Positions 1 to 64,000 of a stretch of DNA of 64,000 nucleotides are shown one piece after another. The notes below the pieces were generated by a model. It worked only from the letters and a program-made list of their open reading frames with translations, was not told the DNA's origin and made no database searches. Every line of letters starts with the position of its first letter. The first letter of the stretch is position 1. This DNA is from Quercus robur (taxonomy: Eukaryota; Streptophyta; Magnoliopsida; Fagales; Fagaceae). Where the stretch lies: contig NC_065539.1 in assembly GCF_932294415.1 (NCBI RefSeq), positions 52,099,501-52,163,500 of the forward strand, written 5' to 3'. A program made the translations under genes and the position numbers.

Positions 1-254
1 AAGCTAAGTGATCATTCTTTGAATAGTGAAAATTGTTCCTTTATACATCTCGATCTAAACTTGATTTTAACTAAATAAAAAGAACATTAAGCTCTCAAGT
101 TCAAGATGAGCTAATGTGATGTGGATTTTAATCTCGAAATCATTGACAGAATTTCCAAAACATGTAAACTGATCATTTTGCTCTCGGACATTAATTTGCT
201 AAAAAATGGGAGGTGTCAAGTGTTCCCCCACATTAGTGGAACTCATTGGAACTT
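1..254. repeat. 3' flank of a PR-10 unit lying left of the window
   Basis: Bases 3-254 match 14821-15072, which lies about 0.7 kb downstream of PR-10 copy 1, with only scattered differences. The same block also follows copy 2 (from about 24250) and copy 3 (from about 29570). The window therefore opens inside the downstream flank of another member of the same array; that the member itself sits just to the left is inference. No gene is seen in this stretch. Confidence 0.75.
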
Positions 255-894
255 TACTCCTTTATTTTTTGGTGGAGGAGTTCATAAAATTAGCCGAGAA
301 AGATTTGGGTGTGGGTATCAAGATCTAATTTGTTCACTACCTAAGACAATTGTGATTACAATAATGTCTATATATGGAGCAAAAGGATATTGCTATAGTG
401 TAGAAGCGACAATATTGATGTGGCAATAAGGAATATGACTACCTCAATATTAATTTTAACCTCTAGGTATAATTTTTATGACAAATAAAGGGTATTGTTA
501 ATATTTTCATAATATAATAGTAAATTCATAAAAACTACTTATATAATGTAATAATTGTGATATATCACTTTTATAATGTGTCAATTTAATAAATTCAACT
601 AATCACATTTTTTATGTTATTATATATAAAAAGGGGGGATGAATAAAGAAAAAATAATAATAAGTGTAATGGGTTAGTTTTTATAAGATTTCATATTTAC
701 CGATTTAGATGGTAATAAGTAATATTTTTCTTATATAATAATGAAAGAAATTACTTCTTATATGTATTAGAAACACAAAAGTAAATTCATATAGATTTAC
801 TTTTTCATTCTAATATTTTTCTTCTTAACCAAAAAAAATTAATTATATTTATTTTTTTATCTTTCAACTTTTCCATCCTCTATCAAACACACAT

Positions 895-1508
895 TGTTGG
901 TGCAAACACAATAATAATGGAAATAACACAATGAGAAACTGAATAGTACTTCTGAATATTATTAATTCAATGAGAAAAATTACACAACACTATTTGGATT
1001 GAGGCGCGGCACTCGCTCTCTTTAAGGAGATTCAAGCCCTTGGTTGGCTAATCTTTATAACCGGTGCAGACCTTCTCTGACTTGTCTCCCCCAGGATACA
1101 ACAGCCCAACAAATGTTGTATGGCTAGAACAACTTTTGCACAAAGTGTTCAAGCCCAAAGTTCCACCAGAAGAATACCTTTCTTTTGCCCGAAATTTCTC
1201 AAGTATTTAGGAATATTATTGAATTCACTCTCTCACACAATACTCTTTGCTTTTAACTATTTTCTTCATTCACTCTTGATATGAAATTAGTCCATAGCAT
1301 AGCCGTATATATAGTCTTTCAACCCTTCACATAACCTACATGTTATTTATTAATTTAGAAAACTTCTCTTAATTTATTTAATCTAACTTATATACAAGTA
1401 ACTCTTTCTTTAACAACTCTTTCTTTAACAACTTTTATTATAACTCATCTCTTTATTCATCTTCAGTTATTTTGAGTTTTAACATATTTAATTTAAAATG
1501 TACTAACA
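895..1508 (-). mobile_element. Solo LTR, 614 bp
   Basis: The element begins TGTTGGT and ends ACTAACA, so it has TG...CA ends and a short terminal inversion. It is flanked by a perfect 5-bp target duplication CACAT at 890-894 and 1509-1513. The sister unit at about 4048 has the unfilled site ('aaacacatatgatag'). A TATA-like stretch near 1305-1315 reads correctly on the minus strand, which suggests a minus-strand LTR. No internal retroelement region or second LTR is present, so this is a solo LTR left by recombination. Confidence 0.8.
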
Positions 1509-1852
1509 CACATTATAGAAACTAAAATCTTTTTCAATCTTCCCTTTCCTATTCTCCTATCATTTTCCATAGGAGAGGCTTTTGTCCTTAAATTTTTTGA
1601 GAATGTAATCCTTAAATTATATGCATGTGTTGACGCACCACGAGTGAGTAGCTCTCCACATCATTCGATTGAATATGTGGACACCATTTGCAAGCTGTCG
1701 TTGTCTCCTTTTCTTATTCATCTGATGTAGCAATTAATAACAACTACAAGTTTTCTTAATTAAAGTTCATAGGCTTCTTGATTGTGCATAACCGATTAAC
1801 TTTTAGGGTGAAATATAGTTAATATTCTTGAGATTTGAGCTAATACTAGTAA

Positions 1853-1961
1853 ACCAAAGGTCTTATAGCTGAATTGACACCTCTCCATGTACAAAGTGCT
1901 TGGGGGTGTAGGGGGGAAAGGGTTCGAGCTGCGGAGTTAGCGGTATGTTGTAATTATTTCT

Positions 1962-2001
<40 letters not shown>

Positions 2002-2030
2002 AAAAAAAAAAACAAAAAAAGAAAAGAAAA
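1853..2030 (+). mobile_element. SINE with long A-rich tail (Au-like)
   Basis: The insertion is bounded by a perfect 16-bp target duplication, GAGCTAATACTAGTAA, at 1837-1852 and 2031-2046. Inside there is an A-box-like start ('tatagctgaattgaca'), a B-box-like 'gggttcgagctgc' near 1919, and a tail of about 65 nearly pure A residues with C and G interruptions. These are the marks of a tRNA-derived SINE copied by a LINE. The sister sequence at 5310-5325 lacks the insert. A reading frame spanning it is an artefact of the A tail. Confidence 0.85.
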
Positions 2031-2484
2031 GAGCTAATACTAGTAAGGTCCAAAACTTTTCAAAACTAACCAACTTGGTCCCTGAACCTAATTAGACCCT
2101 AAACTATTACTCATTCTTCTACTATCTCTTGTGGTGATTATGGATAGAGTTGGTCAGTTTTAAAAGTTTTGGACTTGACTAGCATTAGTCAAAACCTCAT
2201 AGGTGTTAATTGTATTATACAATTTTTATTAGTAGTAGATTTTGTCTCATGACAGTTGCAGCTTTGGAAATTTTTATTAAAATAGTCATTAAGAAACTTA
2301 AATCATACAAAATCTAATAAAAATAGAACTTGAATATATCAACATCACCACACACAAAATAAATGCATAAAGTTTTACAATTTCTTTTTACTAATAAATT
2401 GAAAAGGCAAAAATGAACTTATGAGAGATAAAATGGGAATTAAGAATGCTGACATAGGAGTAACAAAGTAAGAGAGAGTTTAAA

Positions 2485-2491
<7 letters not shown>

Positions 2492-2523
<32 letters not shown>
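2492..2523. repeat. GA microsatellite of unit A
   Basis: A (GA)n tract of about 30 bp. It corresponds to the much longer tract at 5796-5872 and the short one at about 9079-9093 in the sister units, so the length has changed since duplication. Confidence 0.9.
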
Positions 2524-2527
<4 letters not shown>

Positions 2528-2964
2528 GGGCACAATAAATGATACCTACAGCGACTGCAAAAGGATATTGCTATAGTGTATAAGCCACAATATTGATGTG
2601 GCAATAAGGAATATAACTACCTCAATATTAATTTTAACCTCTAGGTATAATTTACATGACAAATAATGGGTATTGTTAATATTTTCATAACAAAAATATA
2701 ATAGTAAAAGGATATTGTTAATATTTTCATAACTAAAATATAATAGTAAATTCATAAAAACTGCTTATATAATGTAATAATTGTGATATATCGCTTTTAT
2801 AATGTGTCAATTTAATAAATTCAACTAATCACATTATTTATGTTATTATATATAAAAGGGGGGATGAATAAAGAAATAATAATAATAAGCGTGATGTGTT
2901 AGCTTTTATAAGATTTCATATTTACCGACTTAGCTGATAATAAGTAATATTTTTCTTATATAAT

Positions 2965-3890
2965 TGTGCGCACCAAAAACGAGGTTGGCAGGTTGGTCCT
3001 CACTTGGGCTCACAATCTATTTGTGACGTGGGTTTTGGATTTCCTACTTTGGGTAGTTCCTAGCATAGAGACCCGACACAGTAACCTTCCTTCAGAATTC
3101 CTCCTCTTACTACAACTTCTTTTCTATTGCTCCCTCTACTCCCCGTTTCTTCTCTCAACCATCCAACCCCTTTTCATCCTCAGCTTTTCATATTTATAGC
3201 CTAATAATTAGTGGAGAGACTATGATTACCTCCAACGTTAGTGCAATAGGAGGTCCAATATCGTTAATTGTAAGTGGGTGTTTAGGTGGGAATGGGGTGT
3301 GGTGAGAGTGGCTTTGGAAATGGTTCCTACTTCAGTAGATATGCTCGACAGAAATACTTGGCAAGGCACTGCCCGGCATACAAGAGATGGTGTCCTCGAG
3401 CGCCTTTCTACTTGCTCGGGATGTGGTTTGCTGAGCAATGCCCAGGCGGCAGAAGAGGGTGTGTGCTAATTGAAATTATCCACTCCTCAGGCTTTTGGGC
3501 AATGTGAGGCCTGGGGTAGTGACTTTTGTGGGCTGGGGCTGGGGCCTTAGGAAGAAAGAGGTTGATGTTATGGGCCACACTGTTGAGTCAGGATCCAAGG
3601 CCCAACTGGGCCTGGGTATCACAGTGCCATTCATTAGCCCCCCCCCCCCCTAATTCATGTTTGGCCCTTGGGAACGAATCAAGGAACCCAAGAGGCAATA
3701 GCCGTCCAAGAAGCTCATCCGGTGGATATTGGGTGGTTGAGAAACTCTTAATGTGCCCTCAAAAGGTACGTTACTGTGTTGGATCTCTGTGCTAGGAACT
3801 ACCCAAAATAGGAAATCCAAAACCCACATCATAAATAGATTGTGAGCCCAAGTGAGGACCAGCTTGCCAACCTCGTTTTTGGCGCGCACA
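2965..3890. mobile_element. Foldback element with ~120-bp terminal inverted repeats
   Basis: The left arm starts TGTGCGCACCAAAAACGAGG and the right arm is its reverse complement, ending TTTTTGGCGCGCACA. The arms pair over roughly 120 bp with few mismatches. A 5-bp direct repeat ATAAT flanks it (2960-2964, 3891-3895), and the sister unit at about 750 has the uninterrupted 'ttatataataatgaaag'. The middle is GC-richer, with a run of 11 C near 3640, and has no recognisable transposase. TG...CA ends with a 5-bp duplication fit integrase-type insertion, while the long inverted repeats fit a foldback transposon, so the class is undecided. Confidence 0.75.
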
Positions 3891-4234
3891 ATAATAATGA
3901 AAGAAATTACTTCTTATATGTATTAGAAACACAATAGTAAATTCATACAAATTAACTTTTTTATTCTCATATTTTTTTTCTTAACCAAACAAAGTAAATC
4001 ATATTTATTTTTCATCCTTTGACTTTTCCATCCTCTATACCAAACACATATGATAGAAACTAAATTCTTTTTCAATCTTCCCTTTCCTCTTCTCCTATCA
4101 TTTTCCATCGGAGAGGCTTTAGTCCTTAAATTAAATGCATGTGTGGACACATTACGAGTGAGTAGCTCTCCACATCATTCAATTGAATATATGGACACAC
4201 CATTTGCAAGTTGTCATTGTCTCCTTTTCTTATT

Positions 4235-5205
4235 TGTTAAGGACATATTTTGTGTAATTTGCTAATCCTTTGACAAAACGCACTTTACTTGTAATTGGGT
4301 AGATCTAGGATGTGTTTAATACTTCAAGAAACATGTTGTTCAAGTCTAGTATTAAAGCCATGAAGATTGGATCAAGAAACAAGTGAAGAACAATTGTTCA
4401 TTAAAGCTGGACAAATAGCTCAACACCTACAGACAGATAGCTCGACATTTCTCGATAGCTGGTGGATCGATCGAGAAAGCTCCTGTCTCCTCGATAGCTT
4501 CTCGATAGCTGTATCTATTGAAGTTTAAAGCTCGACACCTCCTCGACACCTCCCAATCGATTGAGGTTACGAGAATTCCGATTTCCAGATCTGATTTTCA
4601 GCCCAAGCTTATGTATTTGTGTAGGGTTTCTTTTCTCACAACCCTAGACCTATATAAAGCTTATTTTAAAGGCCGTCACATAAGAGAATACAAGGAGAAC
4701 ATATGCAAAAGGTGACTGAAGCCTTATTCTCTTTGAAACCAAGTGCTTCTTGATCTTCATTGTTAATGATGTGAAGAACTTTGCAGCCAACAATCTTCTT
4801 CAAGTTGGTGAGTTAGTCACGTACTGGGATTCGTGCTCAAAAGGGTGGCGTTCATATATTGAAGAGTTTAGAGGTTCTGAAGCGGTAGAAGGTTTCTGCT
4901 GTGAGTTCATCTACGGGAATTGTAGAGTCTAGGGACAAAGGTTTTGTACTAGATCTGAAACTTCTCTTTACTATAGTGAATTGCTTTTTGGGAAGGTTTC
5001 CCCCCAGGTTTTTTACTGTGAAACTAGTTTGTTTCATTGGTTTTCCTAGATCATCATATCTTGTTTTATTTATTTTTCCGCTACATGATTTTGACATGAT
5101 ATTGATGTTTGTTTGTTTTAACAAGTTTTATTGATAATAAATCTAATTAACAACTTGGATTTAAAACTTGTTAATTCTATCAACTGGGGTCTAAATTTCC
5201 CAACA
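4235..5205 (+). mobile_element. Solo LTR, 971 bp
   Basis: It starts TGTTAAGGAC and ends TTTCCCAACA, flanked by a perfect TTATT target duplication (4230-4234, 5206-5210). Unit C (near 8510) shows the empty site 'cttttcttattcatcc'. A promoter-like 'cctatataaagc' lies near 4650, which supports plus orientation. Several 'ctcgatagct' words repeat in the first third. No internal region or partner LTR is present. Confidence 0.8.
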
Positions 5206-5790
5206 TTATTCATCCAATGCAGCAAGTAACAACTACACATTTTCGTAATTAAAGTTCATAGGTCTCTCAATTGTGCATAACCAAATATAGTTAATATTCT
5301 TGAGATTTGAGCTAATACTAGTAAGGTCTAAAACTTTTCAAAACTAACCAACTTGGTCCCTGAACCCAATTAGACCCTAAACTATTACTCATTCTTCTGC
5401 TATCTCTCATGGTGATTATGGATAGAATTGGTCAGTTTTAAAAAGTTTTGGACTTGACTAGCATTAGTCCAAACCTCACAGGTGTTAATTGTATTTTACC
5501 CTAACTTTTATTAGTAGTAGATTTTGTCTCAAAAAAGTTGCAGCTCTAGAAACTTTTATTTAAAATGGTGATTAAGAAACTTAAATCATAAAAAATCTAA
5601 TAAAAATAAAACTTGAATATATCAACATTTCCCCAAAAAAAAAAAAAAGCATAAAGTTTTACAATTTTTTTTTTACTAACAAACTAAAAAAGCAAAAATG
5701 AACTTATGAGAGATAAAATGGGAATTAAGAATGCTAAGATGGGAGTAACAAAGTAAGAGAGAGTTCCAAATGATGATAAAAAGAGAGAAA

Positions 5791-5795
<5 letters not shown>

Positions 5796-5872
<77 letters not shown>
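5796..5872. repeat. Long GA microsatellite
   Basis: About 77 bp of uninterrupted GA. Leu/Ser- and Arg/Glu-rich reading frames across it are artefacts. The tract interrupts the same position as the shorter GA tracts of the sister units. Confidence 0.95.
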
Positions 5873-5874
<2 letters not shown>

Positions 5875-6860
5875 CATGGCAATTTTTACTTGACCCGTAA
5901 GTACACGACCCAACCCTAGTGGGGCAAGTTTTACCCAACCCACGAAACATTAGGGGCGTGTTTGGGTTTTAATAGTCCAACCCATATCAGGTTCAGGCCG
6001 AGTGCGGGTCTTAGGCATACTCACCTCAAATACAATAAAATTACAAAAATACCCTAACTATATATATATCACTAAATTCCAAACCCTAATCAATCTCATT
6101 CTCAACTCTTAATTCTCACTTCTCACTTAGCTACCACCCCCCCTCAAGGCTTATGTCCTCCCTCCCACTCTCACCGACCCACGCCCACACCCACACCCAC
6201 ACCCAAGCCCACCCTCACTCTCACTCTCTCAACTTGCTACCCTTGTCATTGCCTCAGTTCATCTCTACCATAAGAAGTCACTCCGTTACGCCTACGTCAA
6301 ATTCGTCCATCACTACCACGATTTGTATCAAATTCTTGCTTTGTTTTGGGGTTTTCTTGGTGAATGATGAAATGGATTTGTCGTGGTTTTCTTGTTTCTC
6401 AAATTTTTGAGAATTTTTGGTTTATTGAGTTTTCTTACTCCGTTTTTATCTGTCTCTTTGTGTGTGTGTGTGTGTTTTTGTATAAGTTTTTTATATTGTG
6501 TGTTTTTATCTCTCTATTTCTTGGGTTGTTGTCATTGCTTGATTCTGTGTTTTGGTTTCTTTTGCTGATTTTGATTTGGATTTCTGTGTTTGTGCTTTTG
6601 TTAGGATTTTTGTTTGTGTTTGTGATTTTGAAAGGGAAAATCATAAATATGAAAATTTTGTGTTTGTGTTAGGATTTGTGTGCGTTTGTAATTTTGGGCC
6701 TGGCATGACGGGACGGGGCCCGTGGGGCCCAAAGAGGCGGGTTTGGAGGTTCAAAAACACTTGTTTATTAAACAGGGCGGGTTCGAGTAATGGGGATAAG
6801 CCCGCGGGGTGAGTTTGGGCATAAAGAAACCCGCCCCAAACCCGACCTATTGCCATTCCT
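5871..6860. mobile_element. Inverted-repeat element inserted in the GA tract (hAT-like, non-autonomous)
   Basis: The left end reads AGGGCATGGCAAT and the reverse complement of the right end reads AGGAATGGCAAT. GA repeats flank both sides, so the target duplication cannot be measured. The ends resemble the GGGTGGCAA-type termini of many plant hAT elements (family knowledge). The inside holds a CCCACA repeat near 6180, a TG run near 6460 and GC-rich patches, with no transposase motif. Confidence 0.55.
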
Positions 6861-6907
6861 AAGAGAGAGAGAGAGAGAGAGGGCACAACGAATGATACCT
6901 ACAGCGA

Positions 6908-7541
6908 CTGCAAAGTCGAGTAAAGCAGAGCTGCCAATGCCGCTGAGGAGAATTCACGGTCACAGTATCTCTTATGATTAAGGGTTTTTATTTTTTGTTT
7001 TTCAATGAGCCTTTTGTAGAATATTTGTTTATTTGTTATTATTTGACCTAATCTTTTTGTTGTATGGGCTAAATTTTTGTGATAAGAGTACAACAAATTG
7101 TCACAATATTTTCATGACTAATGAGGTGTGAGTCCCTCATAGGCTAAATAAAATAATAAAATATTAGAATAGACCCCGCATAATTAAAAACAAGGGTGTT
7201 TTAAAATTGTTATGAGATTTTGTTCTGTCCATAGAATTTCTCTAATTTTTATGTTATTATTTGTGCTTTCATTTTTTTTTTTTTTTGGTTTACAGGGTTA
7301 ATGATTAAGTTTGGAGGACAAGATTATTTTTGTTAAACCAAAATTTTTGAGATTTTCAAGCCAGAGAGTTCAATATTTTGTTTAGAGTAGATAAAACACG
7401 TTAGTATAAAAAATTATGTACATAACTTTTTTTTTTTGGCTGAGAAATATATCCGCCACTTCATAAAGAGCTCCCTGCGCGTTACACATGTTATCATTAA
7501 TTATGATTAACATGTGTAACACACAGGGAGGTTCTTTATTA
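6908..7541. repeat. Repeat segment X, copy 1, ending in a hairpin
   Basis: This segment ('aaagcagagctgccaatgc' to 'ctttattag') recurs at 9111-9847 with high identity, placed after the GA tract of the following unit. Its end forms a strong hairpin: the arms 'gttacacatgtt' and 'aacatgtgtaac' sit around 'atcattaattatgat', extended outward by the imperfect pair 'gagctccctgcg'/'cacagggaggttct' (about 7469-7537). No gene recognised. Confidence 0.65.
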
Positions 7542-9110
7542 GTCCTATCATTTTCCATCGGAGAGGCTTTAGTCCTTAAATTAAATGCATGTGTGGACAC
7601 ACCACAAGTAGGGGTGTCAATGTTAATTTGACCCAATCAACGAATACAACACAAACATGACACGGGTTTTTGCGGGTTAGATTTGACCTTAATGGGTTTA
7701 GGTCATAAACGGGTCGATCTGAAAGTGGCACGATAAGAAACATAACATAAGCGGGTCAACCTGCGCGACTAGTAATAAACACGTTTGACATGCAAATTTA
7801 TTTGTGTCAACTCTTAATGACCCATTTAACACAACTCATTTAACTCATATAACAAATAAATATTCATTTTATTTTAGATTTTTCAAATAACTTTTATATC
7901 CAACCTATATTTTTAACTTAAAAAGAAAAGTGAATAATTACAAAATGATATAATTGTAAATTGAAACTTTATAAATCCTAGTCATGATCAGTCTACTGTT
8001 TGCACCAACTTTTTCAATATGATCAAGTTGTGTGGATTTTATATTTTTGTTGAACTATGTTATTTTGAATTTGGATTGAAGTGTATGCATTTCTTTTGGA
8101 GTGTAAAGATTTTATTTCTAGATTGATGTTATATTTTTGTTGAACTATGTTATTTTGAATGTGGGTTGAAGACTTAAAGTGTATGTTATATTTAATATTA
8201 AGTGGGTTGAAATGGGTTGTGTCACATTTTTGTCAACTTAACACAACCCGTTTATTAAGCATATCAAGTGCATTGGGTCGTGTCAACCCGCTTCATTGAC
8301 AGGTCAGGTTAGAGTTGAAGAGCCATGACACAATTATTAAATGGGTCGGGTTTGGATTGAGGCATTTAGTCGAATACTCCTACCTCGACATAACCCAAAC
8401 CTGACATGCTAATGCGAATTGACACCCCTACAAGTGAGTAGATTTCCACATCATTCAATTGAATATGTGGACACACCATTTGCAAGCTGTCGTTGTCTCC
8501 TTTTCTTATTCATCCAATGCAGCAAGTAACAACTACACATTTTCGTAATTAAATTTCATAGGCCTCTCAATTGTGCATAACCGATTATCTTTTAGGGTGA
8601 AATGTAGTTAATACTCTTGAGATTTGAGTTAATACCAGTAAGCTCTAAAACTTTTCAAAACTAACCAACTTGGTCCCTGAACTTGATTAGACCCTAAACT
8701 ATTGCTCATTCTTCTGCTATCTCTCATGGTGATTATGAACAGAGTTGGTTAGTTTTAAAAGTTTTGGACTTGACTAGCATTAGTCCAAACCTCATAGGTG
8801 TTAATTGTATTTTATCCTAACTTTTATTAGTAGTAGATTTTGTCTCATAACAGTTCTAGAAATTTTTATTTAAAATGATCATTAAGAAACATAAATCATA
8901 CAAAATCTAATAAAAATAGAACTTGAATATATCAACATCACCACACACAAAAAAAATGCATAAAGTTTTACAATTTCTTTTTACTAACAAACTAAAAAAA
9001 CAAAAATGAACTTAGGAGAGATAAAATGGGAATTAAGAATGCTGAGATGGGAGTAACAAAATAAGAGAGTTTAAAATGATGAGAGAGAGAGAGGGCACAA
9101 CGAGTGATAC
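7542..9110. repeat. Diverged repeat core, copy C
   Basis: Matches 1560-2557 and the corresponding parts of unit B. It starts abruptly at 'tcctatcattttccatcgg', straight after the segment-X hairpin, so the 5' half of the unit is missing here. It contains the 820-bp element at 7610-8429. No gene. Confidence 0.6.
7610..8429. mobile_element. Non-autonomous inverted-repeat element, 820 bp (hAT-like ends)
   Basis: Perfect terminal inverted repeats AGGGGTGTCAAT / ATTGACACCCCT, flanked by the direct repeat ACAAGT (7604-7609, 8430-8435). Sister units read 'ccacgagtgag' uninterrupted at this point. The inside has repeated 'gggttgtgtca'/'tgacccattta' words in inverted order but no coding region. The ends match the TAGGGGTGTCAA-type termini of plant hAT relatives; the visible duplication is 6 bp rather than the usual 8, so the class is tentative. 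Confidence 0.7.
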
Positions 9111-9847
9111 CTATAGCAACTGCAAAGCTGAGGAAAGCAGAGCTGCCAATGCTGCTGAGGAGAATTCATAGTCACAGTATCTCTTGTGGTTCCATTTTCT
9201 AGAAAAAAAATGAAATTAAGTATTATTTTTATAGAATGGGTCGAATGAGTTAAGAATCTAAATGATTAAGGTTTTTTTTTTTTTTTTTTTTTGAATGAGC
9301 TTTTTGTAGAATATTTTGTTCATTTATTGTTATTTGACCTAATCTTTTTGTTGTTTGGGCTAAATTTTTGTAATAGGAGCACAACAAATTGTCACAATAT
9401 TTTCATGACTAATGAGGTGTTAGTCCCTCATAGGCTAAATAAAATAATAAAATATTAGACTAGACCCAACATAATTAAAAACAAGGGTGTTGTAAAATTG
9501 TTATGAGATTTTGTTGTATTCATAAAATTTCTATAATTTTTATTGTTATTATTTGTGCTTTCATTTTTTTTTTATGGTTTACAGTGTTAATAATTAAGTT
9601 TGGAGGCCAAGATTATTTTTATTAAACCAAAATTTTTGAGATTTTCAAGCAAGAGAGTTCAACATTTTGTTTAGAGTAGTTAAAACATGTTAGTTTAAAA
9701 AATTATGTATATAAAAAGGTTTTTTTTTTTTTTTTTTTTTGTGCAAGAAAATATAGCCGCCGCTTCATAAAGAGCTCCCTGCGTGTTACAGATGTTATCA
9801 TAAATTATGATTAACATGTGTAACAGGCAGGGAGGATCTTTATTAGT
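9111..9847. repeat. Repeat segment X, copy 2, with hairpin
   Basis: Second copy of 6908-7541, ending in the same hairpin (about 9768-9840). It has a longer poly-T run near 9268 and another near 9720. After it the repeat array stops and unrelated sequence begins. Confidence 0.65.
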
Positions 9848-10334
9848 CACCCAATTTTCTTATTTTTTGTTTTTCCGTTTCTTCTATTTGCACTGTTAGT
9901 TGGTTTGGGGTTTCCTCCTCCTCCTACACTCTTTCTTTTTTTTCTTTTTCTTTTTTTTTTGGCTTCTCATCTCACTTTTTTGTTTTTATCTGTTTCTTCC
10001 ATTTTCATTCTTTTTTTTTATGGCCCATTTATTTTGGATAATTTTTGCTTGTGCTTTTAAAAAATTTTAGAAGTTTCCGTACACAATTTTTTAATAAAAA
10101 ATGTGTTACTTTCTATTTTATTTAATAGTGACATAATTGTAAATTTATACTAACTTCATTTTTCATATTCTCATTTGTCTTTTTAATCAAACAAATGAGT
10201 TCTCTATCTCTCAACTTTTCCATCTTCTAACGAACCACATATGAGAGAAACTATATATGTTAAATCCTCTTACTTTTCTATCACTTTCTCATTTTTTATT
10301 CTCCCATTTTTCTACTTCTCCAAGCAAACAAACC
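9848..10334. other. Pyrimidine-rich spacer with a dispersed repeat
   Basis: The first 170 bp are TC- and T-rich. About 10130-10330 is the reverse complement of a dispersed family also seen at 21129-21360 and 27868-28080 (words such as 'ggttggaaagatgg' and 'gaaaattgagagg'). No gene is seen. Confidence 0.5.
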
Positions 10335-10412
10335 CTTTAATTTAGGCAATTTTTGCCAAATAGCATAATTTTAGGAAAAAAGCACATAGCCAAGCTTATT
10401 TAGTTATGTAGC

Positions 10413-10590
10413 ACAACCACCGTGCATTTTTAGTGTGATGGTCACTCTACAAGTATAAATACTTATGGAGCGTGGGGAGCAAGGGTCGGGATTCAAGTTT
10501 CTAGAAGGAAGTTACACACACATATACACTTAAATTAGGTTAGAGTAGAAATTCTATCTTGTATATAAAAAATAAAATAAAATAAAAAAT
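10413..10590 (+). mobile_element. SINE nested in the MITE
   Basis: Bounded by TTATGTAGC on both sides (10404-10412, 10591-10599). It carries an A-box-like 'gtgtgatggtcac', a B-box-like 'cgggattcaagtt' near 10489, and an A-rich (AAAAT)n tail. It is the same family and length (178 bp) as the minus-strand copy at 22712-22890. Confidence 0.85.
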
Positions 10591-10777
10591 TTATGTAGCG
10601 CTTTTTTGAAACACAAGTTTGTCAAACTCGAGTTCCAAGTTTCTAGAAGGAAGTTTCACACACATATACACTTAAATTAGGTTAGAGTAGAAATTCTATC
10701 TTGTATATAAAAAATAAAATAAAATAAAAAATTTATGTAGCGCTTTTTTGAAACACAAGTTTGTCAAATTCGAGTTC
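10494..10777. repeat. 142-bp tandem duplication of the SINE 3' half
   Basis: Bases 10494-10635 are repeated at 10636-10777, nearly identical. The unit starts at the SINE B box and runs past its tail and right target duplication into the MITE, so the duplication happened after the SINE inserted. Confidence 0.9.
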
Positions 10778-11023
10778 CAAGTAAAACTTGAATTTGATAA
10801 ACTCGAATTCCAAAAAAAGTGCTACATAACTAAATAAGTTTAGCCAAATATTTTTTCCTAAATTTTAGCTAAAATTTTGCTATTTAGCAAAATTAGCTCT
10901 TTAATTTATGGTACTGGAATTTTTGGATCATATTCCCACAAGTCCATGTCGTAGGGCTTTCTACTTATTGATGGATCACCTGGATGACATCACCTTTATC
11001 CATAATAAGGTTTGTCTTTTCAT

Positions 11024-12545
11024 TTACATTCAACAGCTACAGCAAAAAGTCAATGTGAACTCGCTGGTTCTGCTGTTGGATCCTTTTCCTATTCATAAGG
11101 CGTTGCATTGAAATTTTGAAACCGACTACACATTTTTGCAATTAACTTCGTCAGCTTCCCAACCGTACCAACTAATGATTTGTTTAGATTGAGGGAAGGA
11201 ACGGAGAGTAGAGTAGAGTTTGATGGAAATTAGCTTAATTTTTGGCCAATTCTACTCTACTCCCCTTGCTCCTCCTCTCTCCTCCTCAATCCAAACAAAC
11301 CATAAGTTATACAATCAGCACTATCTTTAATTTACCTCTTTCTCTAAAATAGAAGGCGGAATGTTAAATTGGTTATTTAATATTAAATTCTGTTAGATTA
11401 ATAGCATGTTTGGGATGTGATGCAAATTTCAGTTTATTTGAGTTTTTAACTCCTTTCTTATATTATTCATGGGTTCTATTACACTTTTTGATATTATTTA
11501 TGGGTCTCATTGTGCTATTTAACTAAATTTTAGCTTTATTTCTATAGTACTAAAAAATTTTCAATTTCACCTAAATAAGATGTTCCCAAATGGACCCTAA
11601 ATAGCAAAAAAAATTATAGGGATTAAATGTTCCAAAGTTTTCGAATTAGAGTATTGATAATACATTCAGCAGCTACAGGAAAAAGTCAATGTGAACTCGC
11701 TGGTTCTGCTGTTGGATCCTTTTCCTATTCATATGGCGTTGCATTGAAATTTTGAAACCAACTACACATTTTCGCAATTGCCTTCATCAACTTCCCAACC
11801 GTACCAATTAATGATCTGATTGGATTGAGGGGAAGAATAGAGAGTAGAGTAAAGTTTGATAGAAATTAGCCTAATTTTTTGGCCAACTTTACTCTACTCT
11901 CCCTTTTTCCTCCTCCCTCCCCCTCAATCCAAACAAGCCATAAGTTTTACAATTAACACTATCTTTAATTTGACATACAAAAAGCCTCTCTGGACGTTAC
12001 AAAAAGTCTTGCAAAAGGTTTCCCATGATCAGTGTCAGTTACCCTTCTTTGTTTGGTTTAATTACAAATTTTCACTTTAAGCTATATCTAATTTTACACT
12101 TAACTTCCTAAATTATTGAAATGCATGATTAATCTCCAAATTTAAACTTTGTTTCAATGTCTTAAGCCTTCTATTTTAGTGTTAAGAATGAAAGAATTAA
12201 GTATTAAAGACCAATTTACCTCTTTCTCTAAAATAGAAGGTGGAATGTTAAATTGGTTATTTAATATTAAATTCTATTAGATTAATAGCCTATTTGGGAT
12301 GTGATGCAAATTTCAGCTTATTTAAGTTTTTAACTTGTTTTTAATATTATTTATGAGTCCTATTACACTTTTTGGTACTATTTATAGATCTCATTATACT
12401 ATTTAACTAAGTTTTAGCTTTATTTCTACAGTACTAAAAAATTTTGAATTTCACCTAAATAAAATGTTTCAAAACAGACCCTAAATAGCAAAACAAATTA
12501 TAGGGATTAAATGTTCCAAAGTTTTTGAATTAGAGTATTGATAGT
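11024..12545. repeat. Direct duplication, ~640 and ~880 bp
   Basis: Copy 1 (about 11024-11655) and copy 2 (about 11662-12545) share 'cattcagcagctacagg...aattagagtattgata'. Copy 2 has about 245 extra bases (about 11971-12214) between 'ctttaattt' and 'acctctttc'. Each copy includes a small foldback of about 120 bp whose ends read 'gattgagggaa' and 'cctcaatccaaac'. The segment before it (10909-11020) has a 67-codon frame I cannot assign. Confidence 0.75.
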
Positions 12546-12710
12546 GCGTTTTGATAGTTCAAAGAGTAAAATGTAAAAGGCAATATAATTTATCATAAAA
12601 AAATATAATTTCCTCCTCTTGTTTTGTTTTGTTTTATTTATTTATTTATTTTTTGCTCGTCCTTAGATGGCTATTTTATTTTTGACAATTAGTTGTAATC
12701 CACATTATTA

Positions 12711-13128
12711 ATGGCTGCTATGACTGCTTGTGGTTCGGCTGTACAGACCAGTGAAGAAGCAGAGTTACTCGCTTGCCGGAGAGCTTTAGAATTCGCTGTG
12801 GATGCAGGTTTCTATAGGCTGATCATTGAAGGTGATAACAGTACTGTTACTCATGCTATTTCTTCTTCTGCAGAAAATAATTCGCTTCTTGGTAATGTTG
12901 TGGATGATATTCGCCATTTGATAAGGGGATTGCATTGGGCTGCTGTTTGTTGGATTAGGAGGAGTGGGAATAGGGTAGCACATGTTTTGGCTCAACATGC
13001 TAGATTTTCACTAGATGAGGATTTGTACTGGATGGAGGAGGCTCCCCCACCAGCTATGGATGCTGTGTATCATGATATATTATCCATATAAATGAATGAA
13101 TATCCCCCTTTCAAAAAAAAAAAAAAAG
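12711..13128 (+). pseudogene. LINE 3' tail with RNase H-like domain (5'-truncated)
   Basis: A 126-residue frame (12711-13091) shows the second half of a plant retroelement RNase H domain (RVT_3 type). A helix reads 'EEAELLACRRALEFAVDAG', then the strand 'LIIEGDN' with the acidic residue, and near the end 'RRSGNRVAHVLAQHA', the typical R-x-GN-x-AH motif. The first beta strand with the leading Asp-Gly is missing, so the domain is not catalytic. A run of 15 A follows about 20 bp after the stop, as expected for a target-primed LINE. The ATG is probably incidental. Infer a dead, 5'-truncated insertion. Confidence 0.8.
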
Positions 13129-13345
13129 TCAAATGTTGTATATGTTGGCAAATTGAAGTTAAAAAGACATTTTTTAACAACCATATAAGAGGAAGGATAT
13201 CCCTCCTCCTTTCCTCCTAATTAATTTTTAAGACATCCAAACAAAAGAAATAGATAATTAATATTTCCCTAGCTCCTCTATGTTCTCGTTCCACACCTTA
13301 GCCTCTTTTCTCCTCTCTCTCCAACTTTTACACACAATGTTAGTC
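13129..13345. other. Upstream region of PR-10 copy 1
   Basis: AT-rich, with pyrimidine-rich patches just before the TATA box ('ctcctctctctccaact'). The last 120 bp resemble the leader upstream of copy 2 at 23075-23160 ('ctcgttctgcacctta', 'acacaatgttag'), which marks the left part of the shared unit. Confidence 0.5.
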
Positions 13346-13465
13346 TATAAATACCGCCCCCTTTTACTCACTTCTCATCAACTAAAAAACTCTTCAATTT
13401 CAGTCAAGCCTTCTCCTCCTCCTTTTCAATCTTTCATTTCATAACTTTCAAATTCTTAGGTCATC
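13346..13465 (+). promoter_or_regulatory. TATA box and 5' leader of PR-10 copy 1
   Basis: TATAAATA at 13346-13353 lies 112 bp before the ATG. The leader ('cttctcctcctccttttca', 'cataactttcaaattc') is conserved before copies 2 and 3, whereas the TATA box itself is found only here. This copy is thus the only one with an obvious core promoter. Confidence 0.6.
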
Positions 13466-14092
13466 ATGGGTGATTTCACTTATGAGAATAACCTCGTCCC
13501 AAAGTCTCCACCTCAGGTCATTAGGAATGCTGAAATCATTGAAGGAAATGGAGGCCCTAGAACCATCAAGGAGACCATCATTGTCGAAGGTTATTCGCTT
13601 CATTTCTGATCTCCATGACATATGATTTGTTTACAAGTTTAAAAATTACTACATCTATTACTATGATCTTTCACTCTTAAAAATAGTAATTGTACCCCTA
13701 AGGTATTTAAAAGTAAAGCAGTTTTTATTTATTTTGGGCTATCATAGTATCATATGTAATGTACATATTGTATAGAAGAGGTAACATTTTTTTTTTCCCT
13801 ATATTTTTCAGGCATCGGCCCAATGAACCATACAAGGCAGATTTCTGATGATGGGGTTGAACAGGAAAGCTTATCATACCACATCATTGGAGGTGATCGT
13901 AACAACGGCACATTTAGTAATATCTCATGTGAGACCAAAACAACGACAACCCCTGATGGTGGTTATAGCTATCACAGCAGCCGCTCCAGCGAAAGTTACT
14001 ACTCAAGCTCGACGGTGACAACGGGCAATGCCACAGGCACAGAAGGCTTCAAGACTATTGAGAACCACCCTCATCCTCATGCCTACAACTAA
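13466..14092 (+). CDS. PR-10 / Bet v 1-like protein, shortened (copy 1)
   Basis: Two exons, 13466-13589 and 13812-14092, joined across a 222-bp GT-AG intron that splits a Gly codon after its first base, the usual PR-10 intron position. The product is 134 aa against about 160 for the family. Exon 1 starts MGDFTYENN and then jumps to VPKSPPQVIRNAEIIEGNGG; about 20 residues between the first strand and this point (the first helix region) are missing. The glycine-rich loop G-N-G-G-P is present at residues 27-31. Exon 2 keeps the family's layout, including TPDGG and the closing AYN, but is unusually rich in Ser/Thr where the long C-terminal helix should be. PR-10 proteins are cytosolic and bind small hydrophobic ligands in a cavity; whether this one folds is doubtful. 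Promoter, splice sites and stop all look sound, so it may be expressed. Family call sure, function unsure. Confidence 0.75.
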
Positions 14093-15072
14093 TCCCTTAT
14101 ATGCGTGTGTGTGGATTTATGTTTTTCCCTACAATAAGGACTGAAAACGTTGTGTGTTTCATTCTGTTTTATGTATTCCCCTACTGCCTTGGGTTTGCTA
14201 ATAAATGAGCTAGCGGTTGTGATCCTCCGCTTTCTCAGTTTGTTGTGAATAACCGATGTTCTGCGCAATACGTGGTGCATTTTGGAATATTTTATAAGAA
14301 ATTATCTTATAGACGTTTTATAATATTTATGATGTGTTATTATAGTTAGAAATTCATCTTTAATTATATTTCATGTCATTAGAAGAAGAAAAAATGAAAA
14401 AAAAAAACAAGGAAGAAATGAAAATCAAGAATATGAAATAGGTAAAAGTAGTACACAAAACAATTTACAGCCCGCAGCACAGCATTCATAGAGATCTCTT
14501 TGAAACTTTTAATTACCTGAAACGTTATATGAAGCGTAACAGTAGTATCCATGTCTGATTTACAAACTTCCTTTTGACTTGTAAACATAACACAAAAAAT
14601 ATCCACGCTCCAATAGGTGTTATCAATTGAGTGATTAGGCTATTCAGCAAAAATAAATAAATAAATAAATAAAATTGAGTGAATAAGGATGACTTTAGGT
14701 GAGTGGCTCTGTCAAAGATTGGTGTTTTGGATGATGAAGTGAGTGTTTCTGGCTCTCAATTTTGTGGGTTTGGTGAAGGTTTATGAGTAAGTTCTATGTC
14801 ATAATTTTCTACGGAGTGAAGCTAAGTGATCATTCTTTGAATATTGAAAATTGTTCCTTTATACATCTCGATCTAAACCTTGATTTTAACTAAATAAAAA
14901 TAACATTAAGCTCTCAAGTTCAAGATGAGCTAATGCGATGGGCATTTTAATCTCGAAATCATCGACAGAATTTCCAAAACATGTAAACTGATCATTTTGC
15001 TCTCGGACATTAATTTGCTAAAATTGGGAGATGTCGAGTGTTCTCCCTCATTAGTGGAACTCATTGGAACTT
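14093..15072. repeat. 3' region of PR-10 copy 1, shared with the other copies
   Basis: The 3' untranslated stretch ('cattctgttttatg', 'ttgttgtgaataacc', 'tataagaaattatctta') and the next 700 bp recur after copy 2 (23700-24320) and copy 3 (29040-29660). The last 252 bp also equal the window's first bases. The TAA at 14907-14909 is the unfilled target of the MITEs found in the two other copies. Confidence 0.75.
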
Positions 15073-15593
15073 ATAAAAGAAAGTGAACTATAGTGGTGGA
15101 AAAAAAAAAAAAAAGACGACTAATTTCATGAAGAGAGATTCAATAATTACTCAAAATAGGTCATAGGGTGGAAAGGTATTTTTAAACCACTTCATTGGCA
15201 AAATGAGAAGTTCTAATTAATATATATATTAAGAGGCTTAAGAAAGTTAATTATCATTATCGAAATTATCAAAAATACCCCTAATCTAATTAAATAATCT
15301 TTATTCCTAAAAAATAAGGTTAAAATAATAATTTAATAAAATTAAAAAACAAAAAAAAAAAAAAATCAAATAAATTTCCTATAACTTTCCACTAGAGTTT
15401 TTGAGTGGAGTTTGTGGTATGCCTTTGTGTTAGAACCCCTTTCTTTCTCCCTTGTATGTGTGCGTGTTTGTTTTTCAAAAACTCCCACTAGAATCTTAGA
15501 CAAATACAAATTCCTCACCTGTTTCTAAAAGACAAACAACCCTCCAATCCCACATACTGCGCTAGAGTCATGTTCATAACATATATGTAAAAA

Positions 15594-15986
15594 TAAATAA
15601 ATTGCAAATTACACCCCAAAGTTTGCAGTGTTTAGATTTTACACCCTGAAATTTCAGAATTTGGATTTTACCCTCTAAAGTTTTGGAGTATTTGGATTTT
15701 ATTCCCTAATATTTCAGAATTTGGATTTTACCCCCCTAAATTTTAAGGTTATTTGGATTTTATTCCTTAAAGTTTGAGTGTTTAGATTTTACACTCTAAA
15801 GTTTCAGAATTTTGGAGTATAAAATTTAATCACTTCCAAACTTTAGGAGGTAAAATCCAAATTCTGAAATGTTAGGGTATAAAATCCAAGCACCCCAAAC
15901 TTCAGGAGGGAAAAATCCAAATTCTGAAACTTCAGAGTGTAAAATCCAACCACCTCCAAACTTTAGAGGTGTAATTTGTAATTTAC
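15594..15986. repeat. Foldback element built of short internal repeats
   Basis: The left half repeats a unit of about 30-60 bp ('tttggattttaccctctaaagttt' type) and the right half holds the reverse complement ('aaactttaggaggtaaaatcc'). The outer ends pair: 'caaattacacccc' with 'ggtgtaatttgtaattta'. The whole could fold into one hairpin of about 190-bp arms. No coding function; probably a MITE-like element. Confidence 0.7.
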
Positions 15987-16154
15987 CAAAAAAAATTAGT
16001 ACCATAGGAAAAAAAATTGCAATAAAATTCAAACCCTTTGATAATACTTTTTATATTTCTAAGGAAATACACAAAAAAAAAAAAAAAAAAAAAAACTATT
16101 TTATGTGTCTAAAGACTAATATTTATAAATTTATAAAAAAAAAAAAAAAAAAAA

Positions 16155-16640
16155 TTGGTCCTATTTGATCTACTTTAGTCTTATTAGCTCCACCTTAGTC
16201 CATTTGGTCCTACAGGGTCTAATTTGGTCTTACTTAGTCCTTTTTGGTCATATTCGACCACATTGACCTTTTTGGTCCTACTCGGTTCACTTGGGTCTTA
16301 TTCAGTCCACTTCAGTTTATTTAGTCTTATTTGGTCTATGCAGTTCACTTCGGTCCACTCTAGATCATTTAGTTCTATTTGGTCTATTCAGTTCACTTCA
16401 ATGCACTTTAGTCTTATTCGGTCTTATTTAGTCCACTTTGGTTCTATTCGGTTCTATGTGAACCACTTCGGTCCTATTCGGTCCTATTCAATCCACTTCA
16501 GTTTATATGGTCCACTTCGTCTTATTCGGTCGATTCGGTACTATTAGGTCAACTTCAGTCCTATTCAGTCAACATCGGTCCAATTGGTTCATTTTGGTCC
16601 GCTTCGGTCAATTCAGTACATTCAGCCCATTTAAAGTTTT
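16155..16640. repeat. Degenerate 'TTCGGTCC' minisatellite
   Basis: About 480 bp made of variants of short words such as 'ttcggtcctattcggtcca', with GGTC or AGTC recurring every 10-12 bases. Shorter tracts of the same word occur at about 25120-25250 and 30075-30205, at comparable places downstream of PR-10 copies 2 and 3, so an ancestral tract probably expanded here. Reading frames rich in Ser, Phe, Tyr and Ile across it are artefacts. Confidence 0.75.
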
Positions 16641-18066
16641 TTCTATTAAACGGCTTCGTTTAGAATCTTATAACTTATCCAGCGCTGACCCAAGCCAAAC
16701 GCTGCACTCAGCGTCTCTCTTGTTTATATGATCACTCATAAAAACATTAGATTACAAACAAATCACATGTATATACACAGGCTGATATGCTTAGATGTAG
16801 CTTCATTATGAATTATGATCTTCCATAATTTTGCGGAGTGTTCGGCTCTAAGGTTTTTTCCCACCTTTTTGGTGTGGAAAGTGCAATGATGAGAAATTTG
16901 GCCTGTATTCAGAAATTTCCATGTAAGAGAAGGCACCGTCTGATGTTGGTTCCCTATTCTTCCCTAGTTAAAGTGAATAAGAGGAAACCATATAACACTG
17001 TCTTCACGAATGGTGGAGGGTGCAATGCTTTGTGATGTACTTGTAAAGATATTCGAAAGTGGTTAAGGTCTCCCTTATGGTTAATGTATGTTTTTCAGTA
17101 AGGATTACAAATTATTTATTTATTTATTTTTTTAATAATTAATTTAGATTTTTACCAAACGGCTCGATCCAATGCTGACAAGCCCCCACTGAGCCACTCT
17201 CTATCACTCTCTTATGAAATTTACTGACAGCATATCACCTACTGCAATTAATTGTATCCAAGTCTCTCATATGAACATTGAGGGAAATTTGGGCATTTTG
17301 ATAAAAAAATGAGAACACAAAAAGAATTCTAGGATTTCAATTTTGTAATTGACGTGAGCCTTTGGATATTTTTTTTTTGTTTATCTTCCTAATTTTTCTG
17401 TTTTGTTTGCTGGTTTCTATTGTCTTGTTTTGATCGATTTAGTGGCAATTGCTCAAAAACTAATAGGGTATTTTGGATTTTTGTAATATGCTTGGGTTGC
17501 ATATTTTTCCTCTGTTTCAGTGGTGGTGGTTGATTTGAGTGTGAGATTTTTCTTCTGTATAGGATTTCAGTGTTGGTGGATTGACTAGGCTTTTGATTTT
17601 CTTTGTTTCCTTTTGGTTGATGAGAAAATGAAAGCAAAAACTAGAGAACCAACCGTACTAAACTGATTGAATTACTATTGGCTCAGTTTTGGTATTCCTG
17701 CCCTATGTCTTGGTGCTGATGTCAAATATGGCAAAACCGACAGCCTCGGTTTGGTGTAAAAAATGCCCTAAACACTGATTGCACTGAACTGATATCACCC
17801 CTAGGATTTTCTTCTATGGAGAGAGAGAGAGAGAGAAAAGGGGGGTGGGGGTGGGGGTGGGGGTGGGGGTGGGAGTTTAGAAAAATTTCACATCAGTTAT
17901 TGCTAAATATTCCTTGATTTGTGCCTTTCTGTTTTGGGATTTTTTATTTTGAGCCAAGTTTTCAATTGTTGTGTTGATTATATTTTATATGGCATATCTT
18001 TCTGGCCCCCCATATTTCTTCGGTTCTTAATGAGTATTTACTAATTTGATGCCTATGCTGGGGCAG
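16641..18066. other. Spacer before the zinc-finger pseudogene
   Basis: A 65-codon frame at 16838-17035 has Cys, Arg and Lys residues but no family I recognise. Two loosely similar patches ('cggcttcgtttagaatc' at 16651 and 'cggctcgatccaatgctga' at 17160) suggest an old duplication. A GA tract and a G-rich minisatellite lie at 17820-17874. I see no gene I can support. Confidence 0.4.
17838..17874 (+). repeat. GGGGGT minisatellite, possible G-quadruplex
   Basis: Six G runs of 3-6 bases separated by single T or A residues, directly after a GA tract. The spacing satisfies the usual G-quadruplex rule with one-base loops. It lies about 190 bp upstream of the first recognisable exon of the zinc-finger pseudogene. 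Confidence 0.75.
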
Positions 18067-20367
18067 GCAATAAATACTATCAAGGCTAATGCAGCTGGGC
18101 TAACCCGGGTTAACAATGTGAAAGCTGAGCCCCATAAGGAGTTGGTTAAACCTAAATCTGTACATTCTATAGAGTCACATAGCGTTAACGCTGAACACTT
18201 AACAGAACTGCCCAAAAATCAGTCATCATCTATGCTCCCTCCAAATTTTTTTTGACAACAATGATACGAAAGTGCTAAAAACCGGTACGAGCTTGTATCT
18301 GATTTTTCTTTTAATCATAATAACTATCATTCGTCAGTATTGTTTTATTTAGTTCAATCAAGTCCTTAAGAAAGTCAAAAGGTTATAATCAAGTCCTTCT
18401 ATTCAAATCTATTTAAGAACCATGACTTAATTTGCACTGGGAGATTTTTCACTGGTGTGTCATTTTTAAAAGAAAGAAGGTATTTTTACTCTGTTGATTT
18501 GAATAGCCAAAAAAGTCAGCAATTTCAGTCATGGTTTCTAAACAGATGGGGTTGATAGGAGTTAATTGGAATTTTTTTTTTTTTAGCTTGGGGATATTAC
18601 ACTTTCCATTCATGGTTTGGATCAAGTTTGAGTAGTCAAGCTGTGGTTCAATAAGCTCAACTCACTTGAGGTCTAGTTGTATTTGCTTTTGGTTTGGAAG
18701 TTTGATGTATTCAGATTTTAATGAGTTTGCTATTGTATTTTCTGGTACTTCTTTTAAAGGCATTAGATTTTGCACATACAAATTTTAACAATTAGGGCCT
18801 GAAAAAAAATTAAAGTATGTGATCTCAGATGGGTAATGTGCAACTTTTTATACATTGGCTGGCAACTCAAACTTGACACAAACCATAGGTTGGTTAAGTG
18901 TAATTAACCCTTTTGAATATCATAGAGACTTGGTTGAAACTTTTTAATTTAGGGACCAAAATAGGCATTTATTTATTTATTCCCTTAGTTTAATTTGATT
19001 GTGAATTGTGATTATTTACTGATAGGAAGGGATTCTATTTACTTATTAATGTACTATTAGGAAAGGATTCGCTCAAGTCAGTGGAGACTGATTTATACAA
19101 AAAGACTGGGCTTTCTGCTCTACCAGAGGAGAGTTTAAATATCCGGCCTGCTGGGGAGCGTACATCAACGTCAAAAGAGATTGCTGGTTCTAAAATGAAT
19201 CAAGCAAAGGGAGCTCTACCTGAAGGCTTCTTTGATAACAAGGATGCTGACTTGGGTGCACGTGGCATAAAGCCTGTTAAGCCAGACATCAAGTGCCTAC
19301 ATTTTTGTTATCTCTGTATCTTCATGCTCTCTTCTATTCAAGTCAAATGTTAATATAATTGTAATTTTTCCCTTTGTTTTATTTTATCTGCTTTAAATAT
19401 TGGTTCTCTATCAAATTGCGACAGAGTTTACAGAGTAGTTTTAGGAAAAGTCCTGTAATGCAAAGAGGTCTTTTCAGTGGTTGCCTTTGATGTTATTTTG
19501 GGGAAATAATTACTTGGGGGCGGGCCTTATGACTTCTTCATTTTTTTTGGCCCTTTCCTTTTTTGCCTTTTCTTGTCCTTTAACTAGTATGGCTGATAAA
19601 TATCATCATTGTCTTGATGGGCTCTGCTGCTTGGATGACTTAAATTGGTGGCTAATATTGCAAGGTTGTGTCTTGGTTAGTGGCTGTTGATCAAGTATTT
19701 TATGTTATTAGTTAGATCAAATATATTTTAGAACATATGTAAATCACCATTTGAACATCCATATAAAATTCCATAGTGAACTATAATTACATAGACTTGC
19801 TGGAGTACAAATCAGGGCAGTTCACCTCCTGTTTATGAGATCTTCTATGATTAAATCTTATCCAATGCTGCTGCGGACCACAAATCGAAGAATTGGACTT
19901 TCAGTTGTATGGTTCTCCAATATCTATAGTAGTATTGATATCGAAAATATTCTTAATTTGATATCAAAACTGGCTGCATTGATAACTCAGTTATCTAATG
20001 TGCATGTTGTGTTGCCTACCCATCTAGTAAATCACAAAATTAGACCCGATTCTTAATGTTAATTTTTGCGATAGGCTTAACAAACGAGCTACCACAGAAA
20101 AGAAGACCCATTTGTTTGAGGTCTGACTATTGCGGTATTTGTAGGTTGGCGCTATATTATTTTAAACCTCATGGAGGTTTCTCCAATTCATCAATAAATT
20201 TAGAGCAGAATATGGTGGTCTGCTTGTCTGTGGCAAAGTTTCAAATGCAACAAATTCTTTTCTATTACTTCATATTCTTTGCCAAGGAGTCCAGGCATGA
20301 AGAATCATCCAGTGACGACGACAGTGGTGAGAATTTTGCAGTTGATTGGAGAGCCCAACACTTGTGA
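18067..20367 (+). pseudogene. Decayed ZNF830-like C2H2 zinc-finger gene (partial exons)
   Basis: Three stretches match remembered plant ZNF830-type proteins in order. Exon A (18067-18284) encodes 'AINTIKANAAGLTRVNNVK' after a 'gcag' acceptor. Its end, '...SSMLPPNFF', hits a stop because an 8-T run shifts the frame; one T fewer would read on as DNNDTKVLKT to a GT donor. Exon B (about 19082-19294) encodes 'ALPEGFFDNKDADL' and 'ARGIKPVKPDIK', but its donor is damaged. Exon C (about 20287-20367) encodes the acidic C-terminus ending 'NFAVDWRAQHL'. The zinc finger itself and the coiled-coil exons between B and C are missing. ZNF830 relatives are nuclear pre-mRNA-processing proteins; this copy cannot make one. 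Identification rests on memory of the family. Confidence 0.6.
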
Positions 20368-21128
20368 ACGTGCTTTGCAGATGTTTTGGTATCTATGGAG
20401 GTATGATCTTAAAATGTAAATTAGAAAATGTGATGCCTCTGACCCAAACTGGAATCCACCATATCAATCTCTTCTTTATAGATTCTGTATAGATATTCTG
20501 AGGTTGAGGAGAGTCGAATTATCAATTATGAACATTGTAAATATCCCTTGAATTAGCGTGAATAATAAATTATCCACAAAATTTAGCTGTATAAGACTTT
20601 AGAATAGTGAAATAAATTTATTTCATTTTTATTTGGAAGAAATGAACCTGATTAATTGGTTTCTTTCTGCCTTAGCGATTTCAGTAGCTTGTTTAGCAAC
20701 TAAAAGATTATACTTATTAAAAATGGACCCAAAGCCGAAGAGAAGATATTGATCTGGTAATGGATTTTTGGACCGATAAGATAGAGTCAACCTGTACCCA
20801 ACTCATTGAAATGACAAGTTTGGTTTAGATATGGGTCACAAGGGTTGATCCTTTTTTTTTAAAGGGATTTTTTATCTACATTTTTTCCTTTTATTTTTGT
20901 TTCTTTAGTTTTTATCTTTATTTTTTACTCTATGTAAATATGTTTCACACTTTCAATTGCTCTTTACTTTGTTTCATGAGACTGAGGCTGAGGCTGAGGC
21001 TGAGTCTTAAAGGCTTCAATTTAGTGACTTTAGATTATATAAGCTTAAAAAATTATCTATTATTTAACTTTTATTTTTTATTTTTATTTATTTTAATTAT
21101 ATGTTCTTTTGACAATAATTAAGATTAA
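20368..21128. other. Spacer after the zinc-finger pseudogene
   Basis: Probably decayed 3' untranslated sequence followed by AT-rich DNA. A (GAGGCT)n stutter occurs near 20983-21003. No gene is seen. Confidence 0.4.
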
Positions 21129-21360
21129 GGGTTCATTTGTTTGGAAGGGTGGAAAAAGAGGATAGAAAATGAGAAATTAATAGAAAAGTGTGAGGATAAA
21201 AGAGATTTAGCTCTTCCATATATATTTGGTTGGAAAGATGGAAAAATTGAGAGATGTAAAACTTACCTATTTGGTTAAGAAGAAAAATAAGAGGATAAAA
21301 AATATTGTTTGTATAAATTTACTTTCATGCCCCTATTAAATAAAATAAATAAATAAAAGG
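21129..21360. repeat. Dispersed repeat (also at 27.9 kb and 10.2 kb)
   Basis: Opens 'gttcatttgtttggaaggg' and has internal self-similarity ('tttggttggaaagatgg', 'tatttggttaagaag'). It is closely related to 27868-28080 and to the reverse complement of 10130-10330. Likely a short non-autonomous element; its ends are not clear. Confidence 0.5.
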
Positions 21361-21693
21361 GGGGAAAATCAAACCAAATATTAAGAAAAAAGAGATAAAA
21401 AAGACAGCAATGAGAAGTGCCAGACAAAAACCAATGAAAAAACAAAAAAGCAAAACTGAAAACTGATGGTAATATAAAATGACAAAAACCAAATAAGAAA
21501 AAGACTAATTAAAAAAAAAAAAAAAACTAATAAGAAAACTAATGAAAAAAAGAAAAAATGACCAAAAAAATTGTTATTATTGTCGGCAGACCTTATTATT
21601 ATTGTCTTTTCCATTTCCTATTTGTTTATTTACTTTATTTTGTTTATTGCAATTTTCAACATAATCATGCTAGATTCACGATTTAATTATATA

Positions 21694-21969
21694 CCCGTTT
21701 GGATTGCGCGTTTTGCGCATCTGCGTTTAGCGTTTTTTTTTTCAACGCATGAATAGTAAAATCACATGAATTTACTGTGCAAGAGACAAAATCACTGTTC
21801 ACGCACTGTAACAGTACTGTTCACACATTGTAGCAACACTGTTCACGCATTTAAAAATATTAAAAATGGTTCCACAGCACTATTCACACATTTAAAAATT
21901 ATTTTGCTACAGTATTTTCAATTTTCAGTTTTCAATTTCAGCAAAAATAAATTCAATCCAAACGGACCC
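21694..21969. mobile_element. MITE of the 'CCGTTTGGAT' family, copy 1
   Basis: Inverted ends CCCGTTTGGATTG and CAATCCAAACGGACCC enclose 276 bp with repeated 'actgttcacgca' and 'gctacagtattttca' words. The same family occurs at 29669-29941, 55084-55413 and 63486-63800. The ends resemble Harbinger/Tourist-type MITEs. No coding capacity. Confidence 0.75.
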
Positions 21970-22150
21970 ATGTATTATGAAGCTACATGATGAATACTAC
22001 TTTTTTTTTTTTTTTTTTTTTGTTGTGTGGGACTTTTCCTGTTTTACATAGGACTATTAGTTAAAGTACAAAGTACTCAGCTTGTGCCATTGCGTTGAAT
22101 GGTAGTTCTTGAACTTACCTATCTCTCCCAAAAGGATTTTAGTTAAAAGA

Positions 22151-22276
22151 GTATTGTAGCTTAATAGACACTTTCTCATAAATAAAGTGTTTGGAAGTTT
22201 AGAGGAGAAGTGATTCAAATTGTAGGTTTACTAGTATATTGTAACTACCTCAAAAAAAAATAATAATAATAATAAC
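22151..22276 (+). mobile_element. SINE remnant (Au-like), decayed
   Basis: Related throughout to the SINE at 1853-2030: 'attgtagcttaatagacac', 'aaagtgtttggaag', 'gtgattcaaattg' at the B-box place, and 'ttgtaactacctc' before an A-rich then (AAT)n tail. It is more diverged and its target duplication is not clear. Confidence 0.65.
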
Positions 22277-22451
22277 AGATGCCTTTTTTAGAAACCTTTT
22301 ATAGGAAAAATAAAAAAAGTCACTAATTTTTTTGATAGTCTTTTATATTTTCTATGAAAGTGGTATTAAAATGTTCTTAAAATGGTTTACTAACCGGACC
22401 CTTTTAAATAATATAAAAAATAAGAGGAATATTTTTAAGGGTTTTGTTAAT

Positions 22452-22621
22452 GGAGTTTGGCTTACCTCTACCTCTAATACTTTTTTAACTGAAATCTTCT
22501 TTTGTTTTAATTAGAAACTGTCACAACACCAACTAACTAAATAAATGCTATCACTTGCTATTGTTATTTAATATAAAAGAAGATGTTCACTAAAACAAAA
22601 TATCGGAGGTAAGCCAAACCC
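22452..22621. mobile_element. hAT-type MITE, 170 bp
   Basis: Inverted ends GGAGTTTGGCTTACCTC and GAGGTAAGCCAAACCC, flanked by a perfect 8-bp target duplication TTGTTAAT (22444-22451, 22622-22629). Block 3 has the unfilled site near 27722 ('cctattaatgag'). An 8-bp duplication is the hAT signature. Confidence 0.85.
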
Positions 22622-22711
22622 TTGTTAATGAGTGTCCTAAGAGCATGCATTAAAGATTAATAAATGCTCAATTATGAGCTGTATGCACACTGTTCAATAA
22701 ATAAGATACAC

Positions 22712-22890
22712 GTTTTTTTTTTTTTTTTTTTTTTTTACAAGATAGAATTCTACTCTAGCCTAATCTAAGTGAATATATGTATAAAGCTCCCTCCTAAAGA
22801 CTTGAACCCCGGCCCTTGCCCCCCACACTCCACAAGTACCCTACAAGCACTTATACTTGTGGAGTGACCACCGTACCAAGAGTGTGCAGT
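22712..22890 (-). mobile_element. SINE, minus strand
   Basis: Poly-T on the left (22713-22736) and tRNA-like boxes on the right, read on the minus strand: 'ggtggtcactccac' near the start and 'ggggttcaagtct' as B box. Flanked by AATAAGATACAC (22700-22711) and AATAAAATACAC (22891-22902). Block 3 carries a single empty copy of this site near 27800. Same family as 10413-10590. Confidence 0.9.
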
Positions 22891-23159
22891 AATAAAATAC
22901 ACATGCTAATGATTTATTAGTTTATACACACAAATTTATTACCGTTTGACTTTTTTATTTATTTATTTTAAATGTCTAAAAACATTATTCAATAAAAGCA
23001 TTATATGTATCTTAACCACTACTATTAGAGCATTTGATAACAAAATTCATATTTTAAAACATAGGAAGGGATAAATACACCTCTCCTATCCTCTCGTTCT
23101 GCACCTTACCCTCTAGTAGTCTAGTCTCCTCTTCCTCCAAATTTCCGTACACAATGTTA

Positions 23160-23266
23160 GTGAAATCAACCATGATGGCCTAGGAATTTGAAGGTAAATC
23201 ACCCTCTACTTTTCAGCCTTTCATTTCATAACTTTCAAATTCCTAGGCCATCATGGGCGATTTCAC
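23160..23266. repeat. Inverted duplication around the start codon of PR-10 copy 2
   Basis: Bases 23160-23192 are the reverse complement of 23234-23266 with 31 of 33 matching. The right arm is the normal end of the leader plus ATG and first codons; the left arm is an inverted copy placed 41 bp upstream. It takes the place where copy 1 has its TATA box, and none is seen here. A transcript would fold the start codon into a hairpin. Confidence 0.9.
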
Positions 23267-23705
23267 TAACGAGAAACTCGTCCCAAAGGTTGCATCGCAG
23301 GGTAGTCTTAAAGAAAATGGAAGCCATGGAACCAACAAGATGACCACCAATTTTGATGGTAATTAGCTTCTATTCTTATCTCCAACACATTATTTGTTTT
23401 GAAATTTAAAAGTAATATGATTTTTGTCTCTCAAAAATAGTAATTGTAACACCCAAGGTATTTAAAAGTAAAGCATTTTTATTTATTTTGAGCTATCATA
23501 GTATCATATATCTAATGTACATATTGTATAGAAGAGGTAATAATTTTTTTTCCCCTATATTTTTCAGGCATCCCAGTCAACTATACAAAGCAGACGATTG
23601 ATGGGGCTGACCACGAAACATACACATACAATTCCACTGCGGTTGTGGCCCGTGGGTGATGCTAACCACGACACAGTTGAGAATTCATCATATAATGCCA
23701 ACTGA
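23253..23705 (+). pseudogene. PR-10-like pseudogene (copy 2)
   Basis: Exon 1 is 23253-23358 and exon 2 starts at 23568 after a GT-AG intron in the same codon phase as copy 1. Exon 1 begins MGDFTNEKLVPKVASQ and has a degraded loop (ENGSHGT in place of EGNGGPGT). Exon 2 reads GIPVNYTKQTIDGADHE and then stops at 23657-23659. After the stop the C-terminal remnant survives in another frame (23658-23705, 'DTVENSSYNAN'), so most of exon 2 is deleted and the rest is frameshifted. With the promoter also rearranged, the gene is dead. Confidence 0.8.
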
Positions 23706-24324
23706 ATTAGCGGTTGAGAATTCATCTGTTTTATGCATTCCTCTACTGCATAAATGAGTTAGCGATTGTGATCCTCTGCTTTCTCAATTTGTTGTGAATA
23801 ACCTATGTTCTGCGCAATGTGTTGTGCATTTTGGAATATTTTATAAGAAATTATCTTATATATAGACCATTAATAATATTTATTATGTGTTACTATAGTT
23901 AGAAATTTATCTTTAATTATATTACACGTCATTAAAAAGAGAAGAAATGAAAATTATTAAAATTAAGAATATGAGATAGGTAAAAGAATTACTCAATTAC
24001 ACAACAATTTAAAGCCAGCAGCACAACATTCATAGGATCCCCTATGAAACCTTATGTGAAGCGTAACAGGAGGACCCATGTCTGATTTACAAACTTTCCC
24101 TTCACTTGTACACATTATTCCAGTTTAAAACACAAAATATCCACACTCCTATAGGTGTTATCATTTGAGTGAATAGGGATGACTTTAGGTGGGTAATTTT
24201 GTTAAAGATTGGTGTTTTGGATGATGAAGTCAGTTTTGTGGGTCTAGTCCCAACGGTGAAAAAATTTCCTTTATTTCATCTTGATCTAACCCCCCTGATT
24301 TTAACTCAATAAAAAGAATATTAA

Positions 24325-24982
24325 GGGGCTGTTTTGATAACCTATTTCCATAACTCAATTCTCTGTTTCCATAAATCATAACTCATAACTCAAAAATGGT
24401 GGGACCCATAGTAAAAATGTTGTTTGGCAAACAATAACTCTGTTTTCATAACTCAATTCTCTGATTTTTGAGTTAAGAGTTATGGAAACTGAAAACACAT
24501 TTTGGCTGTTTTCAGTTTCCATAACTCATAACTCAATGGCAATATTATAATTAAACACACATAGGGGACCCACAAACAGTACTCAGTCGCAACTTTTGAC
24601 CACCTTTTGACTTTTTTTTTTCTTTTCCTAGGTTGGCTATTCGGTTTTTTTTTTTTTTTTTCACTAGTTCGATCTGTTTTGGGTTTCTTTTCTTTTCTTT
24701 TCTTTTCTTTTTTTTCCCATTGGTTCGGCCTTCATGTTCTGGTGTTTTTTTTTTTTTTTTTTCACTAGGTTCAGTGAGTTTGGATATTGAAAAAAAAAAT
24801 GAAAAAGCTGCACCAATGACAGGTATGGGACCCACAAATAGTGTGAAAATTATTAAGTGATAGGAAGTGAGTGATGGTGCCAAACAAACATGGTCTTTTA
24901 GAGTGATAAGTGATGAGTAATGAGTTATGAGTTATGAGTGATGGAAATTGAGTGACCAAAAAAAATAAATCCAAATAGCCCC
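24325..24982. mobile_element. Foldback MITE with TAA target duplication
   Basis: Ends GGGGCTGTTTTGATAACC and the reverse-complement GGGGCTATTTGGATTTATT, flanked by TAA at 24322-24324 and 24983-24985. Inside, 'ataactcataactcaatg' on the left pairs with 'gagttatgagttatgagtg' on the right. Three-base TAA duplication and GGGGCT ends fit the PIF/Harbinger (Tourist) group. No transposase. The unfilled site is at 88-90 and at 14907-14909. Confidence 0.85.
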
Positions 24983-26700
24983 TAAGCTCTCAAGTTTCAT
25001 GATGAACTAATGTGATGCGGATTTAAACTTCGAAATCATCTATATCTATATAAAAATATCTAAAAGTTAAAGTGAAACATTTATTATTATTACGTTCATG
25101 TTGAGCCACATCAAAGTAGCATTTCAATCCATTTGATCTATTTGGACCACTTCAATCCATGTTGGTCCACTCAATCCACTTCGATCCACTTTGTTCCATT
25201 CAATCCATTTTGGTCCATTTGGTCTATTTAGTCCACTTTGGTGATACTTTGAGAGAAGAGGTATATGTAAAAAGATGAGCTTCTTCACTGACAATTATGT
25301 CACATTTTCAATGTAATGAGAGTAGTTTCTTAATAAAATTACATTTTTCTTTTGTTATTGAAGCTTTGATTTTTTTTTTCTAACATAAGTAATGAATTTA
25401 CTTAGATCTACTTATTCTTTAGGCATTTAATATGTATAGAGAATGAACTGTCAGCAAGGAGTACTAGGGAAAAAAAAAAAAATACTAACCGTTAGTTGAT
25501 AGAATATCCAAAACATGAAAAATGATCATTTTGCTCTTGGACATTAGTTTGCTAAAAACTGGGAAATGTCCACATGTGCCCTCTCATTACTGAACACTAA
25601 GGCTAAAACCAAAAAAAAAAAAAAAAAAAAAAAAACCAACTTATTCATGAAGAGAGATTAATCAATCACTAAAAATAGGTTATAGGATGGAAAGGAATTT
25701 AGAATCCTCTTCATTGTCAAAATGAAAGGTTTCAATGGAATATAAAATATACGTGGCAAAATAGGGCAAGGCCAACTGGAAAATGAGTTTCACATGATTG
25801 CCAGGTTGAAAATGATTTAATTAGGGATTAAGTCCAAATGAATGATGATTCTCAAAAAAAAAAAAAAAAAAGTCCAAATGAATGACAAGTGAAATTAATC
25901 AAGTGGAATTCACAAGCAATTAGAAGGTAAGTTATCTCAAACAAACAATTAGTGTCCAGTTAGTTCGAGTTGTTATTGAAAGTAATCAGACACAAAAACA
26001 CATGTTAAGCAACCATGAGTAGAAAGGTAATTGTTGCCTTAGAGCAATTGAGAGAGTTCACTGAGCTTTGTTAACAATGAGACAATTAGTAGTTACAACC
26101 ACGAAGTGACACAAGGTAGAGGGAACTGAGTATAATCGTCAAGGTCTCAAGAATATATAGGGGCTAATTGTACAAGAAAATGACATTACACACAACTAAG
26201 AACACATCAAAGCACTTCTGAGATCATTTGTATTTAGATTCTTAGGAGATCAAATAATTCTTTGCAAATCAAGTAGTTCTTAGGTTTGTAGAAGACTGTA
26301 TGCTTGTAAGTTCATTTCCATTGTACTTGTGATCATATTTAATCAAGTATTTATCAAGTTTGATACAATATTTGGTTATTTATTCAAGCTGGATATGAAT
26401 TCTTACTTACTTCAAATCAATTTAGTGTTAGAGTAATTAATTAGGCTTCTGTTATATGTCTAGCAATTTACTTTACTTTGGGATTACTTGCTCTAAATTG
26501 ATTGCCTGGATATGATCTTGGAATCAATTCAATTCACTTAGGCTTGATCACTTAGTTCGTTTTTGTTATTTATAAACAGGACCTTAAGCTTAAAAGTAGA
26601 TGGAAAGGAGAGGGGGGTAGCCTGATATTGTGCTTTTACCCTAAGATAAAATATTTGGATACCTACTACTACTACTATTATTGTCATCATCCCAAAAAAC

Positions 26701-26917
26701 ATAAGAGGTGGAACATGGGATTAATTATTTGTATTGATTTAATGACCAATACAAAATAATTAATTGTTTCGGATGGAACGAGTCCAAATTGATTACTTTA
26801 TTTTGTTGTGGCTATATTTACAGTCATTTTTATTGGTATAATTTATATAAATAAATTGTACCAAAAAAAACAGTCTCTACCAAAAGGAGCCTCCATATCT
26901 TTATCAAGGACAAAGAA

Positions 26918-26957
<40 letters not shown>

Positions 26958-27539
26958 GCGCACTACCAAATTATTTGAACTTTTTGACCTGAAAATCAAC
27001 CTCACATCATGCCACCACTTTTTTGTTTTCTCTACCACCGACAAAAGCTAGTACTGGACTGTTTGTTTTGAGCCAGATTCATCTCTATCCTTCGCCCATA
27101 GTCTTTTCTTATTATTTTCTTTTTCTTTTTTTCTTTTTTTTGGAGAAACTTTTTATTATTTTCTTGTTACTATTCATTACTTAGCGCCGAAGGAAAGAAG
27201 GGGGGTGGACCCGGATGGTGATGACTGATGAATGGGAGATTATGGACCACTCGTCAAAGGATATCTTGAGAACAAATTTCCCATTTCACCCTTAAATTCT
27301 TTTCTTCCTTACCCACCCCATCACCATAAATCACTTAAATGCCATCGCATGCTTTTAATATTAAAAAGACTTCTACAAAAATAATTAACAATCTTATTGA
27401 AAAAAACATAAAATTCATTTGAGATATTATTCCCATCGTAAAATTGCTTAAAAAAAATGTTTTGAATGTTACCGTAACTATTTCAAAAAAAATATTAATA
27501 GATGTTTTGAGAGCATTAGTTTAAGAAACATTTTTAAAA
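26701..27539. other. Spacer between PR-10 blocks 2 and 3
   Basis: AT-rich with an (AT)n microsatellite at about 26922-26950 and a pyrimidine-rich patch near 27110. No gene or paired repeat is recognised. Confidence 0.45.
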
Positions 27540-28452
27540 ATTCTTTATGAATTTTTTTTTTTTAAAAAAAGAAGTAATTGATTTTTTGACAACCTTTTAT
27601 ATTTTTCATGAAAATAGTATTAAAACTTTCTTAACATTGTTTATTAACAAATGTTCTTAGAGCACTTCTTTACCGAACCCTTTTAATATTAAAAAAAGAA
27701 GAATATGTTTTTAAAGAATCCTATTAATGAGTATCCTATAACCACAAGTTAAAATTAATGAATGCTCAATTATGAGTTATAATGCACACTTTTCAAAAAA
27801 TAAAATATACATGTTAATAATTTATTAATTTATATACACAAATTCATTATTTTTAAACCACGACCCTTAGAGTCTGTTTAGTTGGAAGATAGAAAATTGA
27901 GAGGAAATAGAAAAGTACGAGGAAGATATAAGAAATTTAGTTTTCTCCCATTTATATTTAATTGGGAGGATGAAAAAGTTGAAAGATAAAAAACTTATTT
28001 GTTTAGTTGAGAAGAAAAATGAGATTATGAAAAATTAAAATTAGTATAAAATTACAATTATGTCCCCATTACATAAAACAATAAAGTAACACATTTTTTT
28101 AAGCAAAAAAAAATTGTGTATGTACAAACAAAAAAAAGTAAAAAATTGTGAATGTACAAGTGGTCGGAAAAAAAAAAGGCATGGATGAAACCCATGTGCA
28201 CAATACACATGAACATTTTCGTCAACTCAGCTCTAATTTTTTCTCTCCCTAATTTTCTCTCCTTTTTTAAGAAGTAAACCTTTTAGCAAGTTCGGAGAAA
28301 AAAACACCGGACCCACCATTTCTATTCCCTCTCACCCTCTTAACCAAATACCTACCTCTTACCAACTCAAAAGACTATCCAATTTCAATCAAGCCTTCCC
28401 CTCCTCCTTTTCAGTCTTTCATTTTTCATAACTTTCAAATTCCTAGGCCATC

Positions 28453-28935
28453 ATGGTTACTTTCATCGAAGGAAATGGACGCCCTGGAACCATCAAGAAG
28501 ACCACCAAAGCCGTGAACCCTGGTGGAGGATCCATCAGGACAAGCAGCCACGTCAACAGAATCAGCAGCACCAACATCACCAACACCACCATCATCAACA
28601 GCAGCACCAAGAGCATCAACAGAAACAGCAGCAGCAACAGAAGCACCAACAGAAACAGCAGCACCAACATAATCAACAGCAGCAGCGTCAAAATCAGCAG
28701 CACCAACATCGTCAACAGCAGTAGCACCAGAATCAGCAGCACCAACAGAATCAACAACAACGGCAGCCACCACCACCACCACCACTCAAATACTACGGGC
28801 AACCGCGGGATCAAGGCCATAGGACACTGCAAGACTGTCGAGAAACACTCTCATCATCAAAGTAACAAAGTTGTTGTGAGTCTTGTGACTCATGTTGATC
28901 AGAAGAAGAAGACTCAGCATTACAAGAAGAAGTAA
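28453..28935 (+). CDS. PR-10-derived low-complexity ORF, intronless (copy 3)
   Basis: An uninterrupted 160-codon frame behind the conserved PR-10 leader. It begins MVTFIEGNGRPGTIKKTT, which is the family's glycine-rich loop, and passes directly into NPGGGSIRTSSH, which corresponds to the TPDGG segment of exon 2. The exon 1 end, intron and first third of exon 2 are therefore gone. Residues about 36-112 are an Asn/Ser/Thr/Ile-rich expansion coded by AAC/AGC/ACC/ATC triplets, ending in six His. The tail GHCKTVEKHSHH matches copy 1's C-terminus, then runs past the lost stop into a basic end (KKKTQHYKKK). No signal peptide or known domain. Two minus-strand frames are open across the same repeats, so openness alone proves little. 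It may be a new gene made from a broken PR-10 or simply a lucky frame. Confidence 0.5.
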   Translation: MVTFIEGNGRPGTIKKTTKAVNPGGGSIRTSSHVNRISSTNITNTTIINSSTKSINRNSSSNRSTNRNSSTNIINSSSVKISSTNIVNSSSTRISSTNRINNNGSHHHHHHSNTTGNRGIKAIGHCKTVEKHSHHQSNKVVVSLVTHVDQKKKTQHYKKK

Positions 28936-29668
28936 ACAGAGCAGATCAAGAAGCTACAAAAGAAGTAGGAATAACAAGCAACATGTTGTGTAGTGTTAGT
29001 GAGTAAATTTATGAAATTAGCTATGTGCCAAGTGTTGTGTGTGTGTAAATTTATGCTTTTCCCTAATTTAAGGACTCAAATCGTTGGGTTTCATTCTGTT
29101 TTATGCATTCCTCTACTCTGCGCAATGTGTTAGTGCATTTAGGAACATTTTATAAGAAATTATTTTATTATGTGTTATTAGTTATTATTAAAGTTAGGAA
29201 TTCATCTTTAATTATATTACATGTTATTAAAAAAAGAAGAAACGAAAATAATTAAAATTAAGAATATGAAATAGGTAGAAGTAGTACACAAAACAATTTA
29301 AAGCCAGCAGCACAACATTCATAGGATCTCCTATGAAACTTTAATAACTTGAAACGTTATGTGAAGTGTAACAGGAGGACTCATGTCTGATTTACAACTT
29401 AAAACACAAAAAATTTCCACACTCCAATAGATGTTATCAATTAAGTGAATGGGGGTGACTTTAGGTGGGCAATCTTGTCAAGACTGGTGTTTTGGATGGT
29501 GAAGTCAATTTTCTGGGTTTGGGGAAGGTTTCCGGCTTCTGACAAAGTTCTATGTTAGAATTTTCTACAAAGTGAAGCTAAAGTGATCATTTTTTGACTG
29601 GAGAAAAATTTTCTTTTATGCCATCTCGATCTAAACCCCTTGATTTTAACTCAATGAAAGGTACGTTA

Positions 29669-29941
29669 AGGCCCGTTTGGATTGAACTTATTTTTACTGA
29701 AATTAAAGACTGAAAATACTGTAGCAAAATAATTTTTAAGTGTGTAAATTGTATCATGACTCATTTTTAATATTTTTTTCCTAAATAAAGTGACTGTGGG
29801 TCCTATAAACAGTGCATGAACAGTACTGCTACAGTGATAATTGTCTCTTAGCCTGAAGCAAAACGCGTGAAGTGAAAAAAAAAAAAAAAAAAAAAAAAGA
29901 ACGAACGCAGACGCAGCTTTCAGTCCAATCCAAACGGCACC
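29669..29941. mobile_element. MITE of the 'CCGTTTGGAT' family, copy 2
   Basis: Ends GGCCCGTTTGGATTGAAC and the reverse-complement GGTGCCGTTTGGATTGGAC, flanked by TAA at 29666-29668 and 29942-29944. The inside shares 'gctacagtgataatt', 'acgcgtgaagtga' and the A-run with the other family members. It sits at the same TAA as the unrelated element at 24325-24982. Confidence 0.85.
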
Positions 29942-31950
29942 TAAGCTCTCAAGTTTCATGATGAGCTAATGTGATGTGGATTTTAACCTCAAAATCATCC
30001 ATATGTATATAAAAATAAAAGTTATAAAGTGAAATATTTATTATTGTTACGTTCTTATTAAGCCATATTAGAGTAGCATTTTGGTCCATTTGATCTATTT
30101 CGGTCAATTCGGACCGGTCTGATTCTTTTTGGTTCATTCAATCAACTTCAATCCACTTTGGTCCATCCAGTCCATTTTAGTCCAATTCGGTCCAATTCGA
30201 TCCACTTCAAGAGAAGAGGTTTGTGTAAAAAGATGCACTACTTCATTAACTCGTATGTCACCTTCTTAGCGTAATGTTGATAGGTTTTTGAAATAATTAC
30301 ATTTTTCTTATGTTATTATAGTCTTGATTTTTTTCTAATATAAGTAATTGATTTAATTATATTTACTTATTCTTTAAGCCATTTAAGATGTATAGAGAAT
30401 GAATCATTTGTAGGGAATACTAGGAAAAAAAAATTCCAATTGCACATTACATTATTAACAAGATATTTCACCTGATATAATAATTAAATGTAAAATACAT
30501 TATGTTTCCTAGGAAAAAAAAAAAAAAACCTTACAAAATTTAAAACACTTTCAAATAACAAATATAGATAACTTAATTTAGAAAATCTAATATATTGTAT
30601 TGACTATCCTTTGTTAGAAAATAATCACATCATTTTAAGAAGAATTTGAGACTAACATTTACAAGTTTCATCTACTATTTTTATTTTTCACTTAACAAAA
30701 AAAGAAAAAATCAAATCATCAAATTTTTTCGTGCATCATGTAGGTCTGTATCTAGTTGACAGAATTTCCAAAGCATGTAAAATGATCATTTTGCTCTTGG
30801 ACATTAATTTGCTAAAAACTGGGAGGTGTCCACATGTGCCCCCTCATTAGTGAACACTATGGGTGTGAAAAAAAAAATAAATAAAATAAAAACATATTTC
30901 GTGAAGAGAGATTAATTAATCTCTCAAAATTGGTTATAGGATGGAAAGGAATTTAGAATCCTATTCATTGTCAAAATGAGTGGTTTCAATGGAATATAAA
31001 ATATGTGTTTGGCGAAATAATTAAATTATTAAAAGGACATGTGGCAGAATTGTGCAACGCCAAGTGGAAAATGAGTTTCACATGATTGCCAGGTTGAAAA
31101 TAATTTAATTAGGGATTAAGGTCAAATGAATGACAAATGACATTAATCAAATGGAATTCACAAGCAATTACAAGGTAAGTTATCTCGAACAATTACTTGG
31201 AGTTGTTAAGCAATGAGACACAAAAATACATGCTAAGCAACCATGAGTAGAAAGGTAATTGTTGCCCCAGAGCAATTGAGAGAATTTGCCGAGCTTTGTT
31301 AACAATGAGACAATTGGTAGTGTATAGACAACCAAGAAGTGACACGTGATAAAGGGAATTGGGCATAACCGTCAAGTTCTTAAGCATAAATAGGGGCTGA
31401 TTCTACAAGAAAATGACACCACTCACAGATAAGAACACACCAAAAAACTGTTGAGATCATTTGTATTTAGATTCTTAGGAGATCAAGTAATTTTTTGGCA
31501 AATCAAGTAGTCCTTTAGGTTTGTAGAAAACTGTATACTTTTAAGTTCATTTCCTTTGTACTCATGATCATATTTAATCGAGTTTGATGTGGATTCCTGC
31601 TTTACTTCAAATCTATTTAGTATTAGAGTAATCAATTAGGCTTGAATCTATTATATTTCCAGCAATTTACTTTACTTTGAGATGACTTGCTCTAAATTAG
31701 TTTGCTTCGATATGATTTACTTCAAGATGATTCACTTCGAATCAATTCAATTCACTTAGGCTTGATCACTTTCTTTGTTTTTGTTCTTTATAAACAGGAC
31801 TAAGCTTAAAAGTAGATGGAAGGTGATTTAGGAGGGGGGTGGTCTATGGAGCAGAAAATGGTTGACATTGTGCTTTTACCCTAAGATAAAATATTTGGAT
31901 TCCTACTACTACTACTGCTACTATTATTGTCATCATCCCAAAAACACAAA

Positions 31951-32620
31951 TTTAAAAGCTGTAACATATAGACCTTAACATCCTTTTTAAAAATAAAAAT
32001 AAAAATTGACCAAGAAATTACCAAAATCTTATTTAAATTTTGTTATTAATCATTAATTTAATGTCTTACATATTTAAAGCATCAATGTAATTGTTAAACA
32101 TTCCCCATTTAAACGGCATTGAAAATTTTCAAACTGAATGATTTTATGCAGAGTAAATGAGAGTTCAGATTGCCACCCCTTTCTCTAACCCAAATTTTCA
32201 CCCATCTAATTCTCCATGCTCCATAGTCGTAATTCATCACCTTCTTAATGCTTTATAGATTGAGTTTTAACCTTGACTAAAAGGCAGATATTAGGTAATT
32301 TTGTCACTAGCCTAGTCATGGTGAGGGATATTCAGGAATCAGAATAAGTTCATGATAATTAATTCAAAGCCAAACCACACAAGAACTAAAATAACACACA
32401 GCACTTAACACTACATAATTTAGATAGTTTGTCCATTAAGCTTACTATGGTTGAAAATGGTAATAAAATTCCCACTCACCCTCAGCTGCTTATTTCATGG
32501 TCTCGTCTCATTTTCATTCATACTACATAAACTAGTGTACAAAGCTGCCTCACATTAAGCCCAACCTAGAATACAAATCATATGGAATAAATTCAAATTC
32601 GTTATAATGAGAAAGATCAT
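31951..32620. other. AT-rich spacer
   Basis: No gene, repeat pair or motif that I can support. Confidence 0.4.
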
Positions 32621-32820
32621 CATTTACCATCATGTGGTGGTAGAAGGTGACTCAAAACTATGCTTTGATGCCATTAATAGTGTGGAGGACTGCCATTGGA
32701 GCATCTCAAGCATTATCTCTAATGTACAGAGAGGTTAGGAAAAAAAATTTCGTCTTGCTTATTGTTTACATGGGTAAGGAGAGACACCATGGCCTTGCAA
32801 AATGTGGTTTTAACGATCTC
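32621..32820 (+). pseudogene. Retroelement RNase H-like fragment
   Basis: The frame starting near 32625 reads HHVVVEGDSKLCFDAINS and then 'DCHWSISSIISNVQR', the middle of an RVT_3-type RNase H domain with its acidic residue in EGDSK. After a frame change it continues 'RHHGLAKCGF', like the closing AH-x-LAK-x-AF. It is frameshifted and truncated at both ends. Probably a relic of a LINE, like 12711-13128. Confidence 0.65.
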
Positions 32821-33876
32821 TGTTTTTTACTAATTTGTAATAATTCTTCGCTGACAAGAAAGATTCTGGGGTCATTTTGATTTTGTTCCTTAACATTTAA
32901 AAATTTTAATCTATTCCCCCAAGTTAGGGTTTGTTTTGATTGATAAGTCAAGTGACACTTGTGCTTGCCACATGTATTAGTTAATCCAATTAAATAATGT
33001 CATGTCTATTAGTTATGGCATATCATTACTTATATGATCTAAAAAATCTTTTAAAAATTAAAACAATTCTCTAAATAATTTTTTTTAATTAACAAAATTA
33101 AAAATATAAAATAAGATAAAATGATCCATAACATTTTGTTGAGCATTTTTCTTGGCACCCAAATGGATACCAATCTCAATTGATTACCCAGATTTGTACA
33201 AAAAATTTCTCCCAATTGATAACCCATATCCACAAAAATCCTCAATCCATCACCAATCAAAAACTTCGATTAAATCAATTTACACCATACTAGCAGTGCA
33301 ATACCAAGAATCCCCTTATACAAACCTAGAAAATCCCTTCTAAAGCCCAATTTATAGAATACTAATCGAGCCTTTCCATCAATTCCCTTTGAAGTTGAAG
33401 GATGAGAGAGCAATCATTTTTTTTTTTTTCTCTCTCTCTCTTTCTGAACGACCAAATTAATTATAGAGATGGATGGAACTATCATTTTTAAAACAAAATC
33501 AAACTTGATCAACCAAGATTTAAAAATAAAAATAAAAATTTAATTCTTAAACTTAGGGGATGAAAATGAAAATAATTATAAACTATACAGGTCAAAAGTG
33601 CAATTTTGTTTGTTTGTTTGTTATTTATTTATTTTATTTATTATATTCTTTCTAGTTAGAATCTACACCCACAGACCAGAGAAAAATCATAGCTCCACAA
33701 CGGCTAACATCAATCATCAATCATCAAAATAAAAGCAGAGACCTCATGCAGGAAAGTATGAGGTCCTGCTATATGGCACTTTAATTTTACATTTAGCCTT
33801 TTTTTTTTTACCTCTTTTTATTATGTTTTTTTTCCCCAGTTATCCAAAAGTTCACATTAATTAATTTTTACTATTA
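32821..33876. other. AT-rich spacer
   Basis: A TC-rich patch lies near 33420-33445 and a (TTTG)n/(TTTA)n stretch near 33607-33640. No gene is seen. Confidence 0.4.
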
Positions 33877-34137
33877 CTCCATCCGTCCCACTTTTTTTGT
33901 CCTGTTTGAAAAGTTAAACTTTTTAAGAGAACATTATTTATTGTTTTGTCTACCTTTTAAAAATATATAAGTTTTCAAAACTACCCTTAAAAAAATTTAT
34001 CAAAAAATTGAATTAGTAAATTAATAGGGGTATAATAGGAACATTAGTAAATTAATGACTATTATTTTTAGAAACAAGACAATATTTTGGGACATCTCAA
34101 AATGGAATAAAGGACAAAAAAAGTGGGACAGAGTGAG
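33877..34137. mobile_element. Stowaway MITE, 261 bp
   Basis: The left end CTCCATCCGTCCCACTTTTT pairs with the right end AAAAAGTGGGACAGAGTGAG, flanked by the dinucleotide TA (33875-33876, 34138-34139). The CTCCNTCCGTCCCA terminus and TA target are the textbook Stowaway (Tc1/mariner) signature. No coding capacity. Confidence 0.95.
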
Positions 34138-34289
34138 TATCTTATTAATCTCTCATTAATTGCCTGAACTTACACAATTACACCACATATTTCTCTCTCC
34201 TTCATGTCTTATAGCATACCCACCGTTTTAGTATTAAAACAAAAGCAAAAATAAATAAATAAATAAATAAGGACTAATAGAAGAACAGA

Positions 34290-34546
34290 ACCTATGCCCA
34301 TTGGGTCTGCTGGTGGAGGATGTGAAAATTTACTCATGTCATTTTCAAAGAGTGTTGTATTCTCATGTAAAGAGAAACGGCAATAGTGTAGCTCATAATC
34401 TGGCGAGATATGATTTAAGCGTACCAGATTTTCAAGTATGGATAGAAGATGTACCTTCTCATATTGTGTCAGTTTTACATTCAGATGTAACTCATTTACA
34501 TTAATAAAAGTACTCAAGTTCTTTCTCAAAAAAAAAAAAAAAAAAT
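34290..34546 (+). pseudogene. LINE 3' tail with RNase H end
   Basis: A 67-codon frame (34301-34504) contains 'VKRNGNSVAHNLARYDLS', the closing R-x-GN-x-VAH-x-LA motif of retroelement RNase H, then the usual short tail before a stop. An A run follows at about 34530-34546. Only the last quarter of the domain remains, so it is a strongly 5'-truncated LINE copy. Confidence 0.75.
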
Positions 34547-36544
34547 TATTGTTAGTGGAATGCTGACATGGCAAAATCTAAACCATTAAATTGTTAAAGA
34601 ACGATTAAAATTTAAGGAAATCTATTTGGTAGATTATCCTAGAAAATCTAAAAGATTTGAATCCAAATATTATTACTTGCGATAATTTGCATTTTAGTTT
34701 GCATTATTTTAATTGCAACAACCAACAATTCATGGAAAGCTCGATTGCTTTTTTTTTTTTTTTTTTATTGAGAAATTTGCTTTATTGTTTTGTGTGGCCA
34801 TACATATGCAAATGACATGCCATAAATGCAATTAACTAGTGACCTTGAATTTTCTACTACAATCATAATCAAATGTCTACAATTTAACCTCAAAGTAAAT
34901 GACTTTTTCGTTTACTTTAAGTGCAATTACACTTAAATTGATCCAAGGACAGCCCTTGCACTGAATCTCAATCCTGTTAGCCGAATCCACCAATGACCAT
35001 GAAATCCCATCGCAAATGACATATTATGTATTAGACCCATACAAAAGTCCCTGGACCTACTACACCTCAAGAATTCATAGACATCCACGACTCTACCACT
35101 TGCACTCTAGAGTTTGGATTAATGTATCAGTAATTGTAAAGGACTAATGCTATAGTTACAAATTATTTTACACTAGCTTGTAATCTCATGCATATGCATG
35201 GATACCCTTAAAGATATATAATAAAATGCATAATATAATTCTTATATATATAACTTAAATACTATTGATAGTCATTTTTATATTTTGTTAACTCTTTAAA
35301 AAAATTTGTAATGATATTATTAGGTATAAAATGTAAATTGTCCATTTTTTAAAAAATTATTGTGAAACACTTTTTTTTTACGATTCATTTATTTTAGACT
35401 CTTTGGTTTTTGTACTTAATAACTCACTTGGATGAATATTTATGATGTGGTCCCACATTTAATTATAAAATTAAGAAAAAAAAAACTCTTTAAGAATATA
35501 TAATTTAGGACACATGGCACGAAATTGGAACTCTAATTTGAAATTCTAATTAGAGTTTCTCTCAGTTTCATCTATTATATATATATTCTTGTTATTTGAG
35601 CCCACCACAAACATTACTTTTCACTTACTGATAACCACTAATCATATCAATAATTTGTAAAAAAAAAAAAAATTATAACTCTATCATTTTCCAATCATAA
35701 AGAAAAAGACCTCTTAAGTCTTGACCTTTATAAGCCGTACATAGTTCGTATATGTGATTGATAGGAGATAACCTATTACTTACACTTTTTATGATTGTTG
35801 ACATGATTTATTCTTATTGGTCTAGTTTACTTAATAAATATTGTGTCAATATTATTCCAATCACAATATATCATCTAAAAATGTGTAAAAAAAAATTAAA
35901 GTAAGTCAACTATTGTTCAAAAAAATGTGAAAAATGTAAGTTTAAATAGACAAAAATTGAGGGGACGTACGAGACTTTGACCTCTTAATAGGTAATTCAT
36001 ATTCAGTGTCCTACAAAAACAACCCTTTCCACATACAAATCCACACCCTTTTTTAAGTATCTATTTGTGATTGGATTTCAAAATTTTCACTTGGGTCCAC
36101 CACATGTACTTAAGCATGTTGTGTCAACTTATGCACAAAATACAAGTTGACACTTATTAAGTAAGGTATGAATTTGAGTGTAGAAAATGATGTATTCCTA
36201 GAATTATTCATGTGAAAGACACCAAACTTTCATGAAGAAGTTCTACTGAGGAAACTTCAATGAATAAAAATCCTATGTCTCACCATTTATGTTCTGCTCA
36301 GTATCTAACCAAAGTTAAAAATGAAAAAAATAATAATAACATATTATAATTGATGAAACATAAAATAGAACACTAAAAAAATAAAAATGGAACAAAGTAT
36401 TTTTATTCAAACCTTCAAGCTCATATCCATCATGGTTCCTTTAACTAATTTGAGCAGAAGGATTTCAGTTTTTTCAAAAACTAGTGCTACCCAGATAATA
36501 ATCCCGGCATTGAGCTTGTTATACTACCACGTTTTAGAGCATTC
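34547..36544. other. Intergenic region 3' of CuAO1
   Basis: AT-rich and without a gene I can support. The last few hundred bases lie just beyond the stop of the minus-strand amine oxidase and should contain its 3' untranslated region; no clear poly(A) signal was singled out. Confidence 0.4.
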
Positions 36545-36983
36545 CTATATGAGCAATGGGTTACTTTCGAAATAATTTGAGGGTCGAAGCTCGAATCCAC
36601 CATGAACACTTGGCATCACTGGGAAATCTTCTTGGTATGGAACGTGATGAAACCCAACTGTGTACCATAGAACTATATCTTTGTTGTCAATTGCCCTGTT
36701 CCTGCACATACCAATAGTTGTCCTCTTAGTTAACTTGATGAAAATTAACACTCCATACTGCAACTTTGTTAATTAGACTGTACCATATTTTATACTTATA
36801 AACTTAACATATCGAATTTTTTTTTTTTTTTTTAATTTATGAAGGTGTAATTGAACTAGTGTCATTTGGTTGTATGAGATATGACGATTGTTTGAAAGAG
36901 TTCAATAACATGTTAATTTTCATAATACAATTTCACCTAGATTCACTATAGCTGAGCTACATGATCCTTCATAGCAGAGAATC

Positions 36984-37038
<55 letters not shown>

Positions 37039-38613
37039 TCAATAGAATTTAAATAACATTCATCTTATAGTGATATAATTTATAATTAGTTAAAAACTTT
37101 TGTGGTCAAAACTCAAAAGTCTTTGTGACATAGTGTAGTGTTATTGTAAGCTTCTCTCATGATTTCATATCAAAACTCCAAAAAAAAATTTTCAAATTTT
37201 ATTTCATATCAAAATAGAGTAGTTATAGGTACACAATTTTTTTCACAATCGCTAACATAGCCTGTTATGATAGGAGTAATATCACTCTTATCTGAATTTA
37301 CTATTGACACCATTATTACTATGTAACAATCATAACAAGTCATGTCAACATTTGTAAAAAAAAGAAAAACAAAATTATGAGAAATATTATGTCTTTAAAT
37401 TTATGAATCATACTATTGACAATCACAATTTACCTTTGACTCCAAATGGCCAAGCCATCATCTCCTCGACTCCCATCGGCATAGAAACCTCCAGGCCACC
37501 TTTCCGACTTGTTATAGGCAGTCACCCATAGTTGATACTTTGTATAAGCAACCCTAATTTGGGGCCAATCATCATCAGATAAAAGAGAATTAACTGGCTG
37601 TCCAGTAATCAGCCGGTAACCTACATGATTCCCAAGCCTTGTCTTCTTGTTTGGATTCACTACTAAAAGTTCACTTGGCTCCAAGCCAAGCTGAATCCTA
37701 GCCTCTGCCTCAGTTTTGGCAATTTGTTTAACTACTGTCCAATAACTTTTTCTTGGTGAAGTAGTGTTTGTGTTCTGGTTTGATACTCTTATAGCTTGTA
37801 ACTTGGCTTTGACGAAGGAGTTGTCCATACCATCAACGTCAAGGTCAAGATAGTATGTGAGTAAGTGGTCGTGGTGTACAGCAACAGTGTTTTCTGCTAC
37901 TAAGGGTCCGTACTCATTTTCCGCTATTTGGTCGGTATTTGTGTATGGTGTAGCCTTCATCATTAGTATACCTGTCAAATCCACCTAAAAAAAAAAAAGG
38001 TCCAAATATTCGTAAGTGTGCATTTATTGTAGGGTCATTCTATCATTCACTATGACCACGTGGAAAATTGTACACTTTTAGATTATGTAAAATCTAATCT
38101 AAACTATAAAATGGACAATATTTGCAATGGGAGAGGATCTTTTTCTCATTGTATAATATGTAATTTTTTTTTAAAGATAAAAATAAAGTTAAAATTTAAA
38201 CTTTATCATTTGAGTTTGAGTAAATTATCAATTTTTTCCATGAATTTATTTCATTTTTGTTATTTTAATCCTTAAATTTTAACATTTTTGTCAAGTTTTT
38301 CCTACCGTCCATTATCCATTATCATCTATGGATTTTATAGATGACAAACATAGGGAATGGCCAATTTAATTGAAAATGTTAAAGTTTAATCAATAAAATG
38401 ACAAAAGATAAATTTTAGATTAAAAAAAAAAAGGATAATTCGCCAAGTTTAGAATTAGAGGGTATAGCTTTGATTTTCGCCTAAAAATAAATTGAGTTTG
38501 ATTAAGCTGTGCCAAATAAAAGTTAAACTTTATTGTGCCTAACAAGATGAGCTGACTTTAAAAACTGTATTTGTTAGAATTTTTCTTCTACAATTGCTAA
38601 TAACTTATGCAGA

Positions 38614-38648
<35 letters not shown>

Positions 38649-40937
38649 CTGCTTTGTAATGTTACAATAATAAAGTACTGTTTTTTTATTTTTTTCACCT
38701 TGGTCTTCAAGTACTTGAGAAAAGCTATTAGAATTAACGCTCAAATTCAAAATCAATGAGTCAGCCCAAGCTCAGTCTGACCCATTCTCTCTGGCCACAA
38801 AAACTAGGCCTGTATTTCATATGAGAATTTGGGCTTTGGGCTGGGTAAATATGAGCTTGGATTGTTTTTCGAAGAACAAACATTTTTATAATGAGTGATA
38901 ATAATAAAAAATAATGTGGCTTTCTTTTCTTATACATTACCAACATTTATATCAGTTGCTAATTCACTAGACTCTTCACAAGAGGTCCATCTAATCATCG
39001 ATTATGAAATTGAAGTATTTTTCTTTAAAAACACAAAAGAAATGAATCTCACCCCAACTTTGATGGAGCCACTTTGTTTGAATTCCCAATCAAGAATATA
39101 ATCATAATTGCCCACATTAGCCACCATTCTAACCACCAAAGTAATTTCCGGCTCCCCGCTTCTTATCTGCAAGACATAACCACTTTATGTTGACAACACA
39201 ATAACAAAATTAAAGGTTTAATTATGTGTTTGGTCCCTAAAATTTGAATTAAGTATGATTTTGATAGTTTAAATTTAAAAAGTTTGGATTTGGCCTTTGA
39301 GATTTTTAGAATTAGGAAAATTTCATCCCTAGAATGTAGGAAAAGTTTGATCTTGTCTTCTAAATACGGAGTTGATTCAATTTTTGTAAGGGTTAGCTCG
39401 ATTATAGTCCTTTAAATACGTAGTTGGTTTGATTTGGTTGCAAAAATATGAGGTGCCATTACTCATGTAAGCAAAAAAATAGATGGAGTAATCTAAATAT
39501 TTCTTATTTGAATTTTCAGTGACCAAATCCAAGCTTCTAAGATTTGAAAGAACAAAATCAAGGAAAATATTTAAGTACTTTCGAAGTATAGTGAAATGGT
39601 ACTCCCTCATCTCTTATTCATGATGAACTTATCATGAATGTAATAAAAATGAGTACTATTCATCATACTTCAGAAATACCTAAGATTTACTCTAAAATCG
39701 AACATGCGCCAAATTTCAATGACCAAAAAGTATAATTTACCCAAAATCCATGGGAAATTTTTTTTCCCCAAAACCATAACCATAAATAACCATTAATGAA
39801 CACAGCTAGACTTACCACTTTGCCAGGAACATTAATTTCTGTATGTCTCCAAGCTACATCACCAGCATACCGCTCAAAAATGCAAATAGCCCTTGGTACC
39901 ATTTGTGCCTGTCCATCTGGCCCAACCATATATCCATCCATAAATGCAGCATTCCCTGGGCAATCAATCGATGGCTGTAAGGTATCAGCTGCACGACCAA
40001 ACCCATATTCACCAATGTCCATGTATGTCCTATAATACCATTCACTTGTAGGATCCATATATGGAACAAATGTCTCAGATACATGTCCTCTATACAACAC
40101 ACGCCTAAACTTCTTTTCTCTGTCATCAAATATTGAAGCTGTGGATATGATAACACCTGCCCGAGCATTGAATCCCACACGGAAATCCCATTTACCCCAT
40201 TTAACATTTTGGCCCTCAATGGTGAACCCACCATTTGTTATGTTACAAGTAGTAGAATTTTGATTCCCTTTTGATGATTGAAAGTCAGTACCCTCACCTT
40301 TAGGCACAGGTGCTCTAAGTCTATCCGTGTACATTGTAATCTTCATTGAATCAACATCAACAAGTACAGTTATTCCTTGAATAGGCCTTGCAAACACATT
40401 AACCGACCCTCCACGATAAAAGCATGCAACTTTGAGAGTTCTTTTTGTAACACGTTCACCAAACCAACCTACTGTAAATGGTACACAAGAAACTTCAGAC
40501 AAATTTAGGCCCCTTCTTTGAATTGAGTTGTTGAATTCTGGATACGTCAAAGGCAGTTTGCTAGCTCGGTAAAGTTCAATGAAAGTGAGGGGAGGATAGC
40601 CAGAACCATTGTAGACTTGGTTTGATGTGATTGAGCCAACGGTTAAGTCTACAATGAGTTCATAGGTCGTCTCACCCCTTGCTCGAACGACAACCTTGGC
40701 TTGACGATTAGGTTTGATTCCTTTATTAGAAAGCCAGTTGAGGACATCTTCTTTTTGTGGTTCTTCAACATCAACAAAATGATAGGTTAGGTTAGGAAGA
40801 GAGGCAAGGTGAGACTTTTGAATTATGTTCCTTATTTGGTCAATTTCAGTAGTGTCGAGAGGGTCTAAGGGGTGATAAAGACTAGATGCGAAGTAACATT
40901 GTAGGAAAAAAGATAGAACCAAGAATGGAATTTTCAT
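36545..40937 (-). CDS. Primary (copper) amine oxidase 1, complete
   Basis: Four exons on the minus strand: 40937-39816, 39166-39053, 37984-37434 and 36701-36545, all with GT-AG introns (649, 1068 and 732 bp), giving 647 aa, normal for plant CuAO. The enzyme oxidises diamines such as putrescine to aminoaldehyde, NH3 and H2O2 using copper and a topaquinone made from its own tyrosine. A signal peptide (residues about 1-20, [15 protein letters not shown]) predicts export to the apoplast. N2 and N3 domains cover about 25-215. Visible catalytic parts: Asp307 in [12 protein letters not shown], topaquinone precursor Tyr395 in N-Y-D-Y, copper ligands His450 and His452 (H-D-H) and His615 (GFHHVP). Cys326 and Cys352 match the conserved disulphide. 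No peroxisomal C-terminal tripeptide. Start chosen by the signal peptide and the TATA box upstream. Paralogue at 46319-54914; here the intron after the N3 domain is absent. Confidence 0.93.
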
Positions 40938-41022
40938 GGATGCTGCCTTATAAATTCAAATAAGAATTGCTTGAGCGCTGGTGCTAGTAGTCAACCCACT
41001 ATTTTGGACTATATATATAGTA
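40938..41022 (-). promoter_or_regulatory. Promoter and leader of CuAO1
   Basis: An (AT)-type TATA box, TATATATA, lies at about 41010-41019, some 75 bp upstream of the ATG on the minus strand. A W-box core TTGACT (minus strand, 40989-40994) lies between it and the gene; WRKY binding there is inference. Confidence 0.5.
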
Positions 41023-42265
41023 AGATCGTGTATCACATTAAATGATAAAGTCTTTACAACCACACAATTCTCTATGCATCTACAACCACACATTTCCTTA
41101 TAAAATGAAGGAAGATTCTTTGTTTAGACTCTCTCTCTCTCTCCAACTCGCATTCTCTCTCCCCATTACTAAGTATAGAACTAACTTAAGTATTGGAGTG
41201 CTTACTGTCATCTATTGCGGTATTGACTCTTCTTTATGCAGGACCTAGGCTGTGCCAGACTTCAACGGAGTTTCGTCTCCTACCAAACAAAGTTTACATG
41301 TTTGGTACTTGACTACGTACATACATTCAGGTTCCAGTCTCATTTGCATTATAGTGGAAAAGTTTCTGTACCGGATTGGCTCCAATACCATACTCAACAC
41401 ATGCAATTCATGGTATTGCTACCAACTTGTATCCACTAAAAGCTTCTCCACCTACAGTAAGGCACATTATAATTTATTGTTCCACCTCTTTTACATGAAA
41501 GCTGCGTTAAACTTTGAATAAAGGCTACCGTAGCTTTGACGTTGCAATGTTTCATTTCTTAGACTTCAGCTGTAAGCAAGAGATACAAGGCCACTTGAAT
41601 TTTCCAAGGCCTTTTCTTGCATTGAGAGCAAGAATAAATCATTTGCTTAGCTTTTGCTTTAATAGTGAAACTGGGGGCATGATTGTTAACATGCTCCTCT
41701 TCACAACTAGCTCTCTTTGGGAATAAATCACATTTCATTGATGTCAACACTCAATACACCCGCAGAAATATTGAATTCGAATCAACCACTTTTATAAGTC
41801 ATAAATTTAAAAATCAATGATTCTTACCTCTAAACCCAAGAAAGACAGAAAGTATCCATACATATGATTGAACCAAATTTTTCATTTCAACAAATTAGAA
41901 ACAAAAAAGTTAATGAATGCTGCAATATTGGTTTATGATTTTTTTTTTTTTTAATTTTTATAAGAAAATAAAAAAATAACTGGTTTTTTTTTTACAATTT
42001 TTCTATATTTCCCATGAAAGTGATATCAAGAAATTCCTAAAATGATCTATTAACAAATGCCTTAAGAACACCGATATATATATATATATCAAGAAAATTG
42101 CACTCAACTCCCCTAGTTTGGAATAAGACTTTTACCTCCTCTAAAATGCAAATGATTTATACTTATAAAGTTGAATTTATTCAATCATTTGTTGGCCTTA
42201 TTTCATGCCAAATTTGTTTGTATTTTAGCAATTAGATACCCTATATTTACGTAGGAATCATATAA
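41023..42265. other. Upstream region of CuAO1
   Basis: Contains a CT-rich patch near 41130-41160 and, at about 41930-42085, a diverged copy of the dispersed repeat also found at 22290 and 27540. No gene is seen; frames on both strands are short. Confidence 0.4.
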
Positions 42266-42269
42266 GGAT

Positions 42270-43620
42270 TGTGTATGAGAGAGTGTGACAAAAACTCAAG
42301 ATGTGTGCAATCAAAAGAGTCTCGCGACTAGATCTCGCAACTGACTCACGACTGGCAAGTCGCCAAAGTGGCACACATATGAAACATGCAGGGAGCTGAA
42401 AGGTCATGACAGCTAGAGCACTATTGGACAAAAATATACAGTCTGGCCAGGTAGTTAGCTCTCGACTTGTTCCAGTTGCGAGGCTGAGTCGCCAGAATAC
42501 CCTATTTGGATGAAACCTGACTTTTCACATTCCTCACATACGCTACTATAAATACCCTTATACCTACGAAATGTAAAGAGCTTCCAAAGAGAATTTTGAG
42601 AGAGAAACCCTAGAGAAAAATAAGATTGACTCATCCACAATCTTCATTATTTGATTCTCCAAATTCCTCTACTTTCACCCTCTCCATTGACATATCCTTG
42701 AAAGGTACATTTTGTCAAATCCTTATCTCACCATACCCGTGTCTGTGATAAGGTATTTTGGTGCTTAGGAAGCAATTCAGAGATGACCAATTTACTTGAT
42801 TGATGCAATGGGTTTATTGCGGGATCTGGGAAGTTAAAGAAGACAAGGTTAGGCGTAATCCTGTTAGAGCATGAAGCTTGGAGGGCTTAGGTGCATTGGA
42901 TAAATTAGGTTTAGAGGGTCTTCTACTATTTATGTATCCTAACTATATTCTTTAATGGATCATTTGACCGCTTGGAGGGCAGTGGAGAGGTTTTTTACTA
43001 AGTTCTTCAATTTCTTCTTCGATAACACGTGCCAGTGTTATCTTTGTATTTGCATCTCTCTTCCCTTACTTTTTACCTTTTAATTGATGCCGTGTTTGTG
43101 ATTAATTATGGTTTAAAGAGTTTTACCTATTTGGTTATAGCTTATATACATCATTCCACACATATATTGTTTGTGTATAAGCTTGTATTGGTGTTGTTAA
43201 ATTTGGGGGTCTAAACATTTATTAGTGTTTTACACACTAATTGAACTTTCAATTGGTATCAGAGTGGGTGCACTTGTTATGGTTTCATTACCTAAGTGTG
43301 ATCCTAGACCCTTTAGCTACAAATGAAGCTTTTAAATGTTTGTGATAATGACTCTACGAGTATGTTTGAAGATTTTCCTAACAATGAACTTCTAGAGTTT
43401 GCCCAAAAAGAGATTTTAATAAATACTGAATTTCCTATAAAAGGAGGTGTGGATGATAGTTTAATTGGATGTAAGAGAGAAAATTCAAAAAAAAAATTAA
43501 AACTTCTTTTTAGTCATTTAGAGGAGGTCAGTGCAAATGGTTTGCAGTTTAAGAAAGATGAGTGTCTTATTCCATACTAGAGGGAAGGTAAGTGTAATGG
43601 ATTAGACTAGCAGTCAGTAG
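42270..43620 (+). mobile_element. LTR retrotransposon fragment: LTR plus primer-binding site
   Basis: A likely LTR starts near 42270 ('tgtgtatgagagagtgtgac', start uncertain), has a TATA box 'ctataaataccc' near 42547, and ends ...GAACTTTCA at about 43251. TGGTATCAGAGTGGG follows at once (43254-43268), the plant primer-binding site complementary to the initiator Met-tRNA end. Downstream is a possible gag start ('MVSLPKCDPRPFSYK' then a stop) and an 85-codon frame (43323-43580) of no known family. The rest of the element and the second LTR are absent. Confidence 0.7.
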
Positions 43621-44105
43621 TTCAGAATAAAACTTTACCTTCCCCAAAATGCAAATTATTTACACCTACCTCTCATGTATAATTGAAAAAAATACTTTAA
43701 AAAAATCCCCAAAAAAATTTGTTAATAAATACCAAATTTCTTATTAAAGGAGGTGTGAATGATAGTTTAATTGGATGGTAAAAGAGAAAATTCAAAAAAA
43801 TTTAAAACTGAGGAAGTCAGTGTAAGAGCACTAGGTCCACAAAGACCGAGAAAGTTGACTCAATAACACATTTCATTTTCATTAGGAGTTCCACTATAGA
43901 ATTCAGGCCTAATCATTAATTGCGAAGCGATGATTCCAATATGTAAGGTCTCTAAGCGATCTTATAAAGGATAGCGTAACAAAGCATCAATACTAATTTG
44001 ATTGATCTATAATTTGAAGAATTTGTTCATAGAACAAAAAATTTAAGAAAGATGAGTTGCTTATTCCATACTAGAAGGAAGGTAAGTGTAATGGATTAGA
44101 CTAAG
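43430..44105. repeat. Imperfect direct repeat inside the LTR-element remnant
   Basis: The stretch 'aaaggaggtgtggatgatagtttaattgg' to 'ccatactagagggaaggtaagtgtaatgg' (43438-43600) recurs at 43746-44098, where about 210 bp ('agagcactaggtccac' onward) interrupt it near 43825-44035. Both copies are noncoding as they stand. Confidence 0.7.
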
Positions 44106-44359
44106 CATATTAAATTTGTGAGTTGTTTTAAGCAGTCTAGTTTTTTTACAGTTTACTATTACTATACCACGTTAGATTTTTGTAAATATAAAAATAAAAC
44201 TAATAATGCACACAAATGCACAATCACACTTTTATTAAAATTCTATAAAATTAATATAATCAACAATTAAACATCATATAGTTAGAAATTTAAAACTCAA
44301 ACTTGTCGTACAAATTAAAAGTTAAAACCAAATAAACTTAAAGATGTTGCAAGAGACAC

Positions 44360-45610
44360 TGATAATAGCTTAATTTTGCATATTTATATCATTATTAGAA
44401 AGCATTATTATATTTATTTTAAGTTAATTCATGCATTTTATATTTGGTTTTGGAATAATGTTAAATAATTAATTTTGTGCTTAATTGAATTTTAATGCGT
44501 GAATTTGTCTTTTGTAAGATAATAAAATTAAATAAATAGATTTATGCAAAGAAGAAAGCTAATGGACTTTACTTTTACAAGGGCCATGATGAAGTTAAAG
44601 AAGACCAATCCAATTAAATTCGAGTCCAATTGGAATAAGGAATCAAAGAAAATTTGCACCAAATCTAAGTCTAATTCGAATTAAGATTCTAACCTGGACA
44701 CCAGTTAGTATTTTAGGCATAACTTTCGGCTCAGATATCCAATCAAGATGATTTAAGTTGGGCTGGAAGTTAACTTAAAGGGCTACAACTTTGTAGCTAC
44801 CATAAGTCTGAATTCTAACGTTAAATAGGCCAAAAATGTCAATTAAGTGAAGCCTGAAAACCTAGGATTTTCCTCAAACGGGAATTCAATTTGTAATAGG
44901 ATTTCTTGACCTATTTAAAGGTTCTTTAGGGCAAAATTCAAAGGGGAGCTGCTATAAAATATAATTTAGGTTTTCTTAAAGTTTTTTTTATAGTTTTTAG
45001 AGTTTTATTTGTCTTATAACTTGCTAGAAGTTTTGCTAAGGTAAGGGGTGAAACCCAATCGTATATTGGTATATTCTTAACAATTATTTTATGGTTTTAA
45101 TGCTTATGTTATTATGTTTTTAATTGATTCACTCATCTAGAAAAATGTTTAATTCTATATAATTCTTTGATTTATTGTAAACTGCGAGCACGTTAAATGC
45201 TTAGTATTCCCTGCGAATTAATTCATTAGTTTTGTTTTGCCTAAAATCAATCAATTTCCTGAAACTACCTTAAACAATTAATTCTTAAGTTCTTATTGCT
45301 AAATCATCTGACTAAGATCATCCTTCGTATGAATTTTATTTGAGTTATAAAATAAATATTGTTAAGACTACCAATAGATGTGTTGTGTGAATCACTAAAC
45401 CTTAGTGCTTTAATATATTGTTATTTTCTTTTAATTTAAATTACCTTTACTAAACCATCAAAATCTCTTCAATTAAACTTTATTATTTTAGTTTTATTCT
45501 CTTTTGATTTGCTAATCAATTCCCTTTTTCCTGTGGATTCGACCTCAGACTTACCGAGATTATTATTTCGCGACAATCCTGCACTTGGGTGCATTATTTA
45601 AGTCGTAGCA
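44360..45610 (+). mobile_element. Probable solo LTR, ~1.25 kb
   Basis: Starts TGATAATAGC. Near the end it has 'ctgtggattcgacctcagactt' and 'gcacttgggtgc', a motif common at the 3' end of large plant gypsy LTRs (from memory). The right end is either GTCGTAGCA (45610), with flanking GACAC/AACAC, or TATCA (45628). No internal domains are seen. Confidence 0.5.
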
Positions 45611-46318
45611 AACACCACTAAAGTATCAAAAATTTTACCAGTTAAGTTAACTAAAACTCATTATGTTTTATTTTTTTTGCTTATATAATTTTGCGCAATA
45701 ATTGATTGTGAATCGAAAATTGTTATTAGTATGAATCTTGAATGTACTATTTCCTATTGCACAAAATGACTATAAAAATTTTTAAATCAATGAAAAGACA
45801 AAAGTTTTGGGGGTTTACTTATTTCCAATTGATTGTTCTAAGCATGTGAAATTTGGAAGTTGATTTGAGTAATCAATAATTGTGGGATGTTTAAATGAGA
45901 AAGCAGGGACAAAGTTCCCATATTAATTATTGGCATCATAACCCATGTTCGAGTTGCAGGAATGGAGATAATTGCCTAAGTGCACAGTTTCTCTGAAGTT
46001 TGTGATTTCACTCCATTTTCTATGCAAAAATTTTTTGTTTGTGGCTAAATATATGAACAATTTTATTAGAGAAGACAAAAGAGAACAGCCTTTGGATCCT
46101 TCCATTGCCATTTGCCAATTGCCTTGCAAGGATAAGCAATAATTGCTGCAAAAGGGTTCATTACTGAGCATTCTTTAAATTGGGTTGAGACATAAGGGGT
46201 CCCATCCCAAGCAGCTTCATAATAAGGTTCTTCTTTTTCTTTTCTTTTTCTTTTTTAAGTGTCCTTCAACAATGAAGCATAATATTAAGTGCACTTCAAG
46301 CCTACGTAATCCAGTGAC
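45611..46318. other. Spacer 3' of CuAO2
   Basis: AT-rich, with no gene I can support. It should include the 3' untranslated region of the minus-strand amine oxidase next to 46319. Confidence 0.4.
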
Positions 46319-49300
46319 TTAGACCACTTTCAAAATGGAGCAATTAAGCCTCATGACATCTTGAGGTGGTTTTACCTTTAGCACCGGATTGCTCTCGAAG
46401 AAATTTGCTGGCCTCAGCTCAAAACCACTGCTCAGCGTAGGCATCAATGGAAAATCTTCTTGGTAAGGTGCATGATGAAACCCCAACGTGTACCATACCA
46501 CAATGTCCTTATTTTCTATCTCCCTATTCCTGCATTCACAATATATAACAATAAGAATTTTTAGGATAAATAGAGGATGATTAACGCATAAATCCCTACT
46601 ATCAATATGATTAGTTGGCTAAGTTTCCAATTAGCTCAAATGGTCATAATAAGATATTTTCTATCTCCCTATTCCTGCATTCACAATATATAACAATAAG
46701 AATTTTTAGGATAAATAGAGGATGATTAACGCATAAATCCCTACTATCAATATGATTAGTTGGCTAAGTTTCCAATTAGCTCAAATGGTCATAATAAGAT
46801 ATTTGAATTTGAATCTTACTTACATCAAAAATCAATTAGTATCTTGACATGATGATAAAAAACAATCACCATAGAACAGATACTATAAATTCAAATCTTA
46901 TTGTATCTATATATATATATATATATATATATAAATGATCAGTGGAATGATCACAATTATAACTTATTGAAGGGTACCTTTGGCTCCACGTGGCTAAAGT
47001 GTCATCCCCTCGGCTTTGATCAACATAGAGTCCCCCAGCCCATTTTTCTGACTTGTTATACGGAGTGACCCACACATTGTACTTAGTGAAGGCTGCTCTG
47101 GTTTGGGAATAATCATCGTCTGATAGAAGTGAACCTGCCCCTGATTTGGGGATCAGACGATAGCCAACATGATTGCCCATCTTAGTCATCTTGTTCGGAT
47201 TCACAACTAGTAACTCAGTTGCCTTTGAGCCGAGTTTTATTTTTGCATCTGATTCAGTTTTAGCTGTCTCACTAACAACCCTCCAATAACTCTTCCTAGG
47301 TGAGCCGTGGTCAGGCACTTGGGTTGTTTTCAAATTGGACTTGACAAAAGAATTGGAATCACCATCCACATCAAGATCAAGGTGGTAAATTAGGAAGTGA
47401 TCATGGTTTACACCTATGGTATTTTGTGCTAATAGTGTACCATAGACTTCCTCCTCTATTTGGTCTTTGTGAGTGTACTTTGATCCCCTCACTTCTAGCA
47501 AACCAGTTAGCCCAACCTGTAATAAAAGAGTATTGATTTTTAATAATGGAGTTTTTACCCTAAGATGTTACGAATTTCACAATCAAAGTAATAAATTCTA
47601 ATTAATACGATATCACTTGTACATAGAACCATCATTAAATCATTGTTATTACTTTTATTATACATTAATCCACATTTACCACCTTAGTAATTGTGAAATT
47701 TGTTATAGTATTAGACTTAATAAACAAAGAATTAATGTCCTCTAATTTATAGATGTGGTTCTCTATTGGAAGAGTGTAAATTACCTTCAACAATGCATTT
47801 TGGCTAGAGACTTTGTTAGATGATTGAATAGCAAATTCTATTTCAAACTAAATATTCGAGTGTGTTGTATTATAAGCATGTGACTTTGGATATAATAAAA
47901 TGACAGAAAAAATTATATGTTATTTGTGTCGATTAATTTGTTGAGAATGAATCTAACATATTGGAATTAAGCTTAATTATTGTTATATTGTAAAGATACA
48001 AAGGATCTTATATATTTCAATACAATATCACTTGTACATGGAACCATCATTGAATCATTAATATTACTTTTATTATACATTAATCCACAAAGAATTATAC
48101 AACCTTAATTAGTAATTGTGAAATTTGTTATAGTATTAGACTTAATAAACAAAGAATTAATGACCTCTAATTTATAAGGTGTGGTTCTCTGTTGGAAGAG
48201 TGTAAATTCCCTTCAACAATGCATTTTGGCTAGAGACTTTGTTAGATGATTGAATAGCAAATTCTATTTCAAACTAAATATTCGAGGGTGTTGTATTATA
48301 AGCATGTGACTTTGGATATAATAAAATGAAAGAAAAAATATATGTTACTAGTGTCAATTAATAATCTGTTGAGAATGAATCTAAAATTTTGGGATTAAGC
48401 TTAATTATTATTATATTGTAAAGATATAAAGGACCTTATATATTTCAATACAATATCACTTATACATGGGACCATCATTGATATTATTTTTATTATACAT
48501 TAATCCACAAAGAATTATACGACCTTAGTAATTGTGAAATTTGTTATAGTATTAGACTTAATAAACAAAGAATTAATGACCTCTAATTCATAAGGTGTGG
48601 TTCTCTGTTGGAAGAGTGTAAATTCGCTTCAACAATGCCTTTTGGTTAGAGACTTTGTTAGATGATTGAATAGCAAATTCTATTTCAAACTAAATATTCA
48701 AGTGTGTCGTACTATAAGCATGTGACTTTGGATATAATAAAATGATGGGAAAAATATATATTACTAGTGTCAATTAATTTGTTGAGAATAAATCTAAAAT
48801 TTTGGAACTAAGCTTAATTATTGTTATATTGTAAAGATATAAAGGACCTGATATGGTTCAATAACACTAGAACTTAATTGAATCAAGGGAATAAAAATGA
48901 TGATTTACCGTAGCAATAATTGAGCCACTTTGCTTGAATTCCCAATCTATTATGTAGTCATAGTTGCCCACAGTTGACACCATCCTGACCACTAAACTCA
49001 CCTCTGGCCTAACCTCCCTTACCTGCAATCCATTTAGCTAAGCATGAGGTTTAAAATTTCAACTTTACCCAACAAAGAACCTTAAAATAAAAAATGAAAA
49101 AACTGTATTTGGAAAAATAATAATAATAATAATAAAATTTGACGTACTTTTTAAAAAGTGCAGTTTCAAAACGGGTACTTGTCATCAACCCAATCTTCTT
49201 TTTTTTTTTTTTTTTTTTTTTGATGAACATCATCAACCTAATCTCATTATCACATAAACCACCAGAAATATCATCGGCAAACATTTAAAACCTATTAAAG

Positions 49301-51866
49301 TTTTACTTAGTTTTTTTTTTTAATTTGAGAAACAAATAAACCCACATAGTTTTACAAAATTTTACTTACTATTGTTCTTGGAATAGCAGTCTCTGTGTGA
49401 CGCCACATTATATCTCCAGCATGTCGTTCAAATATGCAAAAAATTTGTGACATCTTTACTGGTTTCCCATTTTGGCCAACAACATAGGCATCCATGAACA
49501 CTGCATTTTCTGGGCAATCTCTCATTGGTTCGAGTGACACTGCACACAAACCTAACCCATATTCACCAGCATCAAAAAATGTCCTATAGTACCATTCCTC
49601 GTCTAGATCCATATATGGAACGAAGAGCTCTGACACAAACCCTTTATACAACACAGGTCTAAATATTTGCTTCTCCAAGTCGTAAATTGATGCCAAAGAA
49701 ATTATTGGACCTGCTCGCATGTCAAAACTTAAGTGAAAATCCCAGTTCGCCCACCTAATTTAAGAATGACATATGTGAATTATTTGGTCATAAAAACTAC
49801 ATAAATTTTAAGTTAAGCGTTGACTACAACGTAATGCATGTTATAAATTGATATCTTATACAAGGAAAAACAATAGCAACTGTATAAAATGTCTAATATA
49901 TTTTTGGTGAAGTTTAATTGGTCCTTTAACTATTAGTTATATCAATTTGATCCATCAATTATTACTTGTGTCAATTTAATCTTCTAAATTTCAAAATAAG
50001 TAAAATTCATCATCAAATTTCCTCTCCAATTAAATTTTAAATTTAACGAAGTTAGCTAACATGTCAAATGGAGAACACATTATAAGTTTATTATGGAAGT
50101 GTAAAGATTTTAAAATCAAATCAATTTCAATTATAAATTAAGCTAAAATTAATTTAAACGAAAAGAGGAAAATCATGAATTACATTGAAATTTGAAGGTT
50201 TTAATTGACATAATTAATTAATAATTTACTATGTATTTTTCTTTCATTCCCATCTTACAAAATATTCATCTTTTGTTAATTATAAGTCTACGTATCCATT
50301 TTAGATGTCTTTAAAATATGTCCTCATTTAAAAATACAAAAAAAAAAAAAAAAAATCAATTTCTCCATGTTTTTGTGTAAGTTTACAAAATCTTTTCTTT
50401 TATATAAATGGATAGTAGGAGATGAGGACGTGGAGTTCCTACCACAAATATAAAGCATCACAAAATATGTCATTACTCATTACCACCTAGCTAACGATCA
50501 TTTGAAACACAAACATCTAAAATACTTACCAAATGCCTTTATTTCATCTTTACAAGTTTGGAGCATTAAATAGGAGTTAATATTACTCTAACTACCATTA
50601 CAATGTAATCAATATTTATGTTATTAAAAATAAATTTTGGTTCACTTTTCAACTTAAAACAAAAACAAGTGAGTTTCTTAAAGTTCTGTTTTTGGACAAT
50701 GCTAAGCCACAACTGCTTCCCTTTTTTTTGTCAATTTATTAAAGATTGTAATTAAGTCGGTAAATTAATTATGATTGGTGCAGTGTCATTTCACATTAAC
50801 CTATCATAACTCTATTTTTATATTATAAACTCACTGCCAGATGACATATTAAGCTATCATAAGTCATAACTCTACTTTTATACTGCATTAATTACAAGAT
50901 GTCACACTAACAATTGTGAAATAAATTATATAAAAAAAAAATGGGTCAATAAAGTTATTCTTATCGTTAATGTTTAGGGGATAATCTCTTCTTATCTCAC
51001 ATGTTAATTACATTAAGTCATTAAAGGTGTTGTGGTTATCACTATCAGCCGGCAACTACAACGCAAATTTCCAATTACAAAATTAACACCTTTGCCAACA
51101 ACCAGAGATCAACGTCTTAAAAGGGAAAACATAAAGTAAGACATTTGTGAGCGAACCTAATCCATGTAGGCCCAAAAATTTTGTGGATCATCACCCGAAT
51201 CCTTTCTTTTATATAAATACTAGTCAAGGCAGCACGTGCTAGCCATGGAAAAAAAAAAGTAGTGATTAGGATCAATTTTAGATTTTATTTGTATCACAAA
51301 ATAAAGATATAAATCATTTGATTTTTAAAATACATAGAGATTTACATTAATCAAAAGAGACATTAATTTTAAGAATTTTGATAATTATGTCATAAAAAGT
51401 TAATCTCAATCGTATAAGACCGTGACAAATCTCAATCCAATATTTTATTATTTTATTTTGATCCACAACTTACACTTCAATAGTTGTAAATATATTGTAA
51501 TAACAACAAAATGTCACGACATTTTTAGTTGTACTAGATTTTGGTTATAATATTTTATTATTTTATTTTATTTTGACCCATAAGGAATTGACACGTGCGT
51601 CACAACATTTCATAATATCTCTATGTATACATTGTACTTAATTACAATGTAAATTTATATTGTAGACACAAAAAAATTGGCAAATTTTGTACACATTTAC
51701 AAAATGTGTACAATATTTACTATTTTTTGTGCAAATGTGTATAATATTAACCACTTTTATGTATTTACAATGTAAACTTGCATTGCAAGTACAAAGTAAA
51801 CATATAAAAATCTTAAAAAAACAAAAAACAAAAACAAAGTTCAAACCAATTGGCATACTTGAAGGG

Positions 51867-51898
<32 letters not shown>

Positions 51899-52643
51899 GT
51901 GCACCTCACTAATTGAATAAACCAAAAAAACACTATTCATAAGCCTTTGGCTCTTTTTATAGTTAACAGATATGCTAGCTTACATAAATATTAAAAATAA
52001 AACGCAAATCGATAACTGAAAAAAAAAAAACAAAAACAAAAAAACAAAAACAAAAACAAAAACAAAAAAAAAACAAAAAACAAAAAAAAAAAAAAAAAAA
52101 AAAAAAAAAAGCAAAAAACTTTAGGCACCGTATAAATTAATGTTAAAATGTTATGAACTTAGCATTTTTTTTATTTGATCTATAAGAAACTAAGATCTCA
52201 ACAATTGTGAAAATATTGTAATAACAATAAGTGTTGTAACATTTTCTTAAAACATTTATTTTTAGTTGTGATTGGTCACAATCCCATATTTTATTATTTT
52301 ATTTTGACTGGTAAGAAATTTACATGTCAATAATTGTGAAAATATTGTGAAATTTATTGTATCAGTATAACAATATATATACCAGTTTACATAAATATTT
52401 AAAAGAAAAAAAAAACTTTAGGCACTGTAGCTACAGTGCTAGTTGAATAAACCAAAAACACTACACAATAAGTGTTGTAACATTTTCTCAAAACATTTAT
52501 TTTTAGTTGTGGTTGGTCACAGTCTCATATTTTATTATTTTATTTCGGCTTGTAAGAAATCGACACGTCAATAATTGTGAAATTTGTTGTGTCAGTATAA
52601 CAATATATATACCAACTTACATAAATATTTAAAAGAAAAAAAA

Positions 52644-52698
<55 letters not shown>

Positions 52699-53441
52699 AA
52701 CACAAACCGATTACTAAAAAAAAAAACTTTAGGCACTGTAGCTACCGTGCCAATTGAATAAACCAAAAGTACTACACAATAAGTGTTGTAACATTTTCTC
52801 AAAACATTTATTTTTAGTTATGGCTGGTCACAGTCTCATATTTTATTATTTTATTTCGACTTGTAAGAAATTAACACGTCAATAATTATGAAAATATTGT
52901 GAAATTTGTTGTGTCAGTATAACAATATATATACCAGCTTACATAAATATTAAAAAAAGAAGACATAAAGTGGCTCACCAAAATGACACTGTAGATGAAC
53001 AACGCAAAAACACTTAATGAACATTGCTAAAATACTGTAGTGGCATTGCCGCTTTTCACAAAACATTTTTTTTGTTGGGTAAGTATAACAATATATAGAA
53101 AAAAAAAAAAAAAAATAGAAGAAGAAGTTGTAGCTACAGTGCCGCTTGGAACTGTAACTACTGTTTGAAACTTAAAAATAAAAAAAGCCTTGAGAAAATT
53201 TCACTGTAGATGAACAGTGAAAACCACTGAATAAACAGTACCGAATTACTGTAGCGGCATTAATTGCCGCTTTTATATATATAAAAGATATATATAGTAT
53301 TTACTATTTAGCGAGAAATACAAAAACCAAAAACAAACAAATTTATAATAATTTCATTATTGTAATAAATTAAACTTCATACTCTCGTGTCATTACTTTG
53401 GAATCCAAACTTTCATTATTGCACCGAACAAAATATGATCT

Positions 53442-53489
<48 letters not shown>

Positions 53490-54914
53490 TTGAACTTGAT
53501 CTCTCATTATTTTCAAATAATTAGTACAATAATATAAGTCTACAATAAGCTAGCTAGTCACTAAAGATATAAATAAATCACAACTTTCAGCTATAACATG
53601 TTATCAATAAGTAAATTGTGATTTAAGAAATAGACCAAATGAGAACAAATTATTAAAAAATTTTATCTCAATTCACGTGAAAATTGTCATGCTTGTGATT
53701 TGACTCATCACAAACGTGGGGATTGAAGTGAAATTTAACAAGAAAAGAGTAGGTTTTTTTCATGGCTCTCTTGTTATAAATTGTAGGATCCCTGTCAACC
53801 AAATTCTTGTAACGAGGATGAAACATTACTATTGTGAACCTAACAAATGTGCAGAAGTTCTAACAAGGATGAGAGCCAATTCAAACCAAAAATTTTTGTT
53901 ATTTGATGGCCCACCTGTGAACCTTTATGTGTTATTGTTTTATGACACTACTGGCATGTATCATGAGAGGCCACTGTCTCTCTATGTTGACTCTATTTAG
54001 TTTTCTTTAATGAATGTCATTTTCTACCAAAAATAAAATATAAAAAAGTAGGTTCTTTTCAGACTTTCCTCGTGTGTGTTATTAATTTCAGCTATAACAT
54101 ATAGAACTCATAAACGTTCTTACCTAACTCTGTGTCCATCTATCATGAAGCTTGGTCCGTCCAGTTGCACAACAGTGATCTTCTTCAACGGCGGCAAAAA
54201 TGGTGGTTTCTGCTCCGATTCTCTATAGTCTGTCCCCTCGGCTTTCGGCATTGGAACCGTTAATCTATCCCAAAACCCAATGATCTTCATCTCTTCAAGA
54301 TCAACGGTCACCGTTACTCCCTCCAACGGTCTCATGTACATATTAACAGTCCCGTCTAAGTAAAAACACGTAACCTTCACAACCCTCTTATTGTTCCTAG
54401 TCTCACCGTACCATCCCACAGCGAAACTACCACAGACAACCTCGTTGATCTTCAAGCCTCGCTTACTAACTGAAGCAACAAAGGGAGCGTAGGCTAAGGT
54501 CAAAGCGTTTGCGGCTATTTGTTCATCGAAAGTGAGTAAAGGGAAGCCATGGCCTTTGTAAATTTGGTTGGAAATGATGAAGTGGTTGGACAAATCTACG
54601 ATAAGTTCGTGTGTTTGATGGTTTATACGGGCTATGATAAAGGCTCTGCGTTGTGGGATTTTTGTGGTGGAGTGGCTGCTGAGCCATGAGAGGAGGGTTG
54701 GTTTATCTGGGTCGTCTAGGCCTACGTATTGGAAGGTTAAGTTGTTGTTGGAGGTGGGATAGGCGTGTGTGAGAATGGTTTGGACTAAGTTGAGCTCTGA
54801 GGGAGTTAAGGGGTCTAGAGGGTGTTGTTGTTGTTGTTGGGTTGGTCGGAGAATGGAGAAAATGATAAGGAGAAAGAAGAATATCAAAATCTGGATGTTG
54901 AAAATTGAAGCCAT
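46319..54914 (-). CDS. Primary (copper) amine oxidase 2, complete, five exons
   Basis: Exons on the minus strand: 54914-54124, 49754-49370, 49022-48909, 47516-46978 and 46529-46319, giving 679 aa; all junctions are GT-AG and keep frame. Same reaction as CuAO1. The N-terminus has a hydrophobic signal ([14 protein letters not shown]) followed by a Gln run, so it is probably secreted. Catalytic parts: Asp325 in [12 protein letters not shown], topaquinone precursor Tyr413 in N-Y-D-Y, copper ligands His468 and His470 (H-D-H) and His629 (GFHHAP). Exon 3 has 38 codons exactly as in CuAO1. An extra 4.37-kb intron splits a codon just before W265, where CuAO1 has none, and it is full of repeats. The C-terminus is 18 residues longer than in CuAO1 (NCSILKVV end) and has no peroxisomal signal. 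A near-copy of the exon 1 end lies at 63835-64000. Confidence 0.93.
46512..46801. repeat. 145-bp tandem duplication across the exon 5 splice acceptor
   Basis: Bases 46512-46656 repeat at 46657-46801, nearly identical. The unit includes the first 18 bases of CuAO2 exon 5 and its CAG acceptor, so a second identical acceptor lies 145 bp upstream (exon edge at 46674). Splicing there would read [10 protein letters not shown] and then stop. Confidence 0.95.
47605..48862. repeat. Three tandem ~420-bp repeats in CuAO2 intron 3
   Basis: Copies start near 47605, 48020 and 48445 with 'atatcacttgtacat', and each contains 'gaagagtgtaaatt', 'gcattttggctagagac' and 'gcatgtgactttggatat'. Copies 2 and 3 resemble each other most (for example 'aaggtgtggttctctgttgg'). 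They fill almost the whole 1392-bp intron. No coding function. Confidence 0.9.
52228..52960. repeat. Three tandem repeats in CuAO2 intron 1
   Basis: Units begin near 52228, 52468 and 52780 with 'aagtgttgtaacattttct' and share 'tattttattattttattt' and 'gtataacaatatatatacc'. The middle unit is enlarged by a poly-A run and a (CA)n tract (about 52640-52695). A more diverged relative lies at about 51420-51620. The words 'aggcactgtagctac' link the units. Confidence 0.85.
53447..53490. repeat. TTA microsatellite
   Basis: About 14 (ATT) units within CuAO2 intron 1. Confidence 0.95.
53716..54000 (+). other. Unassigned 94-codon frame antisense in CuAO2 intron 1
   Basis: Reads with ordinary amino-acid composition (for example [35 protein letters not shown]) in otherwise AT-rich DNA, and ends in a stop 120 bp from exon 1. 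The composition suggests a coding fragment, perhaps carried by a transposable element, but I recognise no family and see no promoter. Confidence 0.3.
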
Positions 54915-55000
54915 GGAGCTACGGCCTATGAGTAGTTAGCAAGAGGGCTTTTGTGTCTGCTTCAATTGGGAGAAAATAAAATCTGGCTGTTGTATATACA
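54915..55000 (-). promoter_or_regulatory. Promoter and leader of CuAO2
   Basis: A TATATA box lies at 54993-54998, about 80 bp upstream of the ATG on the minus strand. A MITE begins about 85 bp further upstream (55084), so the promoter proper is short or includes MITE sequence. Confidence 0.45.
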
Positions 55001-55083
55001 TATGAGAAGTGTTCCTAATCTTTTTATTTTTTTTCTTTTTTTGGCAAAATCTAAACACAGTACTCTTTTTTTTTTTAATACTT

Positions 55084-55413
55084 GGGTCCGTTTGGATACA
55101 GCTGAAAACTGAAAACTGAAAACTGAAAAACACTGTAACAAAATAATTTTTAAATGTGTGAATAGTATCGTGAGGCCCATTTTTAATGAAAAAGTTGCTG
55201 AAAAGTGAAATTTGTGGATTCGTGAACAGAACACTATGTGTTGTGATTGGCTGAAAAAAATTAGAAAAGTCTAACTTTGTGGCTACTGTTCATTGAACAG
55301 TGAATGAACAGTAGCCGCAACTCTCAAAAAGGCTCAAAAACGCGTGAAAAAAAAAAAAAAAAAAAAAGGGGGAAAACGCAGATGCAAACGCGCTGGTTTT
55401 CAGCCCTATCAAA
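55084..55413. mobile_element. MITE of the 'CCGTTTGGAT' family, copy 3, in the CuAO2 upstream region
   Basis: Starts GGGTCCGTTTGGATAC and shares 'aactgaaaactgaaaa', 'aaaataatttttaaatgtgtg', an 'acgcgtgaaaaaa' run and 'aacgcagatgcaaacgcg' with the copies at 21.7, 29.7 and 63.5 kb. The right terminal repeat is lost; instead an inverted partial copy follows at 55424-55520, pairing with 55208-55310. Confidence 0.75.
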
Positions 55414-55423
55414 ACTAAGCCAT

Positions 55424-55520
55424 TCACTGTTCAATGAACAGTAGTCACAAAGTTGGATTTTTCTAATTTTTTTTCAGCTAATCACAACACATAGTGTACT
55501 ATTCACGGACCCACAAACAT
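55424..55520. repeat. Inverted partial MITE copy forming a large palindrome
   Basis: 'tgttcaatgaacagtagtca' through 'actattcacggacccac' is the reverse complement of 55208-55310. Together the two arms could form a hairpin about 300 bp across, upstream of CuAO2. Confidence 0.8.
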
Positions 55521-57060
55521 ACATATAGAAGAGAGAGGAGAAGGTCTTATAAATACTGTACCTAGTTTTATTGTACTCTTTTTTATCTATTTTACTCATG
55601 ATTGTTGGGTAGGTCGTTTAGATGGTTCTATGATGGTCGTGGGTTTAGGGTCATGGTTTTTGGTTGTGGGTTTGAACAGATAGTTAGATTGGTGATGCTG
55701 GGTTTAAATTGGTGGTGCTAGGTGGTAGTGTGGGTTAGTTTCAATTTTGGTGATTGTTGGTTGGTTTCAGAGATTCGGGGGTCAGTGGTGCAGGCTTGGC
55801 TTTGGTGATTGCATTGGGTCTGAATCGGTGGTTGAGGCTTGGGTTTCCCTAGTAATGCTGGAGAGAGAAAGGGGCATAGAGAGGAGAGAAATTGGTGTTA
55901 TTTTATGTAATATTTTATTAGGTAATTTATAACATTGTAATGGGTTGTATGGTAAAATAAGAAATGGGATGTGTGGTAAGTTATAAAATAATATGCTAAA
56001 ATAGATAAAAATAACTTTTTAGAATGTAAAATAACAAATTTTTTTAATAAATAAGCCGCTAATGCTCTTATATAAAGATATGTGTATGGTGATATTTATG
56101 TCTTTCATGTACAATTTCATGTGAAGTAAATTTTCGTATTATATATGAATCAAGTTTTGTTTTTCTTTTGCAAAAACGTTTGAAACTAAAAGTACTCACA
56201 TTCAACACAAAAATAAAAACAATCATGAGCTTATAATAAAATTTAAATTAAGCAATTCAAAATCAATTGTACTTTGGCAAGATAAGAAACCTCGCATTAG
56301 TGCTTGTATTAATAAAAACAAAGTACCACATTTTAACTAACCAAACTCAAAATTCACGCACATTAAATCATGTAAAGGCATGTATAAATATATAGTTGTT
56401 ATAGTAACTGTGTAAATTTACTTTGGCATTATTCATTTTATATTTAATTTTTTATATTTTCTTTATGTATCTCGAGAATAAAAAAAGAGCATGGATAGTA
56501 ATTGTTGGACATGAAAAAAAAAATTAAAAAAAATCAAGAAAATTTGATATTTTAATAAAATATAGAGTAAAATAAATAATCAAATATGAAGTGTTTTGAA
56601 AATTGAGTATGTAAAATAAAAAATAAAAAGTAATTTCTTATGCTAAAATAGATTAAAAAAAAAATTTGCACAAGTTGATGAGAAAATTCTTAATTAAGAC
56701 TTATGGCATGCTTAAAAACTGAGTATAAAACTTGTTAAAAACATGCATGATGCGTTACTATAAAACAAATCAAAACAAAACAAAAGCTTAACATAAAAAT
56801 TTTAAACACTCACTTATTCGTACAACCAGTTGCAGTTTTTTCTAAGATTATAACATTTCCTATCACAATTATGGCATTAACAGCCAGCTTCCCTCCTGCT
56901 AATAGAAACAAAACAGGGGGTATCAAAGGTTCCAAGATACTACAAAACAACACATTTTCCGTGCTCTCTGTAAAGGCGTGTTTAAACATCGTGAAAGATC
57001 GATGTAGTTCTAAAAGCTTGGAAGCCAGTATATCCACTTGAAGCCAAGCACCTAGACAAA
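55521..57060. other. AT-rich spacer
   Basis: The first part (55600-55900) is G/T-rich with repeated 'ggtggtg' and 'gggttt' words. The rest is AT-rich. No amine-oxidase exon is found here, which matters for the orphan first exon at the right edge. Confidence 0.45.
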
Positions 57061-60000
57061 AGCACCTTCATGTTTAGCTTTCACCACGAAGTTGACATCA
57101 ATTAATAAGGTGTTCCAAAAAAGGCCTTGGTCCATTCGTGGAGATCATCTAGTTCTAAAAAAATGGAGACCCGAGCTAGATTGGAAAGAGGTTGACTTCT
57201 CTTTGTCAACCTTCTAGATCCAAATCCATAGTCTCCCCGCCCATTGGAAATCTGAAGACAACATCGGAAAGATTGGCTCTACCGCTGGAAATGTCCTCGA
57301 TATAGACGTCGTCAACGAAGGAGGGCGGGTCTGGAGCAAGTTCATCCGTATAAAAGTCAACATCGCAAATCCTTTATGCCCACATATTTTTCTCCCACGA
57401 GCAAATTAATCTGGCTTGTGGATAAGTCTAAAATATGAGAGATTAGCAGATGTGTGTTGTAATTGTGGTCTTATTGGGCACAAAGAGAGAGACTGCCAAT
57501 CTATGGATCCCCACTACCTCTGCAATCCCTTCGAGCATCGTTTCAAGGCTACGTGCCGATTGTGACGAGCTCGCTCCAAAAGTTTACGCCGGGTTCAACG
57601 ACCATCCTCCCCAACCTTGTGACGCTCTGATAACCACGTCACCGGCCAGCACTGCGTGAAGCTGTCATACCCTCAGTACAGCCCAATCACGTGGGCCTGA
57701 AAAAGACAAATCTGCAAGTGATACACATGGATAGAGCGCACAACATTGTCCTTGAACTGTTGGACCAACCTATGCCAGCCGGCCCCACCTCACCAAGTGA
57801 TACACATCCTGCTTTAATACCCAAACTAGATAATAGATATCTCCCTTGGGCCAATATTTAGGCCCATCACTATAGAATTAAGCCTTAGTCCACCAAGTTC
57901 AACCCACCGGCTCAGTTCAAATCCAAGTCACACAAACATAGAAAGCTTTACTACCCATTTAGTACATATGTTTAAAAGTTGAAAATTGTTATTTAAAAAT
58001 ATTTGTGGAAATACGTGTGGGTGAAAAAGTGTATGAAAATACGTGTAATATTGTTTAAAAACTGAGAATTGTTATTTGAAAACACAAAACAAACACCCCA
58101 TTAACCTTTACACATCTAACCCATATACCCCAAACTCGTCCCCAACCATGGACAGCCCCGTCAACCATAACAATCTAGCCCCAAATTTCAGCTCTTCTTC
58201 ATCTACCTTTAACCTCGGCACCCAAAAGTCAAACCCCCTCAAAAGAAAGGTCACCAAAGAAGAACTAGAAACCTTTGCCAAGCATTTGAATATCTCGATT
58301 GAGGGACCTGAAGTTGTCTACTTTGATCCAGAGACCAAGGTTTTCAAACCCAGACCGTTCATTGAACCGTAAAAAGGAGAGATTCAAAATTTTTAAGGTC
58401 GAACCGAGATTGAACCGGAATCAAACCGTGATGAAATCATAATTAATTTAATAATTATTTAAATATAAATAAATATATTAAATTAGTATAAATAGAAAAA
58501 TTAAATTAAATGACCCAATTAAATATAGAAATCTATCTTTCAAATATATTTTTTTATATCATAACTTTCATAGAACAAATAAGAAATATCATATCCCAAG
58601 CATACATAGATATAATATTTCTTTATTTATTTATATATTAATTAGTTAAACTCGTGATAGTAATATTGTAATAATATAGGAATTTGAAGGATACTAAGTA
58701 ATTTTAAATTAAAATAATTATTTAATAATTATTATATACTTAATTGTATCCATTGACTCACTATTTTTCCTCTACCATTCAAACTTTGCTACATTATAAT
58801 TGTGACAAAAAAATTGTAAAATATTTTGTAACACTATATTTTTTCATTTAAAAAAAATTGTAAATATTAACTAAAAGTACTAATGGTTGAAACATTTTGC
58901 CAATTTCAAAAATTAAAAGTTTTCTTCTTTCCCAATGGCAAGTCATGTGAACCAATGCCAAGTCACATGAAGGGGCTTTGGAAACATAAAAAAGAATTCA
59001 AAACAAATCCAAACAGAGAGAAGGTGAGAAACCACAGCAGTGGAGACGAAAAGAAGAAAGAGAAGAAGGAGAAAAAGAAGAAGGAAGAAGAAATAGAAGC
59101 AGAAGATGAAGATGAAGGCTGTGATTGGCGATCTGTGCTGGGTTGCTAACTTGCTGTTTCAACTTCGCATAGCCCCTACTTTGTCATCTTCTTCTTCTCA
59201 GTTTGTTTTTTTTTTTTTTTTTTTTTTTTCCCTCACAAATCTTTTGGTTCCAGATTTGAAAAAAGTCCAATGCAAGCCAGCCAAGTGGTCAAATCATGGT
59301 TCCAGAATTTAAAGCTTGTTTTTTTTGTGTTTTTTTTTTTTTTTTTTTTTTAGGTTCAAATTCAAAAGGAAGTAGGGAATCATGAGAAGCGGTCTAATCA
59401 CAGTTCTCAGAACCGTGAGGTCCAACCTCGATTCGCACGGGTCCCTACTTTTTTCCCATAGAGCGGTTCTTGAGGCTAAAAGAACCGCAAAAATGAGTGG
59501 TTCAAGGTTTTTCTGGTCGAACTTTACAGTCCGGTCTGGGTTTCAAAACCTTGCCGGAGACAGCCACGTTGATCCCACAATCCCAACTTGAGAATTTCAT
59601 GCTCACTGAGAGAGAAAGACCCAACAATCCCTATCCCCCAAAAATTCGAGGTGAGTCCCTAAAATTTCGAGCTCGAAAAAACACATCTCAATCTACCACT
59701 TGCAATGTTTCTCCTAATTCTATATCTCATTCATCTATTGTTTTTATGGCTGAGGAGGCGGGCCTTACCATGCCCCCACTCCTCAATGAAAACATTAGGA
59801 TGGAATTGTCGAGGCATCTATAACGCCTCGACAATTCGAGCCTTAAAGGCTCAAATAAAAGGGTCCAAACCTGATATAGTGTTCTTGTGTAAAACTAAAA
59901 TTGATTTGGATCATATAGATTTCGTTTAAAGTTCTATTGGTTTTGATGAGAGCATTGTAGTTGAGTCTAAGGGCTCTGCTGGAGGTTTATGTATGATGTG

Positions 60001-61065
60001 GAAGGCAGGAATCATTGCCCAATGTGTTGAGTTCAACAAAAATCTTATTGTCATTAGAGTTTCTAACCCACTATGCGACTGGATATTGGTTGGTTTCTAT
60101 AGCCCTCCCTACCCAGCCAAGAAAAAGAAAGCCTAGGAATATCTCTCTGCTCTCCTTAACTCCTTCCAAGGCCCTTGGATATGTCTGGGAGATTTCAATT
60201 TCATCACCAATGAGAATGAATCATCCAATAAAAAAAGCGATGAATCATCAGCTCCAAACTATCTTAAAGAGCTTATGCTGGAGTTTGGTGCAATTAACTT
60301 AGGCTTTATAGGAAGTTCACTTGGGCAAAAGGCCAATGGGGAAATTCAGCAGTCAAAAGAAGGCTTGATAGAGGTATATCCAGCATTTCATGGAAACTAG
60401 CCTTCCCAAATGCATCTATTGCTCATCTAGGAGCCATTAGTTTAGATCATGCTCTTATTCTCCTAGAAACAAATCCAAAAGACACCTTTGCCCATAGACC
60501 TTTCAGATTTGAAGCAGTGTGGATCAGAGATGATAGATGCGCTGCAGTGATAGAAAAGGCTTGGAATGAAGAAGTCAGATGATCAAATTTTGTCAAGCTG
60601 TATAAAAAACAAGCTGTCACTAGAGACGCTCTCCGCAAGTGGAACAAAGAAGTTTTTGGCAACTACCAATCTAGAATTAACTCTCTGCTTCAAAAAAATC
60701 AAAGATATCCAAAATAATGATGACTCTGCGAATAATGACTTATTTGAAGCTACTTCGCAATCTAAGCTATTGAGTGGCTCCTTAGGAGCGAGATTTTATG
60801 GCGGCAAAAATCTAGGGAATTGAGGTTAAAAGAAGGAGACAAAAATTCAAAATTTTTCCACCTCTCAACCATAATCCACAGAAGACATAATCATATTGAT
60901 GTAGTTAAAAGAGAAAATGGAAATTGGGTCACAAGGTCCAACAGAATCCGCAAGAGGTTTTTGCAGCATTTCAAGGAGTTATACAAAGAAGAAGAGGTCT
61001 CTTTCCCTGACCACCTAGACAACCTTATCAAGCCATGTATCACAAATGATGAGAATTCTAACCTA
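57061..61065 (+). pseudogene. Decayed LINE: DUF4283/zinc-knuckle ORF and endonuclease, no reverse transcriptase
   Basis: Non-LTR retroelement read through stops and frameshifts. (i) 57115-57380: DUF4283-like 'RPWSIRGDHLVLKKWRPEL' and 'IQIHSLPAHW', with a TAG where Trp is expected. (ii) 57455-57496: a C-x2-C-x4-H-x4-C zinc knuckle, VCCNCGLIGHKERDC. (iii) 58076-58372: a Pro/Ser/Asn-rich frame that could be the rest of the first ORF. (iv) about 59700-60560: endonuclease of the EEP type starting MKTLGWNCRG, with 'KPDIVFLCKTK', 'GPWICLGDFNF', 'RRLDRG' and 'SLDHA', broken by at least two stops and a frame change. (v) 60817-61064: the linker before reverse transcriptase, 'LKEGDKNSKFFHLST'. The reverse transcriptase and RNase H are missing. 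It cannot move by itself. Confidence 0.8.
58373..59480. repeat. AT-rich insertion splitting the LINE
   Basis: About 1.1 kb without LINE similarity lies between the first-ORF remnant and the endonuclease. 'gaaccg' words occur near both borders (58365-58430 and 59390-59560), suggesting an inserted element with 'aaccg'-type ends, but I cannot fix its termini. It holds two poly-T runs and a Lys/Glu-rich frame (58883-59149) that is AAG-repeat-driven. Confidence 0.4.
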
Positions 61066-62451
61066 TGTTGCACTCCTACATTGGCCATAACTCGCCCATA
61101 TGGCGAGTTGTGGTTGGTGGAGGGGTGTCCCCACATGAACCCACCATCAACCACAACTCACCACATAAGCGAGTTATAGCCAATGTTGTCCCACTTTATG
61201 TGGCACAAGAATTTTTCTTCATGTTTAGGGAGTAATCTTCTTCTCCCACACATTAATTACATCAAAGAAGTCAGGGACTTTGGGGGTATCACCATCATCC
61301 CACCACTATCTCAAGTAAGACAATTCCAATTAAAAAAGCTTACCTTTACGAACAACCAAATCTCATAATCGGATTAGGATCTGGTGCAATTCACCTATTT
61401 TCTTCATAAATTTTTTTTTTTTTTTTTTACTTTAAGCTTTTACTTTTCTTAGCTTTTTTCTTAATTTTTTTTAATCAATGATTGAGATTGAAAATTACTT
61501 TTTACAACTATCAATCTCAACTTTTGATAGTAGTTGCTAGGTATTGCACTTGATCTCAATCATCTCACAATCTTGAAAGAGAAACCCAAAAATATTATAT
61601 AATTCCTCCCTAGGACCTAAGAGCTAAGACCTAATGTGGGAAAAATTATACTCCATATCAGGAATACATAACATCTCTTGCTCCCACACATTCATGGGAC
61701 CCACCTACTATAAGAGAGATGTTATATATACCTGATACAAACGTGGGCCATTGTATGCCCCAAAATTTAGGTGCTCCACACACACACATATATATCACTT
61801 AATATTTTATCTTAGGATGAAAATTTTGACAGATTTATCATTAAAATATATTTTCAGCTAATATTCTTTGTGCTTACAAATTTTTAAAATAATCAAAGAT
61901 CAATAACTATGTTTTCAGTTAATATTTATATTTCAAGTTTTTGTAGTTTGAAATTATGCATAAAAAATTATTTTATGGATTGAATTGTAGATAACATCCA
62001 ATCAGCACAAAATTTGAAATTTATATTAACAACATATAAAACATTTAGTGTTCGTTTTGGAATAGCTAATCTTGTTTTTTGTTGAAAGTGTGCTAATATA
62101 TACCTGTACATTGAAATTTTTTTGAAAATGTGAGAAAATGCAAGAAAAAATGAGGTTTTAAAAAGCTGGAAAAAAAAATTAAAAGCTAAAAGTTAAAAGT
62201 TGAAACTAATGCCAAACATGCTCCTAATCTAACGGATGGATTTCAAAATATGAATTCAATAAAAAGTTATTAGGTAATATAACATTACTTAAAATTATAC
62301 AAAGTGTAGTTTGAACTCATCCTCAAATTTATTATGCTATTAATTCATTTAATCATCTATGAGCATCATTTAAATAAGTTAAATAACACATTGAATAGAT
62401 CATAGTAGATAGTTTTATCAATCACCACTTATTTGGTAGGAGGAATTTTCC
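61066..62451. other. Spacer with a small foldback
   Basis: At 61088-61180 'cataactcgccc' and 'tggcgagttgtgg' pair with 'ccacaactcacc' and 'gcgagttatag', a foldback that cuts the LINE short. The remainder to 62451 is AT-rich with no gene. Confidence 0.5.
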
Positions 62452-62677
62452 TCCGGACCTATTTAAAAATAAACTCTTTTTCATATTACTAATATTTAAC
62501 CTAAATTCATCAGTAATTGACAAATTAAACGTCATTACTTCTAGCCAGTCATTTCAAAAGTCGAACTTTAACTATTGTTTTACCCAAAAAAAAAAACTTC
62601 AATTATTGTACTACAAAACAAAATCCTCTTATAAATTCCAATTCTTTCCTTACAAGTTACAATTATAGAATAAATTC

Positions 62678-62716
<39 letters not shown>

Positions 62717-63390
62717 TACCGTTGGTTGGAAGAAATTCTTTCCTTAATGAGTTGATATTTAATTTAATGTACTTATTTATTCTTATCAATAAAAGTTAAT
62801 TAATCTTATTTTAGTACCTTTTTAAGAGGTATGTCTTAGTATTTTTTTTAATAGAATCTTTTCAGTAGATTTAATTGTTCAATTTGATAGTTTGTAATAA
62901 TATATAATTATAATTTTTTTGGTTAAATTTGTATAACCCCATTGAAGACCTGTTAAAAATGCCCATGGGTAGCCCATTAAACCCACCTCACTAGCCCAGC
63001 CTGCTAAAACCCAAATGGGCATTGCCCATGGATAAGGCCATGGGCTAGGGTTTTTCCATCCAACCCGGCCCGACCCAGCCCATTGACTAGTCAACAGCCC
63101 ATTAAGCCCAGCCCATTAGACCCATGGGCCAAGTAAAAACGGGTCGGCCCGGCCCATTGACGAGGCCTACTCCGGACCTATTTAAAAATAAACTCTTTTT
63201 CATATTACTAATATTTAACCTAAATTCATCAGTAATTGACAAATTAAACGTCATTACTTCTAGCCAGTCATTTCAAAAGTCGAACTTTTTTTTTTCTTTT
63301 TTTTTTTGAGAAAGTCAAAAGTCGAACTTTAACTATTGTTTTACCCAAAAAAAACTTCAATTATTGTACTACAAAACAAAACCCTCTTAT
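62452..63390. repeat. ~200-bp direct repeat enclosing a GCCCA-rich element
   Basis: 'ctccggacctatttaaaaat' through 'caattattgtactacaaaac' occurs at 62452-62632 and again at 63170-63387; the second copy has a poly-T insertion. Between them lies a GC-rich stretch (about 62935-63165) full of 'gcccattaa', 'ggcccatt' and 'cccatggg' words in both orientations, typical of certain non-autonomous transposons. No gene. Confidence 0.75.
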
Positions 63391-63485
63391 CGTCTCAAAG
63401 TGTTTAATAATTTCGTAACATTGAGCACAGTAATTAAAAGTATGGGGTTTGAACAATTGAAATTTTCAAGTCGACATGACATATA

Positions 63486-63800
63486 GTGTGTGTTTGGATA
63501 GAACTTATTTTGCTGAAACTGAAAACTGAAAACTGAAAACACTGTAGCAAAATAATTTTTAAATGTGTGAATAGTGCTGTGGGACCCATTTTTAATGAAA
63601 AAATTGATAAAAAAATGAAATTTGTGGGTCCGTAAACAGTGCATATGTGCACTGTTCACTGCAGAAAGTCATAATTTACGGTTACTGTTCAATGAACAGT
63701 AACCGCAATACTCCAAAAACGCGTGAAAACCAAAAAAAAAAAAAAAAAAAAAGAACAAAAACGCAGATTTTAAAACGCAGCCGTGGATCCAAACACACCC
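63486..63800. mobile_element. MITE of the 'CCGTTTGGAT' family, copy 4, next to the CuAO3 donor site
   Basis: Ends GTGTGTGTTTGGAT and ATCCAAACACACCC, flanked by ATA (63483-63485, 63801-63803). The inside is very close to 55084-55413. It lies only about 34 bp from the 5' splice site at 63834, within the intron of the amine-oxidase exon at the right edge; the equivalent place in CuAO2 (near 54090) has no insertion. Confidence 0.85.
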
Positions 63801-63834
63801 ATAGTAGTCAAATAGAACTCATTAACGTTCTTAC

Positions 63835-64000
63835 CTAATTCCGTGTCCGTCTATCTTGAAGCTTGGTCCGTCCGGTTGCTCAACAGTGATCTTCTTCAAA
63901 GGCAGCAAAAATGGTGGTTTCAGCTCCGATTCTCTATAGTCCGTCCCCTCTGCTTTCGGCATCGGAACCCTTAATCTATCCCAAAACCCAATGATCTTCA
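63835..64000 (-). CDS. Copper amine oxidase 3, 3' part of exon 1 (runs off the right edge)
   Basis: The minus-strand frame encodes the end of the N3 domain: [18 protein letters not shown], then a Glu/Pro/Leu/Lys-rich linker and DGPSFKIDGHGIR, before a GTAAG donor at 63834. It aligns without gaps to CuAO2 54289-54124, with about 13 differences in 166 bases, and uses the same split codon (AG|G). The frame is open. On the minus strand its later exons should lie to the left, but I find none in the 8.9 kb before CuAO2. It may be an orphan exon of a broken gene or an alternative first exon for CuAO2. Confidence 0.85.

Follow-up and report, generated by a model that had tools for sequence, protein, structure and literature searches.

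PEP1 of Arabis alpina, the ortholog of FLC, has two first exons, 1a and 1b (PMC3527215; PMC5485006). In the available parts of the first of these papers they are described as lying 6.3 kb apart, with separate start sites and a common exon 2. Type II alternative first exons are common in plants, numbering 1,241 in rice and 546 in Arabidopsis (PMC2174465, Table 2), and the available portion of that survey often links them with putative alternative promoters and changed N-termini. The copper amine oxidase (CuAO) families of plants grow partly by tandem duplication, according to the accessible text of two family studies (PMC12058724, PMC10743698).

This study focused on a CuAO first exon in Quercus robur for which no downstream exons of its own were found (the orphan exon, or the copy). 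The locus resembles PEP1, as far as the available parts of the PEP1 papers describe it, in showing a tandem partial duplication that includes exon 1, the proximal promoter and a portion of intron 1, with copies a few kb apart on one strand and little homology upstream beyond the duplicated block. It differs in that the two overlapping PEP1 transcripts were proven by 5' RACE and cDNA, whereas the orphan exon is known from sequence alone; the two oak exons are also separated by 9.7 kb, have diverged by 8% and encode two whole enzyme domains. The rice and Arabidopsis first exons are likewise transcript-defined, unlike the orphan exon, and no word starting with 'duplicat' or 'tandem' occurs in the available text of PMC2174465. 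As in the plant tandem CuAO clusters, the locus lies within a cluster, here of eight exon-1 copies on C6, but the accessible parts of PMC12058724 and PMC10743698 mention no intact first exon that lacks a catalytic half. A literature search combining amine oxidase, alternative first exon and plant gave no plant CuAO case, judging by title.

The window, the whole stretch of 64,000 nucleotides that was analysed, corresponds to C6:52099501-52163500 (plus strand), and positions above 64000 are window-equivalent coordinates to its right. Its minus strand carries two copper amine oxidase genes, CuAO1 (start at 40937) and CuAO2. The latter was rebuilt with five exons, GT-AG borders and a 4,369-bp intron 1, encoding 679 aa without an internal stop. 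The exons of CuAO2 and the orphan exon are as follows.

54914-54124, minus strand: CuAO2 exon 1, with the N2 and N3 domains, a signal peptide-like start (by eye) and an end in phase 2
49754-49370, minus strand: CuAO2 exon 2, with the first CuAO acceptor of matching phase that follows the orphan exon on its strand
49022-48909, minus strand: CuAO2 exon 3, containing GNYDY
47516-46978, minus strand: CuAO2 exon 4
46529-46319, minus strand: CuAO2 exon 5, ending at the stop codon
63835-64613 (window-equivalent; C6:52163335-52164113), minus strand: the whole orphan exon, 779 bp from ATG to donor, open

Pfam identified both domains in CuAO2 exon 1 (PF02727, E 6e-17; PF02728, E 2e-18). Pea seedling amine oxidase 1w2z aligned with CuAO2 residues 28-674 (E 2e-253), including the GNYDY, HDH and HH motifs, which we take to hold the TPQ tyrosine, copper histidines and base aspartate of the catalytic domain, GNYDY in exon 3 presumably being the TPQ-site motif. 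Because its five exons lack an internal stop and the alignment includes these motifs, CuAO2 looks intact. Two of its introns have features of their own: about 500 bp of intron 1 (53585-54100), lying between 15-bp direct repeats (TTTCAGCTATAACAT), is probably an insertion, and in intron 3 (47604-48876) two copies of about 860 bp, 91% identical and offset by 415 bp, form a short tandem array.

An earlier, sequence-only reading of the window had noticed at its right edge (63835-64000) an exon about 92% identical to the end of CuAO2 exon 1, open and with an intact donor in the same phase. These points were borne out: the two differ at 13 of 164 bases (92%), the frame is open, and the exon ends ...GGA CAC GGA ATT AG/GTAAGA, in phase 2, with a donor octamer (AGGTAAGA) identical to that of CuAO2. 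Chance similarity was ruled out by blastn of the exon against the window (E 7e-63). The exon continues beyond the window edge, as a search of the whole assembly (785,749,727 bases in 42 contigs, ~786 Mb) gave 92% identity over 783 of the 784 queried bases at C6:52163343-52164113. The rightward extension that the earlier reading had proposed disclosed a complete exon 1 preceded by a matching leader of 92 bp. Stops or a missing start, which it had thought would speak against use of the exon, were not found; the ATG lies at 64613 (C6:52164113), there is no stop, and two 6-bp coding indels separate the exon from that of CuAO2. The encoded 264 residues match CuAO2 at 88-90%, and membership of N2 and N3 was assigned to the copy from its 90% identity to CuAO2 over all 264 residues, the Pfam scan having been run on CuAO2 exon 1. 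Altogether the matching block (63809-64705 against 54098-54998, 90% identity) spans the leader, exon 1 and 26 bp of the intron.

The 5' leader bears on the suggestion that the orphan exon might have its own promoter, which stood in part. Beyond the shared 92 bp the upstream DNA does differ, no similarity of at least 60 bp between the copy and the upstream DNA of CuAO2 being listed, but the 92 bp, with a TATA-like stretch (by eye), are common to both genes. Between the two leaders there are four gaps, of 1, 1, 2 and 6 bp (K 0.16), and the copy has two ATGs that are absent in CuAO2 and by position lie at -44 (out of frame) and -15 (in frame).

Directly after the donor of the orphan exon there is an in-frame stop (AGG TAA), and the same stop follows the CuAO2 donor. 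The exon could thus be imagined to encode a stand-alone secreted N2-N3 protein of about 260 aa, ending at AGG TAA, that might act on CuAO dimers or bind elsewhere. The frame is open from ATG to stop and the sequence is constrained (see below), as such a protein would require. Against this, the donor has been kept identical although a single-exon gene does not need one, and the stop has a chance counterpart in CuAO2. We know of no family of stand-alone N2-N3 proteins, and consider this explanation improbable.

The orphan exon has the layout of an alternative first exon, being upstream of CuAO2 on the same strand, with an intact start, an open frame and a phase 2 donor fitting CuAO2 exon 2. When joined to CuAO2 exons 2-5 it gives 2028 bp, encoding 675 aa without an internal stop. 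The junction, for which the coordinates 63835 to 49754 had been given correctly (exon 2 begins at 49754), would span 14,080 bp. On this evidence splicing to CuAO2 exon 2 is possible. A functional alternative first exon with its own start site would then be a plausible, if somewhat doubtful, reading, and the product, with similar doubt, would be a second CuAO that combines another N-terminal half (signal peptide, N2 and N3) with the same catalytic half and is controlled by other upstream sequences. A read-through transcript would be expected to skip CuAO2 exon 1 and splice to exon 2, because a first exon has no need of an acceptor. The retention of 92 bp of core promoter-like DNA, with different DNA upstream, also fits, and the PEP1 layout, as given in the available parts of PMC3527215, provides a precedent. 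However, an intron of 14.1 kb would be more than twice as long as the largest first intron among five relatives (about 0.5-6.0 kb by their match coordinates, three of the five being broken), that of CuAO2 being 4.4 kb; an 18-kb gap belongs to another broken copy. Six AATAAA motifs lie on the transcribed strand between the copy and the CuAO2 ATG, with 19 more in CuAO2 intron 1, and the ATG at -44 in the leader is out of frame.

A catalytic half belonging to the copy was sought in the spacer, in the neighbourhood and across the assembly. The view that no CuAO exon occurs from 63.8 kb to the CuAO2 ATG at 54.9 kb was upheld, as tblastn with CuAO2 and CuAO1 exon pieces over 54914 to 63834 gave no convincing CuAO exon, the best chance-like match having an E of at least 0.019. 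With the whole CuAO2 protein (E ≤1e-3), window-equivalent positions 1-113,800 returned only the exons of CuAO1 and CuAO2 and the orphan exon. These searches rule out exons of the copy hidden in the spacer on either strand, and no exon of its own was found that would supply a catalytic domain (TPQ tyrosine, copper histidines, base aspartate). Nor did the spacer yield traces of exons 2-5, the final 1.2 kb of intron 1 or the 3' flank of CuAO2, and a scan by a crude rule for acceptors near the orphan exon gave only eight short frames, none CuAO-like by eye.

The genome-wide search for sisters covered exons 2 and 4, with a tool that scores the best candidates only. CuAO2 exon 4 DNA (8 matches) found itself and then at best 75% identity over most of its length, plus one 80% piece of 61 bases; exon 2 DNA (11 matches) found itself and then at best 73% over most of its length, plus one 82% piece of 81 bases. 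Beyond CuAO2 itself neither exon gave a long match above 75%, so these searches did not reveal a catalytic half for the copy. The earlier reading had also allowed that the copy's own exons might turn up elsewhere through an assembly error, but no close sisters of exons 2 and 4 turned up in the assembly. A variant, that exons 2-5 of the copy are present in the plant and were lost or collapsed in the assembly, seems very unlikely: a single assembly underlies the result, but the window and the adjoining 50 kb on its right are free of N, the three contigs with length shown measure 54.6-86.5 Mb, and no isolated match to exon 2 or 4 near 90% was seen.

As the sequence-only reading had described, the spacer between the two first exons holds a MITE, a LINE-like element and AT-rich DNA; it also contains sequence from the copy's first intron.

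63809-63834, minus strand: start of the copy's intron 1 (donor GTAAGA), 26 bp, 92% identical to CuAO2 intron 1
63491-63803, no strand assigned: MITE, about 30 bp inside the copy's intron 1, with terminal repeats GTGTGTTTGGAT and ATCCAAACACAC
61218-61358, minus strand: probable intron 1 remnant, matching CuAO2 intron 1 at 50967-51104
61083-61187, no strand assigned: near-perfect hairpin (fold-back), lying where the intron remnant meets the truncated LINE; limits read by eye
57140-61080, plus strand: degenerate LINE-like element with a zinc knuckle (PF14392, E 3.5e-10), limits approximate

The MITE has a probable ACTAT target duplication (read by eye), and further pieces of its family occur elsewhere in the window. 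The presumed intron 1 of the copy also contains a local duplicate of about 140 bp (62447-62590 and 63170-63370, by eye). Past the MITE, alignment of the copy's intron with CuAO2 intron 1, with and without the presumed inserts, did not rise above shuffles; against the CuAO2 5' flank the score was 37, with a shuffle null of 31 at 95% and a maximum of 41.

Further in, 61218-61358 aligned with 50967-51104 of CuAO2 intron 1 on the same strand (145 columns, 70%, E 4e-8; 80% without gaps, K 0.23), at about 2.5 kb past the donor in the copy and 3.0 kb in CuAO2. In a genome search, at the sensitivity of the tool, each of the two segments matched only itself; because the search missed the 70% partner, other relatives of the pair at such distance are possible. 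The extended window and the stretches around the relatives gave no further match for either segment. In a control BLAST of CuAO2 intron 1 against 49 kb on the right and 46 kb on the left, other hits appeared, some of them stronger, with E values down to 1e-21 (repeats at 7-9.5 kb), none of them arising from 50967-51104. Parts of intron 1 are thus dispersed repeats, but 50967-51104 apparently is not, as the control hits avoid it. The K of 0.23 is compatible with a single event together with the leader K of 0.16 and the exon dS of 0.166. Judged by these matches, 61218-61358 is a probable remnant of duplicated intron 1 and suggests that roughly 3 kb of that intron were duplicated as well. The duplicated block comprises exon 1, the proximal promoter and part of intron 1, of which 26 bp are certain and 61218-61358 probable. 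A duplication of exon 1 only, 0.9 kb long, is less likely given the intron match.

Next to the remnant, the hairpin has a fold energy, as RNA, of -66 kcal/mol (61076-61195). In the LINE-like element an endonuclease hint (E 0.12) and DUF4283 were below the Pfam cut-off, and the pieces scanned gave no reverse transcriptase match. This element also seems to lack its 3' end, at about 61.1 kb, and that intron and LINE break off together suggests a junction formed by rearrangement. The MITE copies at 55.1-55.4 and 63.5-63.8 kb were considered as sites of a recombination, but this was rejected, as both copies and the spacer between them are still present.

The strength of selection on the orphan exon was examined by comparison with CuAO2. 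Over 259 codons, dS was 0.166, dN 0.045 and dN/dS 0.27 (bootstrap 0.15-0.48). In neutral simulations with 52 substitutions a mean of 35.8 amino acids changed, against 26 observed (P 0.0012); the open frame is by itself weak evidence of constraint (P 0.16). Changes were polarised with seven distant exon-1 relatives, 49-66% identical to both copies, a distance at which synonymous polarity is unreliable. This assigned 13 non-synonymous and 5 synonymous changes to the copy and 10 and 16 to CuAO2, with 6 unresolved (2 of them non-synonymous) and 2 without an outgroup. At the 56 columns that do not vary in four outgroups, each copy had one private change and five changes were common to both.

That the exon is a long-dead partial duplicate, neutral since birth, is a reading that draws on the missing partner exons, on the apparent breakage of four of the eight nearby exon-1 copies and on a non-synonymous to synonymous ratio of the copy branch near the neutral one. 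It has difficulty with the number of changes. About 45 non-synonymous changes are expected on one neutral branch, against 13 observed on the copy (15 with unresolved changes) and 26.5 on both branches, so that an always-neutral copy has a Poisson P of 2e-8 for 13 changes and 2e-7 for 15. With the uncertainty of S included, P was 8e-5 for 13 changes and 6e-4 for 16, and even if all 26 had fallen on the copy it would be 0.0015, or 0.029 with that uncertainty. Because 13-15 changes stand against 45 expected, the neutral share of the copy branch is about 0.09-0.17 and at most about 0.3-0.4. Coding indels are also limited to two of 6 bp, compared with four gaps in the 92-bp leader, and gene conversion from CuAO2 would mimic this pattern only if the leader had also been reset. 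An exon dead from the outset is thus hardly to be expected. As to the earlier suggestion of a dead partial duplicate, old death is contradicted by the low non-synonymous load, while a recent loss of exons fits the same pattern.

A judgement of death from the 166 bases visible in the window was set aside, that test being too weak to decide; the last 166 bases alone gave a dN/dS of 0.41 and could not reject neutrality (P 0.29), which is why the whole exon was needed, and over its full length the non-synonymous load is low. The exon does not look like a disabled or neutral pseudogene, being open, with a dN/dS of 0.27 and non-synonymous changes below the neutral number, although the 13:5 ratio on its branch points the other way. 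That ratio, close to neutral, differs from the 10:16 of CuAO2 (Fisher p 0.036), hinting at recent relaxation on the copy branch, and counts against use as an alternative first exon. On the substitution evidence, the comparison shows an exon 1 that was useful for most of its history, constraint that does not itself identify the partner exons 2-5. Such long constraint, and the failure of the genome searches to find close partner exons, speak for splicing to CuAO2. The idea that selection has retained the exon ever since the duplication as a working front half of CuAO2 under its own control, giving a single catalytic half two promoters and two diverged N-terminal halves, is tenable, though we incline against it.

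The surroundings show a history of gain and loss. Searching the genome with the exon-1 protein gave 16 matches, and eight exon-1 copies remained in C6 51.89-52.17 Mb after fragments were merged. Those of CuAO1, CuAO2, the orphan and one at 51.897 Mb are open, while the copies at 51.927, 51.934, 51.996 and 52.036 Mb are apparently broken by stops or frame changes. Since loss is common in the cluster, an intact orphan deserves notice, but loss of a catalytic half would be an everyday event. At C6:51933836-51934589 a CuAO exon 1 is split over two frames, and 18 kb on there are apparently broken exons 2-5 (51952729-51954601), with nothing CuAO-like found in the gap between. At C4:20854939-20856766 there are CuAO exons 2-5, with no exon 1 found in the 21 kb around them, nor on C4 by the exon-1 search; this is possibly an orphan catalytic half, the mirror image of the orphan exon. 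Repeats are frequent as well. Upstream of CuAO1 lies an element of some 1.1-1.2 kb (42163-43314) that recurs at window-equivalent 92138-93252 and 98286-99472 (69-71%), and one of these right-hand copies matches a stretch at C6 51.90-51.91 Mb at 77%. Several repeats of about 470-600 bp, 89-91% identical, lie at 2031-9848, and a 126-aa frame at 12711-13091 matches a reverse-transcriptase-like family (PF13456, E 5e-22).

The explanation we favour, while regarding it as evenly poised between right and wrong, is that the orphan exon is a 5' stump left by a tandemly duplicated CuAO gene that lost exons 2-5 and has decayed little. What the sequence itself shows is a duplicated, intact and formerly constrained exon 1 for which this assembly yielded no close partner exons. 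An old tandem duplication in the cluster would have taken at least exon 1 of CuAO2 and its core promoter, and probably some 3 kb of the first intron, placing the block upstream of that gene on the same strand. The copied intron would end at about 61.2 kb beside the hairpin and LINE, at what looks like a rearrangement junction. A once-complete gene would have lost its catalytic half late, so that exon 1 was orphaned, hardly decayed and, we infer, without a dedicated function now. If it is transcribed, reading through the donor to the immediate stop would yield an N2-N3 protein of about 260 aa without an active site; sporadic splicing into CuAO2 exon 2 would be another outcome.

This stump reading is favoured by the complete open exon 1, the absence of close exon 2 or 4 sisters, the dS and K values fitting one event, the low non-synonymous count of the copy branch, and the rife birth and death in the cluster. 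The two upstream ATGs in the copy's leader and the ratios of 13:5 and 10:16 also agree with it. On the other side, late loss must be invoked to square the lack of decay with the lack of partner exons, and a once-complete copy is not directly shown, because the spacer holds no remnant of the later gene parts. The degenerate LINE at the junction would suit an old junction and a longer survival of exon 1 through use, and the polarised counts depend on outgroups of 49-66% identity.

The orphan exon is a real finding, but ordinary in kind until an RNA junction is shown. If not in use, it would be a clear case of a tandem duplicate observed shortly after loss of its catalytic half, and also a warning for annotation, as gene prediction could easily join it to CuAO2 or report a truncated gene. 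If in use, a plant enzyme gene would have gained a second promoter and N-terminal half by partial tandem duplication, as the regulator PEP1 did, and constraint on an orphan exon could flag such cases in genomes. The enzyme gene would then have a split layout like that of PEP1, its alternative first exon exchanging two whole protein domains.
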